DNA from: a virus
IMG/VR virus record: IMGVR_UViG_3300033149_001159
Span: 1-64,000 of that record
Strand: one strand, 5' to 3'
Length of the DNA: 64,000 nt
Below are positions 1 through 64,000 of the stretch, piece after piece. Positions within the stretch are counted from its first letter, which is position 1. Each line of letters opens with the position of its first letter. Position numbers and translations under genes: made by a program. The notes beneath the pieces were generated by a model that was not told the DNA's origin, made no database searches, and saw only the letters and a list, made by a program, of their open reading frames with translations.

Positions 1-1
1 G

Positions 2-418
2 CTATCAGGCGAACCCTGGAAAAAGGTTGAGCGCAACCCACACCAGCGCAGAAGCGGGCGGGATGCCCTGGACAGAAACGCAACATCCTCTTGGGGGCTC
101 GCTGGGTACGTCAAAAAGAACGCGGGTTGGCGTTATCAGACAGATGTAATCACCGGTAATAGCAAACCCTATATGTCACACAGCGAGCGTACTGAACACC
201 CAACCCAAAAGCCCGTAGCGGTTGTATCTACACTTGTCGGGTGGCTAACAAACCCCAACTATGTAGTCTGCGACCCCTTCATGGGTTCAGGGACAACCGG
301 CGTGGCCTGCGTCCAAACAGGCCGCAAGTTCATAGGAATCGAGATTTGTGAAGACTATTTCAACATCGCCGTGAAACGAATCTCAGAAGCACAGCAACAG
401 ATAAGGCTAGGAATATGA
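2..418 (+). CDS. DNA methyltransferase, C-terminal part (5' end outside window)
   Basis: The reading frame is open from the first bases of the window, so only the C-terminal 138 residues are seen. It carries the SAM-binding motif I of amino-methyltransferases (DPFMGSGTTGVACVQTGRKF) followed by the usual GIE strand. The catalytic DPPY-type motif, which comes first in this class, must lie upstream. The family methylates exocyclic amino groups of adenine or cytosine in DNA. The last ~50 residues are almost the same as those of the methyltransferase ending at 62151, so the two are paralogues. The 3' end overlaps the next gene by 4 bases. Confidence 0.9.
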   Translation, partial: LSGEPWKKVERNPHQRRSGRDALDRNATSSWGLAGYVKKNAGWRYQTDVITGNSKPYMSHSERTEHPTQKPVAVVSTLVGWLTNPNYVVCDPFMGSGTTGVACVQTGRKFIGIEICEDYFNIAVKRISEAQQQIRLGI

Positions 419-966
419 ACGAACAAGCCATTCGCTGGTTAGCCGACGCAACCCACATGACGCTGTTTGGGGTCACTATCCAGCAAGTGTGGCAGGACCT
501 ATGGCTGTGGGAAAAGCTCTTGAATCAACACGAAGTGAAGACCATTGTAGAAATAGGCACTAAGCATGGTGGGTTGTCTCTGTTCCTACAGTGTCAGGCC
601 ATTCAGAGAAAGCTGAGATTTGCGACGGTTGACTTGCATCCTTACAAGGCAAGCCCGCTGGCCTTACGATTGGGGCTCATAGACAACTTCTTCTTGGGAA
701 ACGTCTTTGAGCACTGGGGGGCGACGCTGAGGGAGTTGCTTGGAAGTTGTGCCCATCCAGTGATTCTATTCTGTGACGGCGGTGACAAGCGCATGGAGTT
801 TGACTGGTTTGTTCCTAGCCTACAAGCAGGGGATATAGTGGGCGTTCACGATTGGGGGATGGAGTTCTTTGAAGAAGACGCGTGCCACAAAGAATTGTTA
901 ACACCCATTCTCTGGAGCGAATGTGAGGCATTGGATAGCTGGACTAGGTTTTGGGAGGTAAAATGA
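415..966 (+). CDS. CmcI-like SAM-dependent methyltransferase
   Basis: This 183-residue protein shows a Rossmann glycine-rich loop (VEIGTKHGGLSLFL, about residues 45-58), a later acidic strand (ILFCDGGDK) and a GDIVGVHDWG strand. This arrangement is typical of the CmcI/rhamnosyl O-methyltransferase group, which methylates hydroxyls of sugars or small molecules. The substrate cannot be read from the sequence. A sugar aminotransferase follows about 650 bases downstream, so sugar tailoring is a reasonable inference. Start and stop overlap neighbours by 4 bases. Confidence 0.7.
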   Translation: MNEQAIRWLADATHMTLFGVTIQQVWQDLWLWEKLLNQHEVKTIVEIGTKHGGLSLFLQCQAIQRKLRFATVDLHPYKASPLALRLGLIDNFFLGNVFEHWGATLRELLGSCAHPVILFCDGGDKRMEFDWFVPSLQAGDIVGVHDWGMEFFEEDACHKELLTPILWSECEALDSWTRFWEVK

Positions 967-1175
967 GACAACACATTGAACGAAACGGAGTTTGGACGCA
1001 GAAGCGGTCTGTGGGCAAAGAAAAGGGCTACAACCTATGCGAGAACTGTAGGTTCTTCAAGCCAGGCAGTCCTGAGAACTGTAAGCGGGTTATTGGCCTG
1101 GGAAACTTCTGTAAGGCAACTAATATGGTAGTCGTGGTCTGGAGTTGCCCATTGTTCGAGGTGGCCGATGATTAA
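963..1175 (+). CDS. small cysteine-rich protein (zinc-binding likely)
   Basis: The ATG at 963 is preferred over an in-frame TTG at 951 because GGGAGG at 953-958 is well placed for it and gives an ATGA overlap with the previous stop. The 70-residue product has a CENC pair and three further cysteines (NCKR, FCKA, SCPL), consistent with a structural zinc site. No function recognised. Confidence 0.65.
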   Translation: MRQHIERNGVWTQKRSVGKEKGYNLCENCRFFKPGSPENCKRVIGLGNFCKATNMVVVVWSCPLFEVADD

Positions 1176-1392
1176 AGAAAGCGGGGTCGCGACGTGGATA
1201 TGCGATTGTTGTCAGAGGGAGGCTGTCATCCACGGGCAGGGCCGACCAGATGGGTGGGCGTGGGTGCGGATTTATGTAGAAGGCACTGTTTTGGATCACT
1301 TGTGTCCGACTTGCGCTGTGGCTATTGAGCACGCCTTGGTTCGAACGATAAAAGAGCTGAACGCCAGGAGACAGAATGAAGTTCAATCTTGA
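1168..1392 (+). CDS. small zinc-ribbon protein
   Basis: A 74-residue protein with CDCC near the N-terminus and CPTC about 35 residues later, spacing that suits a single zinc ribbon. GAGGTGG lies just before the ATG. It overlaps both neighbours, as in a translationally coupled operon. The role is unknown; such proteins are common in phage accessory regions. Confidence 0.65.
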   Translation: MIKESGVATWICDCCQREAVIHGQGRPDGWAWVRIYVEGTVLDHLCPTCAVAIEHALVRTIKELNARRQNEVQS

Positions 1393-1645
1393 AACGGCTA
1401 AAATTGTTGATGGAGCTTTGCACCTAGTCATCTCAAACGATAGGGGCGACCGTGTCGAAAGGTATTGTCCTTTGAAGCGTGCGATTTACGGCAAGGACAA
1501 TGAAGACATGGACAAGAAGTGGACAGAAGAGCTTGTTAGCCACGCCGTTCCATTGATGAATTGGCTCTTGCAACGGCAGCCGCTAGAGAATGTGCGTGGC
1601 AGAATACTGGTGACACTTCGGGAGAAAGGCTATGACGTTGAATGA
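1376..1645 (+). CDS. hypothetical protein
   Basis: An 89-residue protein with no recognised domain. The start is supported by AGGAG 5-9 bases upstream and by overlaps of 17 and 14 bases with its neighbours. The sequence is a mix of charged and hydrophobic residues without a signal or membrane segment. Confidence 0.6.
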   Translation: MKFNLETAKIVDGALHLVISNDRGDRVERYCPLKRAIYGKDNEDMDKKWTEELVSHAVPLMNWLLQRQPLENVRGRILVTLREKGYDVE

Positions 1646-2804
1646 CCTTGCCATCTTTGGCAACAAACCAGCGTTTGACACCATACTCCACGTCGGTAGG
1701 CCTAACATCGGCGACCGCGCGAAGCTACACGAAGCCCTAGACAAGATGCTGGACAGAAAGTGGCTTACTAACGATGGTCCCTACGTCCAAGTGCTGGAAA
1801 ACAAAGTCAAGGAACTTCTGGGGGTTAAGCAATGCGTGGCGGTTGCCAATGGGACGCTGGGGCTAGAGATTGCGGCGCGGTCGCTGTTCAGCGCGGGGCA
1901 CGTGATAGTCCCATCCTTCACCTTTATAGCGACCGCGAGTGCTTTAGACTGGGTGTGGCTCAAACCTGTGTTTGCCGACATCGACCCAAGGACGCACGTC
2001 TTAGATCCAGAAGATGTTGAAGCTAGAATTACTGAAGACACAGTGGGTATTCTAGGAGTGCACGTTTGGGGAACCCCGTGTGCGCCACTAAGCCTAGAAG
2101 CTATCGCCAAGCGGCACGGCGTCAAAGTGTTCTTCGATGCGGCCCACGCCTTTGACTGCCAGCACATGGGCACTCAGATAGGGAACTTTGGGGAATGCGA
2201 AGTCTTCAGCTTGCACGCAACCAAGTTCTTCAACAGCTTTGAAGGCGGATTGATAACGACCAATGATTGTGAGCTGGCTGTGAAACTGCGCAGGCTCAGG
2301 AACTTTGGCTTTGTGGGGGACGGGACGCACAGCGTAGTGTCTGCGGGGACCAACGCCAAGATGAGTGAGATCCACGCCGCCGCTGCCTTGGTGAACCTGG
2401 AATCCCTGGGGGAGTTTGAGTCCCAGAATGCTAGCAATTATACCTACTACCGCGAATGGTTGCCCGAAGGGTTAAGGTTATACCCACTAGAACGCGCCAG
2501 CAACTACCAGTACATTGTAATCGAAGTTATGGAAGGCCCGCTAACAGCAGACAACTTGCGGAACATTCTGTGGGCGGAGAACGTCCACGCTAGACGGTAC
2601 TTTGCACCGCCGTGCCACAAGGTTTACCGCGCGCGGTACAACCTGCCGAATACGGACCTTGTGTCTAGCCGAGTTCTGGTGTTGCCAACTGGCATGGCAG
2701 TAGAGCGCCAGGACATTATGAAGATATGTGAGATTATAGCCTACTGCATGGATAACGCGGAAGAAATTGCCGAGAGGTTGAAGAATGAGCGGGAAGTGGT
2801 TTGA
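1632..2804 (+). CDS. DegT/DnrJ/EryC1/StrS-family PLP aminotransferase
   Basis: A 390-residue fold-type I PLP enzyme of near-normal family length. Visible hallmarks are the substrate loop VANGTLGLEIA, the VPSFTFIATASA segment, the FFDAAHAFD strand carrying the PLP-binding aspartate, and HATKFFNSFEGG with the Schiff-base lysine at about Lys198. The family transaminates nucleotide-linked keto-sugars, or in some members acts as a dehydratase. With glycosyltransferases and methyltransferases elsewhere in the window, a role in making a modified sugar is likely but inferred. One copy of the dispersed palindrome lies inside at 2625. Confidence 0.9.
   Translation: MTLNDLAIFGNKPAFDTILHVGRPNIGDRAKLHEALDKMLDRKWLTNDGPYVQVLENKVKELLGVKQCVAVANGTLGLEIAARSLFSAGHVIVPSFTFIATASALDWVWLKPVFADIDPRTHVLDPEDVEARITEDTVGILGVHVWGTPCAPLSLEAIAKRHGVKVFFDAAHAFDCQHMGTQIGNFGECEVFSLHATKFFNSFEGGLITTNDCELAVKLRRLRNFGFVGDGTHSVVSAGTNAKMSEIHAAAALVNLESLGEFESQNASNYTYYREWLPEGLRLYPLERASNYQYIVIEVMEGPLTADNLRNILWAENVHARRYFAPPCHKVYRARYNLPNTDLVSSRVLVLPTGMAVERQDIMKICEIIAYCMDNAEEIAERLKNEREVV
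2625..2638. repeat. dispersed palindrome copy 1
   Basis: TACCGCGCGCGGTA, inside the aminotransferase gene. Confidence 0.9.
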
Positions 2805-3078
2805 CGAACGGGACATCAAAGCCTTCAACATGATGATGGGTGCGGCCAGTAACGGTTGCCTGCCGCCGTACACGGTAGAGTTTTCCATCTACATTGGCAC
2901 CCAGGAAGAAGACTGGGATGGGGGCTATGACGACCACATCACGGCTATTATGCTGACCCAGCACGGACGGCCAGACGACAAGGAATATGTTTCCACTAAA
3001 TACCCATTCATCTTAGCCGTAGAAGACATCATCGAACAGATGAATGCCGCAGAAAAGTTGAAGGATGCCAAAGCCTAA
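2785..3078 (+). CDS. hypothetical protein
   Basis: A 97-residue acidic protein starting inside the 3' end of the aminotransferase gene (20-base overlap). No motif is recognised; it has no signal peptide or transmembrane segment. Confidence 0.6.
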   Translation: MSGKWFDERDIKAFNMMMGAASNGCLPPYTVEFSIYIGTQEEDWDGGYDDHITAIMLTQHGRPDDKEYVSTKYPFILAVEDIIEQMNAAEKLKDAKA

Positions 3079-3229
3079 GTGGGAAGAAGTTAGAGACGCT
3101 AGGGGTAAGCTGCTTTTTGAGATTGACGCAGAACGCGGCCTTGTTCGGGTTGTGTCGGGCGGGAAGCGGACCATTGTAGACTTGAAGGACTACGAGAAGG
3201 ACCAGAGTGACAAAGAAACCCATATTTGA
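3065..3229 (+). CDS. small hypothetical protein (54 aa)
   Basis: A 54-residue frame beginning MPKPKWEEVRDARGKLL, with AAGG before the ATG and a 14-base overlap with the previous gene. The sequence looks like a small beta-rich domain. It is the last gene of the left-end cluster; its stop codon overlaps the -35 box of the late promoter. Confidence 0.6.
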   Translation: MPKPKWEEVRDARGKLLFEIDAERGLVRVVSGGKRTIVDLKDYEKDQSDKETHI

Positions 3230-3254
3230 ACTTTGGGCCGTTATCTGCTATACT
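3226..3254 (+). promoter_or_regulatory. late-operon promoter (sigma70-like, extended -10)
   Basis: TTGAAC at 3226-3231, a 17-base spacer and TATACT at 3249-3254, with the extended -10 element TGC directly before it. The same TGCTATACT core occurs in the two rightward promoters at 54.0-54.3 kb. Transcription should start near 3261. Confidence 0.75.
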
Positions 3255-3260
3255 ATAAGA

Positions 3261-3501
3261 GATTACGCCGTTCGTTTCGACGGACGGTCGCGGGCAGGCG
3301 CGGTTGACTTCATGTCACGTTCTGCCCAGCTAAGGTCCTAATGGGTCGGGACTTGCTGTACGCATAAGGCCTATGTAAGCGGAAATGTGAAGGTACAGCC
3401 GCTAAAAGAATAGAAGACCGGCTAGACCGGCATAACGAGCGTCGAGAGAACGCCGAATTTCCACAGAGCGCCACAGAGCGCCGAAGGGATTCGGCGTTTT
3501 T
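3261..3501 (+). ncRNA. structured leader or stand-alone RNA before the late operon
   Basis: About 240 bases lie between the promoter and an intrinsic terminator, with no convincing gene. Several strong helices can be drawn: GGGCAG (3292) with CTGCCC (3322), enclosing TGAC/GTCA; GCTGTAC (3355-3361) with GTACAGC (3393-3399); and CCGG repeats around 3418-3430. A tandem CACAGAGCGCC repeat precedes the terminator. Only about 18 bases separate the terminator from the portal start codon, so this RNA is either a cis-acting leader controlling read-through into the 27-kb structural operon or an independent small RNA. It matches no RNA family I recognise. Confidence 0.55.
3479..3501 (+). terminator. intrinsic terminator upstream of the portal gene
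   Basis: CGCCGAA (3479-3485), loop GGGA, TTCGGCG (3490-3496), then TTTTT. An upstream copy of the left arm, AACGCCGAAT at 3449-3458, is complementary over 10 bases to 3489-3498 and could form a competing helix that absorbs part of the U tract. Confidence 0.8.
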
Positions 3502-3519
3502 GTTGTATTGGAGAACCCT

Positions 3520-4983
3520 ATGACTTATGACTTTCAAGGAATTGAGAGTGTCTATCCTACGCAAGACCCGCCCATCAAGCGGCTAAGGCGCAAGATTGCA
3601 GCATGGATAATGCGCAGCCCGTGGCCCAAGCCGCCGCCTGAGAGTCAAACTACCGTTCACGGGATCGGGGCGGGGACGCTCGACGAGCTTGCCAACCCAT
3701 TTTACAGAATTTCCAACAAGCGCAAACAAGTTTACCACGACCTTCGGGAAATGGACGCCACGGTAGATGAAGTTGCAACGGCCTTGGATATGTTGGCTGG
3801 CAATGCTGTGGCTACCCAATCTGGGGGAAAAGAACCGTTCACAATTGCCTACGTTGGGACTGTAGCAAAGTGGAAGAAGGACATGATTGAAAGGCTTCTC
3901 GCCCGCACGCGGTATGGCGAAAAGGCCTACGAGATCGCCAGGGGGACCCTGAGAGACGGGGATGACTTTCGGCAGTATGTAATCGACGAAGACCGCAACA
4001 TTGTACGGCTCATGTATATGCCGCCAGAATCAATGGTCAGGAACGAAGATTATACTGGCTCGTTGATGACTGGTTCACAGCGAGGGCAGTGGGCCTACGA
4101 GCAATTTGATCCCGTGACTGGACGATTCCTTGCAGGCTTCAAGCCGTGGGAGATTCTACACTCGCGGTGGAATCGTTCTGGAGCATCAGCCTACGGCAGG
4201 TCTTTGATTGCAACGGCCAGGACATCATGGCGGAAGCTTCAGTCGATGGAGGAAGCCCTTGTGATTAACTGGATCACCAGGGCATTTGCAAGACTCTTGT
4301 TTACCCTGGACGTAACGGGGAAGAGTCCAAAGGAAGCCCAGGCTGCTATTCGCGAATTTAAGCGCACGCTACAGACCCGAAAGATTGCCAAGGACGTGGA
4401 GGGAGTAGAACAACTATCTATCGTCAAAGACATTTTCGTGGGGCGTGCTTATCACGACATAGGGGGAAAGGCTCAGGAAGGACTTACTGACGCGAAGGTG
4501 CTCGACACGTCTAGTACGGGATACATGAACCTGTCGGCTATTAACTACTACCGCAGCAAGATCATTATGAGCCTAAGGACTCCAAGGGCTTATCTAGGGC
4601 TAGAAGAAGACATCAACGCGAAAGCCACGCTGGTGCAGGAAGATCGCCGGTATGCCAAGTTCATCATGCAGATTCAGGCAATGCTAACGCTAGGGATTCG
4701 CGAGACGATTAATTTGCAATTGGCACTTCAGGGCGTAGACCCTGCGAAAGTACACTACATTGTGGATTGGCCTGCGCAGGGCTGGACAGACCTGGTGGAG
4801 AAGAGTGAAGCATTGCTGAACTACGCCAAGGCGGACGAGATTCTGTTGCCGCTGAAGGCGATAGATTTGGAACACATCGCGACGACCCAGCAGGGAATGT
4901 CGAGTGTCCAATGGGACGCGATGAAGGAGAGAATAGAAAATGAATCAGTTCCTATGCCAGAACTGCGGGGAGCCGCTGACTAG
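3520..4983 (+). CDS. portal protein (T4 gp20-like)
   Basis: The 487-residue product resembles the gp20-type portal family in its C-terminal half, with INYYRSKIIMSLRTPRAYLG and EEDINAKATLVQEDRRYAKF, where the family has its conserved clip/wing segment. Portals form the dodecameric DNA channel at one capsid vertex. The ATG at 3520 is chosen because GGAG lies 6 bases before it; the upstream TTG at 3508 has no such site. It is the first gene of the head module, directly followed by protease, scaffold and capsid genes, the standard order. Confidence 0.88.
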   Translation: MTYDFQGIESVYPTQDPPIKRLRRKIAAWIMRSPWPKPPPESQTTVHGIGAGTLDELANPFYRISNKRKQVYHDLREMDATVDEVATALDMLAGNAVATQSGGKEPFTIAYVGTVAKWKKDMIERLLARTRYGEKAYEIARGTLRDGDDFRQYVIDEDRNIVRLMYMPPESMVRNEDYTGSLMTGSQRGQWAYEQFDPVTGRFLAGFKPWEILHSRWNRSGASAYGRSLIATARTSWRKLQSMEEALVINWITRAFARLLFTLDVTGKSPKEAQAAIREFKRTLQTRKIAKDVEGVEQLSIVKDIFVGRAYHDIGGKAQEGLTDAKVLDTSSTGYMNLSAINYYRSKIIMSLRTPRAYLGLEEDINAKATLVQEDRRYAKFIMQIQAMLTLGIRETINLQLALQGVDPAKVHYIVDWPAQGWTDLVEKSEALLNYAKADEILLPLKAIDLEHIATTQQGMSSVQWDAMKERIENESVPMPELRGAAD

Positions 4984-5122
4984 CGTCACTTACGTTAATG
5001 GCAAGATGGTGCTTCTGTGTAAGAAGTGTGGTCAGTTTGTAGAGTGCGAAGTGGATATTGCGGACAAACCGCTAACCGCCGACCGCGCTACGCGCGACCA
5101 TGTAAAGTGCTTGGGAGAATAG
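4940..5122 (+). CDS. small zinc-ribbon protein
   Basis: A 60-residue protein with CQNCG and CKKCG pairs 20-odd residues apart, forming a classic zinc ribbon. GGAGAG precedes the ATG. It overlaps the 3' end of the portal gene by 44 bases. Its job in the head module is unknown. Confidence 0.65.
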   Translation: MNQFLCQNCGEPLTSVTYVNGKMVLLCKKCGQFVECEVDIADKPLTADRATRDHVKCLGE

Positions 5123-5184
5123 GCGGCCACGGCCTGAGATAACGGGCTAACCGGCGCGAGTGGCCCCGCGCAAGAGGTTATGAA

Positions 5185-6858
5185 ATGCCGTACACCATCA
5201 CCGTTCGGGATAATGAATACTGTGTTTATCGCAAGGACAGTAACGGGAAGCCCTTTGGTAAGACTTTAGGGTGCCACCCCACGAAGAAGAAAGCCATTGC
5301 CCAGATTGGTGCGATTGAGAGTTCTGAGAAACGGGAGGAGGCGGGCGACCATATCTGTGTCTGCCCTGAGTGTGGGGCCAAGGTTACTGCTGAGATCGGG
5401 CAGAAGTGCAACGCAACGAAATGCCCAAAGTGTGGTGCGATGATGCGAGCGGAAGGGGCCCCGCGCCTAAGCAGGGAGGAGGCGAGCTACATGGTTATCG
5501 TAGAGGGCTGGCTGCCTAAAGGAATCAGCCAGAACGATTTGGACGACGGGGATTTCGCTTGGTTATCCAACGCCTACAAGAGTGGGAAGACGGACGATAA
5601 GTCTAAGGGCCGCAAACTGCCATACAAAGTGCATGGCAAGGTCAACCGTGCGGGCTGGAAGGCTGCGTGGAGGGCTGCGGCCCACCCAGGTGCTAGGCAC
5701 CCATCGTTTGCGGGCGGTCCTAGCCAACAGGCTGTGTTGAAGAAACTGCGGGCAGCAAAGCCAAAGGGGATTGAGATAGACGTGAAGAATCGGTTTACGG
5801 ATACGGAAGAGAACACACCAGCGGTGCTGATTGCATCTGAAAGGCCGCTAGAAATCTTAGAAGAGACACAGGGTGGTCTCAGGGTTGCGGGAGTAGCTTT
5901 GATTGACGGGGCCATCAGTAGCAACCGTCGCCTTTACACAGCAGAGTTCAATGATAGGTGCATGGAGGCGACGAACAAATACATGGCGGAAGGCGGGACC
6001 GTCACCATCTTCAGTCGGCATGGGAACGCAGTAGGGCGGAGCGGGCAAATGCCGACCGCCCTGCCGATTGGGAAGGTGTCGGCCCCGCTTTACCGAAAGG
6101 AAAGTGAGATTTGGTACAACGGGTTCATTGTCGATACGACCGAGGGCAACGATGTAATCAAGCTCATCAAGGCCGAGGTTATGCTTGCTACTTCCATTCG
6201 GGCCATATCCTACAAAAGCCGCATGCGTAGGATGAACGGCCAGGATGTTGAGGAGCTAATAGAAGCAACCATTGTTGGGATTGACACGACGGACGAAGCG
6301 GGAATCAGGGGTGCGGGCATCCGCGAGGTGCTTGAGGAAGCCCCACAGTTTGAAGAGGAGGAAGACATGGACTACGAGAAGATTACTATGGAGGAACTGC
6401 TTGAGCACCGCAAGGACCTTCTGGACGAGCATGCGGCAGCCGTTCAGGAAGCCATGCAGGTCAAGGTGGATGAGGCAGAGGCAAGAGTCGCGGAAGTAGA
6501 GGCCAAGCTCCAAGAAAAGGTGGGCGAGTACGACACCTTACTCGAAGAGAAAGGTGTTATTTCCGAAGCTGCGGAAGGTCAGGTCAAGGACCTGGCGCTA
6601 AAGCTCAAGATTGCCGAGGCAGCTAATTTTGGCGGGATGTCCGAAATTGTGCTCGAAGAGCTAACAAAGAAGGTGAAGTGCGAAGAGGACATTGAAAAGT
6701 ACCTGAAGGAAGCCAAGGACAAGGCTATGACGGTGATTCTGGGGCGGGCTAGCACCGCGAGCGCGAAGGGTCAGACCCTATTCACCGAAGAGGACAACGA
6801 ACCTAAACTGGATGCTGTGCAACGTGGCATTCTGAGATTCGTCGGGAGGGAAGAATAA
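5185..6858 (+). CDS. prohead maturation protease fused to scaffold
   Basis: A 557-residue multidomain protein. Residues 1-50 hold a short domain with a GCHPTKKKA motif. Residues about 58-90 contain a CPECG/CPKCG zinc ribbon. Residues about 105-195 form a further conserved-looking domain (DFAWLSNAY, GRKLPYKVHGKVN). Residues about 230-390 look like a gp21/S80-type serine protease, with candidate catalytic His in FSRHGN and Ser in TSIRAIS. From residue ~395 the chain is an acidic coiled coil like a scaffold. Such enzymes cleave the scaffold and capsid N-termini during maturation. A separate start for the scaffold part is described at 6367. Confidence 0.85.
   Translation: MPYTITVRDNEYCVYRKDSNGKPFGKTLGCHPTKKKAIAQIGAIESSEKREEAGDHICVCPECGAKVTAEIGQKCNATKCPKCGAMMRAEGAPRLSREEASYMVIVEGWLPKGISQNDLDDGDFAWLSNAYKSGKTDDKSKGRKLPYKVHGKVNRAGWKAAWRAAAHPGARHPSFAGGPSQQAVLKKLRAAKPKGIEIDVKNRFTDTEENTPAVLIASERPLEILEETQGGLRVAGVALIDGAISSNRRLYTAEFNDRCMEATNKYMAEGGTVTIFSRHGNAVGRSGQMPTALPIGKVSAPLYRKESEIWYNGFIVDTTEGNDVIKLIKAEVMLATSIRAISYKSRMRRMNGQDVEELIEATIVGIDTTDEAGIRGAGIREVLEEAPQFEEEEDMDYEKITMEELLEHRKDLLDEHAAAVQEAMQVKVDEAEARVAEVEAKLQEKVGEYDTLLEEKGVISEAAEGQVKDLALKLKIAEAANFGGMSEIVLEELTKKVKCEEDIEKYLKEAKDKAMTVILGRASTASAKGQTLFTEEDNEPKLDAVQRGILRFVGREE
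6367..6858 (+). CDS. nested scaffold protein (in-frame internal start)
   Basis: An ATG in the same frame as the protease gene (codon 395) is preceded by a perfect AGGAGG at 6356-6361, five bases upstream. Translation from it would give a 163-residue acidic coiled-coil protein without the protease. Phage lambda uses the same arrangement (C and Nu3) to make scaffold in excess. The SD may partly reflect the Glu-rich coding sequence, so use of this start is inferred. Confidence 0.6.
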   Translation: MDYEKITMEELLEHRKDLLDEHAAAVQEAMQVKVDEAEARVAEVEAKLQEKVGEYDTLLEEKGVISEAAEGQVKDLALKLKIAEAANFGGMSEIVLEELTKKVKCEEDIEKYLKEAKDKAMTVILGRASTASAKGQTLFTEEDNEPKLDAVQRGILRFVGREE

Positions 6859-6860
6859 TC

Positions 6861-8045
6861 ATGGAGAGGATTGGGACTGAAGTAATCCTTGGCGGGGGCG
6901 ACACCTACCGAGATTACATGAATGAGAGGCGGAAGTACAAAGATGCCCTGGTTAACAAGTGGCAGTGGCTGCTTGAGGGCACCAAGAAACAGAACCTGAA
7001 GAAAATCGACCGAAGTCTTTGGCCGACAATGGCGATGGTGTTCGAGAACCAGGTGCTTTCAACAGAACGGAGCCTGATGGAGGCCACAACCACGGGGGGT
7101 GTTTCTATGCCCACGCTGTACTCGTTGCCGATTATCCGCAACGTGTACCCGAACCTTATTGCCATGAAGATCGCAAGCGTCCAGCCGATGCCAATGTCGA
7201 GTGCGGGCGTTATGCAGATCTTCTACCAGGACTTTCAGCGAGAAGATGCTTCTGACGCTAGTCTGAAGGTTTCTGACTCTGACTATGCACTTGGCGCAGA
7301 AAACTCGGTGCCAAAGCGTGTGAAGATGGTAATCACGTCTGAGACCGTGACTGCCGTCAAGAACATTCTTGGAGCATCGTGGTCACAGGAAGTTCAGGAA
7401 GACGCGATGGGTTCGCTGAATATCGACGTAGAGTCTGAGCTGATCACGCAGATGTCCCTTGAGATACTAAGGGAGATTGACCAGATCGTCATCGCCGAGA
7501 TGTTGGCGGGCGCGACCGCTGGTGCAAGTACGTGGACATGGACGAACACGAGCACCTGGTCGAATCAGGAATGGTACAAAGGCCTAGGGCACGCGTTTGT
7601 GGACATGGAAGACGACATTTACGGTGCACGCTTCCGCAGCGGTCAGTGGATTATCGCTGGTCGAAACGTGGTGAAGTACATCCGCAAGATGTCAGACTTT
7701 GTGCCCGCACCGCGCAACCAACCGTTTGATCCGTTCAAGATGGGTGTGGAGAACATCGGGCGACTCACAGGATACTGGGACATTTACCTGACGAACTACC
7801 TGAATACAAACCGCGCCATCATGGGCGTGTATCCAAGGTCAGTAATCGATACGGGCTACGTGTTCTCGCCGTACATTCCACTCACGCCAATGCCGAAGAT
7901 CTACGCGGAATATGCTGCACATGATGATGCGACGTTCCCAGGCGCGTACTCGAACACCGACAAGTGGAGTCGAAACGTCCGCACGAGATATGCCAGGAAA
8001 ATGGTTGTACCAGAGCTCTTTGCAACGCTGACAATCTCTGCCTAG
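6861..8045 (+). CDS. major capsid protein (T4 gp23-like, HK97 fold)
   Basis: The 394-residue protein carries the segment PIIRNVYPNLIAMKIASVQP (about residues 92-111), very like the gp23 family signature near the mature N-terminus. Its position directly after protease and scaffold supports the call. The first ~65 residues are charged and could be a delta region removed on maturation. Gene order and length fit; processing is inferred. Confidence 0.9.
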   Translation: MERIGTEVILGGGDTYRDYMNERRKYKDALVNKWQWLLEGTKKQNLKKIDRSLWPTMAMVFENQVLSTERSLMEATTTGGVSMPTLYSLPIIRNVYPNLIAMKIASVQPMPMSSAGVMQIFYQDFQREDASDASLKVSDSDYALGAENSVPKRVKMVITSETVTAVKNILGASWSQEVQEDAMGSLNIDVESELITQMSLEILREIDQIVIAEMLAGATAGASTWTWTNTSTWSNQEWYKGLGHAFVDMEDDIYGARFRSGQWIIAGRNVVKYIRKMSDFVPAPRNQPFDPFKMGVENIGRLTGYWDIYLTNYLNTNRAIMGVYPRSVIDTGYVFSPYIPLTPMPKIYAEYAAHDDATFPGAYSNTDKWSRNVRTRYARKMVVPELFATLTISA

Positions 8046-8060
8046 ACGATAGGGGGGTCT

Positions 8061-9923
8061 ATGCTCGTTCGGAACTTTACGGGCATTAAGCAGCGTGATT
8101 CGTTGAGTGGTGTAGTGATTCACCCCGACGAATGGACGGACTTGCCCTATGATGCAGCACTCAAGTTCTGGAGATTGCGAGTCGCAGAACTAGACGACTC
8201 GCAGTCTCCAGACAGGTGGTGGAAAGAGCCGGACGGGACCCATATCTTCTGGACAAGCCCCTTTTCGTTGGGGGATGGCTATGCGACCGCAGCGGAGAGT
8301 ATGGTTCTGGCTCTTCTAAGGCAAGGACTCAAGTTACACCTAGCACAAACATGGTTTGGGCAGATGTACGGGCTTGACAAACGAATAGTCGATGGGCTGC
8401 GAGAAGTTCATCCGGCACCGATGCAGGTAGGCATCTGCATGGCAACACCGGGCGAGTTTAATAAGCTACCCACGCCCTACAAGATAGGCATTACCATGTA
8501 CGAAGCAGATAACCCTTTGGAGAACTTGCCGGAGTGGAGGCATGAATGTCGCATCTTGGATATGCTCATTGTACCGTGTGAGTATTGTAAGAGAACGTTC
8601 AGCAAGTTTGTAACCCATTGCCCAATCAAGGTCGTACCGCTCGCGGTAAACCCGTTTTACTACACAGCGAAGAAGAAGAAACCGAAAGACACATTCACGT
8701 TCGGGATGCACGGGACCCTAACGGGAAGAAAGTCACCACTCGAACTTATAGATGCTTTCCAGAAGGCGTTTCCAACCGAAACGGACGTGAGGCTAGAACT
8801 GAAGACCAGGTTGGGAATCTGTGGATACAGGCAGAACCACCTACCTACCATAACAGATTCCAGGGTTACCATACTCGACGAGGATTGGCTGGCCCCGAAG
8901 CTGCGAAAGTGGTTAGAGGGAATAGATGTTTACATATTCCCTTCCAAGGGTGAGGGATTTGGGATGCCGCCGAGAGAAGCAATGGCAACGGGGTGCCCTA
9001 CGATGCTGACAAACCACACGGGACTGGCTGGGGTGTGTAACAAGGAGTACAACTGGCCCATCCCCGTGGCAAAGGAAGAAGAGAGTCCTTTGGGTGGGCT
9101 GTGGAGGCTGCCCGACTGGGATTACGTCATAGAAACCATGCGGTGGATGTACCTTAACAGGGGAAAAGCTTACAAGAAGGGCCACAGGGGCGCAAGGTGG
9201 TTCATAAAGAACCACGGGGCTGACGCTGCTGCAGCGCAACTGAAAGCTGTTATTGAAGGAATTAACCCCTTAGAAAAACATGCGGTTAGGAGAGTGCACA
9301 CAGAAACGATTGCAGGCGGCGCATCTAAAAAGCACACAGCATTCTACGCAGAGATAGAAAGGTTGCTCCCTAAGGGGAAGATTCTCGATGTAGGCGTGGG
9401 CGAAGGCGTCCTGTACGCAGAACTTGTGAAGCGAGGGTATCAAGTTACTGGCATCGTAGAGCCGAACAAGCTATTGTACATTACCAGGCTACTAGAAGCC
9501 CACGGGATTGTGCCTAACCTACTTCCGCAGAAGCTATTTGATTCCCGTAGGCTGAACGCAAAGTTCGATGCTTGTGTGAGCCAGGGGGTGTTGCAAGACT
9601 ACCGCATGCCCGAAATCCAACTAATAGTCAGGTCTTGTTTGGAAGTAGCGCCGCTAGTACTGTTTTCAGTCCCAACGGTGCACTACCCGACAGGCTTTGG
9701 GCCTAGAGCAGGCCTTTGGAGACGAGATAAGTGGGAAGACACGCTAAGGGCTTTCGACTTCGAGTTCCGCTATTATGGGGCTCGCCAATATCTAATGTGC
9801 CAGATACACGGCCTTGACCACGGCCTTAAAGCCCCTAGCTATGGCTATATGGTGGACAATGTATGGCATCCAGGCGCTTGGCAAAGACCGGACGGGAAGG
9901 TAGTTAGGGCCGAGCGAGAGTGA
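8061..9923 (+). CDS. glycosyltransferase (GT4-like)-methyltransferase fusion in the head module
   Basis: A 620-residue protein in three parts. Residues 1-50 (with GVVIHPDEWTDLP) look like a small separate domain. Residues about 65-410 are a GT-B glycosyltransferase, with the GT4-type C-terminal motif PSKGEGFGMPPREAMATGCP near residue 294. Residues about 425-590 are a class I methyltransferase with ILDVGVGEG as the SAM loop and GIVEP as the acidic strand end. It sits between capsid and connector genes with AGGGGG before the ATG, so it should be made with the virion proteins. It may modify capsid or another surface; the acceptor is unknown. A copy of the palindrome lies inside at 8635. Confidence 0.8.
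   Translation: MLVRNFTGIKQRDSLSGVVIHPDEWTDLPYDAALKFWRLRVAELDDSQSPDRWWKEPDGTHIFWTSPFSLGDGYATAAESMVLALLRQGLKLHLAQTWFGQMYGLDKRIVDGLREVHPAPMQVGICMATPGEFNKLPTPYKIGITMYEADNPLENLPEWRHECRILDMLIVPCEYCKRTFSKFVTHCPIKVVPLAVNPFYYTAKKKKPKDTFTFGMHGTLTGRKSPLELIDAFQKAFPTETDVRLELKTRLGICGYRQNHLPTITDSRVTILDEDWLAPKLRKWLEGIDVYIFPSKGEGFGMPPREAMATGCPTMLTNHTGLAGVCNKEYNWPIPVAKEEESPLGGLWRLPDWDYVIETMRWMYLNRGKAYKKGHRGARWFIKNHGADAAAAQLKAVIEGINPLEKHAVRRVHTETIAGGASKKHTAFYAEIERLLPKGKILDVGVGEGVLYAELVKRGYQVTGIVEPNKLLYITRLLEAHGIVPNLLPQKLFDSRRLNAKFDACVSQGVLQDYRMPEIQLIVRSCLEVAPLVLFSVPTVHYPTGFGPRAGLWRRDKWEDTLRAFDFEFRYYGARQYLMCQIHGLDHGLKAPSYGYMVDNVWHPGAWQRPDGKVVRAERE
8635..8648. repeat. dispersed palindrome copy 2
   Basis: TACCGCTCGCGGTA, inside the glycosyltransferase-methyltransferase gene; central two bases differ from copy 1. 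Confidence 0.85.
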
Positions 9924-9930
9924 GGAAACT

Positions 9931-10626
9931 ATGCTCCTGACAGCAATTCGGGAAGCCGTTAGAGACGTATACACAACGGAAACCTATACAGACGAGCAAC
10001 TGGACAGGCGAATAGCCAGTGCGGTGAAGTGGTACAGTAGGTGGAACCCGCACATCAAGAACACTAGTTTCTCAGTCGTTAAAGACCAGCAGTACTACGA
10101 CTTGCCAAGCGATTGCCTAAGAAACTACATAGAAAGGGTGGAATACTGGCCTTCTGGAGGGATAAGCCTGGAACTGAATGCTGCAAATGAATACGCTTTT
10201 GCATACCCGACTGCGGAGTACACCTATGATTTGTACTCGCAAAGAGTAACGGCGGACATAAGGCAGCAAGAGTTCATTCGCAGAATCAAGGGCTACTACT
10301 TCATCGAAAACAACCAAATAGGACTCTTTCCTGTACCAGATGGCAGTGTAGTTACGGTCTATGTCTATTATGGCGCGGCGCATGTGATAAGCGGAGATCC
10401 AGAAGCTTACGCCACAATCCCCGCCGAAGATCTTGGCATTATCCGAGATCTTACTTTAGCAGAGATTATTCAGGGAAAGCAGATTGAGTTTTCGGTAGAG
10501 CCAAACTACACAGAAGGTATGCAGAAAACAATAAAGTCCCAGATTCCCAAGAATGTAGAAGCTACGGTGAGAATGCTACGGGGTGAGTGCCAGGCAAAGT
10601 ATACCAGAAACATGGTGGGTAGCTGA
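9931..10626 (+). CDS. head-tail connector (adaptor) protein
   Basis: A 231-residue protein opening with a helical segment (LLTAIREAVRDVYTTETYTD) typical of gp6/gp15-type adaptors, followed by a beta-rich middle. It is placed right after the head genes and overlaps the next gene by one base. The call rests on position and general character rather than a diagnostic motif. Confidence 0.6.
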   Translation: MLLTAIREAVRDVYTTETYTDEQLDRRIASAVKWYSRWNPHIKNTSFSVVKDQQYYDLPSDCLRNYIERVEYWPSGGISLELNAANEYAFAYPTAEYTYDLYSQRVTADIRQQEFIRRIKGYYFIENNQIGLFPVPDGSVVTVYVYYGAAHVISGDPEAYATIPAEDLGIIRDLTLAEIIQGKQIEFSVEPNYTEGMQKTIKSQIPKNVEATVRMLRGECQAKYTRNMVGS

Positions 10627-11000
10627 TGCCTGGAGTGAATCTTACTGCAAGACGAAGAGATGTAAAAAGAATCATCGACGACGACCCATGGACAATCGTT
10701 GTTCATACGCCAGGAAGAACATCTGACGACGCCGAGACCACACAGACTTTCACTGGAAGAGTGCAGCCCCAGGGCGGTAGGGGTTTCATGGACCTGAACC
10801 CGAAGTACATGGGGGGGGAGCGGTCCTTAACCAGATACGCATGGCTCATTTTAGCAGAGTGGGATATTGACGAAGTGAAGGGGGGGGATGAAATAGACGC
10901 CACTCACGCAGCCACGGGTATAACCAAAAAGCTGAAGGTGTTTCATGCAGACCAGTATCCCTACAAGTGGGAGATACAGCTAGATGAGCGTCAAAGATAA
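10626..11000 (+). CDS. head closure (stopper-like) protein
   Basis: A 124-residue beta-rich protein in the position of the SPP1 gp16-type stopper. Features such as FTGRVQPQGG, a central GDEIDATH turn and a C-terminal strand end suit that fold. The start overlaps the previous stop (TGATG). Positional call. Confidence 0.55.
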   Translation: MPGVNLTARRRDVKRIIDDDPWTIVVHTPGRTSDDAETTQTFTGRVQPQGGRGFMDLNPKYMGGERSLTRYAWLILAEWDIDEVKGGDEIDATHAATGITKKLKVFHADQYPYKWEIQLDERQR

Positions 11001-11187
11001 CGAAGGGCCTTTCATCATGCGGGCCAAGCCTGTAACGGGTTGTTTCGAATGTTCTGTGTGTCATTCTATGAAGTTGAGGTTTGACTTTAACCCATACAAG
11101 GGTCAGTTGACGCTATCGTGTGACCAGTGTGGGAATCACAGAACAATGAACTTTGCAATGGGAATGGAGATTGATGGCCGGAAGTGA
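10984..11187 (+). CDS. small zinc-ribbon protein
   Basis: A 67-residue protein with CSVC and CDQC pairs 22-24 residues apart, a zinc ribbon. It overlaps the head closure gene by 17 bases. At least four such ribbons are scattered through the rightward operons; their function is unknown. Confidence 0.6.
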   Translation: MSVKDNEGPFIMRAKPVTGCFECSVCHSMKLRFDFNPYKGQLTLSCDQCGNHRTMNFAMGMEIDGRK

Positions 11188-11665
11188 TATGGCAGAGGTC
11201 ATTCGCTACTTTCTAAAGAACAACGCCGCGGCAGCAACTCTGAGAAGCTACGTTCAGGGCGGGACGGACAACATCTTGGCGGCTGGAGACCTAACGGACG
11301 AGATTCTATCAGATGCGGTAGACGCCAGGAGGACTGCTGGAGTAGATAACGTTGCTTTAGCCATATCGGTGCAGGACGCGGGGGAAAGAGAGACGGGGTT
11401 CCTTCAGAATGACATGTTTGTCGCGGTCAGGGTTTACGACCGATATAGGGGCTACAAGAATCTGCGGAAGTGCAAGATAGAACTTATGAAGATTCTCGTA
11501 GGGCACTTTGCTAACTTGACGGCGGGTATCGGGATCGGCCACAGGGAGACTTTCTTCCAATCGCGCACAGGCCACCGATTCAGCCATCAGTTTAGTGTGG
11601 ATTATGAATCACTTACGTTTCGGTGCGCGGTTATGTACGGGGAAAACACATACAACCCCGGATAA
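11174..11665 (+). CDS. tail completion / neck protein
   Basis: The ATG at 11174 (MAGSDMAEV) has GGAG about 7 bases upstream and is preferred over an in-frame ATG at 11153; the ATG at 11189 is also possible. The product of about 163 residues has a helical N-terminus and a central segment NDMFVAVRVYDRYRGYKNL of the sort seen in tail-terminator proteins, and it directly precedes the tail tube gene. Positional call. Confidence 0.55.
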   Translation: MAGSDMAEVIRYFLKNNAAAATLRSYVQGGTDNILAAGDLTDEILSDAVDARRTAGVDNVALAISVQDAGERETGFLQNDMFVAVRVYDRYRGYKNLRKCKIELMKILVGHFANLTAGIGIGHRETFFQSRTGHRFSHQFSVDYESLTFRCAVMYGENTYNPG

Positions 11666-11680
11666 TGAGGAGGAATTAAG

Positions 11681-12514
11681 ATGGGAGCCAACGAAAGAAC
11701 TAGTGGTATTGGCCTTCGGCATGTACGGGTCGGACTGAGGGATTCAGACGGGACGCTGAAAGTTCCTGCTGGAACCGCTGCCGGAACTGCGTATAGCGGA
11801 AGGAGAGCTGAGGGTGCGACCGCCCTGACGATTACCGTACCTGACCCAGTGACGGTGCCTGTGAGTGGAGATGATAGGGTCTACTACAAATGGGTCCTGC
11901 CGCCAACTGACAATTCGGCTGGCGAGTTGCGGGTCAGCAAGAACGACACCCAGATGATTGCCCTAGTTTCGGGCACCAAGCAATGGGGCTCGCCGAACCG
12001 AAGGAAGGTCGGGTTTGGTTCTGACAGCCAGGGTGAAGAACCAGAGTTGGTAATCTGGGGCTGCCGACAAGTCATTGAGGCGGATGAGGCCGAGGCGACG
12101 TACGGGACTAAGAAGTGGGAGACGTATTACATCCTGAACGCGATTGGTTGGGTCAAGCCCAGTCCGTTTGAGTACCAGTCGGTGCAGAACGACATCTACG
12201 CTATCACTGCCAACGATGCGACTGTCAGTGAGATGGGTACTGCCTTCACTGAAGCGATCAACGGGGCTACCAAGTTCGAGTTCCTGAAGATCGTGACCGA
12301 CAAGAAGTATATGTTGGATGCGTTCGCAGGGGATGCTGCACAGACGACCTTCACGCTGTCCCAGACACCTTACGAGAGTGGTATCTTCAACATCACGTTG
12401 GATGGCGTTGTGCAGAACGAAACGACTGAGTGGACGCGAGTGACCAACGTAATTACCATGCTGGTTGCACCTGGGGCAGGCACGAAGCTAATCGTCGAGT
12501 ATGAGTACGAATAG
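11681..12514 (+). CDS. major tail tube protein
   Basis: A 277-residue beta-rich protein preceded by an excellent GAGGAGG site, consistent with high expression. It lies directly before the tail assembly chaperone pair and tape measure, the standard place for the tail tube. The C-terminal ~70 residues (from about FTLSQTPYESG) look like an added surface domain. No sheath gene is found next to it, which supports a siphovirus tail. Confidence 0.75.
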   Translation: MGANERTSGIGLRHVRVGLRDSDGTLKVPAGTAAGTAYSGRRAEGATALTITVPDPVTVPVSGDDRVYYKWVLPPTDNSAGELRVSKNDTQMIALVSGTKQWGSPNRRKVGFGSDSQGEEPELVIWGCRQVIEADEAEATYGTKKWETYYILNAIGWVKPSPFEYQSVQNDIYAITANDATVSEMGTAFTEAINGATKFEFLKIVTDKKYMLDAFAGDAAQTTFTLSQTPYESGIFNITLDGVVQNETTEWTRVTNVITMLVAPGAGTKLIVEYEYE

Positions 12515-12530
12515 TCTATAGGGGGTCCGA

Positions 12531-12929
12531 ATGAAAGAGAGCATAGTCGAGTACTCTGATGAAGAGTATGATGTAAAGATCACCGTGCGCCAGTGTAGCC
12601 TGGCGGCTTCGTTCAAGCGCCAGGCAATTCGGGCAAAGCAGGTCGCCCATCTCTTGAAAATGGAGAAGGAGGGCAACAAGCCAAATATCTATGAACGCTA
12701 TGCTGCCCTCCGTTACCTACCCGAACTTTATGGGGCGACGGTCAAAATTGTCAACGCAAAAGACGCCAAACTGAAGCTGCCAGACGAAATGGACCTTGAC
12801 GCGTTCATGGCATTGCCAGAAGCTCTGATCATACTCTGGGAAAGGGCCACCTACGAAGTCAATCCGCAGTGGATTGCAAGGACTGATGATTCGGGGGAAG
12901 CGAAAGAGCCAGGCAAGAGCTCTGGCTAG
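12531..12929 (+). CDS. tail assembly chaperone, short form (gpG-like)
   Basis: A 132-residue protein located between tail tube and tape measure, with GGGGGT before the ATG. Like lambda gpG it ends in a flexible charged tail (DDSGEAKEPGKSSG). A second frame, -1 relative to this one, is open across its 3' end and continues to 13180, so a frameshifted long form is expected. Confidence 0.75.
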   Translation: MKESIVEYSDEEYDVKITVRQCSLAASFKRQAIRAKQVAHLLKMEKEGNKPNIYERYAALRYLPELYGATVKIVNAKDAKLKLPDEMDLDAFMALPEALIILWERATYEVNPQWIARTDDSGEAKEPGKSSG

Positions 12930-13180
12930 ACCAACAGCTACTCGGCTGGCTCAAAGAAGACGACCGCAACCCCGAAGAAATCGAATGGTTGCTCAACAAG
13001 CCAGAGTTTAGCTGGTCTGTCTGGAAAATGATGGAAAGTACAGGCTGGACGTGGTTGCCTTACGAGGGCGGCCTTCTTGACCAACCGGCCTGGCTCATTC
13101 AAGACCTGATGACCATAAGCTGGCGCAAGGGTGTCGTTAAGGACATGCTTTCTCCTAGCCCGAAAGAGGTGGCGAAGTGA
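12890..13180 (+). CDS. tail assembly chaperone, -1 frameshift extension (gpT-like)
   Basis: This frame has no well-placed start of its own at the 5' end but is open from 12890, just after a TGA at 12887-12889. It overlaps the last 40 bases of the short chaperone frame and is exactly -1 relative to it. A G5AA run at 12893-12899 in the right register is the best slip site. The fused product would be about 216 residues, with the extension beginning near ERARQELWLDQQ. Such frameshifts are conserved in long-tailed phages. The exact slip site is uncertain because the A-site repairing is imperfect. Confidence 0.7.
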   Translation, partial: FGGSERARQELWLDQQLLGWLKEDDRNPEEIEWLLNKPEFSWSVWKMMESTGWTWLPYEGGLLDQPAWLIQDLMTISWRKGVVKDMLSPSPKEVAK

Positions 13181-13680
13181 GACTTGTGCCCGTGAACCAA
13201 GCAGAAATAGACGCTCTATTTGAGCGCATTGAAAAGGCCATCGACACGATGGGCGACGTTGTCGTGCATAAGTCGATGGACTTTGCTGTTCAGACGGTAT
13301 CTGAGATCTTCGAGGGCGAAGGGGCTCATCCAGGGCTAGGCACTCAGGAATGGCAATCCTTGAGTGAAATGCAGAAGGGCATCCGGGCTCACGAGCTGGG
13401 TGAACAGTGGGCTGAGCACCCCATCCTTCAGTTTTATGGCGACCTGTACTTTTCGCTGACCGAACCCGACCACCCGAACGCGATGCAAGCGATTATGAAG
13501 GAACGGCCTGGGGACTATGAGGGGCTTTACGGAACATCTGACCCCAAGTTTGAGCTACACCAGAAGGGAACAGAGGGGCCGAAACGGGTTATCTGGCCGG
13601 TGGACGCTGCGGAAGAACGGCTCATGGCTATGATGGAAGGGCATCTCCTGCATGAAGTGGAGCGAATAGACGGTGTCTGA
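13177..13680 (+). CDS. tail morphogenesis protein (virion morphogenesis family-like)
   Basis: A 167-residue protein starting with GTG in a GTGA overlap. The C-terminal part, [17 protein letters not shown] followed by a basic-proline strand, resembles the phage virion morphogenesis/tail completion family. Finding it between chaperone and tape measure is unusual but fits a tail role. Confidence 0.55.
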
Positions 13681-16600
13681 TTACACCACGAAATACGTAT
13701 TCCGAATAGAGGTTGAGGGCGCGCAAGCGGTACAAGAAGCGCAGCGAGTTCGCGCCCAACTTAATAGTATCATGGCTGGCGGGGGCGCGGGGGGCGCTAC
13801 AGGCGGGGCTCCGTTAACCGGCACCGCACAAGAATTGTTTGAGTATGCTCGTCGGACCACGCCCCTCTATGCCGAACTGGCTCGTGGCGGTAGCAACCTA
13901 ACAAGGGTGTTACAAGAAGCCGAAATACAGATGTTCGGTGTGCGTCGCCTTGCTTATGGGCTGGGGACCACGGGCAGGCAGTTTACCCAATTTGGGCAGA
14001 CTGTTATCAACGTCGCTAAGGAGGCCAGCGAGGCCTACCTGGACTTTGCTGAAGGCATGACCCGTGCAAGCATGGCGATGGAGCTGCCAGTAGAGATGCA
14101 GGATCAGTTTGCCGAGTCCGTCAGAGAGACTTCCAATGTTATGGGCGCTTTTGACGCCCAGCAGTTGATGGAAACCATGCGTGAGTGGGTGGCTGGCACT
14201 GGACAGACAGTAACAAGCCAGCAAGAGCTAAATGATGTAATGGGCGTCACCACTCAGATCATGCGGCTGGCCGCTATAAACAACGTAGATGTTAACAAGA
14301 CAGTCGAGAATGTCGGTGCAGCCATGAGCCAGTTCGGGCTCAGCCAGCAAGATGTGAATGCAATTATAGAGGACTTCAACTTCGTCTCCGCAAAGACGTT
14401 TGCTAACGTCACCGACCTCGGAACGGCGCTGACCTTCGTGGGGCCTGGCGCGGCGCAGGTGGGAGATACATTCCAAGAAGTGACCACTGTTTTGGGTGCC
14501 TTGGCCGACGCCGGTATCAAGGGCAGCAAATCCGGGCGTGCCCTGCGCCAAGTCTACAGGGGACTTATCAAGCCGACAGATGATGCTACCGAAGCGCTGA
14601 ACAAATTATTCAAGGAACAGCTAAAGGTAGGCGAAACCTGGGAGGACATAGTCAAGCCAGGTGGCGAGTTCGTTGGCATCATTGAGTACGTCAGTTTGCT
14701 GGCCGACGCTACCGAGGACTTGACGCAATCTGAACGTGCTAACGCAATGGCTAAGATTACAGTTGCTAATGCCAGCACTTCTCTCATTCAGCTCACCCAA
14801 GACGAGATTGCCTTCCGGAAAACAGCCGCAGAGATGGGTTATGAGAATGTCAGTAAGCTCCGTGCCCAATACAAAGAGAAGATGGGCATATGGGACGAAG
14901 AAGTCTTGGCTTACAAGGCCATTACAGAAGCACTAACTGGGATGAACTACAAGCTGCAAGAGGCTGGCAACCTATTGGTCGAGGCGGTTACAAAGTGGCT
15001 TAACTCAGACCCCGCAAAAGCTGCTAATCTAGTAAACCGCTGGAAGAACGCTGTTTCTGCACTAGGCAAGATCTTCTTTGAAGAAGGCATTCCCGCCGTC
15101 GAACAACTTGTTGAAGTGCTAGAAAAGCTGACTGACTACGCCGAGGAACATCCAGAAACCATTGCCACACTACTAGATTTTGGCATAACAGCAGCAAAGA
15201 TTGGTCTTGTGCTAGGCTTTGCCAAGGCAGTTATGATACTTTCGGCCAACGTGTACTCGTTTGTGAAGGCTCTTCAACGACTAGCGCCTTATATCCCCGA
15301 ACTAGCGGTGTTGGCGGGAATCTTTGGCGAAGCAGCATACCTAAGTGGGCGCGGGCGGGCTGCTACCGAGGCCATGCTGCCAGAATTAACTGACCAAGAG
15401 CTTCGGGATTTATTGGCCCTACAGGCCGAGTTGCCGCCAGAGGTTGCTGGGGCAGGGGGGTGGTCTTCGGCGCAAATTGCCGCAGAGCTAGAGCGCCGTG
15501 CTGCCGGCTACGGTGTTGCTGGAGGCCTTATCGGGCCTGCCGCAGCACCACCTGGCTATTGGGCCAGGCAAGAACAAGAATGGGATATAGGAACACGGGC
15601 AGAGCTACGCACCCCCGCGGTTGCTGGAGAAACACCTACAACAAAGGAACCTGTCAAGCTTGACATCGCAGGCTGGATGGATACCTACGGTGCCTGGGTT
15701 GACGCTGCGGAGCGATTCGAGCAGCAGATCCTTGACAAGCAGAAAGACTTTGACGCCGAGACGATAGTGCTTGAAAAGGCCCACACGCAAGACCTAATAG
15801 ACCTTGACAAAGACCGCGCTGATGGGCGTATTGATATAAACGAGCAATACTACAAAGCTGTAGAAGACACCCAACGAAGTTACAACCGGTCTCTAGAACT
15901 AGCAGAGAAGGATCACAACCAAAGGCTCATAGATATTGCCGAAGATGGTGCGGAGCGGCGAGCTGAACTCATCGCGCGCCAAGCAAAGGCGATTGCTGAT
16001 ACTGAGGCTGCTTACCAGCTTAGCCTGGCAGACGCACAAGAAGCCTTTGAGTACAGTGAGCTGCTTGCCAATGAAAGCTACCTTGAACGTCGCCAGGCAC
16101 TGATAGATGACTACAATGAGTGGGAAGCTGAACAGGCTGATGAACAAACTGACGAAGCCCTTGCACAAGAAGAAGAGCGCAACAAGCGGCTACAGGACCT
16201 AAAAGAAGCCTACCTAAAGGACATGGCACGCGCCCAAGAGGACCACATTGACAACATGTGGGACCATGTTCGGGCGATGGACGCCAGGGGTGCGCTGGAC
16301 CAGATTCGGGATTACCAGAAATGGAAACGCCGCAGAACCGAAGACTATGAAGAAGACCGCAAGAAAGCATCAGAGGTTGACAAAGATGCGCTTGCGAAGG
16401 AAAAGGAAGAGCGTAAGCGCAACCTGGCGGAAGAACTTGCTGAACTAGACGCGGCAGAAGCAAAGCGCAAAGAGAAAGCTAAGAAGGCCTACGAACGCCG
16501 ACTGTACCTGATGAAGCGGGCACATGAGCGTCGGATGGTTGCACTAAGAGAGCAGAACAAAGAAGCGTTGCTTGAGTTCGACGAGGCACAGCGAGACCGC

Positions 16601-18274
16601 GAAGCTGCTGAAAACGAATCGTACCAGCGCAGCCTTGACCGGATGAAAGAAGCACACGAATACCGCTTGTCAGAAATGCAACGGGAGCACGAAGAAACGC
16701 TCAAGCGGTACGACTATGAAACACATCAGCTAAAACTTGCTCTGAACATCCAGCACGAAGCAATGATGGAAACCCGCAAGAGCAACCATGAGAAAGAAAT
16801 GGCACTTCTCAAAGCTCAGGCAAAGGAAGAACTACAGGCTCAGTATGATGCACTCGGCCTAAGCGACGAAGAGCTACAGAAGATCTTTATGGAGCGGTGG
16901 GCGAGGCTGTCCAAGTTCTTTGGCATAGAGATTGACCAGATTCGACAGTACCTGGGCCAGCAGATGGCTGCAGTCAACGCAGAAGTGTGGTCGGATGTTG
17001 GTATTGCAAACGCAATGGCGGACCTTACTAGGCTCGAACATGAGTGGGATGTTAGCGTGCAAACCCCAGGCTACGGGGGTACAGGAACAACAGCGGGGTC
17101 GGGGTTAGGGATCGCGGGTGCGCCTTATGCTGGCACGGTTCCTTACGAAGCAACATTCAAGAAGGCCGCTGCCAAATATGGGGTTGACTGGCGGCTCCTG
17201 GCCGCACAAGCTGCATGGGAAACTGATTACACCTGGGACCCAGCGATGAAGGAATACGGAGGTGCGCCTGGGCTAGGTTTGGGTCAGTTCATGCCTGGAA
17301 CATGGGAAAGCTACAAGAACGAACTTTACCCTAACGCTCCGCGCACAGATCCAGAAGCGACGATTTATGGCATGGCAGCATACATGGCGAATGCGCAGAG
17401 AGCCCTTGGCACTTCCGACCCGCAGTGGTTAAGCCTTGCCTATAACATGGGCGTGGGGGGGGCACAACGCCTTAGTTCAAAGGCTGCCGCACCCGCAGCG
17501 CAACAACGGATGATTAAGGCCGTCGGCGCGTTCCGTATGACCAGGGGCGGGGGCAGCGCACCAACCGCAGGCACGCCCGTAACAAGCCCAGCCGCCCCAC
17601 AGACGACTACGCTTACGAGCGGACAGATATACTTTGTCAAGTCTGGCGACACACTAGGCGAAATAGCCAAGCGCTTCGGGACAACTGTGAGTGCCTTAGC
17701 CGCCTACAACGACATAACGAATCCCAACCTGATACATGTAGGACAACAAATACTCATTCCAGGACCAAGTCGAACGGTGCAGGTTGGCGCACCGACGGTA
17801 TCTGGACCGCCAACAAGCGTATCAGGTATCAGCGCCTATACCAGCCCAAGCAGGACGGAATACGAAGAAGACTTTGAGATTGGCGAGCAAACCTACATAG
17901 TGAAGTCTGGCGATACGCTAGGTGGAATTGCTAAGCGTTACGGGATTCCGTGGCGAGACCTTGCAATGTTCAACGACCTAGCTAATCCCGACGTGATTTT
18001 CCCAGGGCAGACCATTAGGATTCCGGCGGGCTATGCTGGCGGGGGGCTAGTCACTAGTCCTGGGTTATACGCACTCGCGGAAAAGGGGCCAGAATTGGTC
18101 CTAAGTCCTAGACTCACGAAGCAGATACTGGGGGGGGGCAGGTCTATGGTCTTACAACAGAACTTTACCTTCCATGGCAAGTTCACGGAAGGGGAAAGGC
18201 AATGGTTCAGAAGAACTGCACGAGACCAGGCTTATGGAGCGTTCGCGCAAGCGGCAGAAGAGGCGGGGCTATAA
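13673..18274 (+). CDS. tail tape measure protein with lytic transglycosylase and two LysM domains
   Basis: The largest gene, 1533 residues from a GTG overlapping the previous stop. The N-terminal ~440 residues resemble TP901-type tape measures. A hydrophobic stretch lies near 500-560 and a long charged coiled coil near 675-1105. Residues about 1157-1285 form a soluble lytic transglycosylase fold with candidate catalytic Glu1183 in AAWETDY, plus [12 protein letters not shown] and LAYNMGVGG. LysM domains follow near 1320-1365 and 1408-1452, both with VKSGDTLG. It sets tail length (about 230 nm at 0.15 nm per residue) and probably cuts peptidoglycan during entry. Confidence 0.92.
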
Positions 18275-18655
18275 ATGGCTGACTATAGTTTCGAGATAGG
18301 CGCTAACATTGGGGCAATGACGAACGTCGAAGACTTAATCGGCGCGCCACCCCATCCCTGGACATACCAAGACGGTGCAACCGAACAATACATTGCCGGA
18401 ACCGGACACTCTTACGTAGATGGCTACCCACAAGCAACTTGGTTCTTTAAGTATCTTCCCGTTGCCGACTATCAAGTGTTAGAAGCATGGTTTGGCACAG
18501 CCCAAAGTGTCGCCAGGGGTATCAAGACAAAAGACACTGGGGAGACTTACGTTACGAAGACCTGCATCATGCACAAGCCCGTTCTGGGAGACACGGTTAC
18601 TAGGGGACATTATGGGTTCTATGACATTACATTGAGGTTCACGCAGTTGACATGA
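18275..18655 (+). CDS. distal tail-associated protein
   Basis: A 126-residue beta-rich protein immediately after the tape measure gene and overlapping the next gene by 4 bases. This is where small tail-tip or distal tail proteins are encoded. No specific motif is recognised. Confidence 0.5.
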   Translation: MADYSFEIGANIGAMTNVEDLIGAPPHPWTYQDGATEQYIAGTGHSYVDGYPQATWFFKYLPVADYQVLEAWFGTAQSVARGIKTKDTGETYVTKTCIMHKPVLGDTVTRGHYGFYDITLRFTQLT

Positions 18656-21600
18656 CGGTACTTACCGCTGGACAACTAACACAACTCAGAAGCCACCCAC
18701 ACGCATCAAAGTTCTACCTTGCGTGCCATGTGCCTAGAATCATGTGCTATTGCAGGGTCAACGATGCGGGCGCTGCGCGTGGGGACAGGGTTATCACCTA
18801 TGATAATGCAAGCTGGCAAGCAAACCCCGATGGCGGGAATTACGTGCCGCTCGATGTACCCACGGGGTCTACGCTTTACGTAGGCTCCGCCCAGGGGTTA
18901 GGAGACTATGGACGAGTTCGCATCAAAACGATGGGGGCCACCACTATTACGGTGGCGAGGAACGAACACATTGACTGGGCAGATGATCTATACCTAACAG
19001 TCGCTAACGTTGTCGAGCCGTGGGCGATTTACCCAAGGATGGAGCTTGCAGCAGACGGAGAAAGTATTGACTTCTGGGAAGACTACACCTATGCCTACAC
19101 GAGTGAGCAGCAATACTACAACCCCATTCCCATCATGGGGCCGCCTGCGGTTGGCTTCCTGAGCGGGGGTGCTTGCACGATCTACTTCGACGGGTCTGCT
19201 TCTTATGGGTTGAACGGGGCAAGTGTTCTGTTCTATTCATGGGAGTTCCCAGGGGCCGCGCCCAACACGAGCCTGGTTGCTACGCCTGGGAATGTAACGT
19301 GGAACACGGCGGGGGCGTACATGGTGCGGCTCATGATCACGGACGACAATGCCCGTTCAGCGGTAGCTTATAGGTGGGTACAGATTTACGATAGCCCGAC
19401 AACAGGAGTGCATCCCTACACCGAGTTCGATGTAGATGGGTTGCAGGGCGACATAGAAAGTGGTAGTTGGAGAGCAACTTTCACAGTCAGGGGAACAAAC
19501 CTTGGACCCACTTACTTCAGAGATAACGCGCAAGTGGCTCTGTTCGCAGACGGTACCGCGGGCGGTAGTTCTATGCCCATTCCGGGGAACCACCCCAATA
19601 GAAGCAACCTTCTTTTCGTGGGGTGGATTGTTGGGGAAACAATTGTCAAGAACCCATTGACCAATGAAGTAAGCTTTGAAGCCGCTGGAATCTGTGAGCG
19701 CATGAAAGCGCTTGATAGTTTCCCCAGAACACTGACAGCAGCGGCGGTTCCTACTAGTTGGTTTGAAGCTCAGAACTTATCACTGGATTTATCCTTGGCT
19801 ACGTTACTGCGGTGGCGTTCAACCATACTAGAAATTACGGACGTTCACCTGTTACTGGATTCGGCGAAGGCTATTCTCACGGCGGACTTTGCACACGGTA
19901 GCTTGTATGACCAATGCCAGCTTATGATGGACCGCGTAAAAGGAAAGATAGCAAGTGACAAGCAGTCTTGTATCTACTGTAGGGTAGACCCTAATGTTTT
20001 ACCGACTGGGGCGGAAAGGAATGCACTAGACACCATCTTCAGCCTGGCAGACACCGACTGGCACGGCGAGATTGAGTGGGATAAACGCGTCCTGGACGAA
20101 GTGTCCAGAATAGACCTTGCGGGCTTCTATTATGATGAACTGGGTTACGACCCTGATGTAAACGACCATCCCTTGCTGAGTCTTGCGCCAGGCGAGACTC
20201 CGTTATACGAAGGCACAATGGAAAGAGTAGATGGATTGATTCTAGAAGGCCAAGCCCAGGCGAATCAATTATCGGGCGACATACTCGCCTGGGTCAACAA
20301 CGAATACCCCAGAATCGGCTTGCACATGGCGGGGATGTGGACGCCCATCGATATTATTCCGTTCGAGTGGGTTGACTGGACCTTTGCTGCTAGTTACACC
20401 AAGCGAGAGATAGCCTGGACTAACGCTAGACTGATTCCGAGATCCGTGACCATCAACGTAGACATGGAAAAGGGCACAGCTTTTGTAGACGTGGACCTGG
20501 AAAAGGAAACAGACGGGGATGATGGCATTACACCAGACTACCCGCCAACGGAGCCGCCTGATGACGTACCTGACCCACCCGAACCCCCGCCCGTTCCCCC
20601 AGGCCCAGGCGGCCCTATCGGTGGGTGGCGAAAGCACGCCTACGTTTCTACCGACGGGGGAATCTGGTACACGTCTAGCCTGGTCGTAAGTGCCACAGAT
20701 CCGACGGGGGACCCTAGTTGGGTACAGAAGAATGGCGGGCTAGGGGCAGACACAAACATTCGCCAGATGGCGTTCGATGTGGTAGAGCCCGAAAGGGTAC
20801 AGTACTGTTTGAGCGCCGAGACTGGCAACAACACTATCTACAAGCGGGACACGGGAGTAAGTGATAACTGGAGTGCAATTCTCACACCCGCACAAGCGTT
20901 AGCTTATGCACAGGGCGCGGGATACAGCGGTACGGGGGCAACGCCAGTCATATACTCAATCAACTCGAACCCTGCACAGGCTGGCTATTTGTACTGTACA
21001 TTCGCAGCGGGGTGGATAGGTTATTCAAGCCCGCCAGATCGCCCCTACTGGTTTGGGATAAGTATGGACTACGGCAGCACATGGTCGTTCTACGGGGTGT
21101 GCTCGAACAATCAATCCAATGCAATGGGGGCGGGCCTGATTGAGTCTCACTTTGATGGAACGGTAATATGGATTACTTGCGCCTGTAGTACTACTGGGCG
21201 CAGAACTTACCGTTCTGCCGATACTGGTCATACGTGGGTGCAAGTTAAGGGCTCCGACGCAGCGACGGGTACGGACGTATATGCATGTCCAGTTTCAAAC
21301 CTACGTGCGTATACGAACCAAACTAGCGGGGGCGTACATTACATTTACCGTACCGTAGACGCATCGGCCTGGGCCAAACTCACAGGTGTTGGTTGGGACC
21401 CTAAGACCTATTCGAATACCGCGCTAGGTAGGCACTGGTTCAACGCTCAGCTTCTACAGGCTGGGCTGATACGTTGCTGTGACGGCGCTTATATTTACAA
21501 ATCGCTGGACTATGGCGACACTTGGACCAGGGCTACATGTGACGGTGCGCATCCCGCAACACTAGTTGAGCTCATCCCTGACGCGGTTGACTACCTTTAC

Positions 21601-21767
21601 CTAGCTAGGCGCGATGGCGCGCCAGTGGGCGGGCACTTCATTTGGCTCTCAGCGGACGAGGGTGTTACTTGTTACGATAAGAATGGCGCTGATCCTGACA
21701 CGCCAGGGGCTGATTCGATTCCCAGAACACAACATTTGACCGACTTTCAGCCAGTGTGGACTTTAGA

Positions 21768-21771
<4 letters not shown>
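18652..21771 (+). CDS. tail tip protein with PKD-like and Asp-box (BNR) domains
   Basis: A 1039-residue protein. After a beta-rich N-terminal section, residues about 166-250 form a PKD-like domain (FDGSASYG, YSWEFPG, YMVRLMITDDN). A central region to about 620 looks like a tail-hub domain. A proline-rich linker spans roughly 630-655. The C-terminal ~380 residues carry Asp boxes SMDYGSTW (~804), SADTGHTW (~856) and SLDYGDTW (~951), as in sialidase-type beta-propellers. Asp boxes are structural, so enzyme activity is not shown. Likely role: host surface or glycan binding at the tail tip. A palindrome copy lies at 19554. Confidence 0.75.
19554..19567. repeat. dispersed palindrome copy 3
   Basis: TACCGCGGGCGGTA, inside the tail tip gene. 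Confidence 0.8.
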
Positions 21772-25880
<4,109 letters not shown>

Positions 25881-25913
25881 GGGTAGACAAAACACGAAAA
25901 TGATAGGGGAAAT

Positions 25914-26303
25914 ATGGCAGCACTGAATGAGAACGCAATAACGAAACTAGCAACCGTCACAGGGATTGACGCGACGGCGGTAGCTATCACTACGCTCTAC
26001 ACAGTCCCCACAGGCAACACGTTCATACCAGACCATATAGTTATCAGGGTCACGGCTTTCACTGCTGGCGCGAAGGACACGCAGGCTGTAGCCAGCTTCG
26101 GTGGAAATGGCGCGACCTATGATGACTACCTGAATTCCGTTACCTACACAGTAGCAGCTGCGGATGTCTTCATTCGGGACAGCGTGGAGGATACTGCTGT
26201 GGTAACTCAGGCTGCGGCAGACGTGTTCTCGATTGCAATTGAAGTAGCGAGCAACGCTGACGTGGAAACTTGGGCTGTTGACGTGTTTGGACACCTAGCG
26301 TGA
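25914..26303 (+). CDS. virion-associated beta protein
   Basis: A 129-residue alanine/threonine/valine-rich protein with alternating beta pattern, preceded by AGGGG. It lies among fibre genes and ends in a GTGA overlap with the next one. Likely a small fibre or decoration protein; no family recognised. Confidence 0.55.
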   Translation: MAALNENAITKLATVTGIDATAVAITTLYTVPTGNTFIPDHIVIRVTAFTAGAKDTQAVASFGGNGATYDDYLNSVTYTVAAADVFIRDSVEDTAVVTQAAADVFSIAIEVASNADVETWAVDVFGHLA

Positions 26304-26824
26304 GCCGGAAGCTACTTCCTGGATTTGCGAACCTATATGTGGACGAGGCCGGAACGCTCTTTGTGCCTGGCAACCTGCGTCTCAAGGATAACAACGAGCT
26401 TCGCTTCTACGACAATGGTAACTACGTAGGCTTTGAGCCGCCTGCGTTGAGCGGAGACCAGATATGGGTACTACCTACAGCAGACGGTAGTGCGGGAAAC
26501 CACCTACAGACAGACGGGGCGGGGAACCTGTCGTGGGCAGCAGGGCTAACTCTAGCCGTTACCGCGAAGGTCAACGACTACACGGCTACAGCTAGTGATG
26601 CGGTTATCATAGTAGATGCTTCAGCTAACACGGTGACGATCACTTTACCTACGGCGGTGGGGATAACTGGAAAGCACTACACGATCAAGTGTATTGACGC
26701 TACGTTTGCAGTTGATGTTGACGGTGCCGGTGCGGAAACCATCGACGGGGAGCTTACACAGACGCTAAGCCAATGGGACAGTATTACCGTGGTGTCTGAT
26801 TCCGCAAACTGGATCATTGTCTAG
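26300..26824 (+). CDS. tail fibre accessory protein with shared fibre module
   Basis: A 174-residue protein from a GTG overlapping the previous TGA. Residues about 28-80 duplicate the module ELRFYDNGNYVGFE...DQIWVLP seen near residue 470 of the protein ending at 23528. The last ~90 residues (ASANTVTITLP, YTIKCIDATFAVDVD) resemble a common phage fibre-end beta domain. Confidence 0.6.
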   Translation: MSRKLLPGFANLYVDEAGTLFVPGNLRLKDNNELRFYDNGNYVGFEPPALSGDQIWVLPTADGSAGNHLQTDGAGNLSWAAGLTLAVTAKVNDYTATASDAVIIVDASANTVTITLPTAVGITGKHYTIKCIDATFAVDVDGAGAETIDGELTQTLSQWDSITVVSDSANWIIV

Positions 26825-26827
26825 GCA

Positions 26828-26855
26828 TTGACAAATCCGAAAAATCTGATATAAT
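26828..26855 (+). promoter_or_regulatory. consensus-like promoter TTGACA-16-TATAAT
   Basis: TTGACA at 26828-26833 and TATAAT at 26850-26855 with a 16-base spacer. The predicted start of transcription is near 26862, at most a few bases before the ATG at 26865, so an RNA made here would be almost leaderless and would lack the AGGAG site at 26856-26860. Confidence 0.55.
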
Positions 26856-26864
26856 AGGAGAAGT

Positions 26865-27599
26865 ATGAGCTACTTTGCGACGGTAAAACAAGAACGAGAT
26901 GAAATCGCCAGGGGCAACATCACTGGAAAAACAGCCTTCAGACGGTTTGGGCACAACGATACGTGTGGTGTAACACTGGAGACGGTTTGGCACGATAGCT
27001 CCTTGTATATCTACTTGACCAACGCAGAGCAGTTGAAAGTTGTTTCAGACGATGCAGATGACGACGGCGACCCTGCAGGCAACGGGGCGCAGACTCTGTT
27101 CTTGAAAGGCCTGGATACCAACTACGCGCTCATCTCAGAAACCATCACCATGAACGGCGTAGGGGTAGTGACGACTTCAAAGTCCTACTTGCGTATCTTC
27201 ATGGCACGTGTGACCGCCGCTGGCTCAACGGGCTACAACGAAGGTACTATCACCATCAAGAACAACGCTCAAACGGTAACGCTACTTGTGGTTGAACCCC
27301 AAGAAGCTGAGAGCCACGCATGTATCTGGACCGTTCCCGCTGGTGCCACGGCCTACATCACGTCCTGGCGGGGTAGTGAAAGTTCTTCCAAGGGAACGGA
27401 TATGGCGCTGTGGATTCGGCCTTATACTGAAGGGGTATGGCAATACAAAAGGGGTGTCTACACGATAGACAATATATTCAACATCAAGTTCACCGTACCG
27501 ATAAAGGTATCTGAGAAGTCCGATATAGAAGTTAGAGTCAGGGCGTTTCAGGCTGGCGCTAAAGTATCCAGCTTATTCCAAGGCTGGTACGAAACATAA
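26865..27599 (+). CDS. virion structural protein
   Basis: A 244-residue protein with beta-sandwich character and features such as FRRFGHNDTC near the start and WYET at the end, as in phage surface proteins of unknown role. AGGAG precedes the ATG. It has its own possible promoter at 26828. Confidence 0.5.
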   Translation: MSYFATVKQERDEIARGNITGKTAFRRFGHNDTCGVTLETVWHDSSLYIYLTNAEQLKVVSDDADDDGDPAGNGAQTLFLKGLDTNYALISETITMNGVGVVTTSKSYLRIFMARVTAAGSTGYNEGTITIKNNAQTVTLLVVEPQEAESHACIWTVPAGATAYITSWRGSESSSKGTDMALWIRPYTEGVWQYKRGVYTIDNIFNIKFTVPIKVSEKSDIEVRVRAFQAGAKVSSLFQGWYET

Positions 27600-27611
27600 G
27601 GGGGGGGCGGC

Positions 27612-28184
27612 GTGACTTGGCAACAGGCCCAGGAATGGGAAGGCGAGTGGTGGGGCTTCTGCACCAACACCTATGGCGAAGAAGAGAAGCAGCTAGTCTA
27701 CGCCCGCAAGATGGGGCTAAGATTCTTTCATGACAGCAAGTCGCCATACAACATAGACATGAAAGGACTCTCTGTTCTGGACATCGGCGGGGGCCCGTGC
27801 TCGCTACTGCTCAAATGTCACAACGTTAAGGGCAAGGTGGTTGACCCGCTAGAGTTTCCGGCATGGGTCGCTGCTAGATATGCGGTGGCGGGAATTGAGT
27901 ATGAACAGAGGCGAGGCGAGGATGTCCAGGAAGCGGGCTGGGACGAGTGCTGGCTCTACAATGTGCTCCAGCACACCGCGGACCCAGAGTTGATAGTCAA
28001 GAACGCGAAGAGAGCAGGGCAGATCGTAAGGGTCTTTGAATGGATAGACATACCGACCAACGTCGGCCATCCGCACAGTCTGTCCGAACAATTGCTCAAC
28101 GAATGGTTGGGTGGGGAGGGTAGAGTGGAGCAGTTAACGGGAGGAACTTGCAGGGGGTTAGCCTACTATGGGGTGTTCCTGTGA
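27612..28184 (+). CDS. SAM-dependent methyltransferase
   Basis: A 190-residue protein from a GTG after a long G run. SVLDIGGGPCSLLLK (about residues 53-67) is a clear SAM-binding loop, and WLYNVLQHTADPE matches the post-motif helix of small-molecule methyltransferases. The gene is coupled to the glycosyltransferase that follows, so methylation of a sugar is a reasonable guess. Confidence 0.7.
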   Translation: MTWQQAQEWEGEWWGFCTNTYGEEEKQLVYARKMGLRFFHDSKSPYNIDMKGLSVLDIGGGPCSLLLKCHNVKGKVVDPLEFPAWVAARYAVAGIEYEQRRGEDVQEAGWDECWLYNVLQHTADPELIVKNAKRAGQIVRVFEWIDIPTNVGHPHSLSEQLLNEWLGGEGRVEQLTGGTCRGLAYYGVFL

Positions 28185-29332
28185 GGTTCCACATGTTGGG
28201 GCTCGCTCACTTGCCTGTCTCGCGAACCTACATGGGCTGTGCTTTCACGATTAAGATACATCGCTTGTGTCAAATGCTACTCTCATTGGGGCACGAGGTG
28301 TTTCTCTATGGGGCGGAAGGCTCGGACGCTCCCTGTACGGAATTCATCCAGACCCACACACTGAGAGACATCCGGCAGGAGTGGGGGAGTGGGGACAACA
28401 GGCCGCAATGCGACGGAATTGGCTACCAGTGGCGCAAGACTGGGTTCCGTCACGACTTCAATTCTCCAAGGACGAAGACAACCCTGAAGTATTACGCGCG
28501 CTGCGTTGAGGAGATTAACAAGCGGAAGAGGCCGGATGATTTCTTGCTAGTGATGCAGGGTGTATACCAGAAGCCGATTGCCAATGGCGTGCAGTTGTGG
28601 CTCACGTGCGAGCCAGGGATAGGTTACCGTGGTTCTTTTGCGAAGTATCGGGCCTTTGAGAGTTCGTACTTGCAGAACTTTACCTACGGGAGCGAACATC
28701 CAGGACAGTGTATCAATGGGAACTACTATGACAGAGTTATCCCAAACTACTTTGATGCCAAGGACTTCCCGTTCTGCGAAGAGAAAGACGACTACTATTT
28801 ATTCGTTGGGCGACTGATACCGCGCAAGGGGGTGTGGACGGCGGTCAAAGCAACGGAAGCGATAGGGGCAAAGCTCGTGCTAGCGGGTCAGCAAAGTCCT
28901 GAGCTGAACATTGGGAAGCTGCCGCCACACTGCGAGTTCGTTGGCTATGTCGAGCCAGAGCAGAGGGCAAAACTGATGGGCCATGCCAAGGCAGTCTTTG
29001 TACCGACGCTGTACCTAGAGGCGTTTGGGGGCGTGGCGGTGGAGGCACAACTATGCGGGTCTCCCGCCATAACGACAAACTTTGGCGTCTTTCCAGGCAC
29101 GGTCATTCATAAGAAGACTGGCTTCAGATGCGATACGTTACAGGATTTTGTGGATGCAGCGCGGGCAGTTGAAGGGCTGGACCCGCAGGTCATTCGCAAA
29201 CACGCTGAACGCTATCTGATGGACAATGTAAAGTGGGAGTTTGACAAATGGTTCCGAGAGCTTTATCAACTATATCTATCAGCACACAATCCAGAAGTTA
29301 AGGCATGGCATTTCCTAAAGGGGGAAACATGA
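28181..29332 (+). CDS. glycosyltransferase family 4 (GT-B)
   Basis: The GTG at 28181 gives a GTGA overlap and is preferred over the upstream TTG at 28148. The 383-residue product has a GT-B C-terminal half: FVGRLIPRKG, a LVLAG strand and LEAFGGVAVEAQLCGSPAIT carrying the EX7E motif. The family transfers a sugar from a nucleotide donor with retention. It is placed between fibre and lysis-type genes, so it would be made late. Confidence 0.85.
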   Translation: MRFHMLGLAHLPVSRTYMGCAFTIKIHRLCQMLLSLGHEVFLYGAEGSDAPCTEFIQTHTLRDIRQEWGSGDNRPQCDGIGYQWRKTGFRHDFNSPRTKTTLKYYARCVEEINKRKRPDDFLLVMQGVYQKPIANGVQLWLTCEPGIGYRGSFAKYRAFESSYLQNFTYGSEHPGQCINGNYYDRVIPNYFDAKDFPFCEEKDDYYLFVGRLIPRKGVWTAVKATEAIGAKLVLAGQQSPELNIGKLPPHCEFVGYVEPEQRAKLMGHAKAVFVPTLYLEAFGGVAVEAQLCGSPAITTNFGVFPGTVIHKKTGFRCDTLQDFVDAARAVEGLDPQVIRKHAERYLMDNVKWEFDKWFRELYQLYLSAHNPEVKAWHFLKGET

Positions 29333-29520
29333 AGGGGTCCGAGAAGGAAGAACAGAAGCAAGACTTTGAGGCACTGGCGCAAGCAGCGCGGGTCGAAAGG
29401 GGCAGGCAGGCCAGCGCCAAGATTCAGGCCATTCTCAAAGAATACAAGTGTACAATCGTACCTACGCTGACCATTATAGGAACCAACATTCAAGCAGGAA
29501 TCCAAATCGTGCCGCAGTAA
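29329..29520 (+). CDS. small hypothetical protein (63 aa)
   Basis: The ATG at 29329 overlaps the previous stop and follows GGGGGA. The product has a charged helical N-terminus and a hydrophobic C-terminal third (TIVPTLTIIGTNIQ). No function recognised. Confidence 0.6.
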   Translation: MKGSEKEEQKQDFEALAQAARVERGRQASAKIQAILKEYKCTIVPTLTIIGTNIQAGIQIVPQ

Positions 29521-29529
29521 GGAGAAGGT

Positions 29530-29691
29530 ATGGAAGAAGAATCGTTGAAGAAACTGCACCGGTTGACTGAGAAACTTGACCCAAAGGGGCCTGAGGGCAA
29601 GAAGCTCCCACCAGAGGTTAGGTTTTGGATGGCAGCACGCAAGCAGACCGTCGCGATAAGGAGACCACTAGATGAGCGAACCCCTGCCTAA
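29530..29691 (+). CDS. small hypothetical protein (53 aa)
   Basis: A 53-residue basic protein with AAGGAGAAGG before the ATG and a 20-base overlap with the next start. It is short but well placed in a dense operon. Confidence 0.55.
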   Translation: MEEESLKKLHRLTEKLDPKGPEGKKLPPEVRFWMAARKQTVAIRRPLDERTPA

Positions 29692-29911
29692 CGGCTGGAA
29701 CGAATGGAGCCGCCATGTCCTGGCGGAACTTGTAAGACTTGACCAGTGTTATAAAGAAATCCGCGAGGATTCGGAGAAACGCGACAAAGAACGGGTCAAA
29801 GAGGTGGTTTGCCTGAAAACTGAAATGGCGGCGCTTCAGGTGAAGGCTGGTTTATGGGGTGCGGTAGGGGCAGCTATTCCAATTATTGGTTATCTTTTGC
29901 TCAACAAATAG
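29672..29911 (+). CDS. XhlA/holin-like small membrane protein
   Basis: A 79-residue protein with a charged coiled-coil N-terminal part and one C-terminal transmembrane segment (about residues 57-76, LWGAVGAAIPIIGYLLL). This layout matches XhlA-type haemolysin proteins that work with holins. The late position near the end of the structural operon agrees, but no endolysin is next to it. Confidence 0.55.
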   Translation: MSEPLPNGWNEWSRHVLAELVRLDQCYKEIREDSEKRDKERVKEVVCLKTEMAALQVKAGLWGAVGAAIPIIGYLLLNK

Positions 29912-29920
29912 GGGGTCCAA

Positions 29921-30775
29921 ATGACTACGATCCTAGTGGCAGTCGGCGATGAACACGCCAACTCAAAGGTTGGCCTGTGCCCGCCGATGATTACGCTAGA
30001 TCATGCAGGGTCCTATGTTGCCAGCAAATCTCAAATGTGGCTGTGGGGCAAGTGGAAGCTCTTTTGGAAAGAAGTTGCGGAACTCAAGGAACAGCTAAGG
30101 TGTGAAGTGTGGATGGTCAATTTGGGAGACTGGGTGGACATGAATGTCCACTCTAGTTCCATACTAATCAGCACCAATAAGGCGGACGCAGTGAAGACGG
30201 GAGTTGCTATCTACAAACCCGCCAAGGCTATCGTCGATGAGTTATTTGCAGTAAAAGGTACAGAAGCCCATACTGGGGAACAGGCATGTGCTGAAGAAGA
30301 AGTAGCTGCGCAATTGGGGGCCAACCAAGACTTTGCCCTAACCCAAGATCCCGAAGCCGCACCGTTTTCCTGGTGGCACCTGCCCCTATTTGTAGAAAAG
30401 GTCTTGTTTGACCTGGCACACCATCCGAAGACTTCTGGCTGGCGACCGTGGACTGAACAGGCGGCAGCGGCCAGGGAAGGTTCTATCCACCTATCGGAAA
30501 GTGCGACAGCTAGGCTGCGTGTGCCGGATGTAGTCGTTCGTGGGCACATTCACCACCCCAGGGATAGCGGTTTGGTGTCCTTTCCCCGCACTCTGGGCAT
30601 CCCGTCCTGGACGCTAACGGGGCCATATGGTTATCGGAAGGGCGCAGGCTGGACCCCCAAACCCATAGGCGGAATTGTCTTTGTAGTAAACGGCTCAGAA
30701 TACGATGTGAAGTTCCATAAATGGAGCCCAAGAAGGAGGGAGCCGTGGCGGAAATCAGTGAATCACAAATCATAG
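29921..30775 (+). CDS. calcineurin-like metallophosphoesterase
   Basis: The 284-residue protein has the metal-binding signatures of the superfamily in order: VGDEHAN near the start, NLGDWVD (~67), a KGTEAHTG in place of the usual GNH(D/E) (~107), LAHHP (~165) and VRGHIHHP (~204). The superfamily hydrolyses phosphomono- or diesters; the substrate here is unknown. The variant third motif is worth noting. The 3' end overlaps the start region of the next gene. Confidence 0.75.
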   Translation: MTTILVAVGDEHANSKVGLCPPMITLDHAGSYVASKSQMWLWGKWKLFWKEVAELKEQLRCEVWMVNLGDWVDMNVHSSSILISTNKADAVKTGVAIYKPAKAIVDELFAVKGTEAHTGEQACAEEEVAAQLGANQDFALTQDPEAAPFSWWHLPLFVEKVLFDLAHHPKTSGWRPWTEQAAAAREGSIHLSESATARLRVPDVVVRGHIHHPRDSGLVSFPRTLGIPSWTLTGPYGYRKGAGWTPKPIGGIVFVVNGSEYDVKFHKWSPRRREPWRKSVNHKS

Positions 30776-30993
30776 CGGACATTCAAGCTGCGCTAGGTTT
30801 AGACAACGTAGTAGATGACCCAAGTGCCCGAACGCTTGGCGAGATAGCCAAGGCATTGGGAATCACGAAGCGCGCCGCCGAAAGCCGTGTTCAGAAGGCT
30901 GTGGCAAACGGAAAACTGGAGCGAGTGGAAGTCTGGCGGCCTGATGCTGCGGGAAGGCGCTTAGTACACCCTGCTTATCGGGTGGTAGGCTAG
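30745..30993 (+). CDS. small winged-helix protein
   Basis: The GTG at 30745 is chosen because AAGGAGGG lies just upstream; an ATG at 30721 in the same frame has no such site. The 82-residue product contains LGEIAKALGITKRAAESRVQ followed by NGKLERVEV, a helix-turn-helix and wing. It could regulate late genes or bind the dispersed palindrome, but nothing in the sequence shows a target. Its stop codon lies within the terminator hairpin. Confidence 0.65.
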   Translation: MAEISESQIIADIQAALGLDNVVDDPSARTLGEIAKALGITKRAAESRVQKAVANGKLERVEVWRPDAAGRRLVHPAYRVVG

Positions 30994-31047
30994 CAGGAGC
31001 GGGTGAGTTCCGCACCGGACCCCAGTGGGCTCGCCTGCTCCTGCTAG
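30990..31047. terminator. hairpin between convergent operons
   Basis: CTAGCAGGAGC at 30990 pairs perfectly with GCTCCTGCTAG ending at 31047, extended inward by GGGTGAG/CTCGCCT with two G-U pairs, for about 18 bp around a 22-base loop. It spans the stop codons of both convergent genes and should end transcription from both sides, although no long U tract follows. Confidence 0.65.
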
Positions 31048-31451
31048 GCTATCAAATCTGTGAAGGGTTCCCTGAGCAATCCTTCTTTCTTAAGAAACGC
31101 GAGAGCGTGCCGTAGTGCATCTTCAGCGTGCTTCATCCCCAACCCCTCGGTCAACTTCAGTTTTTTTGCCTGCGCTGCGTTCTGCACGACCAGAGGTATA
31201 TTGTAGCGTTCGGCCAAGTACTTGATAACGCCGATAACCTCGCTGGCTGGAAACGTCTGCCACTTCAGTCTATCCCCCAAATGCGGGTAAAGTCTAAACT
31301 CCTCCGCGACCACAACATCTACTTGCAGTGGTGTCATCAAGTCTTCAAGGTTCTGCCAGTTCTCAAACTGGCCGTAGCAGAATGCGTCGCGGTTCGTGTC
31401 CAAGTGACACCAGCCAGTGGTGAGTCCGGGGTCCAGCGCCAGTATCTGCAT
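31044..31451 (-). CDS. RuvC-like (RNase H-fold) nuclease
   Basis: A 135-residue protein with the RuvC-type opening ILALDPGLTTGW (first catalytic Asp near residue 7), a VVAEEF strand with the second acid and KHAEDALRHALA near the C-terminus with the last Asp. RuvC-type resolvases cut Holliday junctions and in phages help process branched DNA before packaging. It is the last gene of the leftward block. Confidence 0.7.
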   Translation of the reverse strand: MQILALDPGLTTGWCHLDTNRDAFCYGQFENWQNLEDLMTPLQVDVVVAEEFRLYPHLGDRLKWQTFPASEVIGVIKYLAERYNIPLVVQNAAQAKKLKLTEGLGMKHAEDALRHALAFLKKEGLLREPFTDLIA

Positions 31452-31488
31452 GGTGGAGGGGGAGCACCTCTCAGCGCTCCCCGTTTAC

Positions 31489-31884
31489 CTATTCGTAGTA
31501 CGCAGCGCCAAGGGCGCGAGCCTCGACGAAGGCAGGCGTATCTTTGTTCAACAGGAAGTAGATCTGTTCTGCAAGGTAGATTAGATATGGTAGGTACTGA
31601 TCTACCCAGGCTGGCGCTTCTGCTGCATACGGTAGCAAGAACCTAGCCAACAGGCCAACTACCACAGCCAGCCCCAAACTTGCGAATTGTGCTAGTTCTT
31701 CATCCAGCACAGGGAACACGATTCTGATGAGCGTGAAGACATGGCTTGTGACAGCACCGATAGTCCCGACCGCAGCAAGCAGGGTCAGGATGCCGACCAA
31801 ACTCATATCACCAGCAGTTCCCGCCCAAATCCACCCCATTGCTCCAACCCCTAGTCCGATTGCGAGTTTCTTCTCTTGTTTCAT
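31489..31884 (-). CDS. multi-pass membrane protein (holin-like possible)
   Basis: From the ATG at 31884 (GGAG upstream) the 131-residue product has three or four hydrophobic segments (about residues 8-24, 29-55, 66-86 and 92-112). Small membrane proteins of this type can be holins, but this one is larger than usual and sits in the leftward block. No family recognised. Confidence 0.5.
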   Translation of the reverse strand: MKQEKKLAIGLGVGAMGWIWAGTAGDMSLVGILTLLAAVGTIGAVTSHVFTLIRIVFPVLDEELAQFASLGLAVVVGLLARFLLPYAAEAPAWVDQYLPYLIYLAEQIYFLLNKDTPAFVEARALGAAYYE

Positions 31885-31885
31885 A

Positions 31886-32011
31886 TTACTTCTCCTTTCG
31901 GCCCCACCCAGAAGGGCAGAGCCAACTATCATCATGCAGATTCCCGTTGGGCAGAATGTAGAGACATGCTACAATCAGCCCGTTCTTGTTGCTTACGATT
32001 ACCCTAGTCAT
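31886..32011 (-). CDS. small hypothetical protein (41 aa)
   Basis: A 41-codon frame with AAAGGAG five bases before the ATG, ending just upstream of the next start at 31884. The N-terminal half is hydrophobic (VIVSNKNGLIVACLYILP). Real on spacing and SD evidence only. Confidence 0.45.
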   Translation of the reverse strand: MTRVIVSNKNGLIVACLYILPNGNLHDDSWLCPSGWGRKEK

Positions 32012-32045
32012 GTGCTCCTTTCAGATTTGTGGTACAATCACCTCC

Positions 32046-32618
32046 TTAGCATAGGCACCTCTTAAAGCGCCTGCTTATAGCACCCAGCATAGGGCGCATC
32101 AGCGTGTACTCCAGCCGCTCCCGTTTTACCTTCTCCACGATCCCTGCTTTGATTAAGGGGTCCAGGTGGTAGCGCATGGTCATTATGGGAACATTCCCCA
32201 GAAACTCGCAGAGTTCTTTGCTGGTGGCGAGATCGTTTCGTAGACTAGTAATGATTTTTGCCCTGCTAGGATGCGCGACGACTCTCAGCATATGAACCGT
32301 CCATGCCACTAGCTGTTCTTCTGGGATAGGGAATACTTGAATGTATCCTAACTCAGTGAGCTCAAACAGCACTTCTTCCAGTACCGCGCGCGGTACATCG
32401 AGCCACTCCGCGAGTTTCCCAGCGACACATAGGGTTGTGGCGGACTCCACCAGTAAACCGCCTGCCTGGCTAAAAAGCCGCACCACTTCGTTGGCAATGG
32501 ACCATCCAGCATTAGGGTCCACGGGCGTGAACTCATCCTTGACCATTTTGGTAATGGGCGGAACGTGCTCCAAGCAAGTTGCCCATTCTAGCCCTTTACT
32601 CGTCAGTGTTACTTTCAT
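32046..32618 (-). CDS. ArsR-like winged-helix regulator
   Basis: A 190-residue protein. The segment LRVVAHPSRAKIITSLRND (about residues 111-129), then SKELCEFLG and TMRYHLDPLIKAGIVEKVK, is a classic ArsR-type winged helix. The N-terminal half (KLAEWLDVPRAVLEEVLFEL) may be a second helix-turn-helix. It probably regulates phage or host transcription. No metal-binding cysteine box is seen. A palindrome copy is inside the gene at 32382. Confidence 0.7.
   Translation of the reverse strand: MKVTLTSKGLEWATCLEHVPPITKMVKDEFTPVDPNAGWSIANEVVRLFSQAGGLLVESATTLCVAGKLAEWLDVPRAVLEEVLFELTELGYIQVFPIPEEQLVAWTVHMLRVVAHPSRAKIITSLRNDLATSKELCEFLGNVPIMTMRYHLDPLIKAGIVEKVKRERLEYTLMRPMLGAISRRFKRCLC
32382..32395. repeat. 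dispersed palindrome copy 4
   Basis: TACCGCGCGCGGTA, part of a perfect 16-base palindrome with flanking G and C, inside the ArsR-like gene. Confidence 0.9.
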
Positions 32619-32832
32619 CCTTTGTCCTTTCTATCTTGGTCACCAAGCAGCTCGACTTGCCTTTTTCTGGGCACTTCGGGCAGTCGAGTGCTAGCTTATC
32701 TGACAGATAGACCATGTCTGTATCAGCACTTAGGAACGCGGTCTTGGCAACCGCCCCGCAATGTAGCTCTAACACCCAGTCTCCGTCAACGAACTGAGCT
32801 TTTATGACGTTTTCTACTCCGGTGATGTACAT
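32596..32832 (-). CDS. hypothetical protein
   Basis: A 78-residue protein with a CPKC pair and an additional cysteine six residues on, which may bind metal. It overlaps both neighbours by about 20 bases. Confidence 0.5.
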   Translation of the reverse strand: MYITGVENVIKAQFVDGDWVLELHCGAVAKTAFLSADTDMVYLSDKLALDCPKCPEKGKSSCLVTKIERTKDESNTDE

Positions 32833-32981
32833 GGCTCATCCGCTGTTTTCATTTCCCACATGTACCCGCACTCAGTACACCTACATACCAACTTTCCGCT
32901 TTCGTAGTCCCCATCATCCCATTCATAGGTTCTTTGGATGTACGCCTTACACTTCGGGCATGTTTCACGAAAGTCCATCAT
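32814..32981 (-). CDS. small zinc-ribbon protein
   Basis: The ATG at 32981 is preferred because AAGGAG precedes it, although the frame is open to 33065. The 55-residue product has CPKC and CTEC pairs about 25 residues apart, a zinc ribbon. Confidence 0.55.
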   Translation of the reverse strand: MMDFRETCPKCKAYIQRTYEWDDGDYESGKLVCRCTECGYMWEMKTADEPCTSPE

Positions 32982-33172
32982 TTCAGTCTCCTTTTCAGCC
33001 AAAACACACCATTTACAGCCAGTAAACGAATGTCGTGGCTGGACAACCTTGTCGCCTTTCCGCAACGCTTGTCCACTAGCCGCTCTGCTTGCTCCGCCAT
33101 AATCTGGCGGCGTTGGTCAATTGGTAAAGTCATTACATGACGCTTGTAACCTATCCCATCCATCGATAACAC
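32978..33172 (-). CDS. hypothetical protein, low support
   Basis: A 64-residue basic frame from a GTG with AGGG close upstream and a TATAAT at 33200-33205 that could serve as a -10, though its -35 is poor. Alternative starts lie inside. It ends four bases inside the next gene start, which fits the operon style here. No motif recognised. Confidence 0.4.
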   Translation of the reverse strand: MLSMDGIGYKRHVMTLPIDQRRQIMAEQAERLVDKRCGKATRLSSHDIRLLAVNGVFWLKRRLK

Positions 33173-33289
33173 CGTCCCTGGGGTATTGTCTATGCCTGAA
33201 TTATACTTGGCTTCAACTCGTCGGCACTTGCCAATATCTGCTGACGTTTTGTACTGTCTACCACTACCCGCCTCCGCGTATCGGTTTCA

Positions 33290-33670
33290 TCACTCCTCCT
33301 CTATCACGTAGCACTCTACTCGCGTCGTGTCTCTCGTCCCGTCCGTCAGAACGTCCATAGCTGTGGGGCTGAGATCAACGCACACGTTCCAGCCCGCCAA
33401 GTAGCCAGTATCGGTAACCCTGACCTTCACGCGCCTGCCAGTCCCTGCATCTACCACTAGCAGCCACTTGCCCGCCAGGCTCGGCCACATAGCGTCGTCT
33501 ACAGCAACCGTCATCTGCGTGCCTGTGTACACGTCGCCATTACGCATGACCCGCCCGATGTACGGAGCTCCGTACCACGTCGCCAGGCCTGTCAACACCG
33601 GCTCCAGCGGCGCGTTCATGCCGCCAGCACCAGCGACGCCGAGCGCGAAGGCAAGGATTAGGCGGAGCAC
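33290..33670 (-). CDS. secreted RlpA-like double-psi beta-barrel protein
   Basis: A 126-residue protein with a short signal peptide (LRLILAFALGVAGAGG) followed by TGLATWYG, MRNGDVYTG, an AVDD segment and VRVTDTG...DLSPTAMDVL, the pattern of RlpA/expansin barrels. RlpA proteins bind or cleave denuded peptidoglycan. Here it could act in lysis or in wall remodelling; the catalytic residues cannot be judged with certainty. Its place among leftward genes rather than late genes is unusual. Confidence 0.65.
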   Translation of the reverse strand: MLRLILAFALGVAGAGGMNAPLEPVLTGLATWYGAPYIGRVMRNGDVYTGTQMTVAVDDAMWPSLAGKWLLVVDAGTGRRVKVRVTDTGYLAGWNVCVDLSPTAMDVLTDGTRDTTRVECYVIEEE

Positions 33671-33873
33671 GGTTTCACAACCTCTTCTGGCCTATGCCAT
33701 GTTCTTGTGTGCCATTCATGGCCGCATACCTGACAAAAGTACTCTGTAGTCACGCCCTTGCTACCAAAGTCGTAGGGCGGGGCATCTTCGATACAACGCA
33801 CTAGAATGTGCTTGTCATTCCCGCACACTGGGCACCCACGATGTTTCGCTGTCCTCACTCCACCTCCCCGCAC
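33658..33873 (-). CDS. zinc-ribbon protein
   Basis: A 71-residue protein with CPVCG and CQVCG pairs about 33 residues apart, followed by a WHTRTWH segment. The start lies inside the end of the lipoprotein gene upstream. Confidence 0.55.
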   Translation of the reverse strand: MRGGGVRTAKHRGCPVCGNDKHILVRCIEDAPPYDFGSKGVTTEYFCQVCGHEWHTRTWHRPEEVVKPCSA

Positions 33874-34013
33874 ATCTCCAGGATCATATCCACATCTCTC
33901 TGCATCGCGTCCAGGCGCTCTTCCAACACGTCCAACCTGTCCGGCGGGGGCGTGTTATTCCTGACGCACGCTATGAGTAGTACCGCGAGCGGTATGAGTA
34001 ATAAACGTTTCAC
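33855..34013 (-). CDS. small lipoprotein (52 aa)
   Basis: A GTG start in a GTGA overlap opens a 52-codon frame. The product begins MKRLLLIPLAVLLIAC, a clear lipoprotein signal with the lipobox LIAC, then a proline hinge and a short coiled coil. This size and plan resemble outer-membrane spanins or exclusion lipoproteins; the partner is not evident. A palindrome copy falls within the signal-peptide codons. Confidence 0.6.
   Translation of the reverse strand: MKRLLLIPLAVLLIACVRNNTPPPDRLDVLEERLDAMQRDVDMILEMCGEVE
33981..33994. repeat. dispersed palindrome copy 5
   Basis: TACCGCGAGCGGTA, within the signal-peptide codons of a small lipoprotein. Confidence 0.85.
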
Positions 34014-34315
34014 TTTGCCTTCCCCCTTGCCTTCTCCAACGCTACGGCGAGCGCGCCGAATACTTCCGCCTTGAGTGGACTACGGTCATTCTCCTCTTCC
34101 CAGGTCAGGTCAGTAGGCCGCCGCTCCGGAATAGGCAAGTAACGAGGTGCGTTGTCTAGCACATCCAGCTTCTTCTCTAGGTAGGCTAGAAAATACCAAA
34201 ACTGGCGCTTACGGCGATTCCATATCACTGCAGGCGTCTCTTCCCCATTAGGCCGAAATAGCATCATTTCATAACCAGCTTGCTCTATTGCCCTCAGCAC
34301 CGTCGTCGCTTTCAT
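34010..34315 (-). CDS. hypothetical protein
   Basis: A 101-residue charged protein placed between two lipoprotein genes and overlapping each by 4 bases. Features include WNRRKRQFWYFLAYLEKK and a predicted helical C-terminus. No function recognised. Confidence 0.55.
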   Translation of the reverse strand: MKATTVLRAIEQAGYEMMLFRPNGEETPAVIWNRRKRQFWYFLAYLEKKLDVLDNAPRYLPIPERRPTDLTWEEENDRSPLKAEVFGALAVALEKARGKAK

Positions 34316-34500
34316 TCTAGCGCGTTCGCTATCCGCGTCAACTGGATGCGGATCTCCACTACTTCCTGATATATCTCATACAGGCAAGCATTCGTACGAG
34401 AGTAATCCCAACACTTGTCGCGTGGCATTTTTCTTGCGGGCGTTATACATCCACACAACATTACCGCAACCAACAGCAAGACCAACAGTTTCCGTTTCAT
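34312..34500 (-). CDS. small lipoprotein (62 aa)
   Basis: The product begins MKRKLLVLLLVAVMLCGC, a signal peptide with a lipobox (MLCG/C), and continues as a charged helix of about 40 residues. It is similar in plan to the lipoprotein at 33855. Together they may form a membrane-acting pair. Confidence 0.65.
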   Translation of the reverse strand: MKRKLLVLLLVAVMLCGCITPARKMPRDKCWDYSRTNACLYEIYQEVVEIRIQLTRIANALE

Positions 34501-34715
34501 GATCCCTCCTCAAACGCCCCTGTCATTATAATATCGCCAGGCCCGTTCCAGAAATCACTCCCCCCAAGTCGCTCTTCTAGCTTGACCACAGCCTTGCAGA
34601 TAGGATCGTTGCATACCTCGAAGTCGGCGTTGTGGCATTCACGGCAATGCCAAGCGAAGACCTCAGCTACCAAGTTATAGACAGCCACCTCAACGCTAAT
34701 CAGTTGCGGTGTCAT
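34497..34715 (-). CDS. hypothetical protein with cysteine cluster
   Basis: From the ATG at 34715 the product is 72 residues with HCREC and two later cysteines (VCND, ICKA), a possible zinc site. The frame is open to 34799, so a longer form cannot be excluded. Confidence 0.5.
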   Translation of the reverse strand: MTPQLISVEVAVYNLVAEVFAWHCRECHNADFEVCNDPICKAVVKLEERLGGSDFWNGPGDIIMTGAFEEGS

Positions 34716-34935
34716 GGCAGTTTGCCAACTCAGCATCGACGGCCCGCGCTTCATAGCTACCACGGTATACACCCGACTCTGCACAGAGCCAAGAATCAAT
34801 CCAGTCTAACATCTCCCGTACTCTTCCCAGCGTCTGCAACACCTGCGCCAGTTTTTCGCATATCTGCGCCTTCGAATAATACGGCGCCCCTAGTTCCGCG
34901 CTTGCTAGTAACGCGCGCTCCTTCTTAGTCAGCAT
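34696..34935 (-). CDS. small helical protein
   Basis: The ATG at 34935 follows GGAGGG at a 9-base distance. The 79-residue product, MLTKKERALLASAELG onward, is helical and resembles in style the small proteins encoded at 35.3-37.2 kb (LATRELGGAQYYARKA at 36876 is close to ASAELGAPYYSKAQ here). Confidence 0.55.
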   Translation of the reverse strand: MLTKKERALLASAELGAPYYSKAQICEKLAQVLQTLGRVREMLDWIDSWLCAESGVYRGSYEARAVDAELANCHDTATD

Positions 34936-35170
34936 CGCCACAGCCCTCCAGTTCGGCCTCAATTCTGTTCCATAAATCACTAGGCCCGTCGACATCAAAA
35001 AATGCCGCGTCATTTACTTCTTTCAGCAACGCCCGCAGCCTGCCCACTGTACCCAGCAAGTAACGAGCGTCTGCTATAGCATCCTTGTGCGCCCAAACAC
35101 GGCGATGCCCCACGTCCATCGCCCCTACCCAGGTTCGCCTGTCTATCTCACGCTCCCGTTCATTCAGCAT
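34925..35170 (-). CDS. small helical protein
   Basis: The ATG at 35170 overlaps the previous stop as TGATG. The 81-residue product is charged and helical, with DAIADARYLLGTVGRLRALL in the middle. It probably belongs to the same loose family as its neighbours. Confidence 0.5.
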   Translation of the reverse strand: MLNEREREIDRRTWVGAMDVGHRRVWAHKDAIADARYLLGTVGRLRALLKEVNDAAFFDVDGPSDLWNRIEAELEGCGDAD

Positions 35171-35355
35171 CACTTGTGCCCTTTCTTGCGTCTCTTTCGC
35201 TTGGGCAACTCTGTCAAGCCGAGATGTCTCTCTATCTCTCGCACCTTGCATTCCAGGTCTGCCGTCGCGTGCTCTGGCGCAAACCGCTCCTGGTAGTAAC
35301 CCCATTCATCAATGTAGCCAATGCCCAGCATCCTGAGAACCAACCTACGTAGCAT
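35170..35355 (-). CDS. hypothetical protein
   Basis: From the ATG at 35355, which follows a G6 run, the product is 61 residues and ends in a strongly basic tail (KRKRRKKGHK). A nucleic-acid-binding role is possible but not shown. Confidence 0.5.
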   Translation of the reverse strand: MLRRLVLRMLGIGYIDEWGYYQERFAPEHATADLECKVREIERHLGLTELPKRKRRKKGHK

Positions 35356-35671
35356 TATTCCCCCCAAACCCGTGGAAATCAACGGGTTTAGACTCTGCCT
35401 CAAGTGCGTCGGCTATCGCGTCAAACAAAGCCGCGCCATCAGTCTGAGTGCCATTCTCTCGCCCCGTTACGCGAAGCCGGGTGCGTTTGGCCCAATAACG
35501 CAGAGTAGCGGCCTTCCTCGCCCCAAGCGCCTTCCGCACCGCTGCTCCAAGCTTGGCGTCGCGCCCCATCTGTTCCATTCGAGCAACCGTACACTGAAAA
35601 CACAAGTCTCGTCCATCATGTTCCCACACTTCCGACACTATCCGCCCGCAGGACCCACACGTTAGTTCCAT
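35345..35671 (-). CDS. duplicated small protein, copy 1 (with CxxC pairs)
   Basis: The ATG at 35671 follows GGAGGGAAGCG. The 108-residue product has CGSC and a later CFQC near the N-terminus, then DAKLGAAVRKAL and a C-terminal IADALEAE helix. The DAxLGAAVRKA segment and the IADALEAE end recur in the next two genes upstream. Confidence 0.6.
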   Translation of the reverse strand: MELTCGSCGRIVSEVWEHDGRDLCFQCTVARMEQMGRDAKLGAAVRKALGARKAATLRYWAKRTRLRVTGRENGTQTDGAALFDAIADALEAESKPVDFHGFGGNNAT

Positions 35672-36172
35672 CGCTTCCCTCCTCTGCCTCAAGTGCATCG
35701 GCTATGGTATGAAGCACAAGCCCCACGTCATCCTCGTACTCTTTGCACAAAAGGTCGCCATCTTCCCGTAACTCGACCCAAGGTCGTTCGTATGGGAATA
35801 CCCCAAGAGCTTCTATCACCGCCTTCCGCACCGCTGCTCCCAATGTGGCGTCGCGCGTCGCCCGCGGATCGTGCACATATTGCCACACCCCATCGGCCGT
35901 AATGTTCGGCGGCGTCTGCCCCCGCCCGATAGCGTCAACCTTGCGTCGTCGGTACAGTTTCATCGCTTTTCCTCTGTATCCAGTACGTCGGCTATGGCGG
36001 TAGCTATAACACGTACTGTGCTATGATAATGCCTGTTTTTGAGAGCAACCTTACGTGCGTAGCGGTCTGCGCTAAGGGCAACCTCGCGCAGATAGCCTAT
36101 CTGTGCCTCGCGCGACCAATTCACCCGCGTCGCCACTGCCTTCCGCGCCGCTGCCCCCAATGCGGCGTCGCG
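35529..36172 (-). repeat. three copies of a 35-bp coding repeat
   Basis: Near-identical 35-base units lie at 35529-35563, 35821-35855 and 36138-36172, each encoding RDAxLGAAxRKA in the leftward genes. They mark tandem duplication of a ~300-base gene followed by divergence outside the repeat. Confidence 0.75.
35616..35963 (-). CDS. duplicated small protein, copy 2
   Basis: A 115-residue protein with DATLGAAVRKAV in the middle and HTIADALEAEE near the end, matching copies 1 and 3. Between these two helices the sequences differ strongly. No function recognised. Confidence 0.6.
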   Translation of the reverse strand: MKLYRRRKVDAIGRGQTPPNITADGVWQYVHDPRATRDATLGAAVRKAVIEALGVFPYERPWVELREDGDLLCKEYEDDVGLVLHTIADALEAEEGSDGTNVWVLRADSVGSVGT

Positions 36173-36325
36173 AGCAACTCCTTCTGCCATCTCTAGGTGC
36201 ACACACGTACATCGCCCGCCATCCATACTCATAACATCACACTCGTGCTCGGTGACCTGCAACACCGCACCCACTGGCGGCGGAGTCTCAATGTCATTTG
36301 CATAATACGATAGGCATTTACGCAT
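35960..36325 (-). CDS. duplicated small protein, copy 3
   Basis: From the ATG at 36325 (GAGGAGGGAAGTG upstream) the product is 121 residues. DAALGAAARKAVA and ATAIADVLDTEEK align with the other two copies. The N-terminal 60 residues, with three cysteines, are specific to this copy. Confidence 0.6.
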   Translation of the reverse strand: MRKCLSYYANDIETPPPVGAVLQVTEHECDVMSMDGGRCTCVHLEMAEGVARDAALGAAARKAVATRVNWSREAQIGYLREVALSADRYARKVALKNRHYHSTVRVIATAIADVLDTEEKR

Positions 36326-36509
36326 CACTTCCCTCCTCTGCCACAGCCAACAACGCCGCGACCCAGATACTAGCTTCCCAGTCTGATACTTCTCCGTTCC
36401 ATACCACAAAGCCCTTGTCCGTTCGTTTCCACGTCCGCACCCACCCGCCGCGCCAGACAGCGAGCATTGGAGCTTTGGTATCAGGCGGAAACAGAAGTGT
36501 CTTCATCAA
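36318..36509 (-). CDS. small hypothetical protein (63 aa)
   Basis: A 63-residue protein with four tryptophans and a helical end, ASIWVAALLAVAEEGSDA, reminiscent of the C-termini of the duplicated neighbours. It overlaps the next start by 8 bases. Confidence 0.55.
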   Translation of the reverse strand: MMKTLLFPPDTKAPMLAVWRGGWVRTWKRTDKGFVVWNGEVSDWEASIWVAALLAVAEEGSDA

Positions 36510-36684
36510 TCTCCCTGTCGAAAACTCCTCGTAGGTCTTCTAGCTCCTCTCCGCACCACGGGCAATAGTGAATGTCGGTATATGAGATCGCCCCTACCTC
36601 ACCCACGGTGTCGAGATGCCAGCCGCCCGCCTCCCACAAAACGATGACATATTCCGGCATGTCCTGACACTCATGCGTTGTCAT
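36481..36684 (-). CDS. small protein with CPWC motif
   Basis: From the ATG at 36684 the product is 67 residues, with HYCPWCGEEL near the middle as half of a zinc ribbon. The frame is open further upstream but without a ribosome site. Confidence 0.5.
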   Translation of the reverse strand: MTTHECQDMPEYVIVLWEAGGWHLDTVGEVGAISYTDIHYCPWCGEELEDLRGVFDREIDEDTSVSA

Positions 36685-36886
36685 CCTCAGCCTCCTCAAT
36701 GGCGCGCAGGGCGTCGGCGAACTCGCGGTAGACGGGTGCAGCCCGCTTGATAAATCCACCTCTCCCTACACAAGTGGAATCCTCATAGAACCTGGCCTCA
36801 GTCTCCGCCTGGCGTAACCCCATACCATGCAAGGCACGCCTGGCTATCAGCGCCCTCGCCAATCGCACCAATAATTCATCCTTCAC
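36671..36886 (-). CDS. small helical protein
   Basis: A 71-residue protein ending FADALRAIEEAEDD, very like the end of the next upstream protein (LEAALRAIEEVEGEG). It belongs to the group of small helical proteins in this block. Confidence 0.55.
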   Translation of the reverse strand: MKDELLVRLARALIARRALHGMGLRQAETEARFYEDSTCVGRGGFIKRAAPVYREFADALRAIEEAEDDNA

Positions 36887-37220
36887 CCTCTACCTCCTCA
36901 ATGGCCCGAAGTGCGGCTTCCAATTCAGAATAAGCTGCCGCATCTTCGAGATATGGCCCTGCGCCTATATCACCGACCGCTGCCGCAAGCCTCTCGCACT
37001 GGCTCGCCTTGCGTGCATAATATTGTGCGCCGCCCAGTTCACGAGTTGCCAGTGCCGCTCGCCCCAGCCTGGCGTATCGCTCAGCGTCCTCGGCCCGGAC
37101 ATAACCCGACCCGCGAATCCACCCTTCCGCCTCACAGACAGGGCATATCCAAAGAGGATCGTCGTCCACATACCCAGAGCCATTGCAGGCTGGGCATATT
37201 CTGTACAGCTTCTCAGTCAT
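36876..37220 (-). CDS. DnaJ-type zinc-finger small protein
   Basis: From the ATG at 37220 (GGGGAAAAC upstream) the product is 114 residues. CPACNGSGYVDDDPLWICPV carries a DnaJ-like CxxCxGxG half and a second CxxC pair, so one zinc site is likely. The C-terminal half is helical and similar to its neighbours. Confidence 0.6.
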   Translation of the reverse strand: MTEKLYRICPACNGSGYVDDDPLWICPVCEAEGWIRGSGYVRAEDAERYARLGRAALATRELGGAQYYARKASQCERLAAAVGDIGAGPYLEDAAAYSELEAALRAIEEVEGEG

Positions 37221-37536
37221 GTTTTCCCCAGTCACGGCCTTTCACAGCCTGCAAGTACGGTACCTTCACCCGCCATGTGCCGCTATCAAACAGTTCAATC
37301 CCAGCTTCCGAAATGGTGTACTTTGACGGTTCTACTTCCTGGATCAACCCTAGGTTTAGAAGGCGCCTAACCATTGTACTCCGCGTGCCGTACCCGTGAA
37401 GAATTACCTTGCCTTGGTACACTATTCTAGGGCCTTCGTACGCGCCAAACGTGTATTCTATGGTGGCCCCGCGCCGCAACAATCCCAGGACCTGCAACTG
37501 GCGGGTGCTTAGTTCAGTACCGCCCGCGGTAGTCAC
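37213..37536 (-). CDS. winged-helix protein
   Basis: A GTG at 37536 in a GTGA overlap, with GGGGAG 9 bases upstream, starts a 107-residue protein. STRQLQVLGLLRRGA, a middle beta part, then MVRRLLNLGLIQEVE and YTISEAG fit a winged-helix fold. A copy of the palindrome (37518-37531) lies in its first codons, which may be chance or autoregulation. Confidence 0.6.
   Translation of the reverse strand: MTTAGGTELSTRQLQVLGLLRRGATIEYTFGAYEGPRIVYQGKVILHGYGTRSTMVRRLLNLGLIQEVEPSKYTISEAGIELFDSGTWRVKVPYLQAVKGRDWGKHD
37518..37531. repeat. dispersed palindrome copy 6
   Basis: TACCGCCCGCGGTA, in the first codons of the winged-helix gene starting at 37536. Confidence 0.85.
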
Positions 37537-37883
37537 CCGTCTTCTCCCCGCAGGAGCACTTCTCGCCACGGCCCGTCGAGCGGGTACACATAGTTGTAGC
37601 GTCGCTGCATTTCCGTGAGTAGCCTAAACCGCATCTTCTGGTTAGCTGCCTTTGCGTGACACTGCCTACAAATGCAACACATGTTGTCTATTCTGAATAT
37701 TCGTTCCATTGTGCGGTTACCCGCCATACTCCTGGGAATTATCTCGTGCACTTCCGTTGCTGGTTCCCCGCAGTTTAGGCATCGACCCTTATCCCTAGCC
37801 CACACGGCGGGAAGCACCTTATCGCGCAACGCTAGGTGCTTCTTACGTTTGTCGCTGATGGGCCGGATACGCGTGCGCTTCAT
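37533..37883 (-). CDS. HNH endonuclease
   Basis: A 116-residue protein with CLNCGEPATEVHEI (zinc pair and HNH strand) and CCICRQCHAKA (second pair and final histidine). HNH enzymes nick or cut DNA; small phage versions act in packaging or as mobile nucleases. It lies in a leftward operon far from terminase, so the role is open. Confidence 0.8.
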   Translation of the reverse strand: MKRTRIRPISDKRKKHLALRDKVLPAVWARDKGRCLNCGEPATEVHEIIPRSMAGNRTMERIFRIDNMCCICRQCHAKAANQKMRFRLLTEMQRRYNYVYPLDGPWREVLLRGEDG

Positions 37884-38128
37884 CCAGTCACTCTTCTCTG
37901 TATCTCTGCTATCTCTTCTTCCAAGTCTGACAATGTTCTATCCCCAGGCTTCAGCCCGTACAGTTCCATTTCCCTAGCCCTGCGCCCACGCTCAGCATCC
38001 ACTTCAGCCTGTTCGTCACGGCGGTATTCCCAGTGGTAGCTACCTGTCCGCCACTGCTCATCTTCTTTGCTGCTGTAGACCTTTACCTTGCGGTAGAGTT
38101 CATGCATCTTTTTCGCCACCCTTCTCAA
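37880..38128 (-). CDS. hypothetical charged protein, first gene after a promoter
   Basis: An 82-codon frame from a TTG; a GTG at 38119 or ATG at 38107 may be the real start. The product is highly charged and helical (DLEEEIAEIQRR at the end). The consensus promoter at 38149-38177 lies just upstream, with a leader of 15-35 bases. Confidence 0.55.
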   Translation of the reverse strand: MRRVAKKMHELYRKVKVYSSKEDEQWRTGSYHWEYRRDEQAEVDAERGRRAREMELYGLKPGDRTLSDLEEEIAEIQRRVTG

Positions 38129-38148
38129 CCCTGTACGACTTTGTCCTT

Positions 38149-38177
38149 ATTATAGCAGACGGTAGACCGTTTGTCAA
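38149..38177 (-). promoter_or_regulatory. leftward consensus promoter
   Basis: On the minus strand TTGACA (38177-38172), 17-base spacer, TATAAT (38154-38149), with TGC before the -10. A perfect sigma70 match, expected to start RNA near 38142 and serve the block of small genes to the left. Confidence 0.85.
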
Positions 38178-38202
38178 GTGTAGCTTTGGTTACAGGTGGT
38201 GT

Positions 38203-39057
38203 TCAGACGACAACCCTGCATTTCCCCTTGAGTTCCTTCCACACCTTAGGCAGCCTGGTTGTCAAGTAGTCAACTTGCTGCCTATTGTGAGCTATGAGAA
38301 ACGTGCCGTTCTCCTTGCCTACGAGCCTTAGTTCCAGTAGGCGGGGATAGACTTGTGGAACGAACAGTTTGTCGGCCAACTTCTTGAGCAACGCTTGCCA
38401 CTCCGAAAGTAGTTGACCGTCTTGCTGGCGCGCTTCTGCGCGCTTGGTAACATCTTCCGCCACCGGGCTCCTGGCGGGTAGCCTTTCCCCCATCTCTATC
38501 TTGGAACGCAGGAAACCTAACGGCGACCGTATTTTGCCACGCCCTGCTTTCTTCGTATTGTAGTCTTCGATATAGTCCCACCAAGCATAGATGTCTTCAA
38601 TGCCAAGCTCGTTCTCAATGCATTTTGGGGCTAATGTTGCTGCGTTCTGTGAGCTATAGCCGAGTTCTTTAAGCTGTCTCCGTATACCATCACTTCCTGG
38701 TAGTTCTATGACGGTTAATGATGGTTTGTAGGACATTTGGGGTACCTGTTTGTCCTCCCCCTTGGGACATCTAGGGTCCCCAGTTGTCTTGGGGAAGGAC
38801 ATTTTCGGTAGATAGTACAAGTTTGTCCCGTGCGGTCCCTCGTTGACGCCTATCCTGATTTCCCCGCTTTTCTGTAGCTCTGCCAGAAGTCTTGTAACGT
38901 TGCGGCGCGACTGCCGCGTTTTGCGGGCCAGGCGGTCAATGCCAGGCCAACACACGCCTTTGTCATCGGCATGGTCGGCTAGTGCTAGTAATAGCAGTAG
39001 CTTGGTTCCGCTTTGCTTGCTATGTTCCCAGACGTGACTGATGGCCTTGACGCTCAT
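38203..39057 (-). CDS. replication initiator-like protein
   Basis: A 284-residue protein. Residues 1-85 are a winged helix of the kind found in phage and plasmid initiators (ALADHADDKGVCWPGIDRLA, RRNVTRLLAELQKSGEI). The middle is a low-similarity linker. The C-terminal ~65 residues (LSEWQALLKKLADKL, ELRLVGKENGTFLIAHNR) resemble the DnaA N-terminal domain, which contacts helicase. Together this suggests a protein that recognises an origin and recruits host replication proteins. It could bind the 11-bp repeats at 53.8 kb. Confidence 0.65.
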   Translation of the reverse strand: MSVKAISHVWEHSKQSGTKLLLLLALADHADDKGVCWPGIDRLARKTRQSRRNVTRLLAELQKSGEIRIGVNEGPHGTNLYYLPKMSFPKTTGDPRCPKGEDKQVPQMSYKPSLTVIELPGSDGIRRQLKELGYSSQNAATLAPKCIENELGIEDIYAWWDYIEDYNTKKAGRGKIRSPLGFLRSKIEMGERLPARSPVAEDVTKRAEARQQDGQLLSEWQALLKKLADKLFVPQVYPRLLELRLVGKENGTFLIAHNRQQVDYLTTRLPKVWKELKGKCRVVV

Positions 39058-39530
39058 CGTGCACCTTTAACGCTGTTGCAGTGCCGACATAGCGTCTGAA
39101 GGTTGTCAGGGTCTAGGCTTCCCCCACGGCTCTCTGGCTTAATGTGGTCAATCGTCAAATATCGGCGGCTCCCGCAGATCTGGCATGTAAAGTTATCGCG
39201 CTCCCATATAGCCCACCGTAGAGCAGCGGGGATGCTTTGCTTCTTTGGGAGTGGCTCCCACGCCTTCTTTGGCTTGGCGCGCGAGAGGTCTACTCGATAA
39301 GTTGCTGGCGAATGATAACTAGCTGGCTTTGTCTGAATCAGGATGCCCTGCTTCCGCAACCTTGACATCACTCGCTGAATCTGCCGCTTGGAAAGCCCCA
39401 TCTGCCATGCTATGTGTTCGATGTAGGGACGAAAACCGTACCGTTCGTTGCAACCTAGCGCCAGCATTACTCTTTGTTCTGTCCCCCTGAATTCGTAGTC
39501 CCATAGCCTCTCCATCCATTTGACGCTCAC
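39054..39530 (-). CDS. winged-helix and HNH fusion protein
   Basis: The GTG at 39530 follows GGAGG at 8 bases; the open frame further upstream overlaps a structured leader. The 158-residue product has a winged helix (IAWQMGLSKRQIQRVMSRL) and a C-terminal HNH zinc domain (CQICGSRRYLTIDHIKPE, then CRHCNS). The combination suggests a DNA-targeted nicking enzyme or a regulator derived from one. It is translationally coupled to the initiator gene. Confidence 0.75.
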   Translation of the reverse strand: MSVKWMERLWDYEFRGTEQRVMLALGCNERYGFRPYIEHIAWQMGLSKRQIQRVMSRLRKQGILIQTKPASYHSPATYRVDLSRAKPKKAWEPLPKKQSIPAALRWAIWERDNFTCQICGSRRYLTIDHIKPESRGGSLDPDNLQTLCRHCNSVKGAR

Positions 39531-39560
39531 TTTGGTTCCCTCCTGGACCCCTCCAGATGT

Positions 39561-39628
39561 ACAAAAGCCCCAAAGATAGTTGCCGCCCTTAGTTGCTACA
39601 CCGTGGACAGAGTCACTATCTCTGGGGC
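39561..39628 (-). terminator. attenuator-like terminator in the leader of the replication operon
   Basis: In the leftward RNA, GCCCCAGAGATAGT (39628-39615) can pair with ACTATCTTTGGGGC (39580-39567) over 14 bp with a single G-U pair, and is followed by TTTTGT. It lies between the promoter at 39.7 kb and the first start at 39530. An upstream CAGAGTC could pair with GACTCTG inside the loop, giving an alternative fold. Confidence 0.6.
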
Positions 39629-39686
39629 TGTTTGCCAAATTGTTCGGGCATCAAAAAGACTCTGCGCCCCACGATGTAGCACTACC

Positions 39687-39715
39687 ATTATATAGGCACG
39701 CGCCCGAATTGTCAA
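39687..39715 (-). promoter_or_regulatory. leftward consensus promoter of the replication operon
   Basis: Minus-strand TTGACA (39715-39710), 17-base spacer, TATAAT (39692-39687). Transcription should start near 39680, leaving a ~150-base leader before the GTG at 39530. Confidence 0.85.
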
Positions 39716-39912
39716 GTCTCACTTTCCGCGCCTGCCAGGAACTCCATAATGTCGGCTGCTGCACTAGGCACCCACGCAAGTCTTCTAAGTAATACTACGG
39801 CTCGATCTCTCTGCGCCCGCAGTTCCTCGTGGCTGTCCAGCACGCGCATTTCCTGGGCATACTCATAGAGAATACTACGCCGCCAGGCTATGTCTGCTTT
39901 GGAAAGTATCAT
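39712..39912 (-). CDS. small helical protein
   Basis: From the ATG at 39912 the product is 66 residues, helical and charged, ending in ADIMEFLAGAESE, similar in style to the duplicated proteins at 35-37 kb. Its 3' end overlaps the -35 box of the next promoter. Confidence 0.55.
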   Translation of the reverse strand: MILSKADIAWRRSILYEYAQEMRVLDSHEELRAQRDRAVVLLRRLAWVPSAAADIMEFLAGAESET

Positions 39913-40739
39913 TGCTTCTTCTCCCATCTTTCTCTGACAAGTTCAATGGCTTCTTTGCGATTGAGATTCCGCCATTCCATCAGCCGGTTCACGGAGCTCG
40001 AATGGCTAAGGCACAGGCTCTTGCCATTGCACACGGGCTCGTTACAGATAATGCACCTATCGCCGTCGCGGTGATGCAAATTGTAGTCATCCCGCCGCCT
40101 GGTTGCTAATTGCCGCGCCCTGGCGTAATGGCCTTCCGCCCTGCGGCGGGCGGCTTTTCTCCGTTCGGTATCTGCCCGCCACTTTTTGAAGGCTGCTGTC
40201 CATTCCTTTGATTTAGGTTGCCAGCACGGACAAGCACTTTTGGCCTTACATTTCGGGCATTTGGCCCAGTCACCCAGGCAGTTCTTGGGTAGTTCATCTG
40301 CTAAGCAGCAGTCTGGGCAATAGATATTTACTCCTGGGCACGGGGGAAGTGTTGCGTGCTTCCTGGGCTTGACAGCGCAACGCTCGCTGTTGCGCCGCCC
40401 CGTTAGCCCAAGGGTTTTGAACAAGTCATACATGCTGGATGTACTGGCCCACCCCTGGCGTTCAGCTACTTGGTGAATGTTGTAGACCCATTTACCACTC
40501 TCGTCTTTCAGCAGGTAGTCGCGGTAAGCGGCTCGGATATTGCGTTCGTCGGGTGCCTGCCCCCGACGTTCCGTGAGATTTAGTCTATCAAAGTGCTTGT
40601 ACAAGCGCGATGACCGTTGCCACCCCTGGCGCTCGCACACTTCAGCCACGGTATATGCCCACTCGCCGTCAACCCGCAGCCAGTAGTCAGCCCATGCAGC
40701 CCGAATGCGGGATTCCGGTGTCTTGACTCCGCGCGTCAC
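39909..40739 (-). CDS. protein with two tandem DNA-binding-like repeats and zinc sites
   Basis: A 276-residue protein from a GTG in a GTGA overlap. Two ~50-residue repeats (about 10-60 and 66-117) share AAxxDYxL, a VAExCERQGW/VAERQGW turn and a SRLYKHFDRLNLT/SSMYDLFKTLGLT helix. They are followed by cysteine pairs (CPDCC, CPKC, CPCW) and a last CIICNEPVCNG finger with flanking histidines. This looks like a sequence-specific DNA-binding protein or HNH relative. A dimeric or two-domain reader would suit a palindromic site, but no link is shown. Confidence 0.55.
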   Translation of the reverse strand: MTRGVKTPESRIRAAWADYWLRVDGEWAYTVAEVCERQGWQRSSRLYKHFDRLNLTERRGQAPDERNIRAAYRDYLLKDESGKWVYNIHQVAERQGWASTSSMYDLFKTLGLTGRRNSERCAVKPRKHATLPPCPGVNIYCPDCCLADELPKNCLGDWAKCPKCKAKSACPCWQPKSKEWTAAFKKWRADTERRKAARRRAEGHYARARQLATRRRDDYNLHHRDGDRCIICNEPVCNGKSLCLSHSSSVNRLMEWRNLNRKEAIELVRERWEKKQ

Positions 40740-42055
40740 AATGGCAACCTCATCTGTTGCTGCGCTTTAGCAACCCTTTTCTTCGCAAGCTCCAAGTACC
40801 CAGGGTTCAACTCAATGCCTACGAATGAGCGGCCTTCTTCAATGCACACCTCGGCTGTTGTGCCACTGCCACAGAAAGGATCTAGAATGGTACAGGGCAC
40901 AGGCCCGCCACCACAATCGCATTGCGGACGCCAGCCGACGGTATGCCAAGTGTGTTCTTCATAGATATGCCCTACGTCGTTTCTATCGCCCTCGTTTCCT
41001 GGTTTGCTGAATGGGCGCGGCCTGGTAATAGCTGCCTTGTGTCGCTCAATCTCTCTCACCCACGCCTTGCCGCACTCAGGGCAGCAGCCCTTCCGGCTCG
41101 TCCCCGCAAGTATCATGGGGCGTATGAGTGCGCTAGGGAAAACTGCGAAGTGAGCTTCCCTGTACGGCTTCGTTGTCACTGTCCAGACAGTGCGCTTGTT
41201 GCGGCCCACCGCACACTTGGCAGCATCACTTCCCATATACTTGGAAAAGTGATTTTGTGGCCCGCATGGATAGTCGCGGTCTTCATTGCCTGCCCAGCCT
41301 GTTTGGTATCGTCGCTTAGTTCTATCTTGTAATGGCTCCCGTATCGCGTCCTGGTCATAGTAGTATTGCTTGCTCTTTGCCAGTAGGAACACGTATTCAT
41401 GTGACCGAGTCGGCCTGTCTTTCACGCTCTCCGGCATACAGTTTGGTTTGGTCCAGATGATGTCGCTTCGCAACCACCACCCGTCAGCCTGTAGCGCAAA
41501 GGCCACGCGCCAGGGTATGCCTACCAAGTCCTTAGGCTTGAGAATCGAATGACTCCAGTGCAGGTGAGGCATTCCCTGCAAGCTACCCGCGTTGGTGGCT
41601 TGCTTGTATCCCACAACGGAGCCGTGTTTGGTGTAGCCCTTACCGCTTCCTGCGTAAGAGTCCCCAAGGTTCAGCCACAGCGTCCCATCATCTCTCAGCA
41701 CCCTTTTGATTTCCCGCATGATCTCTATAATGTGCTGTACGTACAAACTTGGATCTGGCTCAAGTCCTAATGATCCCCTCCACGCACCGCAGAGCTGGCA
41801 AAACTGACTTGATGTGTCATGCGTGAGAGACTGAATACCTTTATTGTTGCCAAAACCATCACCATGGGGGGATTTCTTGATAACCGCATCACCCCACATG
41901 TGCTCACATTCTGGATCTCCGCCCCATACTAGCGGGGGAAGTCCGTAGTCGCGGAGTCCCCAGTAAGGAGGGCTGGTTACGACACACTGCACAGATTGCT
42001 CTGGCAGTTGTTCCAGCACCTTGCGGGCATCACCCAGCAATAGCCTTACTGTCAT
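40736..42055 (-). CDS. DNA methyltransferase (N4-cytosine or N6-adenine, beta-type order)
   Basis: A 439-residue enzyme. The catalytic motif TSPPYWGLRDYG is near residue 27 and the SAM motif DPFCGSGTTAEV near residue 394, so motif IV comes before motif I. SPPYW is typical of N4-cytosine enzymes. About 350 residues between them hold the target recognition region. GGAGGTG precedes the start. No partner restriction gene is nearby, so protection from host restriction is a likely role. Confidence 0.9.
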   Translation of the reverse strand: MTVRLLLGDARKVLEQLPEQSVQCVVTSPPYWGLRDYGLPPLVWGGDPECEHMWGDAVIKKSPHGDGFGNNKGIQSLTHDTSSQFCQLCGAWRGSLGLEPDPSLYVQHIIEIMREIKRVLRDDGTLWLNLGDSYAGSGKGYTKHGSVVGYKQATNAGSLQGMPHLHWSHSILKPKDLVGIPWRVAFALQADGWWLRSDIIWTKPNCMPESVKDRPTRSHEYVFLLAKSKQYYYDQDAIREPLQDRTKRRYQTGWAGNEDRDYPCGPQNHFSKYMGSDAAKCAVGRNKRTVWTVTTKPYREAHFAVFPSALIRPMILAGTSRKGCCPECGKAWVREIERHKAAITRPRPFSKPGNEGDRNDVGHIYEEHTWHTVGWRPQCDCGGGPVPCTILDPFCGSGTTAEVCIEEGRSFVGIELNPGYLELAKKRVAKAQQQMRLPL

Positions 42056-42100
42056 TGGGCATCACCTCCTCTCGAATAAATGTCTGTTCCCGTGTTGGCC

Positions 42101-42334
42101 TCACGGCAGCGGTCCCAACCGATACAGCAGATCCGGCACAGAATTGTAATGCCAGCAGGCGATGACACCGCTTTCCAAGGTTTGTTCATGGGGCACGCCC
42201 GACATCAGTCCGCGCTCCAACACGCGCTCCAGTTGTGTCATGCTCATAACAACACGCTCTGGCAGCTGATCATGTTTGCGCTGGTAGTGCGCAATAGCCT
42301 GGTCTAGCGGTGTCAGTGCAAATGAGAACAGCAT
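42101..42334 (-). CDS. hypothetical protein
   Basis: A 77-residue protein between the DNA methyltransferase and a ParB-like gene. The start is uncertain, with only a weak GAAGTGG upstream. No motif recognised. Confidence 0.45.
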   Translation of the reverse strand: MLFSFALTPLDQAIAHYQRKHDQLPERVVMSMTQLERVLERGLMSGVPHEQTLESGVIACWHYNSVPDLLYRLGPLP

Positions 42335-42360
42335 CCACTTCTTGTTCAGGTCGGGCCATT

Positions 42361-42900
42361 CTAGTTCACGTTTCGTAGTGATAGGTACACCTCCCCTTCT
42401 TCTATTTCGCCTTCAATTTGTAACGGCTCAATTTCCCACCGTAACGGATTCTCCGTAATCTTCAACCAGCCGGTACCTGTAACCCTACAAGGCAGTTCCC
42501 TGCCCCGCCTTTCAGCGGCCAACCTTCTAAGCTCATCCCGTGGCATGATCCCATCTACAACCGCAAGCTCTAGTAGTTCCTTTTGGTCGGGCTCAGGCAA
42601 CGCAGCTACTGCATCGTAGTGGCTTATCCCTAGTCCGGCTTGCCGTACCGCGTGCGGTACACGGCGCATAATACTTGCCCAGTTCCTAAGTGTCTGTTTC
42701 TTGCGTTCGGGCAACCAGTCGGGGAAGGCGTCTTCCCAGGTGTCGGGAAAGTGCAGCTTCCCGTAGTTGATAAGGTCCCCTAGTATCAGCGGGTTCGCTA
42801 TTTGGACCCCAATGTGAAACTGTAGGCGTTCAGCCCATTCCTGCTCACTAATCTCTTCTTGGATGGTGACGCCTAGTGAAACGTCTACGATGTCAGTCAT
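42361..42900 (-). CDS. ParB-like helical DNA-binding protein
   Basis: A 179-residue protein with AGGAGGCAC before the ATG. LGDLINYGKLHF, then a run ending QTLRNWASIMRRVP, then LGISHYDAVAALPEPDQKEL and MPRDELRRLA, is the order seen in small ParB-like DNA-binding domains common in phages and mobile elements. Function is unknown. A palindrome copy (42646) lies inside. Confidence 0.55.
   Translation of the reverse strand: MTDIVDVSLGVTIQEEISEQEWAERLQFHIGVQIANPLILGDLINYGKLHFPDTWEDAFPDWLPERKKQTLRNWASIMRRVPHAVRQAGLGISHYDAVAALPEPDQKELLELAVVDGIMPRDELRRLAAERRGRELPCRVTGTGWLKITENPLRWEIEPLQIEGEIEEGEVYLSLRNVN
42646..42659. repeat. dispersed palindrome copy 7
   Basis: TACCGCGTGCGGTA, inside the ParB-like gene. 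Confidence 0.85.
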
Positions 42901-42907
42901 GTGCCTC

Positions 42908-44482
42908 CTATAGTAATGTCGGTTGCTGCGTCCAGTACGCTATCCGCGCTCTTGCTATCTCACAAGCGTGTTCGCTCATGTCTATCGCGAGCCAGTTGCG
43001 CCAACCTGCAAGTATGGCACCAAGCGCTTCTGAGCCGGTACCCGAAAATGGGATCAGGATCGCGGCCTTGTCTCTGTACTCTTCTGGAACCAGGAGTAGC
43101 CTGGCCAGATATTCTGTAATTTTCAGTGGCTTTACCGTAGGCCAGTCATTGCGGATGCACTTGCCTTCCTTGCCGTTTATGGTGTGCTTTGTGGTATCCA
43201 CACCACCGCACTTGACGCACGGCAGGACGCCGAGCAAGCCCTTCTCGCGCTCGCTCCGAGATGCCTTGGCGGTGTAAAAGAAGCGGGAGGCTGTGCCCTT
43301 GTCGCCGTAATTGTCTGGGGCATTGCTTGTTCCAGAATGCAACTTTGTGCTAAGAAGGCCCACGCCAGCCTTGCCTTGGCGGGCAGATGCATGGCGATAG
43401 GTGCCACTCTTGCGTTCCCCCGCCTGCTCATCCAGCATCTTGACGGCACACCCATCCTGGCAGATAAAGTCAGCCACCTCCTCTGTGCCGTCGGGGGAGG
43501 TGTAGCCTTGGGTGACGAAGCCTATTGGTCGGCCACCCTCTATGCCTAGCCCGCCAGTCTGTGACTTGGTGCTATCGCCCGTATGTTCCACGCGGGGCCG
43601 TGTGCCCTTCACCTTCCGCGTACCAACCTGTTGGCACCTAGGGGAATGGGAGAAAAGTACGTTACTTGGATACCTCCCGCGATTCTCTGTGCGATACTGT
43701 CCATCCCATGCCTGAAACTTCCCGTAGGCTACAGTGTCTACAGGGCCACCATTAGGATTGCTTCGACCTGTCTTGACACTTCGTTGTTCCGTCCCTATCC
43801 TGCACCCATCCACGTTGATCGCCCCGCTACCATGCTCTGTGATAGCGTCTATCCGTGACTTGCCATAGGGAGCGTTCATCAAAAGGATGGGCTCCGCCGC
43901 TGGCTTCAAGCTCTGGCGGCCATACTTCCAGCCGTCCCACGTTTGGGCTAAGGGTGTGGCGGGGGCGGTGACGTTCGGCGTCGTGCGCCCGTTGCCCTTC
44001 GTGTTCCAACCATAGCGCCCCGTTCCGCTATCTGTACATGGCGCTGGATGTTTACCCACCACTTCCCGCTCTGCGCCTGCTCGTTTGTCAATCTGCTTAC
44101 TCACGTCTGTACTTTTTGGAAATCCGCTGGAGTACATCCAATAGAGGCAGGAGTTGTCCTCAAACCCCGCCAGCCTCATGCTGACGCCCATCAAGTCTTG
44201 TGTCCTGCACCCTGAGAACGCCATGATGAACGCGCCTGGGCTGAGAACGCGCAACACTTCGCGCCACGTTTCGGGGCTGGGTACAGCATCCCAGTCGCGC
44301 CCCATAAACCCAGACGTCTGTAAGTGCTCGCCGTCCGTCCCGTCCAGCCAATGCCTAAGCAGGCCGTGTATGTCCTTTACCGTACCAAGGCCGTATGGCG
44401 GATCTGTCAAGACCGCCTGGAACGTTCCTGGCGGGTAGTCTTTCAACACGTCTTCAACTTTGCCACAGATGACTTTGTTCAT
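42908..44482 (-). CDS. DNA methyltransferase (long, beta-type order)
   Basis: From the ATG at 44482 (GGGGGAAT upstream) the enzyme is 524 residues. TDPPYG is near residue 26, and IPFSGTGSEALGAI with AIDMSEHACEIARAR lies near the C-terminus. The ~400 residues between are long and contain a CVKCGG zinc pair and a large recognition region. The second methyltransferase in this operon, distinct in sequence from the first. Confidence 0.88.
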   Translation of the reverse strand: MNKVICGKVEDVLKDYPPGTFQAVLTDPPYGLGTVKDIHGLLRHWLDGTDGEHLQTSGFMGRDWDAVPSPETWREVLRVLSPGAFIMAFSGCRTQDLMGVSMRLAGFEDNSCLYWMYSSGFPKSTDVSKQIDKRAGAEREVVGKHPAPCTDSGTGRYGWNTKGNGRTTPNVTAPATPLAQTWDGWKYGRQSLKPAAEPILLMNAPYGKSRIDAITEHGSGAINVDGCRIGTEQRSVKTGRSNPNGGPVDTVAYGKFQAWDGQYRTENRGRYPSNVLFSHSPRCQQVGTRKVKGTRPRVEHTGDSTKSQTGGLGIEGGRPIGFVTQGYTSPDGTEEVADFICQDGCAVKMLDEQAGERKSGTYRHASARQGKAGVGLLSTKLHSGTSNAPDNYGDKGTASRFFYTAKASRSEREKGLLGVLPCVKCGGVDTTKHTINGKEGKCIRNDWPTVKPLKITEYLARLLLVPEEYRDKAAILIPFSGTGSEALGAILAGWRNWLAIDMSEHACEIARARIAYWTQQPTLL

Positions 44483-44612
44483 ATTCCCCCTGTGCTCATT
44501 TGGGTGCAATGGGGTGGAGCGGCGACACCCCGTTCGTGCCTACCAAAGCACTTGTTGTGCATTCTAACCTCAAGCGTGTTTTGCAGCTAACCCGCTGCTG
44601 TTGCCGCTCTAG

Positions 44613-44680
44613 GGTGGTTGGTGGGAGTTGAACCCACAGCGCTTAGCGTCACAGGCCAGCGCGAGCCGCTCTCAACCACC
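44613..44680 (-). tRNA. tRNA-His-like gene (GTG), reduced D arm
   Basis: On the minus strand GTGGTTG pairs with CAACCAC over 7 bp, with an extra G at -1 opposite C73, the hallmark of tRNA-His. The T arm is perfect (GTGGG-TTCAACT-CCCAC) and the anticodon loop reads CTGTGAC, giving anticodon GTG on a stem with one mismatch and one G-U. The D arm is only about 10 bases (GCG/CGC possible) and lacks the usual GG pair. CCA is not encoded. It may be a functional minimal tRNA or a tRNA-like relic. The 103 bases to its left (44510-44612) show only two short hairpins. Confidence 0.65.
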
Positions 44681-44685
44681 GTGTG

Positions 44686-44913
44686 CTACTCTATCGCGTC
44701 CCAGGCTTCTATCTGTTCCGCAGTCACACCAAGTTCCAGCGCGATCCACTTCCGCACGAATGGCTTGCTGGACGGAACGATGGTCACGCCCTCGTCCTGC
44801 ATCATGCCATGGGAGTAACGCCGTTCGTCACGCCGACGCTCTTCTTCGCGCCTTGCTTGTGCGTCGATACGGTCATTCTCGTATTCTTCGTCGCGGTAGC
44901 TAAGAAGCATCAT
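44686..44913 (-). CDS. hypothetical charged protein
   Basis: A 75-residue protein, very rich in Glu, Asp and Arg in its first half, then a helical end (LELGVTAEQIEAWDAIE). The start follows a G8 run. It lies 5 bases from the tRNA-like gene. Confidence 0.55.
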   Translation of the reverse strand: MMLLSYRDEEYENDRIDAQARREEERRRDERRYSHGMMQDEGVTIVPSSKPFVRKWIALELGVTAEQIEAWDAIE

Positions 44914-45118
44914 TCCCCCCCCCGAACTGTGTCATCAGATCGGCCCTATCGTCATCGGCACCATCTAGTGCGATGACAGCGTGACAGCGTGGGCACGTCC
45001 AAAACTGTCCGTCCCAGTTCATCCACGTTTCGCAGTCCGCGCACCACTCTGCCTTCTCATAACCATCGTCCTCCGGCACTCTGTTGCTCACGCAGAAGTC
45101 AACACTGTTAGGCATCAT
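44900..45118 (-). CDS. zinc-ribbon protein
   Basis: A 72-residue protein with CADC and CPRC pairs 15 residues apart separated by an aromatic-rich turn (WMNWDGQFW). AAGGAGC precedes the start. Confidence 0.6.
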   Translation of the reverse strand: MMPNSVDFCVSNRVPEDDGYEKAEWCADCETWMNWDGQFWTCPRCHAVIALDGADDDRADLMTQFGGGNDAS

Positions 45119-45467
45119 GCTCCTTCCCGTAGAGATCGTCTATGCACAACTGCCCAAGTTCCTGTCTGATTTCTTGCACAATCATAGCGAGCTCTTGGAC
45201 CGCTAGCGGGTTCAGTTCGCGGTCATCGAGCAACCAATCCAAAGTTGCACCGACCTGGGCGGCTGTCACCCGCTCATCTTTGAGTGAGTCCCACCCCCAA
45301 ACGTAACGAGTGAACAGCCGCCTTGCGTCTACTCCGTCTTTATGAGCTTGCTGGAGCTTTCCCGCCAGTAGGCCCCTTTGCGCTTTGCTTGGCGGCCAGG
45401 GGTAACCGTACTTCTCCGCCTTTTTGGTCAGCCATTTCTTGACTTGTGTCGGGCTTGCTGGTCTCAT
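45108..45467 (-). CDS. hypothetical protein (recombination-operon)
   Basis: From the ATG at 45467 the product is 119 residues: a basic N-terminus (TQVKKWLTKKAEKYGY) and a helical remainder. It follows the RecA-like ATPase gene and may support recombination or replication; this is inferred from position only. Confidence 0.55.
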   Translation of the reverse strand: MRPASPTQVKKWLTKKAEKYGYPWPPSKAQRGLLAGKLQQAHKDGVDARRLFTRYVWGWDSLKDERVTAAQVGATLDWLLDDRELNPLAVQELAMIVQEIRQELGQLCIDDLYGKEHDA

Positions 45468-45517
45468 GTTTGCCTTTCTGGATCTCGAACGGTGGCAGTA
45501 GGTAGGTGATGTCAAAC

Positions 45518-46480
45518 TCACGCATCGTCTTGGTATGTCCCTTCAGGTGCAAGGATGTCTGCGTCATCGGCAGCAAGCTTGGCGTCTATCCCCACTTCGT
45601 GAGCCTCATCCTTTATGGCAGCGCCTATGGCTTCGTCCAAGTCCGCAAAGAATTGCTTGCCCGTTTTGTAGCCCTTGGGGTCAGGCACATTCAATAGTCC
45701 GCAGGCTTCTTCTTCGTCAATGCCGCGCGTCGCAAGCTGGGCCATGTATTGGCCGCGATTCGTTTCGCTCCAGTGTGGCTTGGGCGGGCGCTTCTTGCCC
45801 TTCAGCCACGCCAGGAGAACCTCGGCGAGCTCCTTCCCCGGCAAGGGCCAAGTCTTTTGTTCCGCTAGGTCAGGGCATCGTGTCTTCTGCACAACGCCGG
45901 TATTCTTCATGTTCATGTCCAACACCACGTCAAATTCGTACTCTACACTATCTCTCTGGACGGGTGCAAGCCCCACCTTCTTGACCGCTAGCTTACCCCT
46001 GTCATCTGTGTCCATGGCGTACTTCATCTTACTTCGCATGGTGCAAATGACATGGATGTCCGATGCTAGAATAGCTTCAATAAACTGGTTCTGCAACTTC
46101 CCCGCCGGTCTCCACGCAGTGAAGTCGCTAAACTCTCTTTGCGCGGCGTAGTCGTCCTTGATCTCCAGAACACCGCCCGACCCCGCCCAAGCATGAGAAA
46201 TGCTGTCCATAATCACCACATCATAGCCCTCCGTAGCTGCTTCGTTCATAAGCGCAATGAACCGCGACGGGGTGTAGGGCGGGTCAAGCGCAACGTGGTC
46301 GAATGTAAAGACATTTGCATACTTTGCCGCAGACCCGTGTTCTGTGTCTATCACAGCAATTCGCTTTCCCAAGACCGATGCTATCGCAAGAGCTGTCCAA
46401 GTCTTCCCTGACCCGCTCGGCCCGATGATAGCAAGCCGTAGCTTGCCTTCGTACTTTACCGCTGGTTGAAAACTTTTCAT
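45518..46480 (-). CDS. RecA/Sak4-like AAA ATPase
   Basis: A 320-residue protein with Walker A GPSGSGKT at residues 20-27 and Walker B DVVIMDS near 86-92, in the style of phage AAA_24/Sak4 single-strand annealing ATPases. The last ~100 residues form an extra region that varies in this family. It probably drives phage DNA recombination. AAAGGAG lies before the start and two tiny membrane peptides are encoded just upstream in the same operon. Confidence 0.8.
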   Translation of the reverse strand: MKSFQPAVKYEGKLRLAIIGPSGSGKTWTALAIASVLGKRIAVIDTEHGSAAKYANVFTFDHVALDPPYTPSRFIALMNEAATEGYDVVIMDSISHAWAGSGGVLEIKDDYAAQREFSDFTAWRPAGKLQNQFIEAILASDIHVICTMRSKMKYAMDTDDRGKLAVKKVGLAPVQRDSVEYEFDVVLDMNMKNTGVVQKTRCPDLAEQKTWPLPGKELAEVLLAWLKGKKRPPKPHWSETNRGQYMAQLATRGIDEEEACGLLNVPDPKGYKTGKQFFADLDEAIGAAIKDEAHEVGIDAKLAADDADILAPEGTYQDDA

Positions 46481-46492
46481 GTTAGTCTCCTT

Positions 46493-46642
46493 TCAGGTTA
46501 GTATGCCAAACACGCAAAGTGCGAGCAGGGCGAGGGTAATCCACATCGCCCCCCACCTTCTTTCTGCCACCTCATCGAAGACGTTGAGAAGCAACGCCCC
46601 CGCGCAGAAGGCATTGACCAAATCTGCTAGTTCGTACATCAT
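46493..46642 (-). CDS. small membrane protein (49 aa)
   Basis: AAAGGAGA directly precedes tandem ATG codons. The 49-residue product has an N-terminal amphipathic part and one strong transmembrane segment (MWITLALLALCVFGIL). Its start overlaps the previous stop by four bases. Confidence 0.6.
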   Translation of the reverse strand: MMYELADLVNAFCAGALLLNVFDEVAERRWGAMWITLALLALCVFGILT

Positions 46643-46743
46643 TCTCCTTTCATACCGCGTGCGGTACTAGCCGCTATACACAAGCTTATCAGCAACATTC
46701 CTAGGAACATACCCGCGAACAGACCCGCGGTAAACGGTACCAT
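46639..46743 (-). CDS. small membrane peptide (34 aa)
   Basis: A 34-codon frame with AAAGGAGG before the ATG, encoding a single transmembrane helix (AGLFAGMFLGMLLISLCIAA). It is the first gene after the promoter at 46788. The palindrome copy at 46653 lies in its last codons. Confidence 0.55.
   Translation of the reverse strand: MVPFTAGLFAGMFLGMLLISLCIAASTARGMKGE
46653..46666. repeat. dispersed palindrome copy 8
   Basis: TACCGCGTGCGGTA, in the last codons of the 34-residue membrane peptide gene. Confidence 0.85.
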
Positions 46744-46787
46744 AGTTGCCTCCTTTGTAAGAACCGCCCTCGTTGTACGACATTCCC

Positions 46788-46816
46788 ATTATATACGCAA
46801 AGTAGCCCCGTGTCAA
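46788..46816 (-). promoter_or_regulatory. leftward consensus promoter of the recombination operon
   Basis: Minus-strand TTGACA (46816-46811), 17-base spacer, TATAAT (46793-46788). Start expected near 46781, leaving a ~38-base leader with AAAGGAGG before the first gene. Confidence 0.85.
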
Positions 46817-47328
46817 GTGTCGGCTTGGTTACAACCATCAGCAAGGGCGTCTAGCCGGTTTTGCAGTTCATTCATCTGGCCGAAGCGTTCGTCCATGCGT
46901 TCAATCAGCCCAACCAGAACGTCAATCTGGTTGCGGTTCTTTTCTGTGGCTTCGTCCAAGTTTGCAAAGTGCAAGTCACTGCTCGCCTTGTACTGCTTAG
47001 CGCTTGCAGAAACCCTTCGGTCAACCTCTTGCAAGATACGGTTCACAATGTGTTGCACTAGTGCCCCGTAAGCCTTCAGCACCCCCCCCGCCACATTTTG
47101 GACCTTATCAAACATCTCTTCTGAGCGCTCTTCCTTGTCATAGCACTGTGCCTTTAGCCCTTCCCTTGTAGACGTGAGCCTAAACCACCTACCAGGGGCC
47201 AGCTCATTCCACGTCAAATCGGCAAGGATGCGAGCCACGCCCCCCTTAGGCACAAAGGTGACAAAAATCTCGTGACGGGCGGGATACCCGTCGTCGTTCG
47301 TTGAAACGCGCCTAAACTTGACATCCAT
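46813..47328 (-). CDS. hypothetical protein with C-terminal coiled coil
   Basis: A 171-residue protein: beta-rich first half, then a long coiled coil (from about residue 80). AGGGGG precedes the start. The 3' end overlaps the -35 box of the promoter downstream. No function recognised. Confidence 0.6.
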   Translation of the reverse strand: MDVKFRRVSTNDDGYPARHEIFVTFVPKGGVARILADLTWNELAPGRWFRLTSTREGLKAQCYDKEERSEEMFDKVQNVAGGVLKAYGALVQHIVNRILQEVDRRVSASAKQYKASSDLHFANLDEATEKNRNQIDVLVGLIERMDERFGQMNELQNRLDALADGCNQADT

Positions 47329-47329
47329 A

Positions 47330-47530
47330 TCAGCCCCCTATCAGCTTTGCTATTTGTGTCCGGTTCGTAAACCGAAACAGCCTACATATCACATCCTCGC
47401 GATCCCAGTACAGTGCGAATTGTGAGCTTGGGATGGCCCGAAACGAGCCATCCGCAAACTCGACAATATCCCCCCCTTGCCACGCGTCACAGTTCCGCGC
47501 AGCTTCTTCTAGTGCTTCTTGTAGCGTCAT
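47330..47530 (-). CDS. hypothetical protein
   Basis: From the ATG at 47530 (GGAGCGC upstream) the product is 66 residues: an N-terminal helix (LQEALEEAARNC) and a beta-rich remainder. It ends two bases before the next gene. Confidence 0.55.
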   Translation of the reverse strand: MTLQEALEEAARNCDAWQGGDIVEFADGSFRAIPSSQFALYWDREDVICRLFRFTNRTQIAKLIGG

Positions 47531-48285
47531 GCGCTCCACATCAGGTAGTAGTCGTCTGTATCAGGCTGTGCTAGAACGTAGTCAATCGTTTCCAGCACAA
47601 TCTCAAGTGCTTGTAGGTACCAGTCCAACCCATTGTCTTCGCACACCAAGTGTAAGGCTGGTTCGCCTAGTACTGTTTGTCCTGGTATCGCTGCATAGAT
47701 GGTTGTTCCTTTGGGCCAGAACTCCCCCCGCCCGCTGCTATACCCATCGGGGAAAGCCGGTGCGCGTTTGCGTTCTTCTGCAAACGCTTGTAGGGCATCA
47801 TAAGGGGTTCTAGGCGAAGCTGGCCCAAGCATTGGCCTTGCAGCGACTGTTATCACGTTGAAGTGGCCTATGTCTGACGCCATGTACGCCTTTAGGGCTT
47901 CGATAGCTTGTTCGGCACGTACTTTGCTCGCCCCCCAATCGGGCGTGAGTTCATATTTGTCTCCCGCCCCGAAGATGTCGTACAGATCAGGAACCCCCAC
48001 CCTTCGCAGGACTTGGTTTATCCCCCTTGGATTGTAGCTACTTCGGAAGTACCCCATGTCAAACAGGTGGCTGGGATACTGAGCAGACGGTTCGCGAACA
48101 CCTAGGCGCGCAGGGTGGCAACCCCAGTCATCCAGGCCAAGGCCTTTTGCCACAGCCCTGGCCTTTTCATATGCGGTGTTCGCGTCGGCCTTGTACAGCG
48201 CGTCACATTCCGTCTCATATAGTGCTTCGATTCGTGCTGCCTCTGCCTTATCCGCGCACTTGTACAAATGCACATCCAAACCCAT
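47527..48285 (-). CDS. conserved-type phage hypothetical protein
   Basis: A 252-residue protein beginning MGLDVHLYKC with GGGAGG before the ATG. Such MGLD-starting proteins are common among phage and bacterial hypothetical proteins. The middle (FDMGYFRSSYNPRGINQVL) looks well ordered. No catalytic motif is recognised. Confidence 0.6.
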   Translation of the reverse strand: MGLDVHLYKCADKAEAARIEALYETECDALYKADANTAYEKARAVAKGLGLDDWGCHPARLGVREPSAQYPSHLFDMGYFRSSYNPRGINQVLRRVGVPDLYDIFGAGDKYELTPDWGASKVRAEQAIEALKAYMASDIGHFNVITVAARPMLGPASPRTPYDALQAFAEERKRAPAFPDGYSSGRGEFWPKGTTIYAAIPGQTVLGEPALHLVCEDNGLDWYLQALEIVLETIDYVLAQPDTDDYYLMWSA

Positions 48286-48286
48286 G

Positions 48287-48886
48287 TCACACCTCCCCTT
48301 GTTCGTTCGCGGTATTCAGTGCATCCGCTGCGATTCTATCTTCCAAGTCTGCAATCTTGCCCTTGACCCGTTCGAGCATTTCAGCGTCGGGTTTGACGGG
48401 CCGCCAACCACCCAGGGTAAGATCACGGTGTTCTAGGTGCATGGGCATGACCAGGGCATACAATTCGTTCTCGGCTTTGTCATGCCCAAAGACCTCGAAC
48501 GCCCCCCTAGGCGTAAAGAACCGCAAGATCGTAGGCCGTTCTGGGTCCATTCCTGCCAGGGCTTCTTTCAGATACTTTGCGTTCACTGCAATGGCAAACT
48601 GGACTGGCCCCTTGGGCATGACTTGATCCATATTGGGAAACTTCCCTTCGACTTCGGTCAATTCGGCCACAAAGTTCCCCGAAGGAACCTTGCCCCTGAC
48701 TATGCCCGTGGTGTCCTGTAGGCATTCTGGGGTCTTTGCTGCGTGCATTCGGAACCCGTCAACCCCCGTGATAGTACCATCTGCGACGTTGATTCCCGTT
48801 ATCACTGGTCGGGTTTCGTCCTTGGCTGCTGCCTTCTGCACCCAGCGAATCAGCGTGCTTTCCTGTTTGTTGCCCTTGACTATCAT
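48287..48886 (-). CDS. short DnaN-like sliding clamp
   Basis: A 199-residue protein. ITGINVADGTITGVDGFRMH and, later, FAIAVNAKYLKEAL with a C-terminal YALVMPM strand match the repeats of beta-clamps (GIxxxxxxGxxxAxDGxR; VNxxYLxxAL; the final VMPM). Bacterial clamps are about 370 residues in three domains, so this is roughly half length. It could form a larger oligomeric ring, bind the host clamp, or be a clamp-derived antagonist. The C-terminal 45 residues are a helical addition. Confidence 0.65.
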   Translation of the reverse strand: MIVKGNKQESTLIRWVQKAAAKDETRPVITGINVADGTITGVDGFRMHAAKTPECLQDTTGIVRGKVPSGNFVAELTEVEGKFPNMDQVMPKGPVQFAIAVNAKYLKEALAGMDPERPTILRFFTPRGAFEVFGHDKAENELYALVMPMHLEHRDLTLGGWRPVKPDAEMLERVKGKIADLEDRIAADALNTANEQGEV

Positions 48887-49050
48887 TCTACCCCCCTTTC
48901 ATCCTCGTCCCCCTCGTCGTGGTCGCACAAAGTGTAGGGTACCTCTACGCCATCCAGGGCCACGCATGTCACCACTCCCCCGTAGACGTGCACCACTAGC
49001 GTAGCCTCGCCCCTTTCCAATATCCCCTTGACCGTTTCTTTTGCGTTCAT
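48883..49050 (-). CDS. small hypothetical protein (55 aa)
   Basis: A 55-residue frame with GGGGGGGAAT before the ATG and a 4-base overlap with the clamp gene. Beta-rich with an acidic C-terminal tail (DHDEGDEDE). Confidence 0.55.
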   Translation of the reverse strand: MNAKETVKGILERGEATLVVHVYGGVVTCVALDGVEVPYTLCDHDEGDEDERGVE

Positions 49051-49062
49051 ATTCCCCCCCCT

Positions 49063-49680
49063 TTAGTTGTGTCTATAGGCGACGGCGTCAAAGCCCCCGC
49101 CCCAGCCCAAGTCATCAGCCACGTCCTGGGTCATGGCTTCCACGTCCATTTCTAGGCCGTCATAGCTTGCCCATTGTTCCTCTGGTGTGTCAAGCCACAG
49201 ATCAAGCCATTCCTCTAGGGAATTGACCTTCCGGTACCCTGGCCCCGCCGGTAGCCCCAATCCCCATTGCACTAGGGTTTCCCCGCCTATGATGCAAGTA
49301 AACTCTTCGGGGTCGTCCGTTGCCAAGTCTTTCCAATACGCCCTTGCCGCCACCCCCGCCTTTTCTTCGGATTCGGCCACAACATAGTCTCCCCCGCCGG
49401 TCTCAAGTTCTGGCAGGTATCTGCCCACAGCAACCTTAGACACCCCCAGCCGCTCACCGTCAATCACGACTAGCCTCCCGCCCTCGATTATCTTTGTCAT
49501 TTCCCCCCCCTTGTCTGCTAGTTCATCCATAAAGGCCCGGATAGCGGGTTCAATCGGGTGTAGGTCGACTTCATGGCCCCCCTCATCGTATTCCCGAATC
49601 CACTGTTCCCCTACCCAATACCCGAACCAGTGCCCCGTTTGAGTGTCCAGCCGTGCATAGCTTACCTTGTCTAGATTCAT
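49063..49680 (-). CDS. hypothetical protein, possible internal start
   Basis: A 205-residue acidic protein. A G7AAATG at 49500 is a strong internal start in the same frame, so a 145-residue form is likely as well, or this is two fused genes. Residues 12-58 (WVGEQWIREYDEGG) resemble the whole of the next small protein upstream (WEGGEWIFEYDATG), pointing to duplication. Confidence 0.6.
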   Translation of the reverse strand: MNLDKVSYARLDTQTGHWFGYWVGEQWIREYDEGGHEVDLHPIEPAIRAFMDELADKGGEMTKIIEGGRLVVIDGERLGVSKVAVGRYLPELETGGGDYVVAESEEKAGVAARAYWKDLATDDPEEFTCIIGGETLVQWGLGLPAGPGYRKVNSLEEWLDLWLDTPEEQWASYDGLEMDVEAMTQDVADDLGWGGGFDAVAYRHN

Positions 49681-49832
49681 ACCCCCCCTAGTTGCTCAAT
49701 GTACGCCCAAACGATAGCCATGATCGAGTGCTGCCCGTATCTTGACCCCGTGGCGTCATACTCAAATATCCATTCCCCGCCCTCCCAAACGAAGGAATGC
49801 CCAGAATATGCATCATCCCAAACGAATCTCAC
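49677..49832 (-). CDS. small hypothetical protein (51 aa), paralogue of neighbour
   Basis: The GTG at 49832 follows AAGGGGG and overlaps the previous stop by four bases. The 51-residue product is similar to the N-terminal part of the protein downstream. Confidence 0.55.
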   Translation of the reverse strand: MRFVWDDAYSGHSFVWEGGEWIFEYDATGSRYGQHSIMAIVWAYIEQLGGV

Positions 49833-49936
49833 GTTACTACCCCCTTTGCAAATAGCAGCACCATAATAGCCCACACCAACAGAACGAACAGAACCCCCAA
49901 GCACCCCGCCGCGTACTGTATCCGTGTTTTGTCCAT
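49829..49936 (-). CDS. small membrane peptide (35 aa)
   Basis: GGGAGGGG precedes the ATG. The product has one transmembrane helix (LGVLFVLLVWAIMVLLFA). A palindrome copy sits at 49951-49964, about 15 bases upstream of the start. Confidence 0.55.
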   Translation of the reverse strand: MDKTRIQYAAGCLGVLFVLLVWAIMVLLFAKGVVT

Positions 49937-49950
49937 AGCCCCTCCCCTTT

Positions 49951-49964
49951 TACCGCGCGCGGTA
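49951..49964. repeat. dispersed palindrome copy 9
   Basis: TACCGCGCGCGGTA, the only clearly intergenic copy, upstream of the small membrane peptide gene that starts at 49936. Confidence 0.9.
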
Positions 49965-50183
49965 CTATACGCGCCGGATGTACAGCGTAAACACTGGATC
50001 GCCAGACCTTACCCGCACCTGCCCCACTTTGACCGCGTCCTCTGGTATGTCCTGGTGCCACCCCGCCGCACCCGCCCGCCACCCTGCCGGGCAATCCGCT
50101 TGCACTTGGTGAACCGCGTCAAAGACCCCCGCCCTGTAGTAGTTGTGAAACCCCACTTTTGCTGCTGCCTGTTCGTTTGTCAT
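49965..50183 (-). CDS. hypothetical protein (72 aa)
   Basis: The ATG at 50183 follows AAGGAGGGTAAA. The 72-residue product (MTNEQAAAKVGFHNYY) shows alternating helix and strand character. No function recognised. Confidence 0.55.
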   Translation of the reverse strand: MTNEQAAAKVGFHNYYRAGVFDAVHQVQADCPAGWRAGAAGWHQDIPEDAVKVGQVRVRSGDPVFTLYIRRV

Positions 50184-50193
50184 TTTACCCTCC

Positions 50194-50394
50194 TTATCTG
50201 ATATAACCATCCGTGCACATGTAGCGATGCTCTTCGTTCCCCTGCCAGCACTCGATGATCCAGGCGTTGCCGTCCGCATCAGCCTGCGGGTCGTCCGGCA
50301 GGTATAACTGTGCAATGTGCGTATGCCAGCCCTGCATCGTATCGCGTTCCTGCTCAGCGCATTCCCTGCGTGCGAAGGTCTTGATCCTAGTCAT
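50194..50394 (-). CDS. hypothetical protein (66 aa)
   Basis: The ATG at 50394 follows AAGGAGGTGGAA, one of the best ribosome sites in the block. The product has a basic N-terminus and an acidic middle. No function recognised. Confidence 0.55.
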   Translation of the reverse strand: MTRIKTFARRECAEQERDTMQGWHTHIAQLYLPDDPQADADGNAWIIECWQGNEEHRYMCTDGYIR

Positions 50395-50582
50395 TTCCAC
50401 CTCCTTGGTGTAGGCACGTATGCCCGCAAGTATTCCGCGGCGTCCACGTAGGCCCGCCACCTACCCTCTGCGGCTGCGTGTTGCGTGTTGTACTGGCCCC
50501 TCGTGACTTTGGCGTCTTCTGCATAGAGTAAAGCCTTCTGGTCAAGCCTGCGAATCACTGATCGGATCTGTTCATCTGTCAT
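50391..50582 (-). CDS. hypothetical protein (63 aa)
   Basis: AAGGAGGGTAAA precedes the ATG. The 63-residue product is helical throughout (IRSVIRRLDQKALLYAEDAK). It overlaps both neighbours by four bases. Confidence 0.55.
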   Translation of the reverse strand: MTDEQIRSVIRRLDQKALLYAEDAKVTRGQYNTQHAAAEGRWRAYVDAAEYLRAYVPTPRRWK

Positions 50583-50692
50583 TTTACCCTCCTTAGTTCT
50601 AGCTTGACTGCCCTGCGCGCCTTGGCCCGTAGTTCTGCCCGCCGCCGTAGAAACGCCTTCCGCTTACGGATAGCATCTAGGTCTCTCATCAT
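50579..50692 (-). CDS. very basic small peptide (37 aa)
   Basis: GGGGAGGGC precedes tandem ATG codons. The product is a single predicted helix with about 14 Arg/Lys residues, so nucleic-acid binding is possible. Confidence 0.5.
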   Translation of the reverse strand: MMRDLDAIRKRKAFLRRRAELRAKARRAVKLELRRVK

Positions 50693-50724
50693 GCCCTCCC
50701 CTGGGGAACCGCACCCCCGAATTG

Positions 50725-51246
50725 TCACCCGACGACAACCGCACCCATCAAGACCCGTCGGTTGAGCTTGTAGAAGTGATACTGGTTCGGCCAGTCCCTA
50801 ACGACCTTACGCCGTGGATTGACCACAACGAAGGTCTGTTCCGTGAGCCCCCCGCGAAACGTGATAGGCTCCACCGTCCGTATCACAAGCCCCTTGCGCA
50901 AGCGGGGCGGCTTCAGCGCAAGCCGCTCCCTGCACCGCTTGCGCCATTCCACAGCCCGCGGCCACACCGTTGGCGTCAACAGGTCAAGTATTCGCTGTGG
51001 GCAATCACACTCAAAAGGCCCTATATCTTCCGACATGTCCTTGTAGCAGAAGTTGAAACGCGGATCGTTGCGCTGATACCTGAGTAGTATCACTCGCGCG
51101 TGAACCCCCCCGTCTGGCCCCCGTAGCGCAGCGTACGCCGTCATGCCCTGCCTGCCTATGTCTACCAGTTCATACGGTAGAAACTCCGACTTGAACCACT
51201 CCGCATCTGTTACGCCTTTTTCCCGCCTTGCGCATGTCCAGCCCAT
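50725..51246 (-). CDS. DUF6927-like phage protein
   Basis: The ATG at 51246 follows AAAGGGGGTT. The 173-residue product has the order MGWTCARREKGVTDAEWF, a YAALRG strand, FCYKDMSEDIGPFECDCPQR and ILDLLTP with WRKRCRERL, which is the pattern of a widespread phage domain of unknown function. Its role is not known. Confidence 0.6.
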   Translation of the reverse strand: MGWTCARREKGVTDAEWFKSEFLPYELVDIGRQGMTAYAALRGPDGGVHARVILLRYQRNDPRFNFCYKDMSEDIGPFECDCPQRILDLLTPTVWPRAVEWRKRCRERLALKPPRLRKGLVIRTVEPITFRGGLTEQTFVVVNPRRKVVRDWPNQYHFYKLNRRVLMGAVVVG

Positions 51247-51340
51247 GATAAACCCCCTTTCTCTTTCACTATACCCCAACACCGGCAGCATAGTGCCCAC
51301 AGCGTAGCACAGAACCCCCGTTCTGTGCTACATCTGAGCA

Positions 51341-51634
51341 CTATCCCCAATCCTCTATGTCTGGATCATACCCCTGCCGCATCAATTCGTCCGCAATCAA
51401 CGCGTCAACGGTGCCGCAATCAAGCCGCCCGCAGTCACCATTGAGCAACTCCCGCAGAGCCGCCCCTATGCGTGCCCATTCTGGCCCCAGGAATGCATCA
51501 GCCGATAGCCCCGCGCCGTTCCGCGCCATATGCCGCGCCCCGTACAATTGCCACGCCCGCACCATGCCGACAATGCCAGTCTCCGGCCCCTGAGGTTCCC
51601 TCCACGCCAATTCATGCCGCAAAGCCCAGTGCAT
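51341..51634 (-). CDS. hypothetical protein (97 aa)
   Basis: AAGGGGGTAAA precedes the ATG. The product is helical with a short C-terminal acidic tail. No motif recognised. Confidence 0.55.
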   Translation of the reverse strand: MHWALRHELAWREPQGPETGIVGMVRAWQLYGARHMARNGAGLSADAFLGPEWARIGAALRELLNGDCGRLDCGTVDALIADELMRQGYDPDIEDWG

Positions 51635-51683
51635 TTTTACCCCCTTCCCTGGTCACAATAAAACATAACTATCGTTCTGATTG

Positions 51684-51830
51684 CTATGTCATAAGCAGCC
51701 GCCCGTTGGCTGGCGCCAAATGCCCGGCGACCCAACCCCCCCCTCGATAAAATGCTGCCCCCCGCCGATTGGCATCGCGCAACCGCCGCAATTCTCGCAG
51801 TATATGCCGTGTAAGCCGCTTCTCGCTCAT
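51684..51830 (-). CDS. small basic protein (48 aa)
   Basis: A 48-residue frame with an Arg-rich helix (LTRHILRELRRLRDANRR) and AAGGGG about 10 bases upstream. An overlapping 19-codon frame lies just before it. Modest support. Confidence 0.4.
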   Translation of the reverse strand: MSEKRLTRHILRELRRLRDANRRGAAFYRGGGWVAGHLAPANGRLLMT

Positions 51831-51866
51831 GTTACGTTACCCCTTCCCGATAGTCTACTACCCAAG

Positions 51867-52025
51867 TCACACCCTGCGAAACAGCCAGCATAACCACCCC
51901 GGCTTTCGAACCCGCACGGTATGCCCACAATAGCGCACCCTGCATAACTGCCTACCGTATGCCCTAACGTCCCAACCAATCGACAACCCAATACCCCACC
52001 ATTGCCAAGACCCCAGCCGTTTCAC
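51867..52025 (-). CDS. small basic Trp-rich protein (52 aa)
   Basis: A GTG in a GTGA overlap after AAAAGGGGG starts a 52-residue frame with six tryptophans and a basic C-terminal half. Supported by coupling to the previous gene only. Confidence 0.45.
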   Translation of the reverse strand: MKRLGSWQWWGIGLSIGWDVRAYGRQLCRVRYCGHTVRVRKPGWLCWLFRRV

Positions 52026-52225
52026 GCTACCCCCTTTTCGCATTCTATGGGCTTGTGCAACTCTTGCGCCAAGCGTTCTGCAACCTCCCGCCGCCGTGTT
52101 CTATAGCACCCCGTGCACCCGTTGCCCGGCAACCATTCCCAGCCCCGCCTAAACATTCCCCCCCTTGCCTTGTAGAGAATCCCCAACGCTAACCACCCCT
52201 CTTCGACCTCAACGACCCGTATCAT
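52022..52225 (-). CDS. hypothetical protein (67 aa)
   Basis: GGGGGG precedes the ATG. The product starts with a strand (IRVVEVEEGWLALG), has a CTGC pair and a helical C-terminus. Confidence 0.55.
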   Translation of the reverse strand: MIRVVEVEEGWLALGILYKARGGMFRRGWEWLPGNGCTGCYRTRRREVAERLAQELHKPIECEKGVA

Positions 52226-52379
52226 TACCCCCCCTGTCTATAATTGCTAACGCGTCCTGATATGCCTCCGCCCGTGCGCGATGTACACACACTAGAAGAT
52301 GCTGCCTGTGCTTGCGCCAACACCGAACCCAGCCGCGCTCGCGCTCGATGCAATGCTCCAGTTGCTGCCGAATTGTCAC
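52209..52379 (-). CDS. small hypothetical protein (56 aa)
   Basis: AGGAGGTTAC precedes a GTG. The 56-residue product is a charged helix. A longer frame on the same strand in another phase here is judged a shadow. The 217 bases between this gene and 52597 carry a repeated ATATCCCA and a repeated GCGTCCCACTT but no convincing gene or promoter. Confidence 0.5.
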   Translation of the reverse strand: MTIRQQLEHCIERERGWVRCWRKHRQHLLVCVHRARAEAYQDALAIIDRGGNDTGR

Positions 52380-52596
52380 TGTAACCTCCTAGTCGAATAT
52401 ATCCCAACATATCCCAAATGTGTAAAATGTGTATTGTGTGCCCTCCCTCCCCCGCTCCCCCCGCCCCCCTATACCCCTTGTGGTCAAAGGGCCAGCGTCC
52501 CACTTTGCCATAGAAAACACGGGGTCAATAGGGCGGGCGTCCCACTTGGCGCAGGGGTTGGTCGATAACCTAACTCTTGCGGACTTGGTCATTTTT

Positions 52597-52710
52597 TCAC
52601 GAATTCCGCCGAATCCACAACCAAGCGCCAAGCGCCAAGCCACACCAAGCGAGTAGCAGCGCTGACAAGTAGACGTTGATGATCGACTCGATCGTTTCTT
52701 GCGCTGTCAT
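52597..52710 (-). CDS. small membrane peptide (37 aa)
   Basis: GGAGAAG about 10 bases upstream and a single transmembrane helix (LSALLLAWCGLALGAWLW) support a 37-residue product. It is the fourth such one-helix peptide of under 50 residues encoded in this window. Confidence 0.5.
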   Translation of the reverse strand: MTAQETIESIINVYLSALLLAWCGLALGAWLWIRRNS

Positions 52711-52712
52711 GT

Positions 52713-52943
52713 TTACACTTCTCCTGCGTATCGCCGCAAGTAGCACACTGCTTGCAGCAGCTCGTCCATCCGGGTATACTGGTGTCGTATAGAATCTCGC
52801 AAAGCTTTTTCGTGGTCGGATACGCGTTCAGGGGATACACCGGCATAAAACTTGTGATGAAGTCGTGACTTGTCGTGGTCAAGCTTGCGTCGCAGCGACT
52901 TCATCCTCATCCTAGCGTACAATGTCAAGTCTCTATCGTTCAC
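52713..52943 (-). CDS. hypothetical protein (76 aa)
   Basis: A GTG at 52943 preceded by AGGAGGTGTCAAA starts a helical, basic 76-residue protein. The 20 bases covering its ribosome site and first codons are repeated exactly at the start of the next gene upstream. Confidence 0.55.
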   Translation of the reverse strand: MNDRDLTLYARMRMKSLRRKLDHDKSRLHHKFYAGVSPERVSDHEKALRDSIRHQYTRMDELLQAVCYLRRYAGEV

Positions 52944-53158
52944 TTTGACACCTCCTGGATAGTGCATAGCATACCATATGGCAGCCGCTTGCAGACGGCC
53001 GTTATGGCGCTCGACAACCCGACACATTTACCACAAAAGAAACTGTCAATGCGGCTGCCAGCTGGCAGCTGAAACCGATGTTCGCGCGTTCTCTGCAGTT
53101 CGTTCTCTAGTTCTGCGAGTATGCAGCTAATCAATGCGTTCTGTTCTTGCGCGTTCAC
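52940..53158 (-). CDS. hypothetical protein with CxxC pair (72 aa)
   Basis: A GTG at 53158 with the same AGGAGGTGTCAAA leader as the next gene. The product has an N-terminal helix and FFCGKCVGLSSAI, possibly half a zinc site. Overlaps the next start by four bases. Confidence 0.55.
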   Translation of the reverse strand: MNAQEQNALISCILAELENELQRTREHRFQLPAGSRIDSFFCGKCVGLSSAITAVCKRLPYGMLCTIQEVSK

Positions 53159-53205
53159 TTTGACACCTCCTGCGTTTTGTGTTTGTGCGACTACTGCGCA
53201 CACTT

Positions 53206-53231
53206 GAACGCCAAACCGAAGTTTGGCGTTC
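53206..53231. terminator. perfect 11-bp hairpin with UUCG loop
   Basis: In the leftward RNA GAACGCCAAAC and GTTTGGCGTTC pair over 11 bp around a TTCG loop closed by C-G, an unusually stable tetraloop. There is no U tract. It lies between two leftward genes and may cap an mRNA end or terminate weakly. Confidence 0.55.
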
Positions 53232-53241
53232 TGTGTATGCA

Positions 53242-53445
53242 CTAGACGGGACGTCCAGGCAGGTATGCTCCCCAGCCAAGTTCTCGTGCCAGGCTGGCCA
53301 GTTCATTGCGTATCACCTGCGAATAATGGGTAGGTACCCACGGGATAATACTGTCGTGATACGCAATGCGTGCTAACAGCGCTTCCCGGATTCTGTTCAC
53401 GCTCGTGACCTCTACGGGCGGGGATAGGCGCTCACAAAGTGTCAT
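53242..53445 (-). CDS. hypothetical protein (67 aa)
   Basis: AAAGGAGACAG precedes the ATG. The helical product has no recognised motif; it is the second gene of the leftward operon. Confidence 0.55.
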   Translation of the reverse strand: MTLCERLSPPVEVTSVNRIREALLARIAYHDSIIPWVPTHYSQVIRNELASLARELGWGAYLPGRPV

Positions 53446-53717
53446 TGTACTGTCTCCTTTGCTGTGATCGCATCTTCGACTACTGCAATCGCAAACCGTA
53501 TTGTGTTGAGTTCTCCACTGATGTACGCTCGCTTGGCCTTGTCCTTCGATAGTCTGTTATACTTCTGTTCCATCTCTAGTCGCTGTCTGTGCTCGTCCAG
53601 CGTATTGCGAATTGCATCAACGAGCCTTCTCTCGCCAAACACCGCCGTGACTAGTTCTGCTTTTTGTGCTGCTGTACATTGCTGTTGCTGGCCTTTCAGT
53701 ACTTGCTCCAGTTTCAT
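53442..53717 (-). CDS. hypothetical helical protein, first leftward gene
   Basis: A 91-residue helical protein, GGGAGG before the ATG. As the first gene leftward of the divergent region it is likely expressed early. A possible -10 (TGCTATGCT, 53766-53758 on the minus strand) lies about 40 bases upstream, but its -35 is poor. Confidence 0.55.
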   Translation of the reverse strand: MKLEQVLKGQQQQCTAAQKAELVTAVFGERRLVDAIRNTLDEHRQRLEMEQKYNRLSKDKAKRAYISGELNTIRFAIAVVEDAITAKETVQ

Positions 53718-54065
53718 TCTACGCCTCCCACTTGTGATAGTGCTCGCGCACGCCTACAGCATAGCACGCCCAGCGTAAAGGGAGCGTAAAGGTAGCGTAA
53801 AGGCGGCGTAAAACTTGCGTAAATATCGTATGAAGACATTATGAAGACATTATGAAGAAACACACCTTCGCACTATGCCCATTATGGCAACACGGGGATC
53901 TGAAGAGACCGGACCGGAGACCAGAGACCGGAGACCAGACCAGGACCAGGACCAGGGCAGGAGCGGAGCAGGCCAGCGGAATAGGGGGGGGACTTGTCAT
54001 AACGGGTGTCAAGCGCTGACGCAATCTACGCCTACTTTTTCCCCTTACTGGTTACTTCGTATGTC
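53718..54065. other. divergent intergenic region, likely origin / control region
   Basis: About 350 bases without a convincing gene separate leftward from rightward transcription. It holds two 11-bp repeat arrays (53773-53862), then an ACC/GGA-rich block of short repeats (about 53905-53975, GACCGGA and GAGACCA variants) with strong strand asymmetry, then a G8 run. This layout fits a replication origin with initiator sites; no experiment supports it yet. Confidence 0.55.
53773..53862 (+). repeat. two arrays of helically phased 11-bp direct repeats
   Basis: GCGTAAA occurs at 53773, 53784, 53795, 53806 and 53817, exactly 11 bases apart. ATGAAG follows at 53830, 53841 and 53852, again 11 bases apart, with ACATT completing the first two units. 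Iterons of about one helical turn are typical of initiator or regulator binding arrays. Confidence 0.85.
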
Positions 54066-54094
54066 TTGACAAGTGGCTTGTTCTTTGCTATACT
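54066..54094 (+). promoter_or_regulatory. rightward early promoter 1
   Basis: TTGACA at 54066, 17-base spacer ending TGC, TATACT at 54089-54094. Start expected near 54101, 16 bases before the ATG at 54117. Same TGCTATACTGTG core as promoter 2. Confidence 0.85.
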
Positions 54095-54116
54095 GTGGGT
54101 CAATTGGGGAGTGCGA

Positions 54117-54245
54117 ATGACTGAGACGGAGTATGAAGAGTTGGTGGCCCTTCTCTGCCAGTTACTGGTGTTGGCGGGCGTGCCTGACTTGGTTGCTGCG
54201 AAGACTTTTGCCGATTACGTCTATGTCTTACCGGCTTCTTCGTAG
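54117..54245 (+). CDS. small acidic protein (42 aa)
   Basis: The frame is open from 54006 but the promoter lies inside that stretch, so the ATG at 54117 with GGGGAG upstream is the start. The 42-residue product is helical and acidic. First rightward gene. Confidence 0.6.
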   Translation: MTETEYEELVALLCQLLVLAGVPDLVAAKTFADYVYVLPASS

Positions 54246-54281
54246 GTTGTTGTTGTAGGGGCTTGACACTGTAATTGAATC

Positions 54282-54310
54282 TTGACAAATTGGTCTGTGC
54301 CTGCTATACT
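54282..54310 (+). promoter_or_regulatory. rightward early promoter 2
   Basis: TTGACA at 54282, 17-base spacer ending TGC, TATACT at 54305-54310. The ATG at 54315 lies at or just before the expected start of transcription, so the first product would come from a leaderless RNA or the promoter serves later genes. Confidence 0.85.
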
Positions 54311-54314
54311 GTGT

Positions 54315-54422
54315 ATGCAAGAATACGCTCCCACGCCTATTGCCTATTGCCCGTTCTGCGGGGTGGAATTGCCGGATGTGAGTGGTAAGGATAGAAACAC
54401 CGATACTTGTGGGAAAGTATAG
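54315..54422 (+). CDS. small zinc-knuckle-like protein (35 aa)
   Basis: A 35-residue frame with CPFCG and a later cysteine. No SD is seen and the start nearly coincides with the predicted RNA start. Modest support. Confidence 0.4.
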   Translation: MQEYAPTPIAYCPFCGVELPDVSGKDRNTDTCGKV

Positions 54423-54437
54423 GGAAGTTTAGCCAAA

Positions 54438-54572
54438 ATGACTGAAAAAGACCCCAAAACTCCGAAAAAAGCCGTAGGGGGCGAAAATACCGCCGAAAAG
54501 CCCGCATTTGGCCTTGGACCCGTCCAGTTGAGCATAAAAGCTCTCATTTACCCGCTATCTGGAGAAGAATGA
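54438..54572 (+). CDS. small hypothetical protein (44 aa)
   Basis: A 44-residue frame, lysine/proline-rich at first, overlapping the next start as ATGA. AGGGAAG lies about 11 bases upstream. Short but coupled. Confidence 0.5.
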   Translation: MTEKDPKTPKKAVGGENTAEKPAFGLGPVQLSIKALIYPLSGEE

Positions 54573-54913
54573 TGGGCGTTCCATACCGCGCCATAGACTA
54601 CCTAGAAGATGTGGTTGATTCCGGCCTATTCGTAACCCTAGACACCGAAACCCAAGACCGTCTATTACAAGGCGTTGGAGGCCCGGAACAGTGGAAGCTC
54701 AAGACAGGCAGGGCATGGACGGGAAAGCGGCTAATCCCCATCGGCGCAAACCCGGCTATGACTGTCCTACAAACCATCAAGGACATTTTCATTGGCGAAT
54801 CGCATCTTGCGCCCACGCTGAAGAAGGCCTGGCACTGCGACCACTGTGGTAGGCTGAACTGGCTAGATAGGCTAACTTGTGAGGGGTGTGGGGCGCCGAG
54901 GCGAGAATGGTGA
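54569..54913 (+). CDS. protein with RanBP2-like zinc finger
   Basis: A 114-residue protein, GGAGAAG before the ATG. The end, WHCDHCGRLNWLDRLTCEGC, has the W-C-x2-C...N...C-x2-C layout of RanBP2-type fingers, which bind RNA or ubiquitin in other organisms. In phages such fingers are of unknown use. Confidence 0.6.
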   Translation: MMGVPYRAIDYLEDVVDSGLFVTLDTETQDRLLQGVGGPEQWKLKTGRAWTGKRLIPIGANPAMTVLQTIKDIFIGESHLAPTLKKAWHCDHCGRLNWLDRLTCEGCGAPRREW

Positions 54914-55050
54914 AACAGTGCGATTGCGACGACGTCGTACCTTCTGCGACTAGCTGGTTCTCTAGAAGAAGCCCAGGCGACTGATGTGGTTGTGTTTGAA
55001 GGGTATTAGCTTATGGGGCCTACACGCCCTTTGTGTAGAAAAGGAGAAAC

Positions 55051-55584
55051 ATGACCACTGAGCTGGAAGAAAGAATACCGGCGATGGAAGACTACGTTGA
55101 TGGCGAGTGGGTGTTCACAGTTGACGGCAAGGTAACGCGATTCAAGGACTGGCGAAAGAAGAAGGAGTTTCTGCTAGATGAAGCTGAGGCTCGTAAGGCT
55201 GCGGGGGACATGCGATTGATCTCGCGCGGCATCACTCGTGCTGCCATAGAAGCCAATAAGGCCCCGCGAGCTGCGTACAATGCCGAAATTGTACCTGGCC
55301 GCGACTACCGTATCTACAGCCGGTCTAAGGGCTGGACTTGCATCTTGTGTGGGGCGCACTACAAGCTAGATCCCATAAAGAAGTGGTGGCAGTTCTGGAG
55401 GAAGGGCTACCCGCCATACCACGCTGGTGGGGCTCGCGTCCCACCGTTTGGGTGGCAGATCAGTTCTGATGGCGATACCGTGTTTTGCAAAAAGTGCCGG
55501 AAGGACGGGCGCTGGAGAATGCCGCGAAATATCAGCGACTACTTTAAGCCAACTATGAAAGAGTTTATGGAAAGGTTCACATGA
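55051..55584 (+). CDS. hypothetical protein with four-cysteine zinc site
   Basis: A 177-residue protein, AAAGGAGAAAC before the ATG. CILCGAHY and CKKC are separated by about 45 residues containing a Trp-rich insertion (KKWWQFWRKGY). A structural zinc site is likely. No function recognised. Between 54914 and 55050 only a doubtful 25-codon frame is seen. Confidence 0.6.
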   Translation: MTTELEERIPAMEDYVDGEWVFTVDGKVTRFKDWRKKKEFLLDEAEARKAAGDMRLISRGITRAAIEANKAPRAAYNAEIVPGRDYRIYSRSKGWTCILCGAHYKLDPIKKWWQFWRKGYPPYHAGGARVPPFGWQISSDGDTVFCKKCRKDGRWRMPRNISDYFKPTMKEFMERFT

Positions 55585-55784
55585 TTACCTGGACACAAAA
55601 GCTATTTGGGCCAAGAGACCACCTTGATGCCATTGCGGTGGTTTCTGAGTGGCTCCGCGGGCTCCACGGTGAAGTAAAGTACTTTAGCATGGTTCCTGTA
55701 GGGGAAGCGGTGTTGGTGGTTGCGGGTTACGAACCGCTGAAAGACGTTTACGAGTATGTTTATGAAGCTGGTTCAGCTCCGTAG
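55581..55784 (+). CDS. hypothetical protein (67 aa)
   Basis: Overlaps the previous stop by four bases. The product alternates helices and strands (VVSEWLRGLHGE, AVLVVAGYE). No function recognised. Confidence 0.6.
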   Translation: MITWTQKLFGPRDHLDAIAVVSEWLRGLHGEVKYFSMVPVGEAVLVVAGYEPLKDVYEYVYEAGSAP

Positions 55785-56025
55785 TGTTAGCGTTACTGAT
55801 ACTGGGATAGTACATTCTACTGAGCCCTACGTGGCAGCGGTGATAGGGTTGCAGTTAATGGACGTGACTATGCCAGCAGCGGTAACTATTCACCCACCAG
55901 CAAGGGCGTACTTGCCTGTTGCGGGTGCGGACCTAGCTCTGTGGGCTGAGAGAGTGCTGGTGTGGCATAAACTAAGGAAAGAATGGGTGGATTACTGGAA
56001 GCTGCAAAGGGGGATGTATGGATAA
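55756..56025 (+). CDS. hypothetical protein (89 aa)
   Basis: Starts inside the previous gene (or at 55762). A beta-rich first half, then a helical end with several tryptophans. No function recognised. Confidence 0.55.
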   Translation: MFMKLVQLRSVSVTDTGIVHSTEPYVAAVIGLQLMDVTMPAAVTIHPPARAYLPVAGADLALWAERVLVWHKLRKEWVDYWKLQRGMYG

Positions 56026-56134
56026 ACTAACTGATAGCCTTTTCAACGTAGTGTACTTGATCGCAATTGTGGGCTCACTGCTACTCCTAGCAGGACTCGT
56101 AGCAATGCTTCTGTGTCTAATGGGGGTGTTGTGA
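56018..56134 (+). CDS. small membrane peptide (38 aa)
   Basis: AAAGGGGG precedes the ATG at 56018. The product is one long transmembrane helix (LIAIVGSLLLLAGLVAMLLC). Coupled to both neighbours. Confidence 0.6.
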   Translation: MDKLTDSLFNVVYLIAIVGSLLLLAGLVAMLLCLMGVL

Positions 56135-56352
56135 CTGATACCGCGCGCGGTACAAAGTGGATAAGCGACGAACTTGTCGATTACTTACTGGCACGCCAGG
56201 AGCTGCAAAGCTCACTCATCAGTGCGATGGCAGACTACACATTTCGCCGCACCGATGCTCTTATGATGGGCGAGAAGTTTGACGAACAAGTCCCAGAAGA
56301 GATGATTGAGCTTGCCAAGGACTTGTGGCCCATGCCAGAAGATGACGGCTAG
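56131..56352 (+). CDS. hypothetical protein (73 aa)
   Basis: A GTG in a GTGA overlap after GGGGG. A palindrome copy (56139-56152) forms its third to seventh codons. The rest is helical and acidic. Confidence 0.55.
   Translation: MTDTARGTKWISDELVDYLLARQELQSSLISAMADYTFRRTDALMMGEKFDEQVPEEMIELAKDLWPMPEDDG
56139..56152. repeat. dispersed palindrome copy 10
   Basis: TACCGCGCGCGGTA, in the opening codons of the gene starting at 56131. Confidence 0.9.
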
Positions 56353-56372
56353 TGTTCAAAGTTGGGGGATTG

Positions 56373-56681
56373 ATGACAACTAAACAGCGGCTTGACAAAC
56401 TAGAAGCATCGGTAGACGCACTATCAGAACGGATAGATAACCTGGCGCGGTGGCATGCTAGAGACTACGATAAGCTTCGCAAAGATTTCAGGGGATTCAT
56501 AGCGACGCCAATGGTTGAGTTGACCTATGAGCCCGTGAACAACGACGCGCTCAGGGAATGGCTCGACCAGGAAATAGCAAGGCTAGAACATCACGAAAAG
56601 ATGCCAGATCGCAGGGCCGAGTGGCTTTGGGGCCAACTTGCGGCCTTCCGCGCGGTTAAGGACTTTCTCAAGAATGCCTGA
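56373..56681 (+). CDS. coiled-coil protein (102 aa)
   Basis: The ATG at 56373 follows GGGGGATTG. The N-terminal 35 residues form a heptad coiled coil (LDKLEASVDALSERIDNL). It lies directly before the terminase genes and could act with them. Confidence 0.55.
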   Translation: MTTKQRLDKLEASVDALSERIDNLARWHARDYDKLRKDFRGFIATPMVELTYEPVNNDALREWLDQEIARLEHHEKMPDRRAEWLWGQLAAFRAVKDFLKNA

Positions 56682-57270
56682 CACCCTGGGCTACACCAAG
56701 TTCCCCACAGCACCCGACACTGACGACCCCACTATCAAGCCGTTCCGCCAGGAAGTGTTCAACAAGCTTGTAACTGGCTGGAGCCCGTCGCGGATCTCTG
56801 CCATCATGGAAAGTTACTACCACGTTGTGATCACAGAGCCTGACATTCTCGAATACGCCAAGCTCATCCCGCCAGAAGTCAAGATACGGGTTCCCTACCT
56901 ACACCGACTACTGCATCTGTTGGACATTGAAGTAGACCCAATGGGGGAGATGCAGCGGCTAATGAAGTTCATGGCAATTCGCCTAGACGAAGCACTACAG
57001 GCAGAAGAAGACATCCAAGGCGGAAGTCCCGCAAACAAGAAAAAGGCCGCCGACAAAGTAATTCAGCGGGCCAAAGACTACTGGCGGTTCCTAGGCGACT
57101 ACATTGAACGCATTGCTACCATGCGGGCCGCAGGCGTATCTAGAGAAGTGGTGATCCCAGGCAAGGTTCCATCCGTAAGAGACCTACTAGAACAAACTGG
57201 CACCGATAGGATTGTAGACGTGGCAAGTAAGCTGTTGCCGGAAGGCAAGAATGGACCTAGTTCAAACTGA
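56674..57270 (+). CDS. probable terminase small subunit
   Basis: From the ATG at 56674 the product is 198 residues. It contains GWSPSRISAIMESYYHVVIT, a helix-turn-helix-like DNA-binding region, and a helical oligomerisation-like second half. It directly precedes and overlaps the large terminase gene. The assignment rests on position and fold character. Confidence 0.6.
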   Translation: MPDTLGYTKFPTAPDTDDPTIKPFRQEVFNKLVTGWSPSRISAIMESYYHVVITEPDILEYAKLIPPEVKIRVPYLHRLLHLLDIEVDPMGEMQRLMKFMAIRLDEALQAEEDIQGGSPANKKKAADKVIQRAKDYWRFLGDYIERIATMRAAGVSREVVIPGKVPSVRDLLEQTGTDRIVDVASKLLPEGKNGPSSN

Positions 57271-59107
57271 CTACAAGCTGATAACCGAGCATCTCCTTCG
57301 GAACTACACCCGTAAAGAATTGGAAGACCAAGGCTTCTTGGATAGGCAGTTCGACAAAGAACTGCGAACCCAGCTTGCCCGCAAAGACATGGGGTTCTTT
57401 TGCCGCTTTTACTTGCACGAACACTTTAGCAAACCACCCGCCAAAGTACACTGGACCCTGTTTGCTGAAGTCAAGAAGCTCATCGAAACCCCTGGTAGGC
57501 AACACATGGTGTTGGTTTTGCCCAGGGGCTGGGCCAAGACCACTATTGCTACACTCGCTGTTCCGTTATGGTGCGTGATGTTCAACCTGAAAAAGCACAT
57601 CGGAATTGTGAGTGATAGCCAAGACCAGGCCAAAGACCAGCTTCAGACTCTAAAGAGCGAGTTAGAACACAACGAAAGACTCAGAGAAGACTTCGGCAAC
57701 CTGGTTGGTAAAAACATTTGGCAAATGATGGACATCGAAACCGCTTCGCACATTAGGATTAGAGCCTTTGGAACGGGCCAGAAGATTCGTGGCAGGAAGC
57801 ACGGCAAAGACCGCTTTGACCTACTGCTACTAGACGACCTTGAAAACCTAAAAGCAGTTAATAGCCAGGCAGCCCGCGAGGCCCTTCACCGTTTTGTCTA
57901 CGGCTCTGTAATGAAGGCGGGCTGGACAGACACTACAATAATCGCGATGGGCAACTTCTTGCATTGGGACTGCTTGCTGATGAACATGGTCAAGAACCCA
58001 ATGTTCAAGAGTATTGTGTTCAAGGCCATGGTTTCATGGCCCGACAACATGGACATGTGGGACCACTGGCGCGACTTGATTACTAACCTGGATGACCCAC
58101 AAAAAAACGAGACCGCCAAAGCCTACTTTGAAGCCCACAAAGAAGAAATGCTCCAGGGCGCAGAAAGCTCGTGGCCCGACGCGTTTTCAGTCTACGACCT
58201 TATGATGATGCGGGTTTCTGACGGGGAAGCGTCTTTTGCCATGGAGCTCCAGAATGAACCCATAGACCCAACACGAAGATTCTTCAAGTCCTGGGGGATC
58301 TACCGCAGGGCCCGCAAGCTTGAAGATACCTGGCTAGTACCCGCCGCCAACCAACCAGCAGTCAGACTTAAAGACTGTGCCATCTTTGCGTTCACCGACC
58401 CGTCTTTGGGGAAAACTGCACGGGCGGACTATTCGGCGATTATAATTCTGGCAAAGGCTCCTACAAGGCAACAGTTTGTGCTAGAAGCGGACATCAAGCG
58501 CAGGCCGCTAGACCAGCTTATCAAAGATCAGATCAAGTACGCGAAAAAATATAAGATTACTAGGTGGGGGATTGAGTCCAACGCGTTCCAGGCTCTCTTT
58601 ACAACCGATAGCGCCAGGGCGAGCATGCAATCTGGAGTCTACATGCCCATCGCACCAGTAAACCAGATAGCCAACAAGACCGCGCGAATCCAGACATTGC
58701 AACCTGACTTGGAAAATAGGTACATTCTCTTACCAGAGAATGGGGCCAAGCTGCTCAAGCAACAGCTAGAACGGTGGAAGCCCAGCTCTACTGGCAACGA
58801 CGACGGCCCTGACGCTCTGGAGGGCGCGCGGAACCTGGCGCGAGAATGGGAACCATTGGATGTAGTTGAGATAGTCCAGGGCGACATACACCAGTTCAAT
58901 AAGCACGAACACGACAGGGGTACGGAACAATACGATCCCTGGGATGAAGCTGACAAATTGGCAGATGAAAGAATCAGGGAGTATAGACTAGCCCAGAGAG
59001 ATGCCATAATGAACGAATTGGAGGGCGAGGAGCGAGAGGCCGCGCTAGCCAAGTTACCAGTCCTGGAAGAAAAGCCAGAGGTGTTTGTCCCCAAGATGGT
59101 TTACTAA
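57251..59107 (+). CDS. terL: terminase large subunit
   Basis: A 618-residue packaging motor. The ATPase carries LPRGWAKTT (Walker A variant, about residue 91) and LLLLDDLE (Walker B, about 192). The RNase H-fold nuclease has FTDPSLGKTARADYSAI (about 382), WGIESNAFQ (about 440) and GPDALEGA (about 519), giving the expected acidic residues. The C-terminal ~60 residues are a charged tail. It lies 27 kb away from the portal in map order, with the leftward block between. Confidence 0.93.
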   Translation: MDLVQTDYKLITEHLLRNYTRKELEDQGFLDRQFDKELRTQLARKDMGFFCRFYLHEHFSKPPAKVHWTLFAEVKKLIETPGRQHMVLVLPRGWAKTTIATLAVPLWCVMFNLKKHIGIVSDSQDQAKDQLQTLKSELEHNERLREDFGNLVGKNIWQMMDIETASHIRIRAFGTGQKIRGRKHGKDRFDLLLLDDLENLKAVNSQAAREALHRFVYGSVMKAGWTDTTIIAMGNFLHWDCLLMNMVKNPMFKSIVFKAMVSWPDNMDMWDHWRDLITNLDDPQKNETAKAYFEAHKEEMLQGAESSWPDAFSVYDLMMMRVSDGEASFAMELQNEPIDPTRRFFKSWGIYRRARKLEDTWLVPAANQPAVRLKDCAIFAFTDPSLGKTARADYSAIIILAKAPTRQQFVLEADIKRRPLDQLIKDQIKYAKKYKITRWGIESNAFQALFTTDSARASMQSGVYMPIAPVNQIANKTARIQTLQPDLENRYILLPENGAKLLKQQLERWKPSSTGNDDGPDALEGARNLAREWEPLDVVEIVQGDIHQFNKHEHDRGTEQYDPWDEADKLADERIREYRLAQRDAIMNELEGEEREAALAKLPVLEEKPEVFVPKMVY

Positions 59108-59111
59108 GACT

Positions 59112-59240
59112 ATGAAATGTGGAATCAGAGGCCTACTCACGATCCTGGCCAGGTTGTGGCTCGAAAACGCAGAGCTGAAAGCCTTAGTGGCTGCCTACGA
59201 AATCGAGATTGAAGAACTCTATGATGAGCTGGAGGGTTGA
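59112..59240 (+). CDS. small coiled-coil protein (42 aa)
   Basis: A 42-residue helical frame ending IEIEELYDELEG, between terminase and the first glycosyltransferase. The stop overlaps the next start by one base (TGATG). No clear SD. Confidence 0.45.
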   Translation: MKCGIRGLLTILARLWLENAELKALVAAYEIEIEELYDELEG

Positions 59241-60067
59241 TGCAACCGACTGTTGACATTGTGGTGGCTGTGTATAATGCAAGGCCGTTCGTTCTCAGGT
59301 GCTTTCAGTCGGTGAGGGCTGAAACAAAGTACCCGCATAACATCTACTTTGCAGACGACGCCAGTACCGACACAACGCTAGTAAAAGCTATGCGAGATTG
59401 GGATAGCCAAGGGCTGGCTACCCTGTTGCGATCTGAGCGGAACCTTGGGTTCGCCGGAATCAACAACTGGGCGGTCAGGCAGACCAAGAGTGACTTCTTC
59501 TGCCTGCTGAACTCTGATACTGTAGCCCTACGGGGGTGGTTGGGGGCAATGATGGAAGTTATGCTTTCCAATGACCGCATAGGAATTGTGGGGGCAAAGC
59601 TATTGTTCCCCACGGGCAAGCAAGAAAGCGCTGGAACGATACAACACGCTGGGGTTGGTAGAGACAGGACGGGGCAGCCCTACCATCCATACAGAGAAAG
59701 GCCAGCAGACTTTATTCCTGCGAACGTGTTGCGGGAAGTGAACGCCGTTACTGGGGCCTGTATGCTGGTCCGCCGAAAGTGCTGGGACGAGCTAAAAGGC
59801 TTCGACGAACGCTACTCAATGGGGCAGTTTGAGGATGTAGACTTCAACTGGAGGGCTAGAATGGTGGGTTGGAAGATCTACATGCAGCCAAAGGCGGTTC
59901 TGTACCACTACGAACACGGTTCTGGGGAGGAGTTCGTGGTGCGGAGCCACGACAAGAACAAAGACATCTTGTTGAGAACCTGGCGGGGAATTGCGTCAGA
60001 CGAACACCTGTTTCCAGACGGCAAGAGATACGACTACTACCCAAATAGTTACCAGAGGGGAAAGTAA
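59240..60067 (+). CDS. family 2 glycosyltransferase
   Basis: GGAGGG precedes the ATG at 59240. The 275-residue GT-A enzyme has VDIVVAVYNARPFVLRC at the start, DDASTD, and LNSDT as the DxD-like metal site, then GACMLVRRKCWDELKGFDER and FEDVDFNWRAR, the standard acceptor-side motifs of rhamnosyl/GT2 enzymes. First gene of the right-end sugar cluster. Confidence 0.9.
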   Translation: MQPTVDIVVAVYNARPFVLRCFQSVRAETKYPHNIYFADDASTDTTLVKAMRDWDSQGLATLLRSERNLGFAGINNWAVRQTKSDFFCLLNSDTVALRGWLGAMMEVMLSNDRIGIVGAKLLFPTGKQESAGTIQHAGVGRDRTGQPYHPYRERPADFIPANVLREVNAVTGACMLVRRKCWDELKGFDERYSMGQFEDVDFNWRARMVGWKIYMQPKAVLYHYEHGSGEEFVVRSHDKNKDILLRTWRGIASDEHLFPDGKRYDYYPNSYQRGK

Positions 60068-60609
60068 TGTTCAAGTCATGTGGCGAACCATTCACTATGT
60101 TCCCGCTTACCAAGATCATCAACACAGAAGTTATTGAGATAGGCCACCACTGTCAGATAGATGACTTTGTGTTCATCGATGGCGGCGAGTCTACAACCAT
60201 TGGGGACTACGTTCACATAGCGACGTTTGCTTCCATAACAGGAGGCGGTGTACTCAAGCTTGGTAGCTTCACCACGCTTTCTAGTGGGTGTAGAGTCTTT
60301 ACTGGAACAGATGACTTTTCAGGTAAAACGCTCTGTGGCGCGCCCATCCCCGCGCCGTTCAGAGAACCCATACGTAGTGTAGTAAGAATTGGCAAGCACG
60401 CACTGGTAGGGGCTAACGCTGTAGTGTTACCTGGAGCAGTTATCGGGAACGGGACTGTTATCGCAGCGGGGGCTGTGGTTCTCCAGGGGCAACACTGTAC
60501 TCCGTGGTTGGTCTACGCGGGGGTTCCCGCAGTGGTTGTGGGCCGTAGACCAAGGTCAAAGATGGAAGAACTGGAAAAGAAGCTAATGAAGGGGGTCCTA
60601 TGTTTTTGA
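60067..60609 (+). CDS. hexapeptide-repeat acyltransferase
   Basis: A 180-residue protein with imperfect [LIV]-G-x4 hexapeptides (IGHHCQIDDFVFID, IGDYVHI, IGKHALVGANAVVLPGAVIG), the left-handed beta-helix of WbbJ-type O-acetyltransferases. A likely acetyl-CoA-dependent modification of a sugar made by the flanking glycosyltransferases. The ATG overlaps the previous stop by one base. Confidence 0.85.
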   Translation: MFKSCGEPFTMFPLTKIINTEVIEIGHHCQIDDFVFIDGGESTTIGDYVHIATFASITGGGVLKLGSFTTLSSGCRVFTGTDDFSGKTLCGAPIPAPFREPIRSVVRIGKHALVGANAVVLPGAVIGNGTVIAAGAVVLQGQHCTPWLVYAGVPAVVVGRRPRSKMEELEKKLMKGVLCF

Positions 60610-61463
60610 GCGTAGTTATACCCGTTTACAATCGTAGAAATGGACTTCGGCTCTGCCTAGCAGCTTTAGACAAGCAGTCTGTCAAGGATTTCGAGGTAGT
60701 TGTGGCTGACGACGGAAGTGACGATGACCCGTTTGGGGTTCTGGGAGAGTACAATCGGGCTTTGAGCTTGCGTTATGCTTGGCACCAGCGGCGGGGCACA
60801 AGAATTGCCCTGACTCGCAATGAAGGGGCTGCAATTGCCCAGGGTGATGCGTATCTTTTCCTAGACTCCGATGTGCTACTAAACCCTACAGCTATCGGGC
60901 ATTACATGAACATTCACAAAGCTAACCCCGATGTTATCGTAGCAGGAAGGTATGACTGGCTACCACCACAAATCGCGGCGGTGTACCAGGTCCACTACGA
61001 TTGGGAGAAGCTGATCGCGGGTGACCTTCCCAGGCTAGAGACACTGGAAGACGAAGCCCTGGGTTTTCAGGGGGCTGACCCACGTGCGGTAAACCCAGAA
61101 TTGTTCAACAGTTCGGTGATTCACACAGACGGGTACTGCCTATCACTCTTCAGTGGCAATTTGTTGGTCCCCAAGAGAATCTTCCACGAGCTCGGTAGGT
61201 GGGACCAGAACATGATTGGTCACGGCGGAGAAGACGCGGAGTTCGGCATGCGGGTGCAAAGGGTGCATTTGCCAGTTATCTTCTCAGAAGACGTGGTTGG
61301 CTATCATGTTTGGCACGAACGCAACCAATACCTAAACGAAAAGGAGCTGAGAATCAATTGTAGCTACATTGCCCAGAAGCATGACCTGGCCAGTTTGGGC
61401 ATAAGGCATGGAAAGGAGTTCGAGCCCGCCCTGGTATACCGTGAAGGGGTGGACCATGTTTAA
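60600..61463 (+). CDS. family 2 glycosyltransferase
   Basis: A 287-residue GT-A enzyme with SVVIPVYNRRNGL, ADDGSDD and FLDSDVLL as the DxD site. The acceptor end has NLLVPKRIFHELGRWD and HGGEDAEFGMRV, as in galactosyltransferase-type GT2 proteins. It shares a GRYDWLPP segment with the enzyme at 62895. GGGGGT precedes the ATG. Confidence 0.88.
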   Translation: MFLSVVIPVYNRRNGLRLCLAALDKQSVKDFEVVVADDGSDDDPFGVLGEYNRALSLRYAWHQRRGTRIALTRNEGAAIAQGDAYLFLDSDVLLNPTAIGHYMNIHKANPDVIVAGRYDWLPPQIAAVYQVHYDWEKLIAGDLPRLETLEDEALGFQGADPRAVNPELFNSSVIHTDGYCLSLFSGNLLVPKRIFHELGRWDQNMIGHGGEDAEFGMRVQRVHLPVIFSEDVVGYHVWHERNQYLNEKELRINCSYIAQKHDLASLGIRHGKEFEPALVYREGVDHV

Positions 61464-62151
61464 GCCCACATGGGAATCTGGCGACGTTCAACTGTACCTT
61501 GGGGATTGCCTTCAGGTGATGCAGGAGTTAGGCGCCGATAGCGTGGACGCGGTGATTACCGACCCGCCGTATGGGATAGGATTTGGCTATGAATCATCGT
61601 ACATAGACACGCCCAAAACGTATGGCAACTGGATATGGGAATGCATGAGACTGGCTGAGTCAAAGTGTAGCCCAGGTTCACCCATCTTCATTTGGCAGGC
61701 GATGCTGAATATTCGGTATCTCCACCAATGGTTTCCAAGAGAGTGGCGACTTTTTGCTGCGTGCAAGAACTTTGTGCAAATACGAAAGATTGCCATGCAG
61801 TATGCTTTCGATCCAGTCGTTGTATGGTGGACGCCTGGCGAGGTGTGGTCAGATGCTAGTGCTAACCGCGATTGGCACATTGGCAATACAGCCAATACGC
61901 TGAACCGGAAGGCGGGCGACGCTCTGGGACACCCATGTGCAAGGCCGCTGAACCAAATCAAACACATCGTGGCGCAATGGGCGCGGCCCGGCAGCGTTGT
62001 GTTGGATTGTTTCATGGGCAGCGGCACAACGGGCGTGGCGTGTGTCAAAACAGGCCGCAAGTTCATCGGTATAGAGATTGAGCCAAAGTATTTCGACATT
62101 AGCGTAAAGCGCATCTCGGAAGCACAACAGCAAATAAGGCTAGGAATCTAA
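61456..62151 (+). CDS. DNA methyltransferase (beta-type order)
   Basis: From the ATG at 61456 the enzyme is 231 residues. TDPPYGIGFGY is near residue 35 and DCFMGSGTTGVACVKTGRKF near 184, so the gene is complete and small. Only about 140 residues lie between them, with little room for a target recognition domain. Its last ~50 residues nearly match the methyltransferase at the left edge. Placed among glycosyltransferase genes. Confidence 0.88.
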   Translation: MFKPTWESGDVQLYLGDCLQVMQELGADSVDAVITDPPYGIGFGYESSYIDTPKTYGNWIWECMRLAESKCSPGSPIFIWQAMLNIRYLHQWFPREWRLFAACKNFVQIRKIAMQYAFDPVVVWWTPGEVWSDASANRDWHIGNTANTLNRKAGDALGHPCARPLNQIKHIVAQWARPGSVVLDCFMGSGTTGVACVKTGRKFIGIEIEPKYFDISVKRISEAQQQIRLGI

Positions 62152-62160
62152 GGGGGGGCA

Positions 62161-62898
62161 ATGTTTCTGAGTTTTGTTATTCCGACATACGAACGAGTAG
62201 CCAACCTGCGCAGGGTGCTCAGTTCGCTGATTTTCCAAACAGACCGCGATTTCGAGGTCATCGTGAGCGACGATGGCAGCACAGATGGCACCGCTGCAAT
62301 GGTTCGCCAGCAGGCCGAAAGGCTGCCTATCAAGTATTTCTGGCACAAGCACCAAGGGTATAGGTTAGCTATGGTGCGCAATAGGGGTGCAGCGCTACGC
62401 GACAAGAAGACGACGCACGTATGGTTTCTTGACTCTGATGTCGTGCTTCCCAAGGATGCCGTTGCCCAGGCCAAGAACATCTACGCGAAACACCCTGACG
62501 TAGTGCTAGCAGGCAAATACGACTGGATGCACGAACACCCGTGGCCCGTAGAGTGTGGACCGAACTACTGGGAAGAGTTCTCCAAACTACCATTCAGGCC
62601 TGACCACCGGAAACAGGCGTTTGACAACGAGACAATTCATACCTTCTATGAAGGGGGTGTCATCGGGGCCAATATCTTGTGCCCTGTAAAATGGTTGCTG
62701 AAAAGGGGCTTTGACGAGAACATTATCGGCGGCGGGGAAGATGGCGAATTCTCCTATCATTTGCAGGAACAAGGTGCGCCAGTCATCTTTTCTTCGGCGA
62801 CACGGGGGCTGCACATGTGGCACCCGCGAGACCCCGCAGGGGACAACTCGATGGCACTACACATCATAAGGACACGCTACTTGGGAATGGATGAATGA
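62161..62898 (+). CDS. family 2 glycosyltransferase
   Basis: A 245-residue GT-A enzyme with SFVIPTYERVANLRRVL, SDDGSTD, FLDSDVVL (DxD) and IIGGGEDGEFSYHL. GGGGGGG precedes the ATG. Close in style to the enzymes at 60600 and 62895, suggesting duplication within the cluster. Confidence 0.88.
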   Translation: MFLSFVIPTYERVANLRRVLSSLIFQTDRDFEVIVSDDGSTDGTAAMVRQQAERLPIKYFWHKHQGYRLAMVRNRGAALRDKKTTHVWFLDSDVVLPKDAVAQAKNIYAKHPDVVLAGKYDWMHEHPWPVECGPNYWEEFSKLPFRPDHRKQAFDNETIHTFYEGGVIGANILCPVKWLLKRGFDENIIGGGEDGEFSYHLQEQGAPVIFSSATRGLHMWHPRDPAGDNSMALHIIRTRYLGMDE

Positions 62899-63755
62899 GC
62901 CACATCTGCGTAGTTATGGCTGTACACAACCGATTCCAGAATGTGAATATGGCGTTGTTCTCATGGGCACTTCAGTTCCGCGACGACTTCAGTGTTGTGG
63001 TGGCCGACGATGGTAGTACAGATGATATTGCGGCGCTAGTAGAATACTACGAGCGTTATCTCAACATCTGCCACGCTCGACGAGAAGAAGGTGGAAACGT
63101 GGCGGCCAATCTCAACCAGGGTACTAAGTGTGCGCCACCCGAAACCACGCACATTTGGTATACGGATGGAGACATAATCCGCAAGAGTGATGCGATGGGC
63201 TGGGCATACAAGCACATAGAAGAATACCCTAACAGAACGATTATAGGTAGATACGACTGGCTACCGCCAATGGAGATTGTGGCAGACAACCTTCGGTGGG
63301 AATGGGAGAAGATCATAGCCTGTGAGCTACCTAGACTGGACGTTCCAGAGAAAGACCAAGCCTACAGAGAAGACCACCGACTGACCAATGACCCAGAAGC
63401 GTTTGAGCACAAGCTGGCGAACCATTCAGGCCATATCCTGGGAGCAAACTTTATCATACCTATCCAGGCATTCTACGATACAGGTGGGTGGGATGAGTGG
63501 ATTCCAGGCGGAAATGCCAACGATTCGGACATGGGCTGGATGCTCACACAGGCGGGTTACGGGTCGTTCTCGTCTCCACATCTGACGGGGTACCACATGT
63601 GGCATCCGAGAGACAGCAAGGCCCTAGCAGAGAACGCGGGGATAGCCCTAGTCTACATTTTTCGTAAACGCGGTCAGGAAGTGCCCGACTACTACAAGCC
63701 GTACATAGAGAAAGAGAAGCAGTGGAGGAAGGAACATGGCTGGCCAGAAGTCTGA
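62895..63755 (+). CDS. family 2 glycosyltransferase
   Basis: A 286-residue GT-A enzyme with CVVMAVHNRFQNV, ADDGSTD and YTDGDIIR in place of the usual DSD metal site. It shares GRYDWLPP and WHPRDS with its paralogues. Fourth glycosyltransferase in a row, so a branched or multi-sugar product is possible. The 3' end overlaps the next gene by 20 bases. Confidence 0.85.
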   Translation: MSHICVVMAVHNRFQNVNMALFSWALQFRDDFSVVVADDGSTDDIAALVEYYERYLNICHARREEGGNVAANLNQGTKCAPPETTHIWYTDGDIIRKSDAMGWAYKHIEEYPNRTIIGRYDWLPPMEIVADNLRWEWEKIIACELPRLDVPEKDQAYREDHRLTNDPEAFEHKLANHSGHILGANFIIPIQAFYDTGGWDEWIPGGNANDSDMGWMLTQAGYGSFSSPHLTGYHMWHPRDSKALAENAGIALVYIFRKRGQEVPDYYKPYIEKEKQWRKEHGWPEV

Positions 63756-63915
63756 GAAAGAAGTCGTAAAGCGCGTGAAATGCGAGGTCTACTCCAGAAT
63801 CGTAGGTTTCTTAAGGCCGCTTGATAGCTGGAACCCAGGGAAACTCGCTGAATGGGAAGACCGCGTAGATTACAAGATGCCGAAGGGGGATGAGCTTGCC
63901 GACAGCAGTCTATGA
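63736..63915 (+). CDS. free-standing NrdD-type glycyl-radical domain (59 aa)
   Basis: A 59-residue protein with CEVYSRIVGFLRP and SWNPGKLAEWEDR, matching the C-terminal end of anaerobic ribonucleotide reductases, where the glycine of R-x-x-G-(Y/F) holds the radical (here Gly24). No catalytic barrel is attached. It may complete a split reductase, or replace a damaged domain as YfiD/GrcA does for pyruvate formate-lyase. The next gene starts inside it. Confidence 0.75.
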   Translation: MAGQKSEKEVVKRVKCEVYSRIVGFLRPLDSWNPGKLAEWEDRVDYKMPKGDELADSSL

Positions 63916-64000
63916 TGGGGTCGAGATTGAGGTTTCAGAGCCTGTACTCTGGCCCGTGGAACGTATAAACTTCAGAATGCACCCGTGCACGGACTTCTCT
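63890..64000 (+). CDS. unidentified gene, 5' end only
   Basis: An ATG at 63890 after GGGGG opens a frame that runs off the window (37 codons seen, beginning MSLPTAVYDGVEIEVSEPV). The sequence shown does not resemble an NrdG activase start. Overlap with the glycyl-radical gene suggests a related function, but this cannot be read here. Confidence 0.5.
   Translation, partial: MSLPTAVYDGVEIEVSEPVLWPVERINFRMHPCTDFS

Follow-up and report, generated by a model that had tools for sequence, protein, structure and literature searches.

A candidate capsid-docked glycosyltransferase encoded beside the major capsid gene in an uncultivated phage lineage

Introduction

In the phage genome studied here, the place directly after the major capsid gene is taken by a gene for a 620-residue protein, in which a small N-terminal domain, a glycosyltransferase (GT) and a methyltransferase-like domain are joined. 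We wondered why such an enzyme should be encoded within the head genes and what it might modify. How a phage glycosyltransferase reaches its proper target in the virion is, to our knowledge, an open question. A capsid-binding-like domain built into a glycosyltransferase and kept beside the capsid gene would offer a concrete answer, i.e. targeting by docking, and suggests a possible small tag for bringing enzymes to a capsid.

Results

The gene and its neighbours

The window, i.e. the whole stretch of DNA that was analysed, comprises 64,000 nucleotides (positions 1 to 64,000 of IMG/VR virus record IMGVR_UViG_3300033149_001159). Its head genes are arranged as follows.

3508..4983, + strand: portal protein, T4 gp20-like (PF07230, 1.3e-27)
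5185..6858, + strand: conserved ORF in the interval between portal and capsid genes, at the prohead/scaffold position (synteny in relatives)
6861..8045, + strand: major capsid protein (MCP), T4 gp23-like (Pfam Gp23 PF07068, 2e-30; phrog_138, 5.8e-32)
8051..8057, + strand: purine-rich, ribosome-binding-like stretch upstream of the ATG (sequence reading)
8061..9923, + strand: whole gene of the N-domain-GT-methyltransferase protein, 620 aa, ATG start
8061..8195, + strand: small N-terminal domain (N-domain), residues 1-45 (domain of about 45-50 aa), YqbF/gpFI-C-domain-like, proposed capsid dock
8223..9275, + strand: GT4-type GT-B glycosyltransferase domain, residues ~55-405 (Pfam, PHROG, VIA-align, motifs)
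9312..9896, + strand: class I SAM methyltransferase-like domain, residues ~418-612 (sub-cut-off PF13649, motif I)
9931..10626, + strand: head-tail adaptor, SU10 type (Pfam SU10_adaptor PF24175, 2.2e-10)

Only 15 bases separate the MCP gene from the gene of the 620-aa protein, which is followed after 7 bases by the gene of the SU10-type adaptor. Since relatives occur on 38 viral contigs, the frame is not a chance ORF, and the original prediction of a glycosyltransferase-methyltransferase fusion between capsid and connector genes holds for 8061-9923. The accompanying statement that at this place nearly all known phages encode structural proteins alone goes too far if applied to the head-tail cluster as a whole: gene 21 of Arthrobacter phage DanielleIgnace and gene 31 of Microbacterium phage Magritte are annotated glycosyltransferases inside this cluster. 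Both resemble the window gene in being GT homologues within a structural cluster; they differ in that they are shorter, match the query only in part and do not directly follow the MCP gene. Among isolates of the phage collection, 136 records matched the query, none of them over 80% of its length, so that the fusion was not found there; neither was it described in the portions of the published literature covered by our search. While virion glycosylation and glycosyltransferases in head-tail clusters are already known, a GT fusion at the position of FI (see below) appears to be new.

Glycosyltransferase and methyltransferase-like domains

Two Pfam families match the central domain above their cut-offs (PF13692, 6e-11, 43.2 bits with cut-off 27; PF00534, 5e-10, 39.7 bits with cut-off 26.4), as does the glycosyltransferase family phrog_2170 at 3.8e-26 over residues 63-399. 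The predicted structure belongs to the GT-B fold, with BshA (6d9t) aligned by VIA-align at Z 25.1 and rmsd 3.2 over 318 residues. The fold is shared with the GT4 enzymes BshA, MshA and PimA (Z about 24-25), whereas identity in these alignments is just 12-15%. Altogether 35 distinct relative proteins were collected, of which the 32 with at least 400 aa were used for motif counts. The RK (basic donor site) and EX7E motifs are present in all 32.

The C-terminal region is less clear-cut. PF13649 (Methyltransf_25) matches residues 441-529 with E 4e-4 and 21.4 bits, below the cut-off of 27, and is detected in no more than three of eight members even at E<=1. Strands and helices alternate in this region of the full-length model, and the fold-search matches listed are taken up by the GT domain. 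The window protein contains motif I, LDVGVGEG, with its acidic residue and glycine-rich loop. Judged from these features, the methyltransferase half of the predicted fusion is probably right, if weak by profile. The acidic residue is kept in 22/32 relatives and missing in eight (L004, L006, L007, L032, L034, L038, L039 and L042), while L009 is without the domain and L024 is a broken frame. A methylated sugar, as originally proposed, is accordingly doubtful: 10 of the 32 relatives have a methyltransferase site that is lost, missing or disrupted, and Methyltransf_25 is recognised in few members. Given that RK and EX7E occur in 32/32 proteins and motif I in 22/32, the predicted function shared by all members is glycosyl transfer, and methylation varies at best. 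In L039 (7779-8840) and L032 (7815-9014), two members in which the first methyltransferase motif is degenerate, the downstream GT2 gene bears a methyltransferase domain.

The N-terminal domain is separate and constrained

The first ~50 residues had been predicted to form an independent small domain. Modelled alone with 29 relatives, residues 1-50 reach mean pLDDT 91.4 and pTM 0.69; the full-length AlphaFold model (eight relatives) has mean pLDDT 73.0. In all 50 structural rows listed, GT-B alignments begin at model residue 54 at the earliest and finish by residue 408. The solo fold and these boundaries agree with the prediction, the N-terminal residues being no part of the GT fold.

Comparison of 12 sequence pairs revealed pN below pS in every domain of every pair, with pN/pS of 0.09-0.41 in the N-domain, 0.10-0.27 in the GT and 0.19-0.54 in the methyltransferase-like domain. 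The N-domain is under purifying selection. It has one copy per genome in each of the seven large records, always within a long frame of the N-domain-GT kind, and a single match in the genome of the window. Searches with its 29 members gave no consistent match in NCBIfam, Pfam and PHROGs; there was no match among PDB sequences, and tblastn of one member against isolates gave nothing convincing.

Likeness of the N-domain to lambda gpFI and YqbF

The best solved VIA-align match of the N-domain is Bacillus subtilis YqbF (2hjq; Z 6.4, rmsd 2.2, 48 aligned residues), and lambda gpFI is represented among the listed matches by its C-terminal domain (2lsm, Z 3.8). Since in the same comparison an unrelated primase chain reaches Z 6.2 and GINS chains attain values as high as 5.4, fold alone is indecisive for kinship. 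In a library of viral models, many stand-alone phage proteins of 50-100 aa match with probability near 1 and E above 0.001; these were tied to genes by organism and length only.

Among 132 six-frame ORFs from the first 10 kb of lambda, the 29-member profile ranks gpFI first. The same holds for gpFI in mEp237 (41 ORFs), phi80 (45), N15 (39) and 2B8 (44), although the five lambdoid phages are mutually related and worth about one or two tests. Gene 26 (74 aa) of Staphylococcus phage 6ec likewise ranks first of 272 (first 40 kb). Of 120 column-shuffled profiles, one put gpFI first in lambda, one put gene 26 first in 6ec and none placed the two on top together; with the profile reversed, neither protein was listed. 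Direct comparison by hhalign aligned 26 columns with the gpFI C-domain at E 0.0054, the probability being only 6.8%.

Other candidates ranked lower. Gp19 of phiAxp-2 (77 aa) and gp11 of DIBBI (51 aa), each the second gene after MCP, came 46th of 659 and 6th of 598, respectively. The gene after MCP in TP901-1, orf37, which we take to be MCP3, the protein termed gpFI-like in PMC4493119, was 28th of 100. When 13 distant MCP loci were ranked with the N-domain profile, no general preference for the gene behind MCP emerged: rank 1 went to a 295-aa ORF of L096 and to a probably spurious overlapping ORF of L010, others being lower or unlisted. The small protein after MCP in the distant relatives L010-L012 was rejected as kin, as hhalign shows no relation. 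The closest capsid relatives outside the lineage do not, as a rule, show an N-domain after their MCP. A 131-aa match from Streptomyces phage VWB in the viral fold library was dropped as a counterpart, having no placement after the VWB MCP. Between MCP and Ad1 of this phage there is an unannotated frame (L084, 1486-1838), whose start resembles the small domain by eye.

Gene order runs in parallel: MCP (E)-FI-FII in lambda, MCP-gene 26-Ad1 in 6ec and MCP-[N-domain-GT-methyltransferase]-adaptor in the window. In the window and its relatives, as in lambda, the gene in question lies between MCP and the head-tail connector. The arrangement within the proteins is different, since in gpFI an extra N-terminal part precedes the domain, while here the domain itself is N-terminal and followed by the GT and methyltransferase parts. 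Taken together, the N-domain is probably homologous to the gpFI/YqbF domain. In a 2012 study by Popovic, head binding by gpFI is said to be done by its C-domain. According to PMC7889075 and PMC4493119, gpFI exerts its action by way of the major head protein; the latter paper describes it as a capsid chaperone that helps terminase complexes to engage the procapsid. Capsid docking by the N-terminus, as had been suggested, is plausible because YqbF and gpFI stand nearest to it by structure and profile; binding itself we infer from this kinship.

Linkage to the capsid gene

We examined how strictly the gene is associated with the capsid gene. Search of viral contigs with the GT alignment retrieved 38 contigs. 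An MCP-profile search, which is blind to the GT, retrieved 40; four stop inside MCP (L076-L079), and in all remaining 36 the N-domain or GT comes next. These 36 include L047 and L053 (on the contig of L024), where by eye a LAGLIDADG-like ORF lies between, and L071 (on the contig of L032), an apparent and doubtful MCP-GT fusion. The union of both searches comprises 46 contigs, 42 of which pass the end of MCP, and 42/42 carry the gene. A portal search yielded 48 contigs; of 15 loci inspected, 11 were on new contigs, and the one of these that reaches past MCP (L120) has the gene as well. An adaptor-anchored search added a sole weak locus, L107, taken as outside the lineage, with GT absent from its ORF list. 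Homing-endonuclease-like ORFs were noticed by eye exactly between capsid and GT genes, of LAGLIDADG type in L024 and L047 and of HNH type in L031 and L045.

To describe coinheritance, pairwise distances were correlated with those of MCP for 29 taxa, a set that excludes near-duplicate loci and short fragments as well as L024 and L032. The coefficients were 0.84 for GT, 0.86 for the N-domain, 0.93 for portal and 0.82 for adaptor. The GT value, near that of the adaptor and below that of the portal, indicates that the gene and the head module are inherited together. When MCP, GT and adaptor are all present (26 loci, window included, near-duplicates kept), a GT2 gene lies between GT and adaptor in 19; it is absent in the window and L002. 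The GTDB genome collection yielded no GT relative, and the gene therefore has no known prophage form; MCP relatives in that collection are 24-27% identical and come from mixed organisms.

A capsid-GT fusion as a sign of tethering, and read-through from MCP into GT, were both considered and rejected. L032 contains a 968-aa in-frame MCP-GT ORF (4927-7833). A locus of the same metagenome, L068, shares 83.6% identity with it on the MCP side and 100% on the GT side (119 bases), and the join lacks bases; an assembly chimera or private deletion is therefore likelier. Read-through of the MCP stop codon would give a fusion in the window, where the frames coincide without a stop between; in L002-L004 the distance between the genes cannot be divided by three, hence read-through is not conserved.

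Glycan genes of the phage

The genome carries further genes for glycan synthesis.

415..966, + strand: rhamnosyl O-methyltransferase/CmcI-like protein (PF04989, 3.1e-5, just above cut-off)
1632..2804, + strand: DegT-family sugar aminotransferase (PF01041, 3.6e-85; DesI TIGR04427, 3e-126, under its equivalog cut-off)
59237..63755, + strand: glycan island of four GT2 genes and a hexapeptide acyltransferase (Pfam)
61408-62151: DNA methylase ORF interrupting the island
beyond the window, up to record position 68152: continuation of the island with GT4-like, GT2 and PseB-like dehydratase genes (NCBIfam PseB, 1.7e-75, under its equivalog cut-off; genome search)

A 114-base direct repeat is common to both record ends (1 and 68738), inside a DNA methylase gene. 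The 68.7-kb record is therefore probably a complete map, and the island, which runs from 59.2 kb to the end of the record, probably forms a single block with the sugar genes at 0.4-2.8 kb, a short way ahead of the portal gene. The PseB-like dehydratase and DesI-like aminotransferase, as read from sequence, suggest an amino-deoxy-sugar donor. In total, the record of the window has five GT2 and three GT4-type matches, and the seven large records, two of which (G002 and G005) are near-identical in these tables, have 4-6 and 1-3 in each, respectively. The sugar aminotransferase is present in 5/7 large records and a Polysacc_synt_2 match in 2/7.

Discussion

Proposed role

We put the probability at roughly 0.5 that the protein is a capsid-docked glycosyltransferase which modifies virion proteins and is supplied by the glycan island of the phage. 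The N-terminal ~45 residues, of the YqbF/gpFI-C-terminal type, would dock on MCP or the procapsid and so keep the GT4 enzyme beside its substrate during head assembly. The likeliest substrate would be MCP or a head or tail protein next to it, modified at an exposed residue or on a glycan already being built. The phage's own island would provide activated sugars and additional transferases, and the GT2 gene found just downstream in most relatives would lengthen the glycan. The methyltransferase-like domain may add a methyl cap to the sugar in the window phage, the site looking lost in several relatives. These data suggest that such phages sugar-coat their own particles during shell building, presumably to the benefit of a glycan shield or decoy. 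Kinship with gpFI, capsid binding, enzyme activity, substrate and benefit are all steps that we infer, as is modification of virion proteins. The protein may also co-assemble into the virion, as had been suggested at first. Sugar coating of the virion may be a core trait of this uncultivated lineage, whose capsid protein is T4-like.

We know of no GT-fused capsid-docking domain in mycobacteriophage virion glycosylation. PMC12619734, with reference to Freeman 2023, describes a phage whose capsid and tail-tube subunits carry glycans. The outcome would be the same as proposed here, with the difference that those glycans were observed and the ones here are predicted.

Alternative explanations

A tentative and rather doubtful variant is that a packaging chaperone of the gpFI kind has turned into a glycosylating enzyme, with sugar addition coupled to capsid assembly or DNA packaging. 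If so, only shells recognised by the head-binding domain would be marked or armoured, by donor sugars made by the island.

The glycosyltransferase could instead act on host glycans. One chain would then have two functions, the N-domain being only a packaging chaperone or head protein in the role of gpFI and the enzyme altering glycans of the host envelope, e.g. to block superinfection. Serotype-altering glycosyltransferases acting on hosts are indeed mentioned in PMC12619734, the glycan island is large, and each of the seven records has this N-domain as its sole one. Because the GT stays in the head operon on 36/36 contigs and the GTDB genome collection yielded no GT relative, leaving no known prophage form, we regard this division of labour as unlikely.

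It is quite improbable that the protein is primarily a minor head protein or assembly factor, in which GT activity is secondary and the GT-B body serves as a decoration or assembly module. Strict position, coinheritance resembling that of adaptor and portal, and a methyltransferase half seemingly inactive in part of the family would fit such a role, whereas retention of RK and EX7E in 32/32 proteins and further GT genes adjoining in most relatives speak for an enzyme.

Glycosylation of phage DNA (hypermodified bases) around packaging, for which a gpFI-like domain would be located at the right site and which virus-encoded glycosyltransferases reportedly perform (a 2024 study by Pyle), is very improbable, as a thymidylate-synthase-like hydroxymethylase, the sole base-hypermodification route examined, occurs in 0/7 large records.

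Other genes of the window

Among the tail genes, a 780-aa collagen-like protein with GDT-rich triplet repeats is encoded at 23538-25880. The tape-measure protein (13673-18274) combines PhageMin_Tail and LysM domains. A second methyltransferase-like ORF, recognised by eye and without Pfam match at 0.01, spans 27612-29332. It overlaps a gene of GT4 type, follows tail-fibre-like genes and is a possible modifier of tail fibres.

Follow-up and report, generated by a model that had tools for sequence, protein, structure and literature searches.

The gene-free region at 53.8 kb of this phage genome contains a continuous array of eight 11-bp direct repeats that abuts a predicted leftward promoter (PL), while a second repeat cluster, built on an unrelated word, lies within the gene for an O-like replication initiator. 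We have moderate confidence in a joint reading of these two elements, in which the array serves PL as a tandem operator and replication probably starts inside the initiator gene. The array itself is probably not a replication origin at 53.8 kb.

The window analysed here (the whole stretch of 64,000 nucleotides) is part of a 68,738-bp, siphovirus-like virus record. Both ends of the record share a 114-bp repeat, which suggests that it is complete. Leftward genes occupying 31-53.7 kb encode the O-like initiator (38203), HNH proteins, methyltransferases, a Sak4-like ATPase and a RusA-like resolvase, and the rightward genes comprise small genes together with those for the large terminase, the portal and the tape measure. 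Searches of the phage genome for a tyrosine or serine recombinase, for ParB_N and for a DnaB helicase found none. The best relative of the terminase in the phage collection is 37% identical, and no genome sharing the array region emerged from a DNA search in phages, from IMG/VR queries with the terminase, AAA and methyltransferase proteins, or from 80 relatives of the AAA protein.

Other features of the window were recorded along the way. Directly upstream of the initiator gene, 39054-39638 (-) encodes an HNH endonuclease fused to a winged-helix domain resembling that of O-like initiators. A 780-aa open frame (23538-25880, +) contains collagen-like repeats of 18, 27 and 36 bases, and a weak Rfam tRNA match at 44613-44679 (-) scored 30.4 bits (cut-off 29), with none reported there by ARAGORN. 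Upstream of the portal gene, the gene-free stretch 3225-3503 (+) has a promoter-like TTGAAC-17-TATACT, ~240 nt with better folding than shuffled sequences (z -3.3) and a hairpin that resembles a terminator, with a run of T; together these mark a candidate small RNA.

A phased repeat array at a predicted leftward promoter

The initial annotation had described five GCGTAAA and three ATGAAG words, each set spaced by exactly 11 bases, and both sets were recovered: GCGTAAA at 53773, 53784, 53795, 53806 and 53817 (span 53773-53823) and ATGAAG at 53830, 53841 and 53852 (span 53830-53857). The two words belong to a single continuous array of eight 11-bp units covering 53772-53859. Read as 11-mers from 53772, units 1-4 are AGCGTAAAGGG, AGCGTAAAGGT, AGCGTAAAGGC and GGCGTAAAACT, followed by TGCGTAAATAT, CGTATGAAGAC, ATTATGAAGAC and ATTATGAAGAA as units 5-8; in every one of the eight, position 5 is T and positions 7-8 are AA. 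Identity at a lag of 11 bases reaches 0.77 in the array, against a genome mean of 0.25 (sd 0.05), and the next-best value outside the collagen-like repeats (23.3-26 kb) is 0.455. Across the 68.7-kb genome, the array words are the only exact 7-mers with at least three equally spaced copies at 8-39 bases; a scan permitting variable spacing gave output dominated by coding repeats.

The surroundings of the array likewise agree with most of what had been described. The region is gene-free, bounded by the leftward gene start at 53717 on one side and by rightward promoters at 54066 and 54282 on the other, and the reported 'ACC/GGA-rich block' corresponds to an 80-base run devoid of T, the next longest such run being 46 bases. 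The label 'divergence of early transcription' is wrong in one detail: on the rightward side lie the genes for the large terminase and the structural proteins, so that this side is not simply 'early'. Coordinates are collected in Table 1.

Table 1. Positions of the features discussed, in window coordinates
Feature	Position	Strand	Remarks
O-like replication initiator	38203..39057	-	N-terminal HTH_36 domain
Easily melted 50 bp next to the in-gene cluster	38683..38732	.	top 0.67% of genome for low stability
Origin candidate: six core-GGACA sites in initiator gene	38731..38840	.	38731+, 38741-, 38765+, 38775-, 38797+, 38814-
First leftward gene	53442..53717	-	91 aa, start at 53717
PL, predicted leftward promoter, TGCTATGCTGTA	53755..53766	-	extended -10, without recognisable -35; inverted pair I1
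Five units, core GCGTAAA (leftward strand: TTTACGC)	53772..53826	+	proposed tandem operator, about -22 to -72 of PL
Three units, core (T/G)TATGAAGA	53827..53859	+	continuous with first five; low-stability part of array
80-nt T-free GACC/GGA low-complexity block	53902..53981	+	between leftward and rightward promoters
PR1, predicted promoter	54066..54094	+	near-consensus TTGACA-17-TATACT
PR2, predicted promoter	54282..54310	+	near-consensus TTGACA-17-TATACT

Three predicted promoters surround the array. The -10 of PL lies at about 53758-53763, and its TGCTATGCTGTA matches the same pattern as a 12-mer found in both PR1 and PR2, TGCTATACTGTG. Exact matches to TGCTATRCTGTR occur in the window only at PL, PR1 and PR2. 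Allowing at most one mismatch, six matches were found where 1.04 were expected, and 0/100 shuffles reached six; because the pattern was written after the three sites had been seen, these counts indicate that the sites are alike and rare rather than providing an independent discovery. On the leftward strand a full sigma-70 site was not found at PL, nor was any leftward site matching at least 10 of 12 positions present between 53.8 kb and 46816. The array starts at the place where the -35 of the predicted PL would be expected, with the five GCGTAAA units at approximately -22 to -72 (positions counted along the sequence from an inferred transcription start point). No other promoter of the phage has arrayed GCGTAAA.

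The array abuts a predicted leftward promoter that lacks a -35, an arrangement that an operator explains without extra assumptions, and the position and periodicity of the array make a candidate operator the most likely reading. We propose that a putative phage- or host-encoded protein would bind to adjacent 11-bp units along the same helical face, and that this binding, cooperative and head-to-tail, would control PL; the ATGAAG units would then represent a divergent extension of the GCGTAAA array. The -35 region falls within the units closest to PL, so that a bound protein could either replace the -35 contact (activation) or block polymerase (repression), with the missing -35 making activation slightly more likely.

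Spacing of direct repeats by one helical turn is the hallmark of head-to-tail binding; by analogy, GCGTAAA-N4 at a -35-less promoter would fit such a mode. In phage 186, the Apl protein recognises seven sites, spaced by 10-11 bp, in the interval separating the early promoters and a further five at attP; its binding is cooperative and repressive and requires about three adjacent sites (PMC7498355). The likeness, which concerns repeat number, spacing and promoter position, is between these five to seven direct repeats at major early promoters (pR-pL) and attP and the five plus three units at 11 bp found here upstream of a leftward promoter. However, in phage 186 the promoters face each other and Apl doubles as an excisionase, whereas here the promoters diverge and no integrase or Apl-like protein was found. 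PhoP, of the OmpR/PhoB family, recognises 7-bp direct repeats with a 4-bp spacer, and three or four motifs in a row are bound more tightly (PMC4832192). The array matches this architecture of motif, spacer and direct orientation, but its word is unmatched to known boxes, and since the phage has no Trans_reg_C protein a binder of the OmpR/PhoB type would have to be a host regulator.

Family searches of the phage for a putative array binder covered HTH_17, OmpR-type Trans_reg_C, MerR_1 and RHH_1, and all four were negative; one ArsR/HTH_20-like protein is encoded. Separately, the protein encoded at 39909-40739 (-) contains two tandem repeats of ~55 residues that appear HTH-like by eye, making it a possible binder of tandem repeats, and it matched no family or solved structure.

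Beyond this phage, GCGTAAA arrays were detected in nine IMG/VR stretches, compared with two for the reversed word, and 38 were found in GTDB genomes. Their contexts are mixed and several are plain tandem duplications, so they offer a weak lead, and a literature search for the word returned nothing relevant. In Bacteroidales genomes, mostly from rumen, the loci L133, L145, L146, L151, L157, L160, L163 and L167 have in common 11-bp arrays of the GCGTAAACAAT type, whose flanks fall into two kinds.

A repeat cluster inside the initiator gene

The protein at 38203 had been called initiator-like, and profile searches bear this out (HTH_36, E 1.2e-10; PHROG replication initiation, E 2e-17). Just after the codons for the DNA-binding domain, its gene contains six GGACA half-sites that alternate in orientation and form imperfect palindromes. 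When imperfect-repeat clusters were sought without bias on both strands, 38730-38840 came first outside the collagen-like repeats, a rank tied with two low-complexity places. Synonymous codon shuffles matched the cluster in 1/100 and 0/100 cases under two settings; a simpler count of a single 5-mer was weaker (46/1000 shuffles). An easily melted stretch adjoins the cluster (Table 1). By comparison, the 53.8-kb array has no GGACA-type site, the closest being a 10/13 match nearby at 54052.

We infer from this arrangement that GGACA is the word recognised by the initiator, that the initiator binds the cluster, and that replication probably starts at 38.68-38.84 kb, inside its own gene. The lambda origin provides a precedent, with sites inside gene O, in inverted orientation and next to an A+T-rich stretch (PMC5043065). 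The 38.7-kb cluster shares the in-gene location and the adjacent A+T-rich stretch, and its alternating half-sites, as imperfect palindromes, may correspond to the inverted orientation; the sequence and spacing of its sites differ. The 53.8-kb array does not have this layout.

Homologues of the initiator carry counterparts of the cluster. The relative closest in its DNA-binding domain, represented by L205 and L254 from one contig, encodes an initiator that shows 58% identity to the 38203 protein over the first 83 residues, and the gene for this initiator has repeats of AAAAGAGGACAC/T at the place matching the cluster of the window. GGACA is the top 5-mer common to both linkers, with 5 and 6 copies, and 0/500 paired synonymous shuffles did as well, a figure that is somewhat favourable because the linker stretches were chosen after the clusters had been seen.

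The analysis was extended to 30 loci with homologues, which yielded 21 non-redundant genes and, with that of the window, a set of 22. These genes are related and do not represent 22 independent cases, but in 20 of the 22 the densest repeat cluster starts at gene bases 186-365. For 15/22, at most 2/25 synonymous shuffles reached the observed number; in the other seven, mostly GC-rich or low-complexity, the clusters were not above shuffles. By this measure L254 has its densest cluster elsewhere, in low-complexity sequence at 578. The repeated words vary by initiator subgroup (GGTGACA, GCGCACC, ATGCCGC and others), and none of the homologues' loci has a GCGTAAA array. Judged from these gene sequences, in-gene repeat clusters are general in the O-like initiator family.

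Alternative readings of the array

The initial annotation had advanced the array as an origin candidate. If it were the main origin, the O-like protein or another initiator would act on the GCGTAAA iterons and the ATGAAG 11-mers would serve as the unwinding element. Several features do look origin-like: the direct repeats are phased, only one 50-bp stretch in the genome is less stable than the one at 53809-53858, and the predicted curvature falls within the top 0.5% of the genome and is not diagnostic. Moreover, an initiator is present and a DnaB helicase was not found, so that an origin opening for the host machinery should be needed. However, low stability and curvature also fit a promoter region. 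The suggested check by cumulative GC skew over the whole record places the minimum at the array (53771) and the maximum at 31007, but both coincide with switches in gene orientation, and because the skew switches exactly where the genes do, it does not test for an origin. On a circle, an origin at 53.8 kb would have its antipode near 19.5 kb, but skew of the + strand is positive up to 31 kb. No DnaA box was found in or near the array region, which lies 15 kb from the initiator gene, and the repeats lack the inferred initiator word. Furthermore, lambda O binds inverted repeats as dimers rather than 11-bp direct units, and the repeat clusters of the initiator family are found inside their own genes. 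With the sites of the initiator most likely in its own gene, we consider it unlikely that the array is the main origin.

It is rather unlikely, too, that the array serves as a second origin, either late or fork-arresting, of the oriR kind seen in SPP1. In that phage oriL is part of the initiator gene, oriR occupies non-coding DNA ~13 kb away, and gp38 binds both (PMC6316719). The layouts are alike, each combining an in-gene cluster with a non-coding repeat array 13-15 kb away (15 kb here), but whereas one protein serves both SPP1 origins, the two clusters here have unrelated words (GGACA and GCGTAAA). Two initiation sites used by two proteins, namely a lambda-like in-gene origin and a phased direct-repeat origin doubling as divergent-promoter control, would couple replication with a transcription switch; such an arrangement seems quite unlikely. 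An arm-type integrase or excisionase site (attP) would agree with the GCGTAAA 11-bp arrays that adjoin tyrosine integrase genes in three of the loci retrieved (L006, L009 and L159), and recombination directionality factors bind such repeats (PMC7498355). However, the apparently complete 68.7-kb record has no tyrosine or serine recombinase, making this very unlikely. The parC site of plasmid R1 consists of tandem 11-bp repeats at a promoter, and the array resembles it in period and promoter position, but a ParR/parC-like partition centromere is most improbable here given that there is no ParB_N or RHH_1 match and that the leftward proteins have no adjacent ParM-sized or ParM-like gene. The attP and partition readings were both rejected because recombinase and par genes were not found.

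Implications for the phage and its initiator family

In summary, the preferred reading places the likely origin of this phage in the initiator gene and not at the 53.8-kb array. Because the repeat sites of the O-like initiator family lie just downstream of the codons for the DNA-binding domain, the gene sequence alone can indicate both the origin and the word that the initiator recognises, providing a test usable on other genomes. The array, in turn, would be a compact system in which to study how a protein binds cooperatively and head-to-tail at a promoter that lacks a -35.
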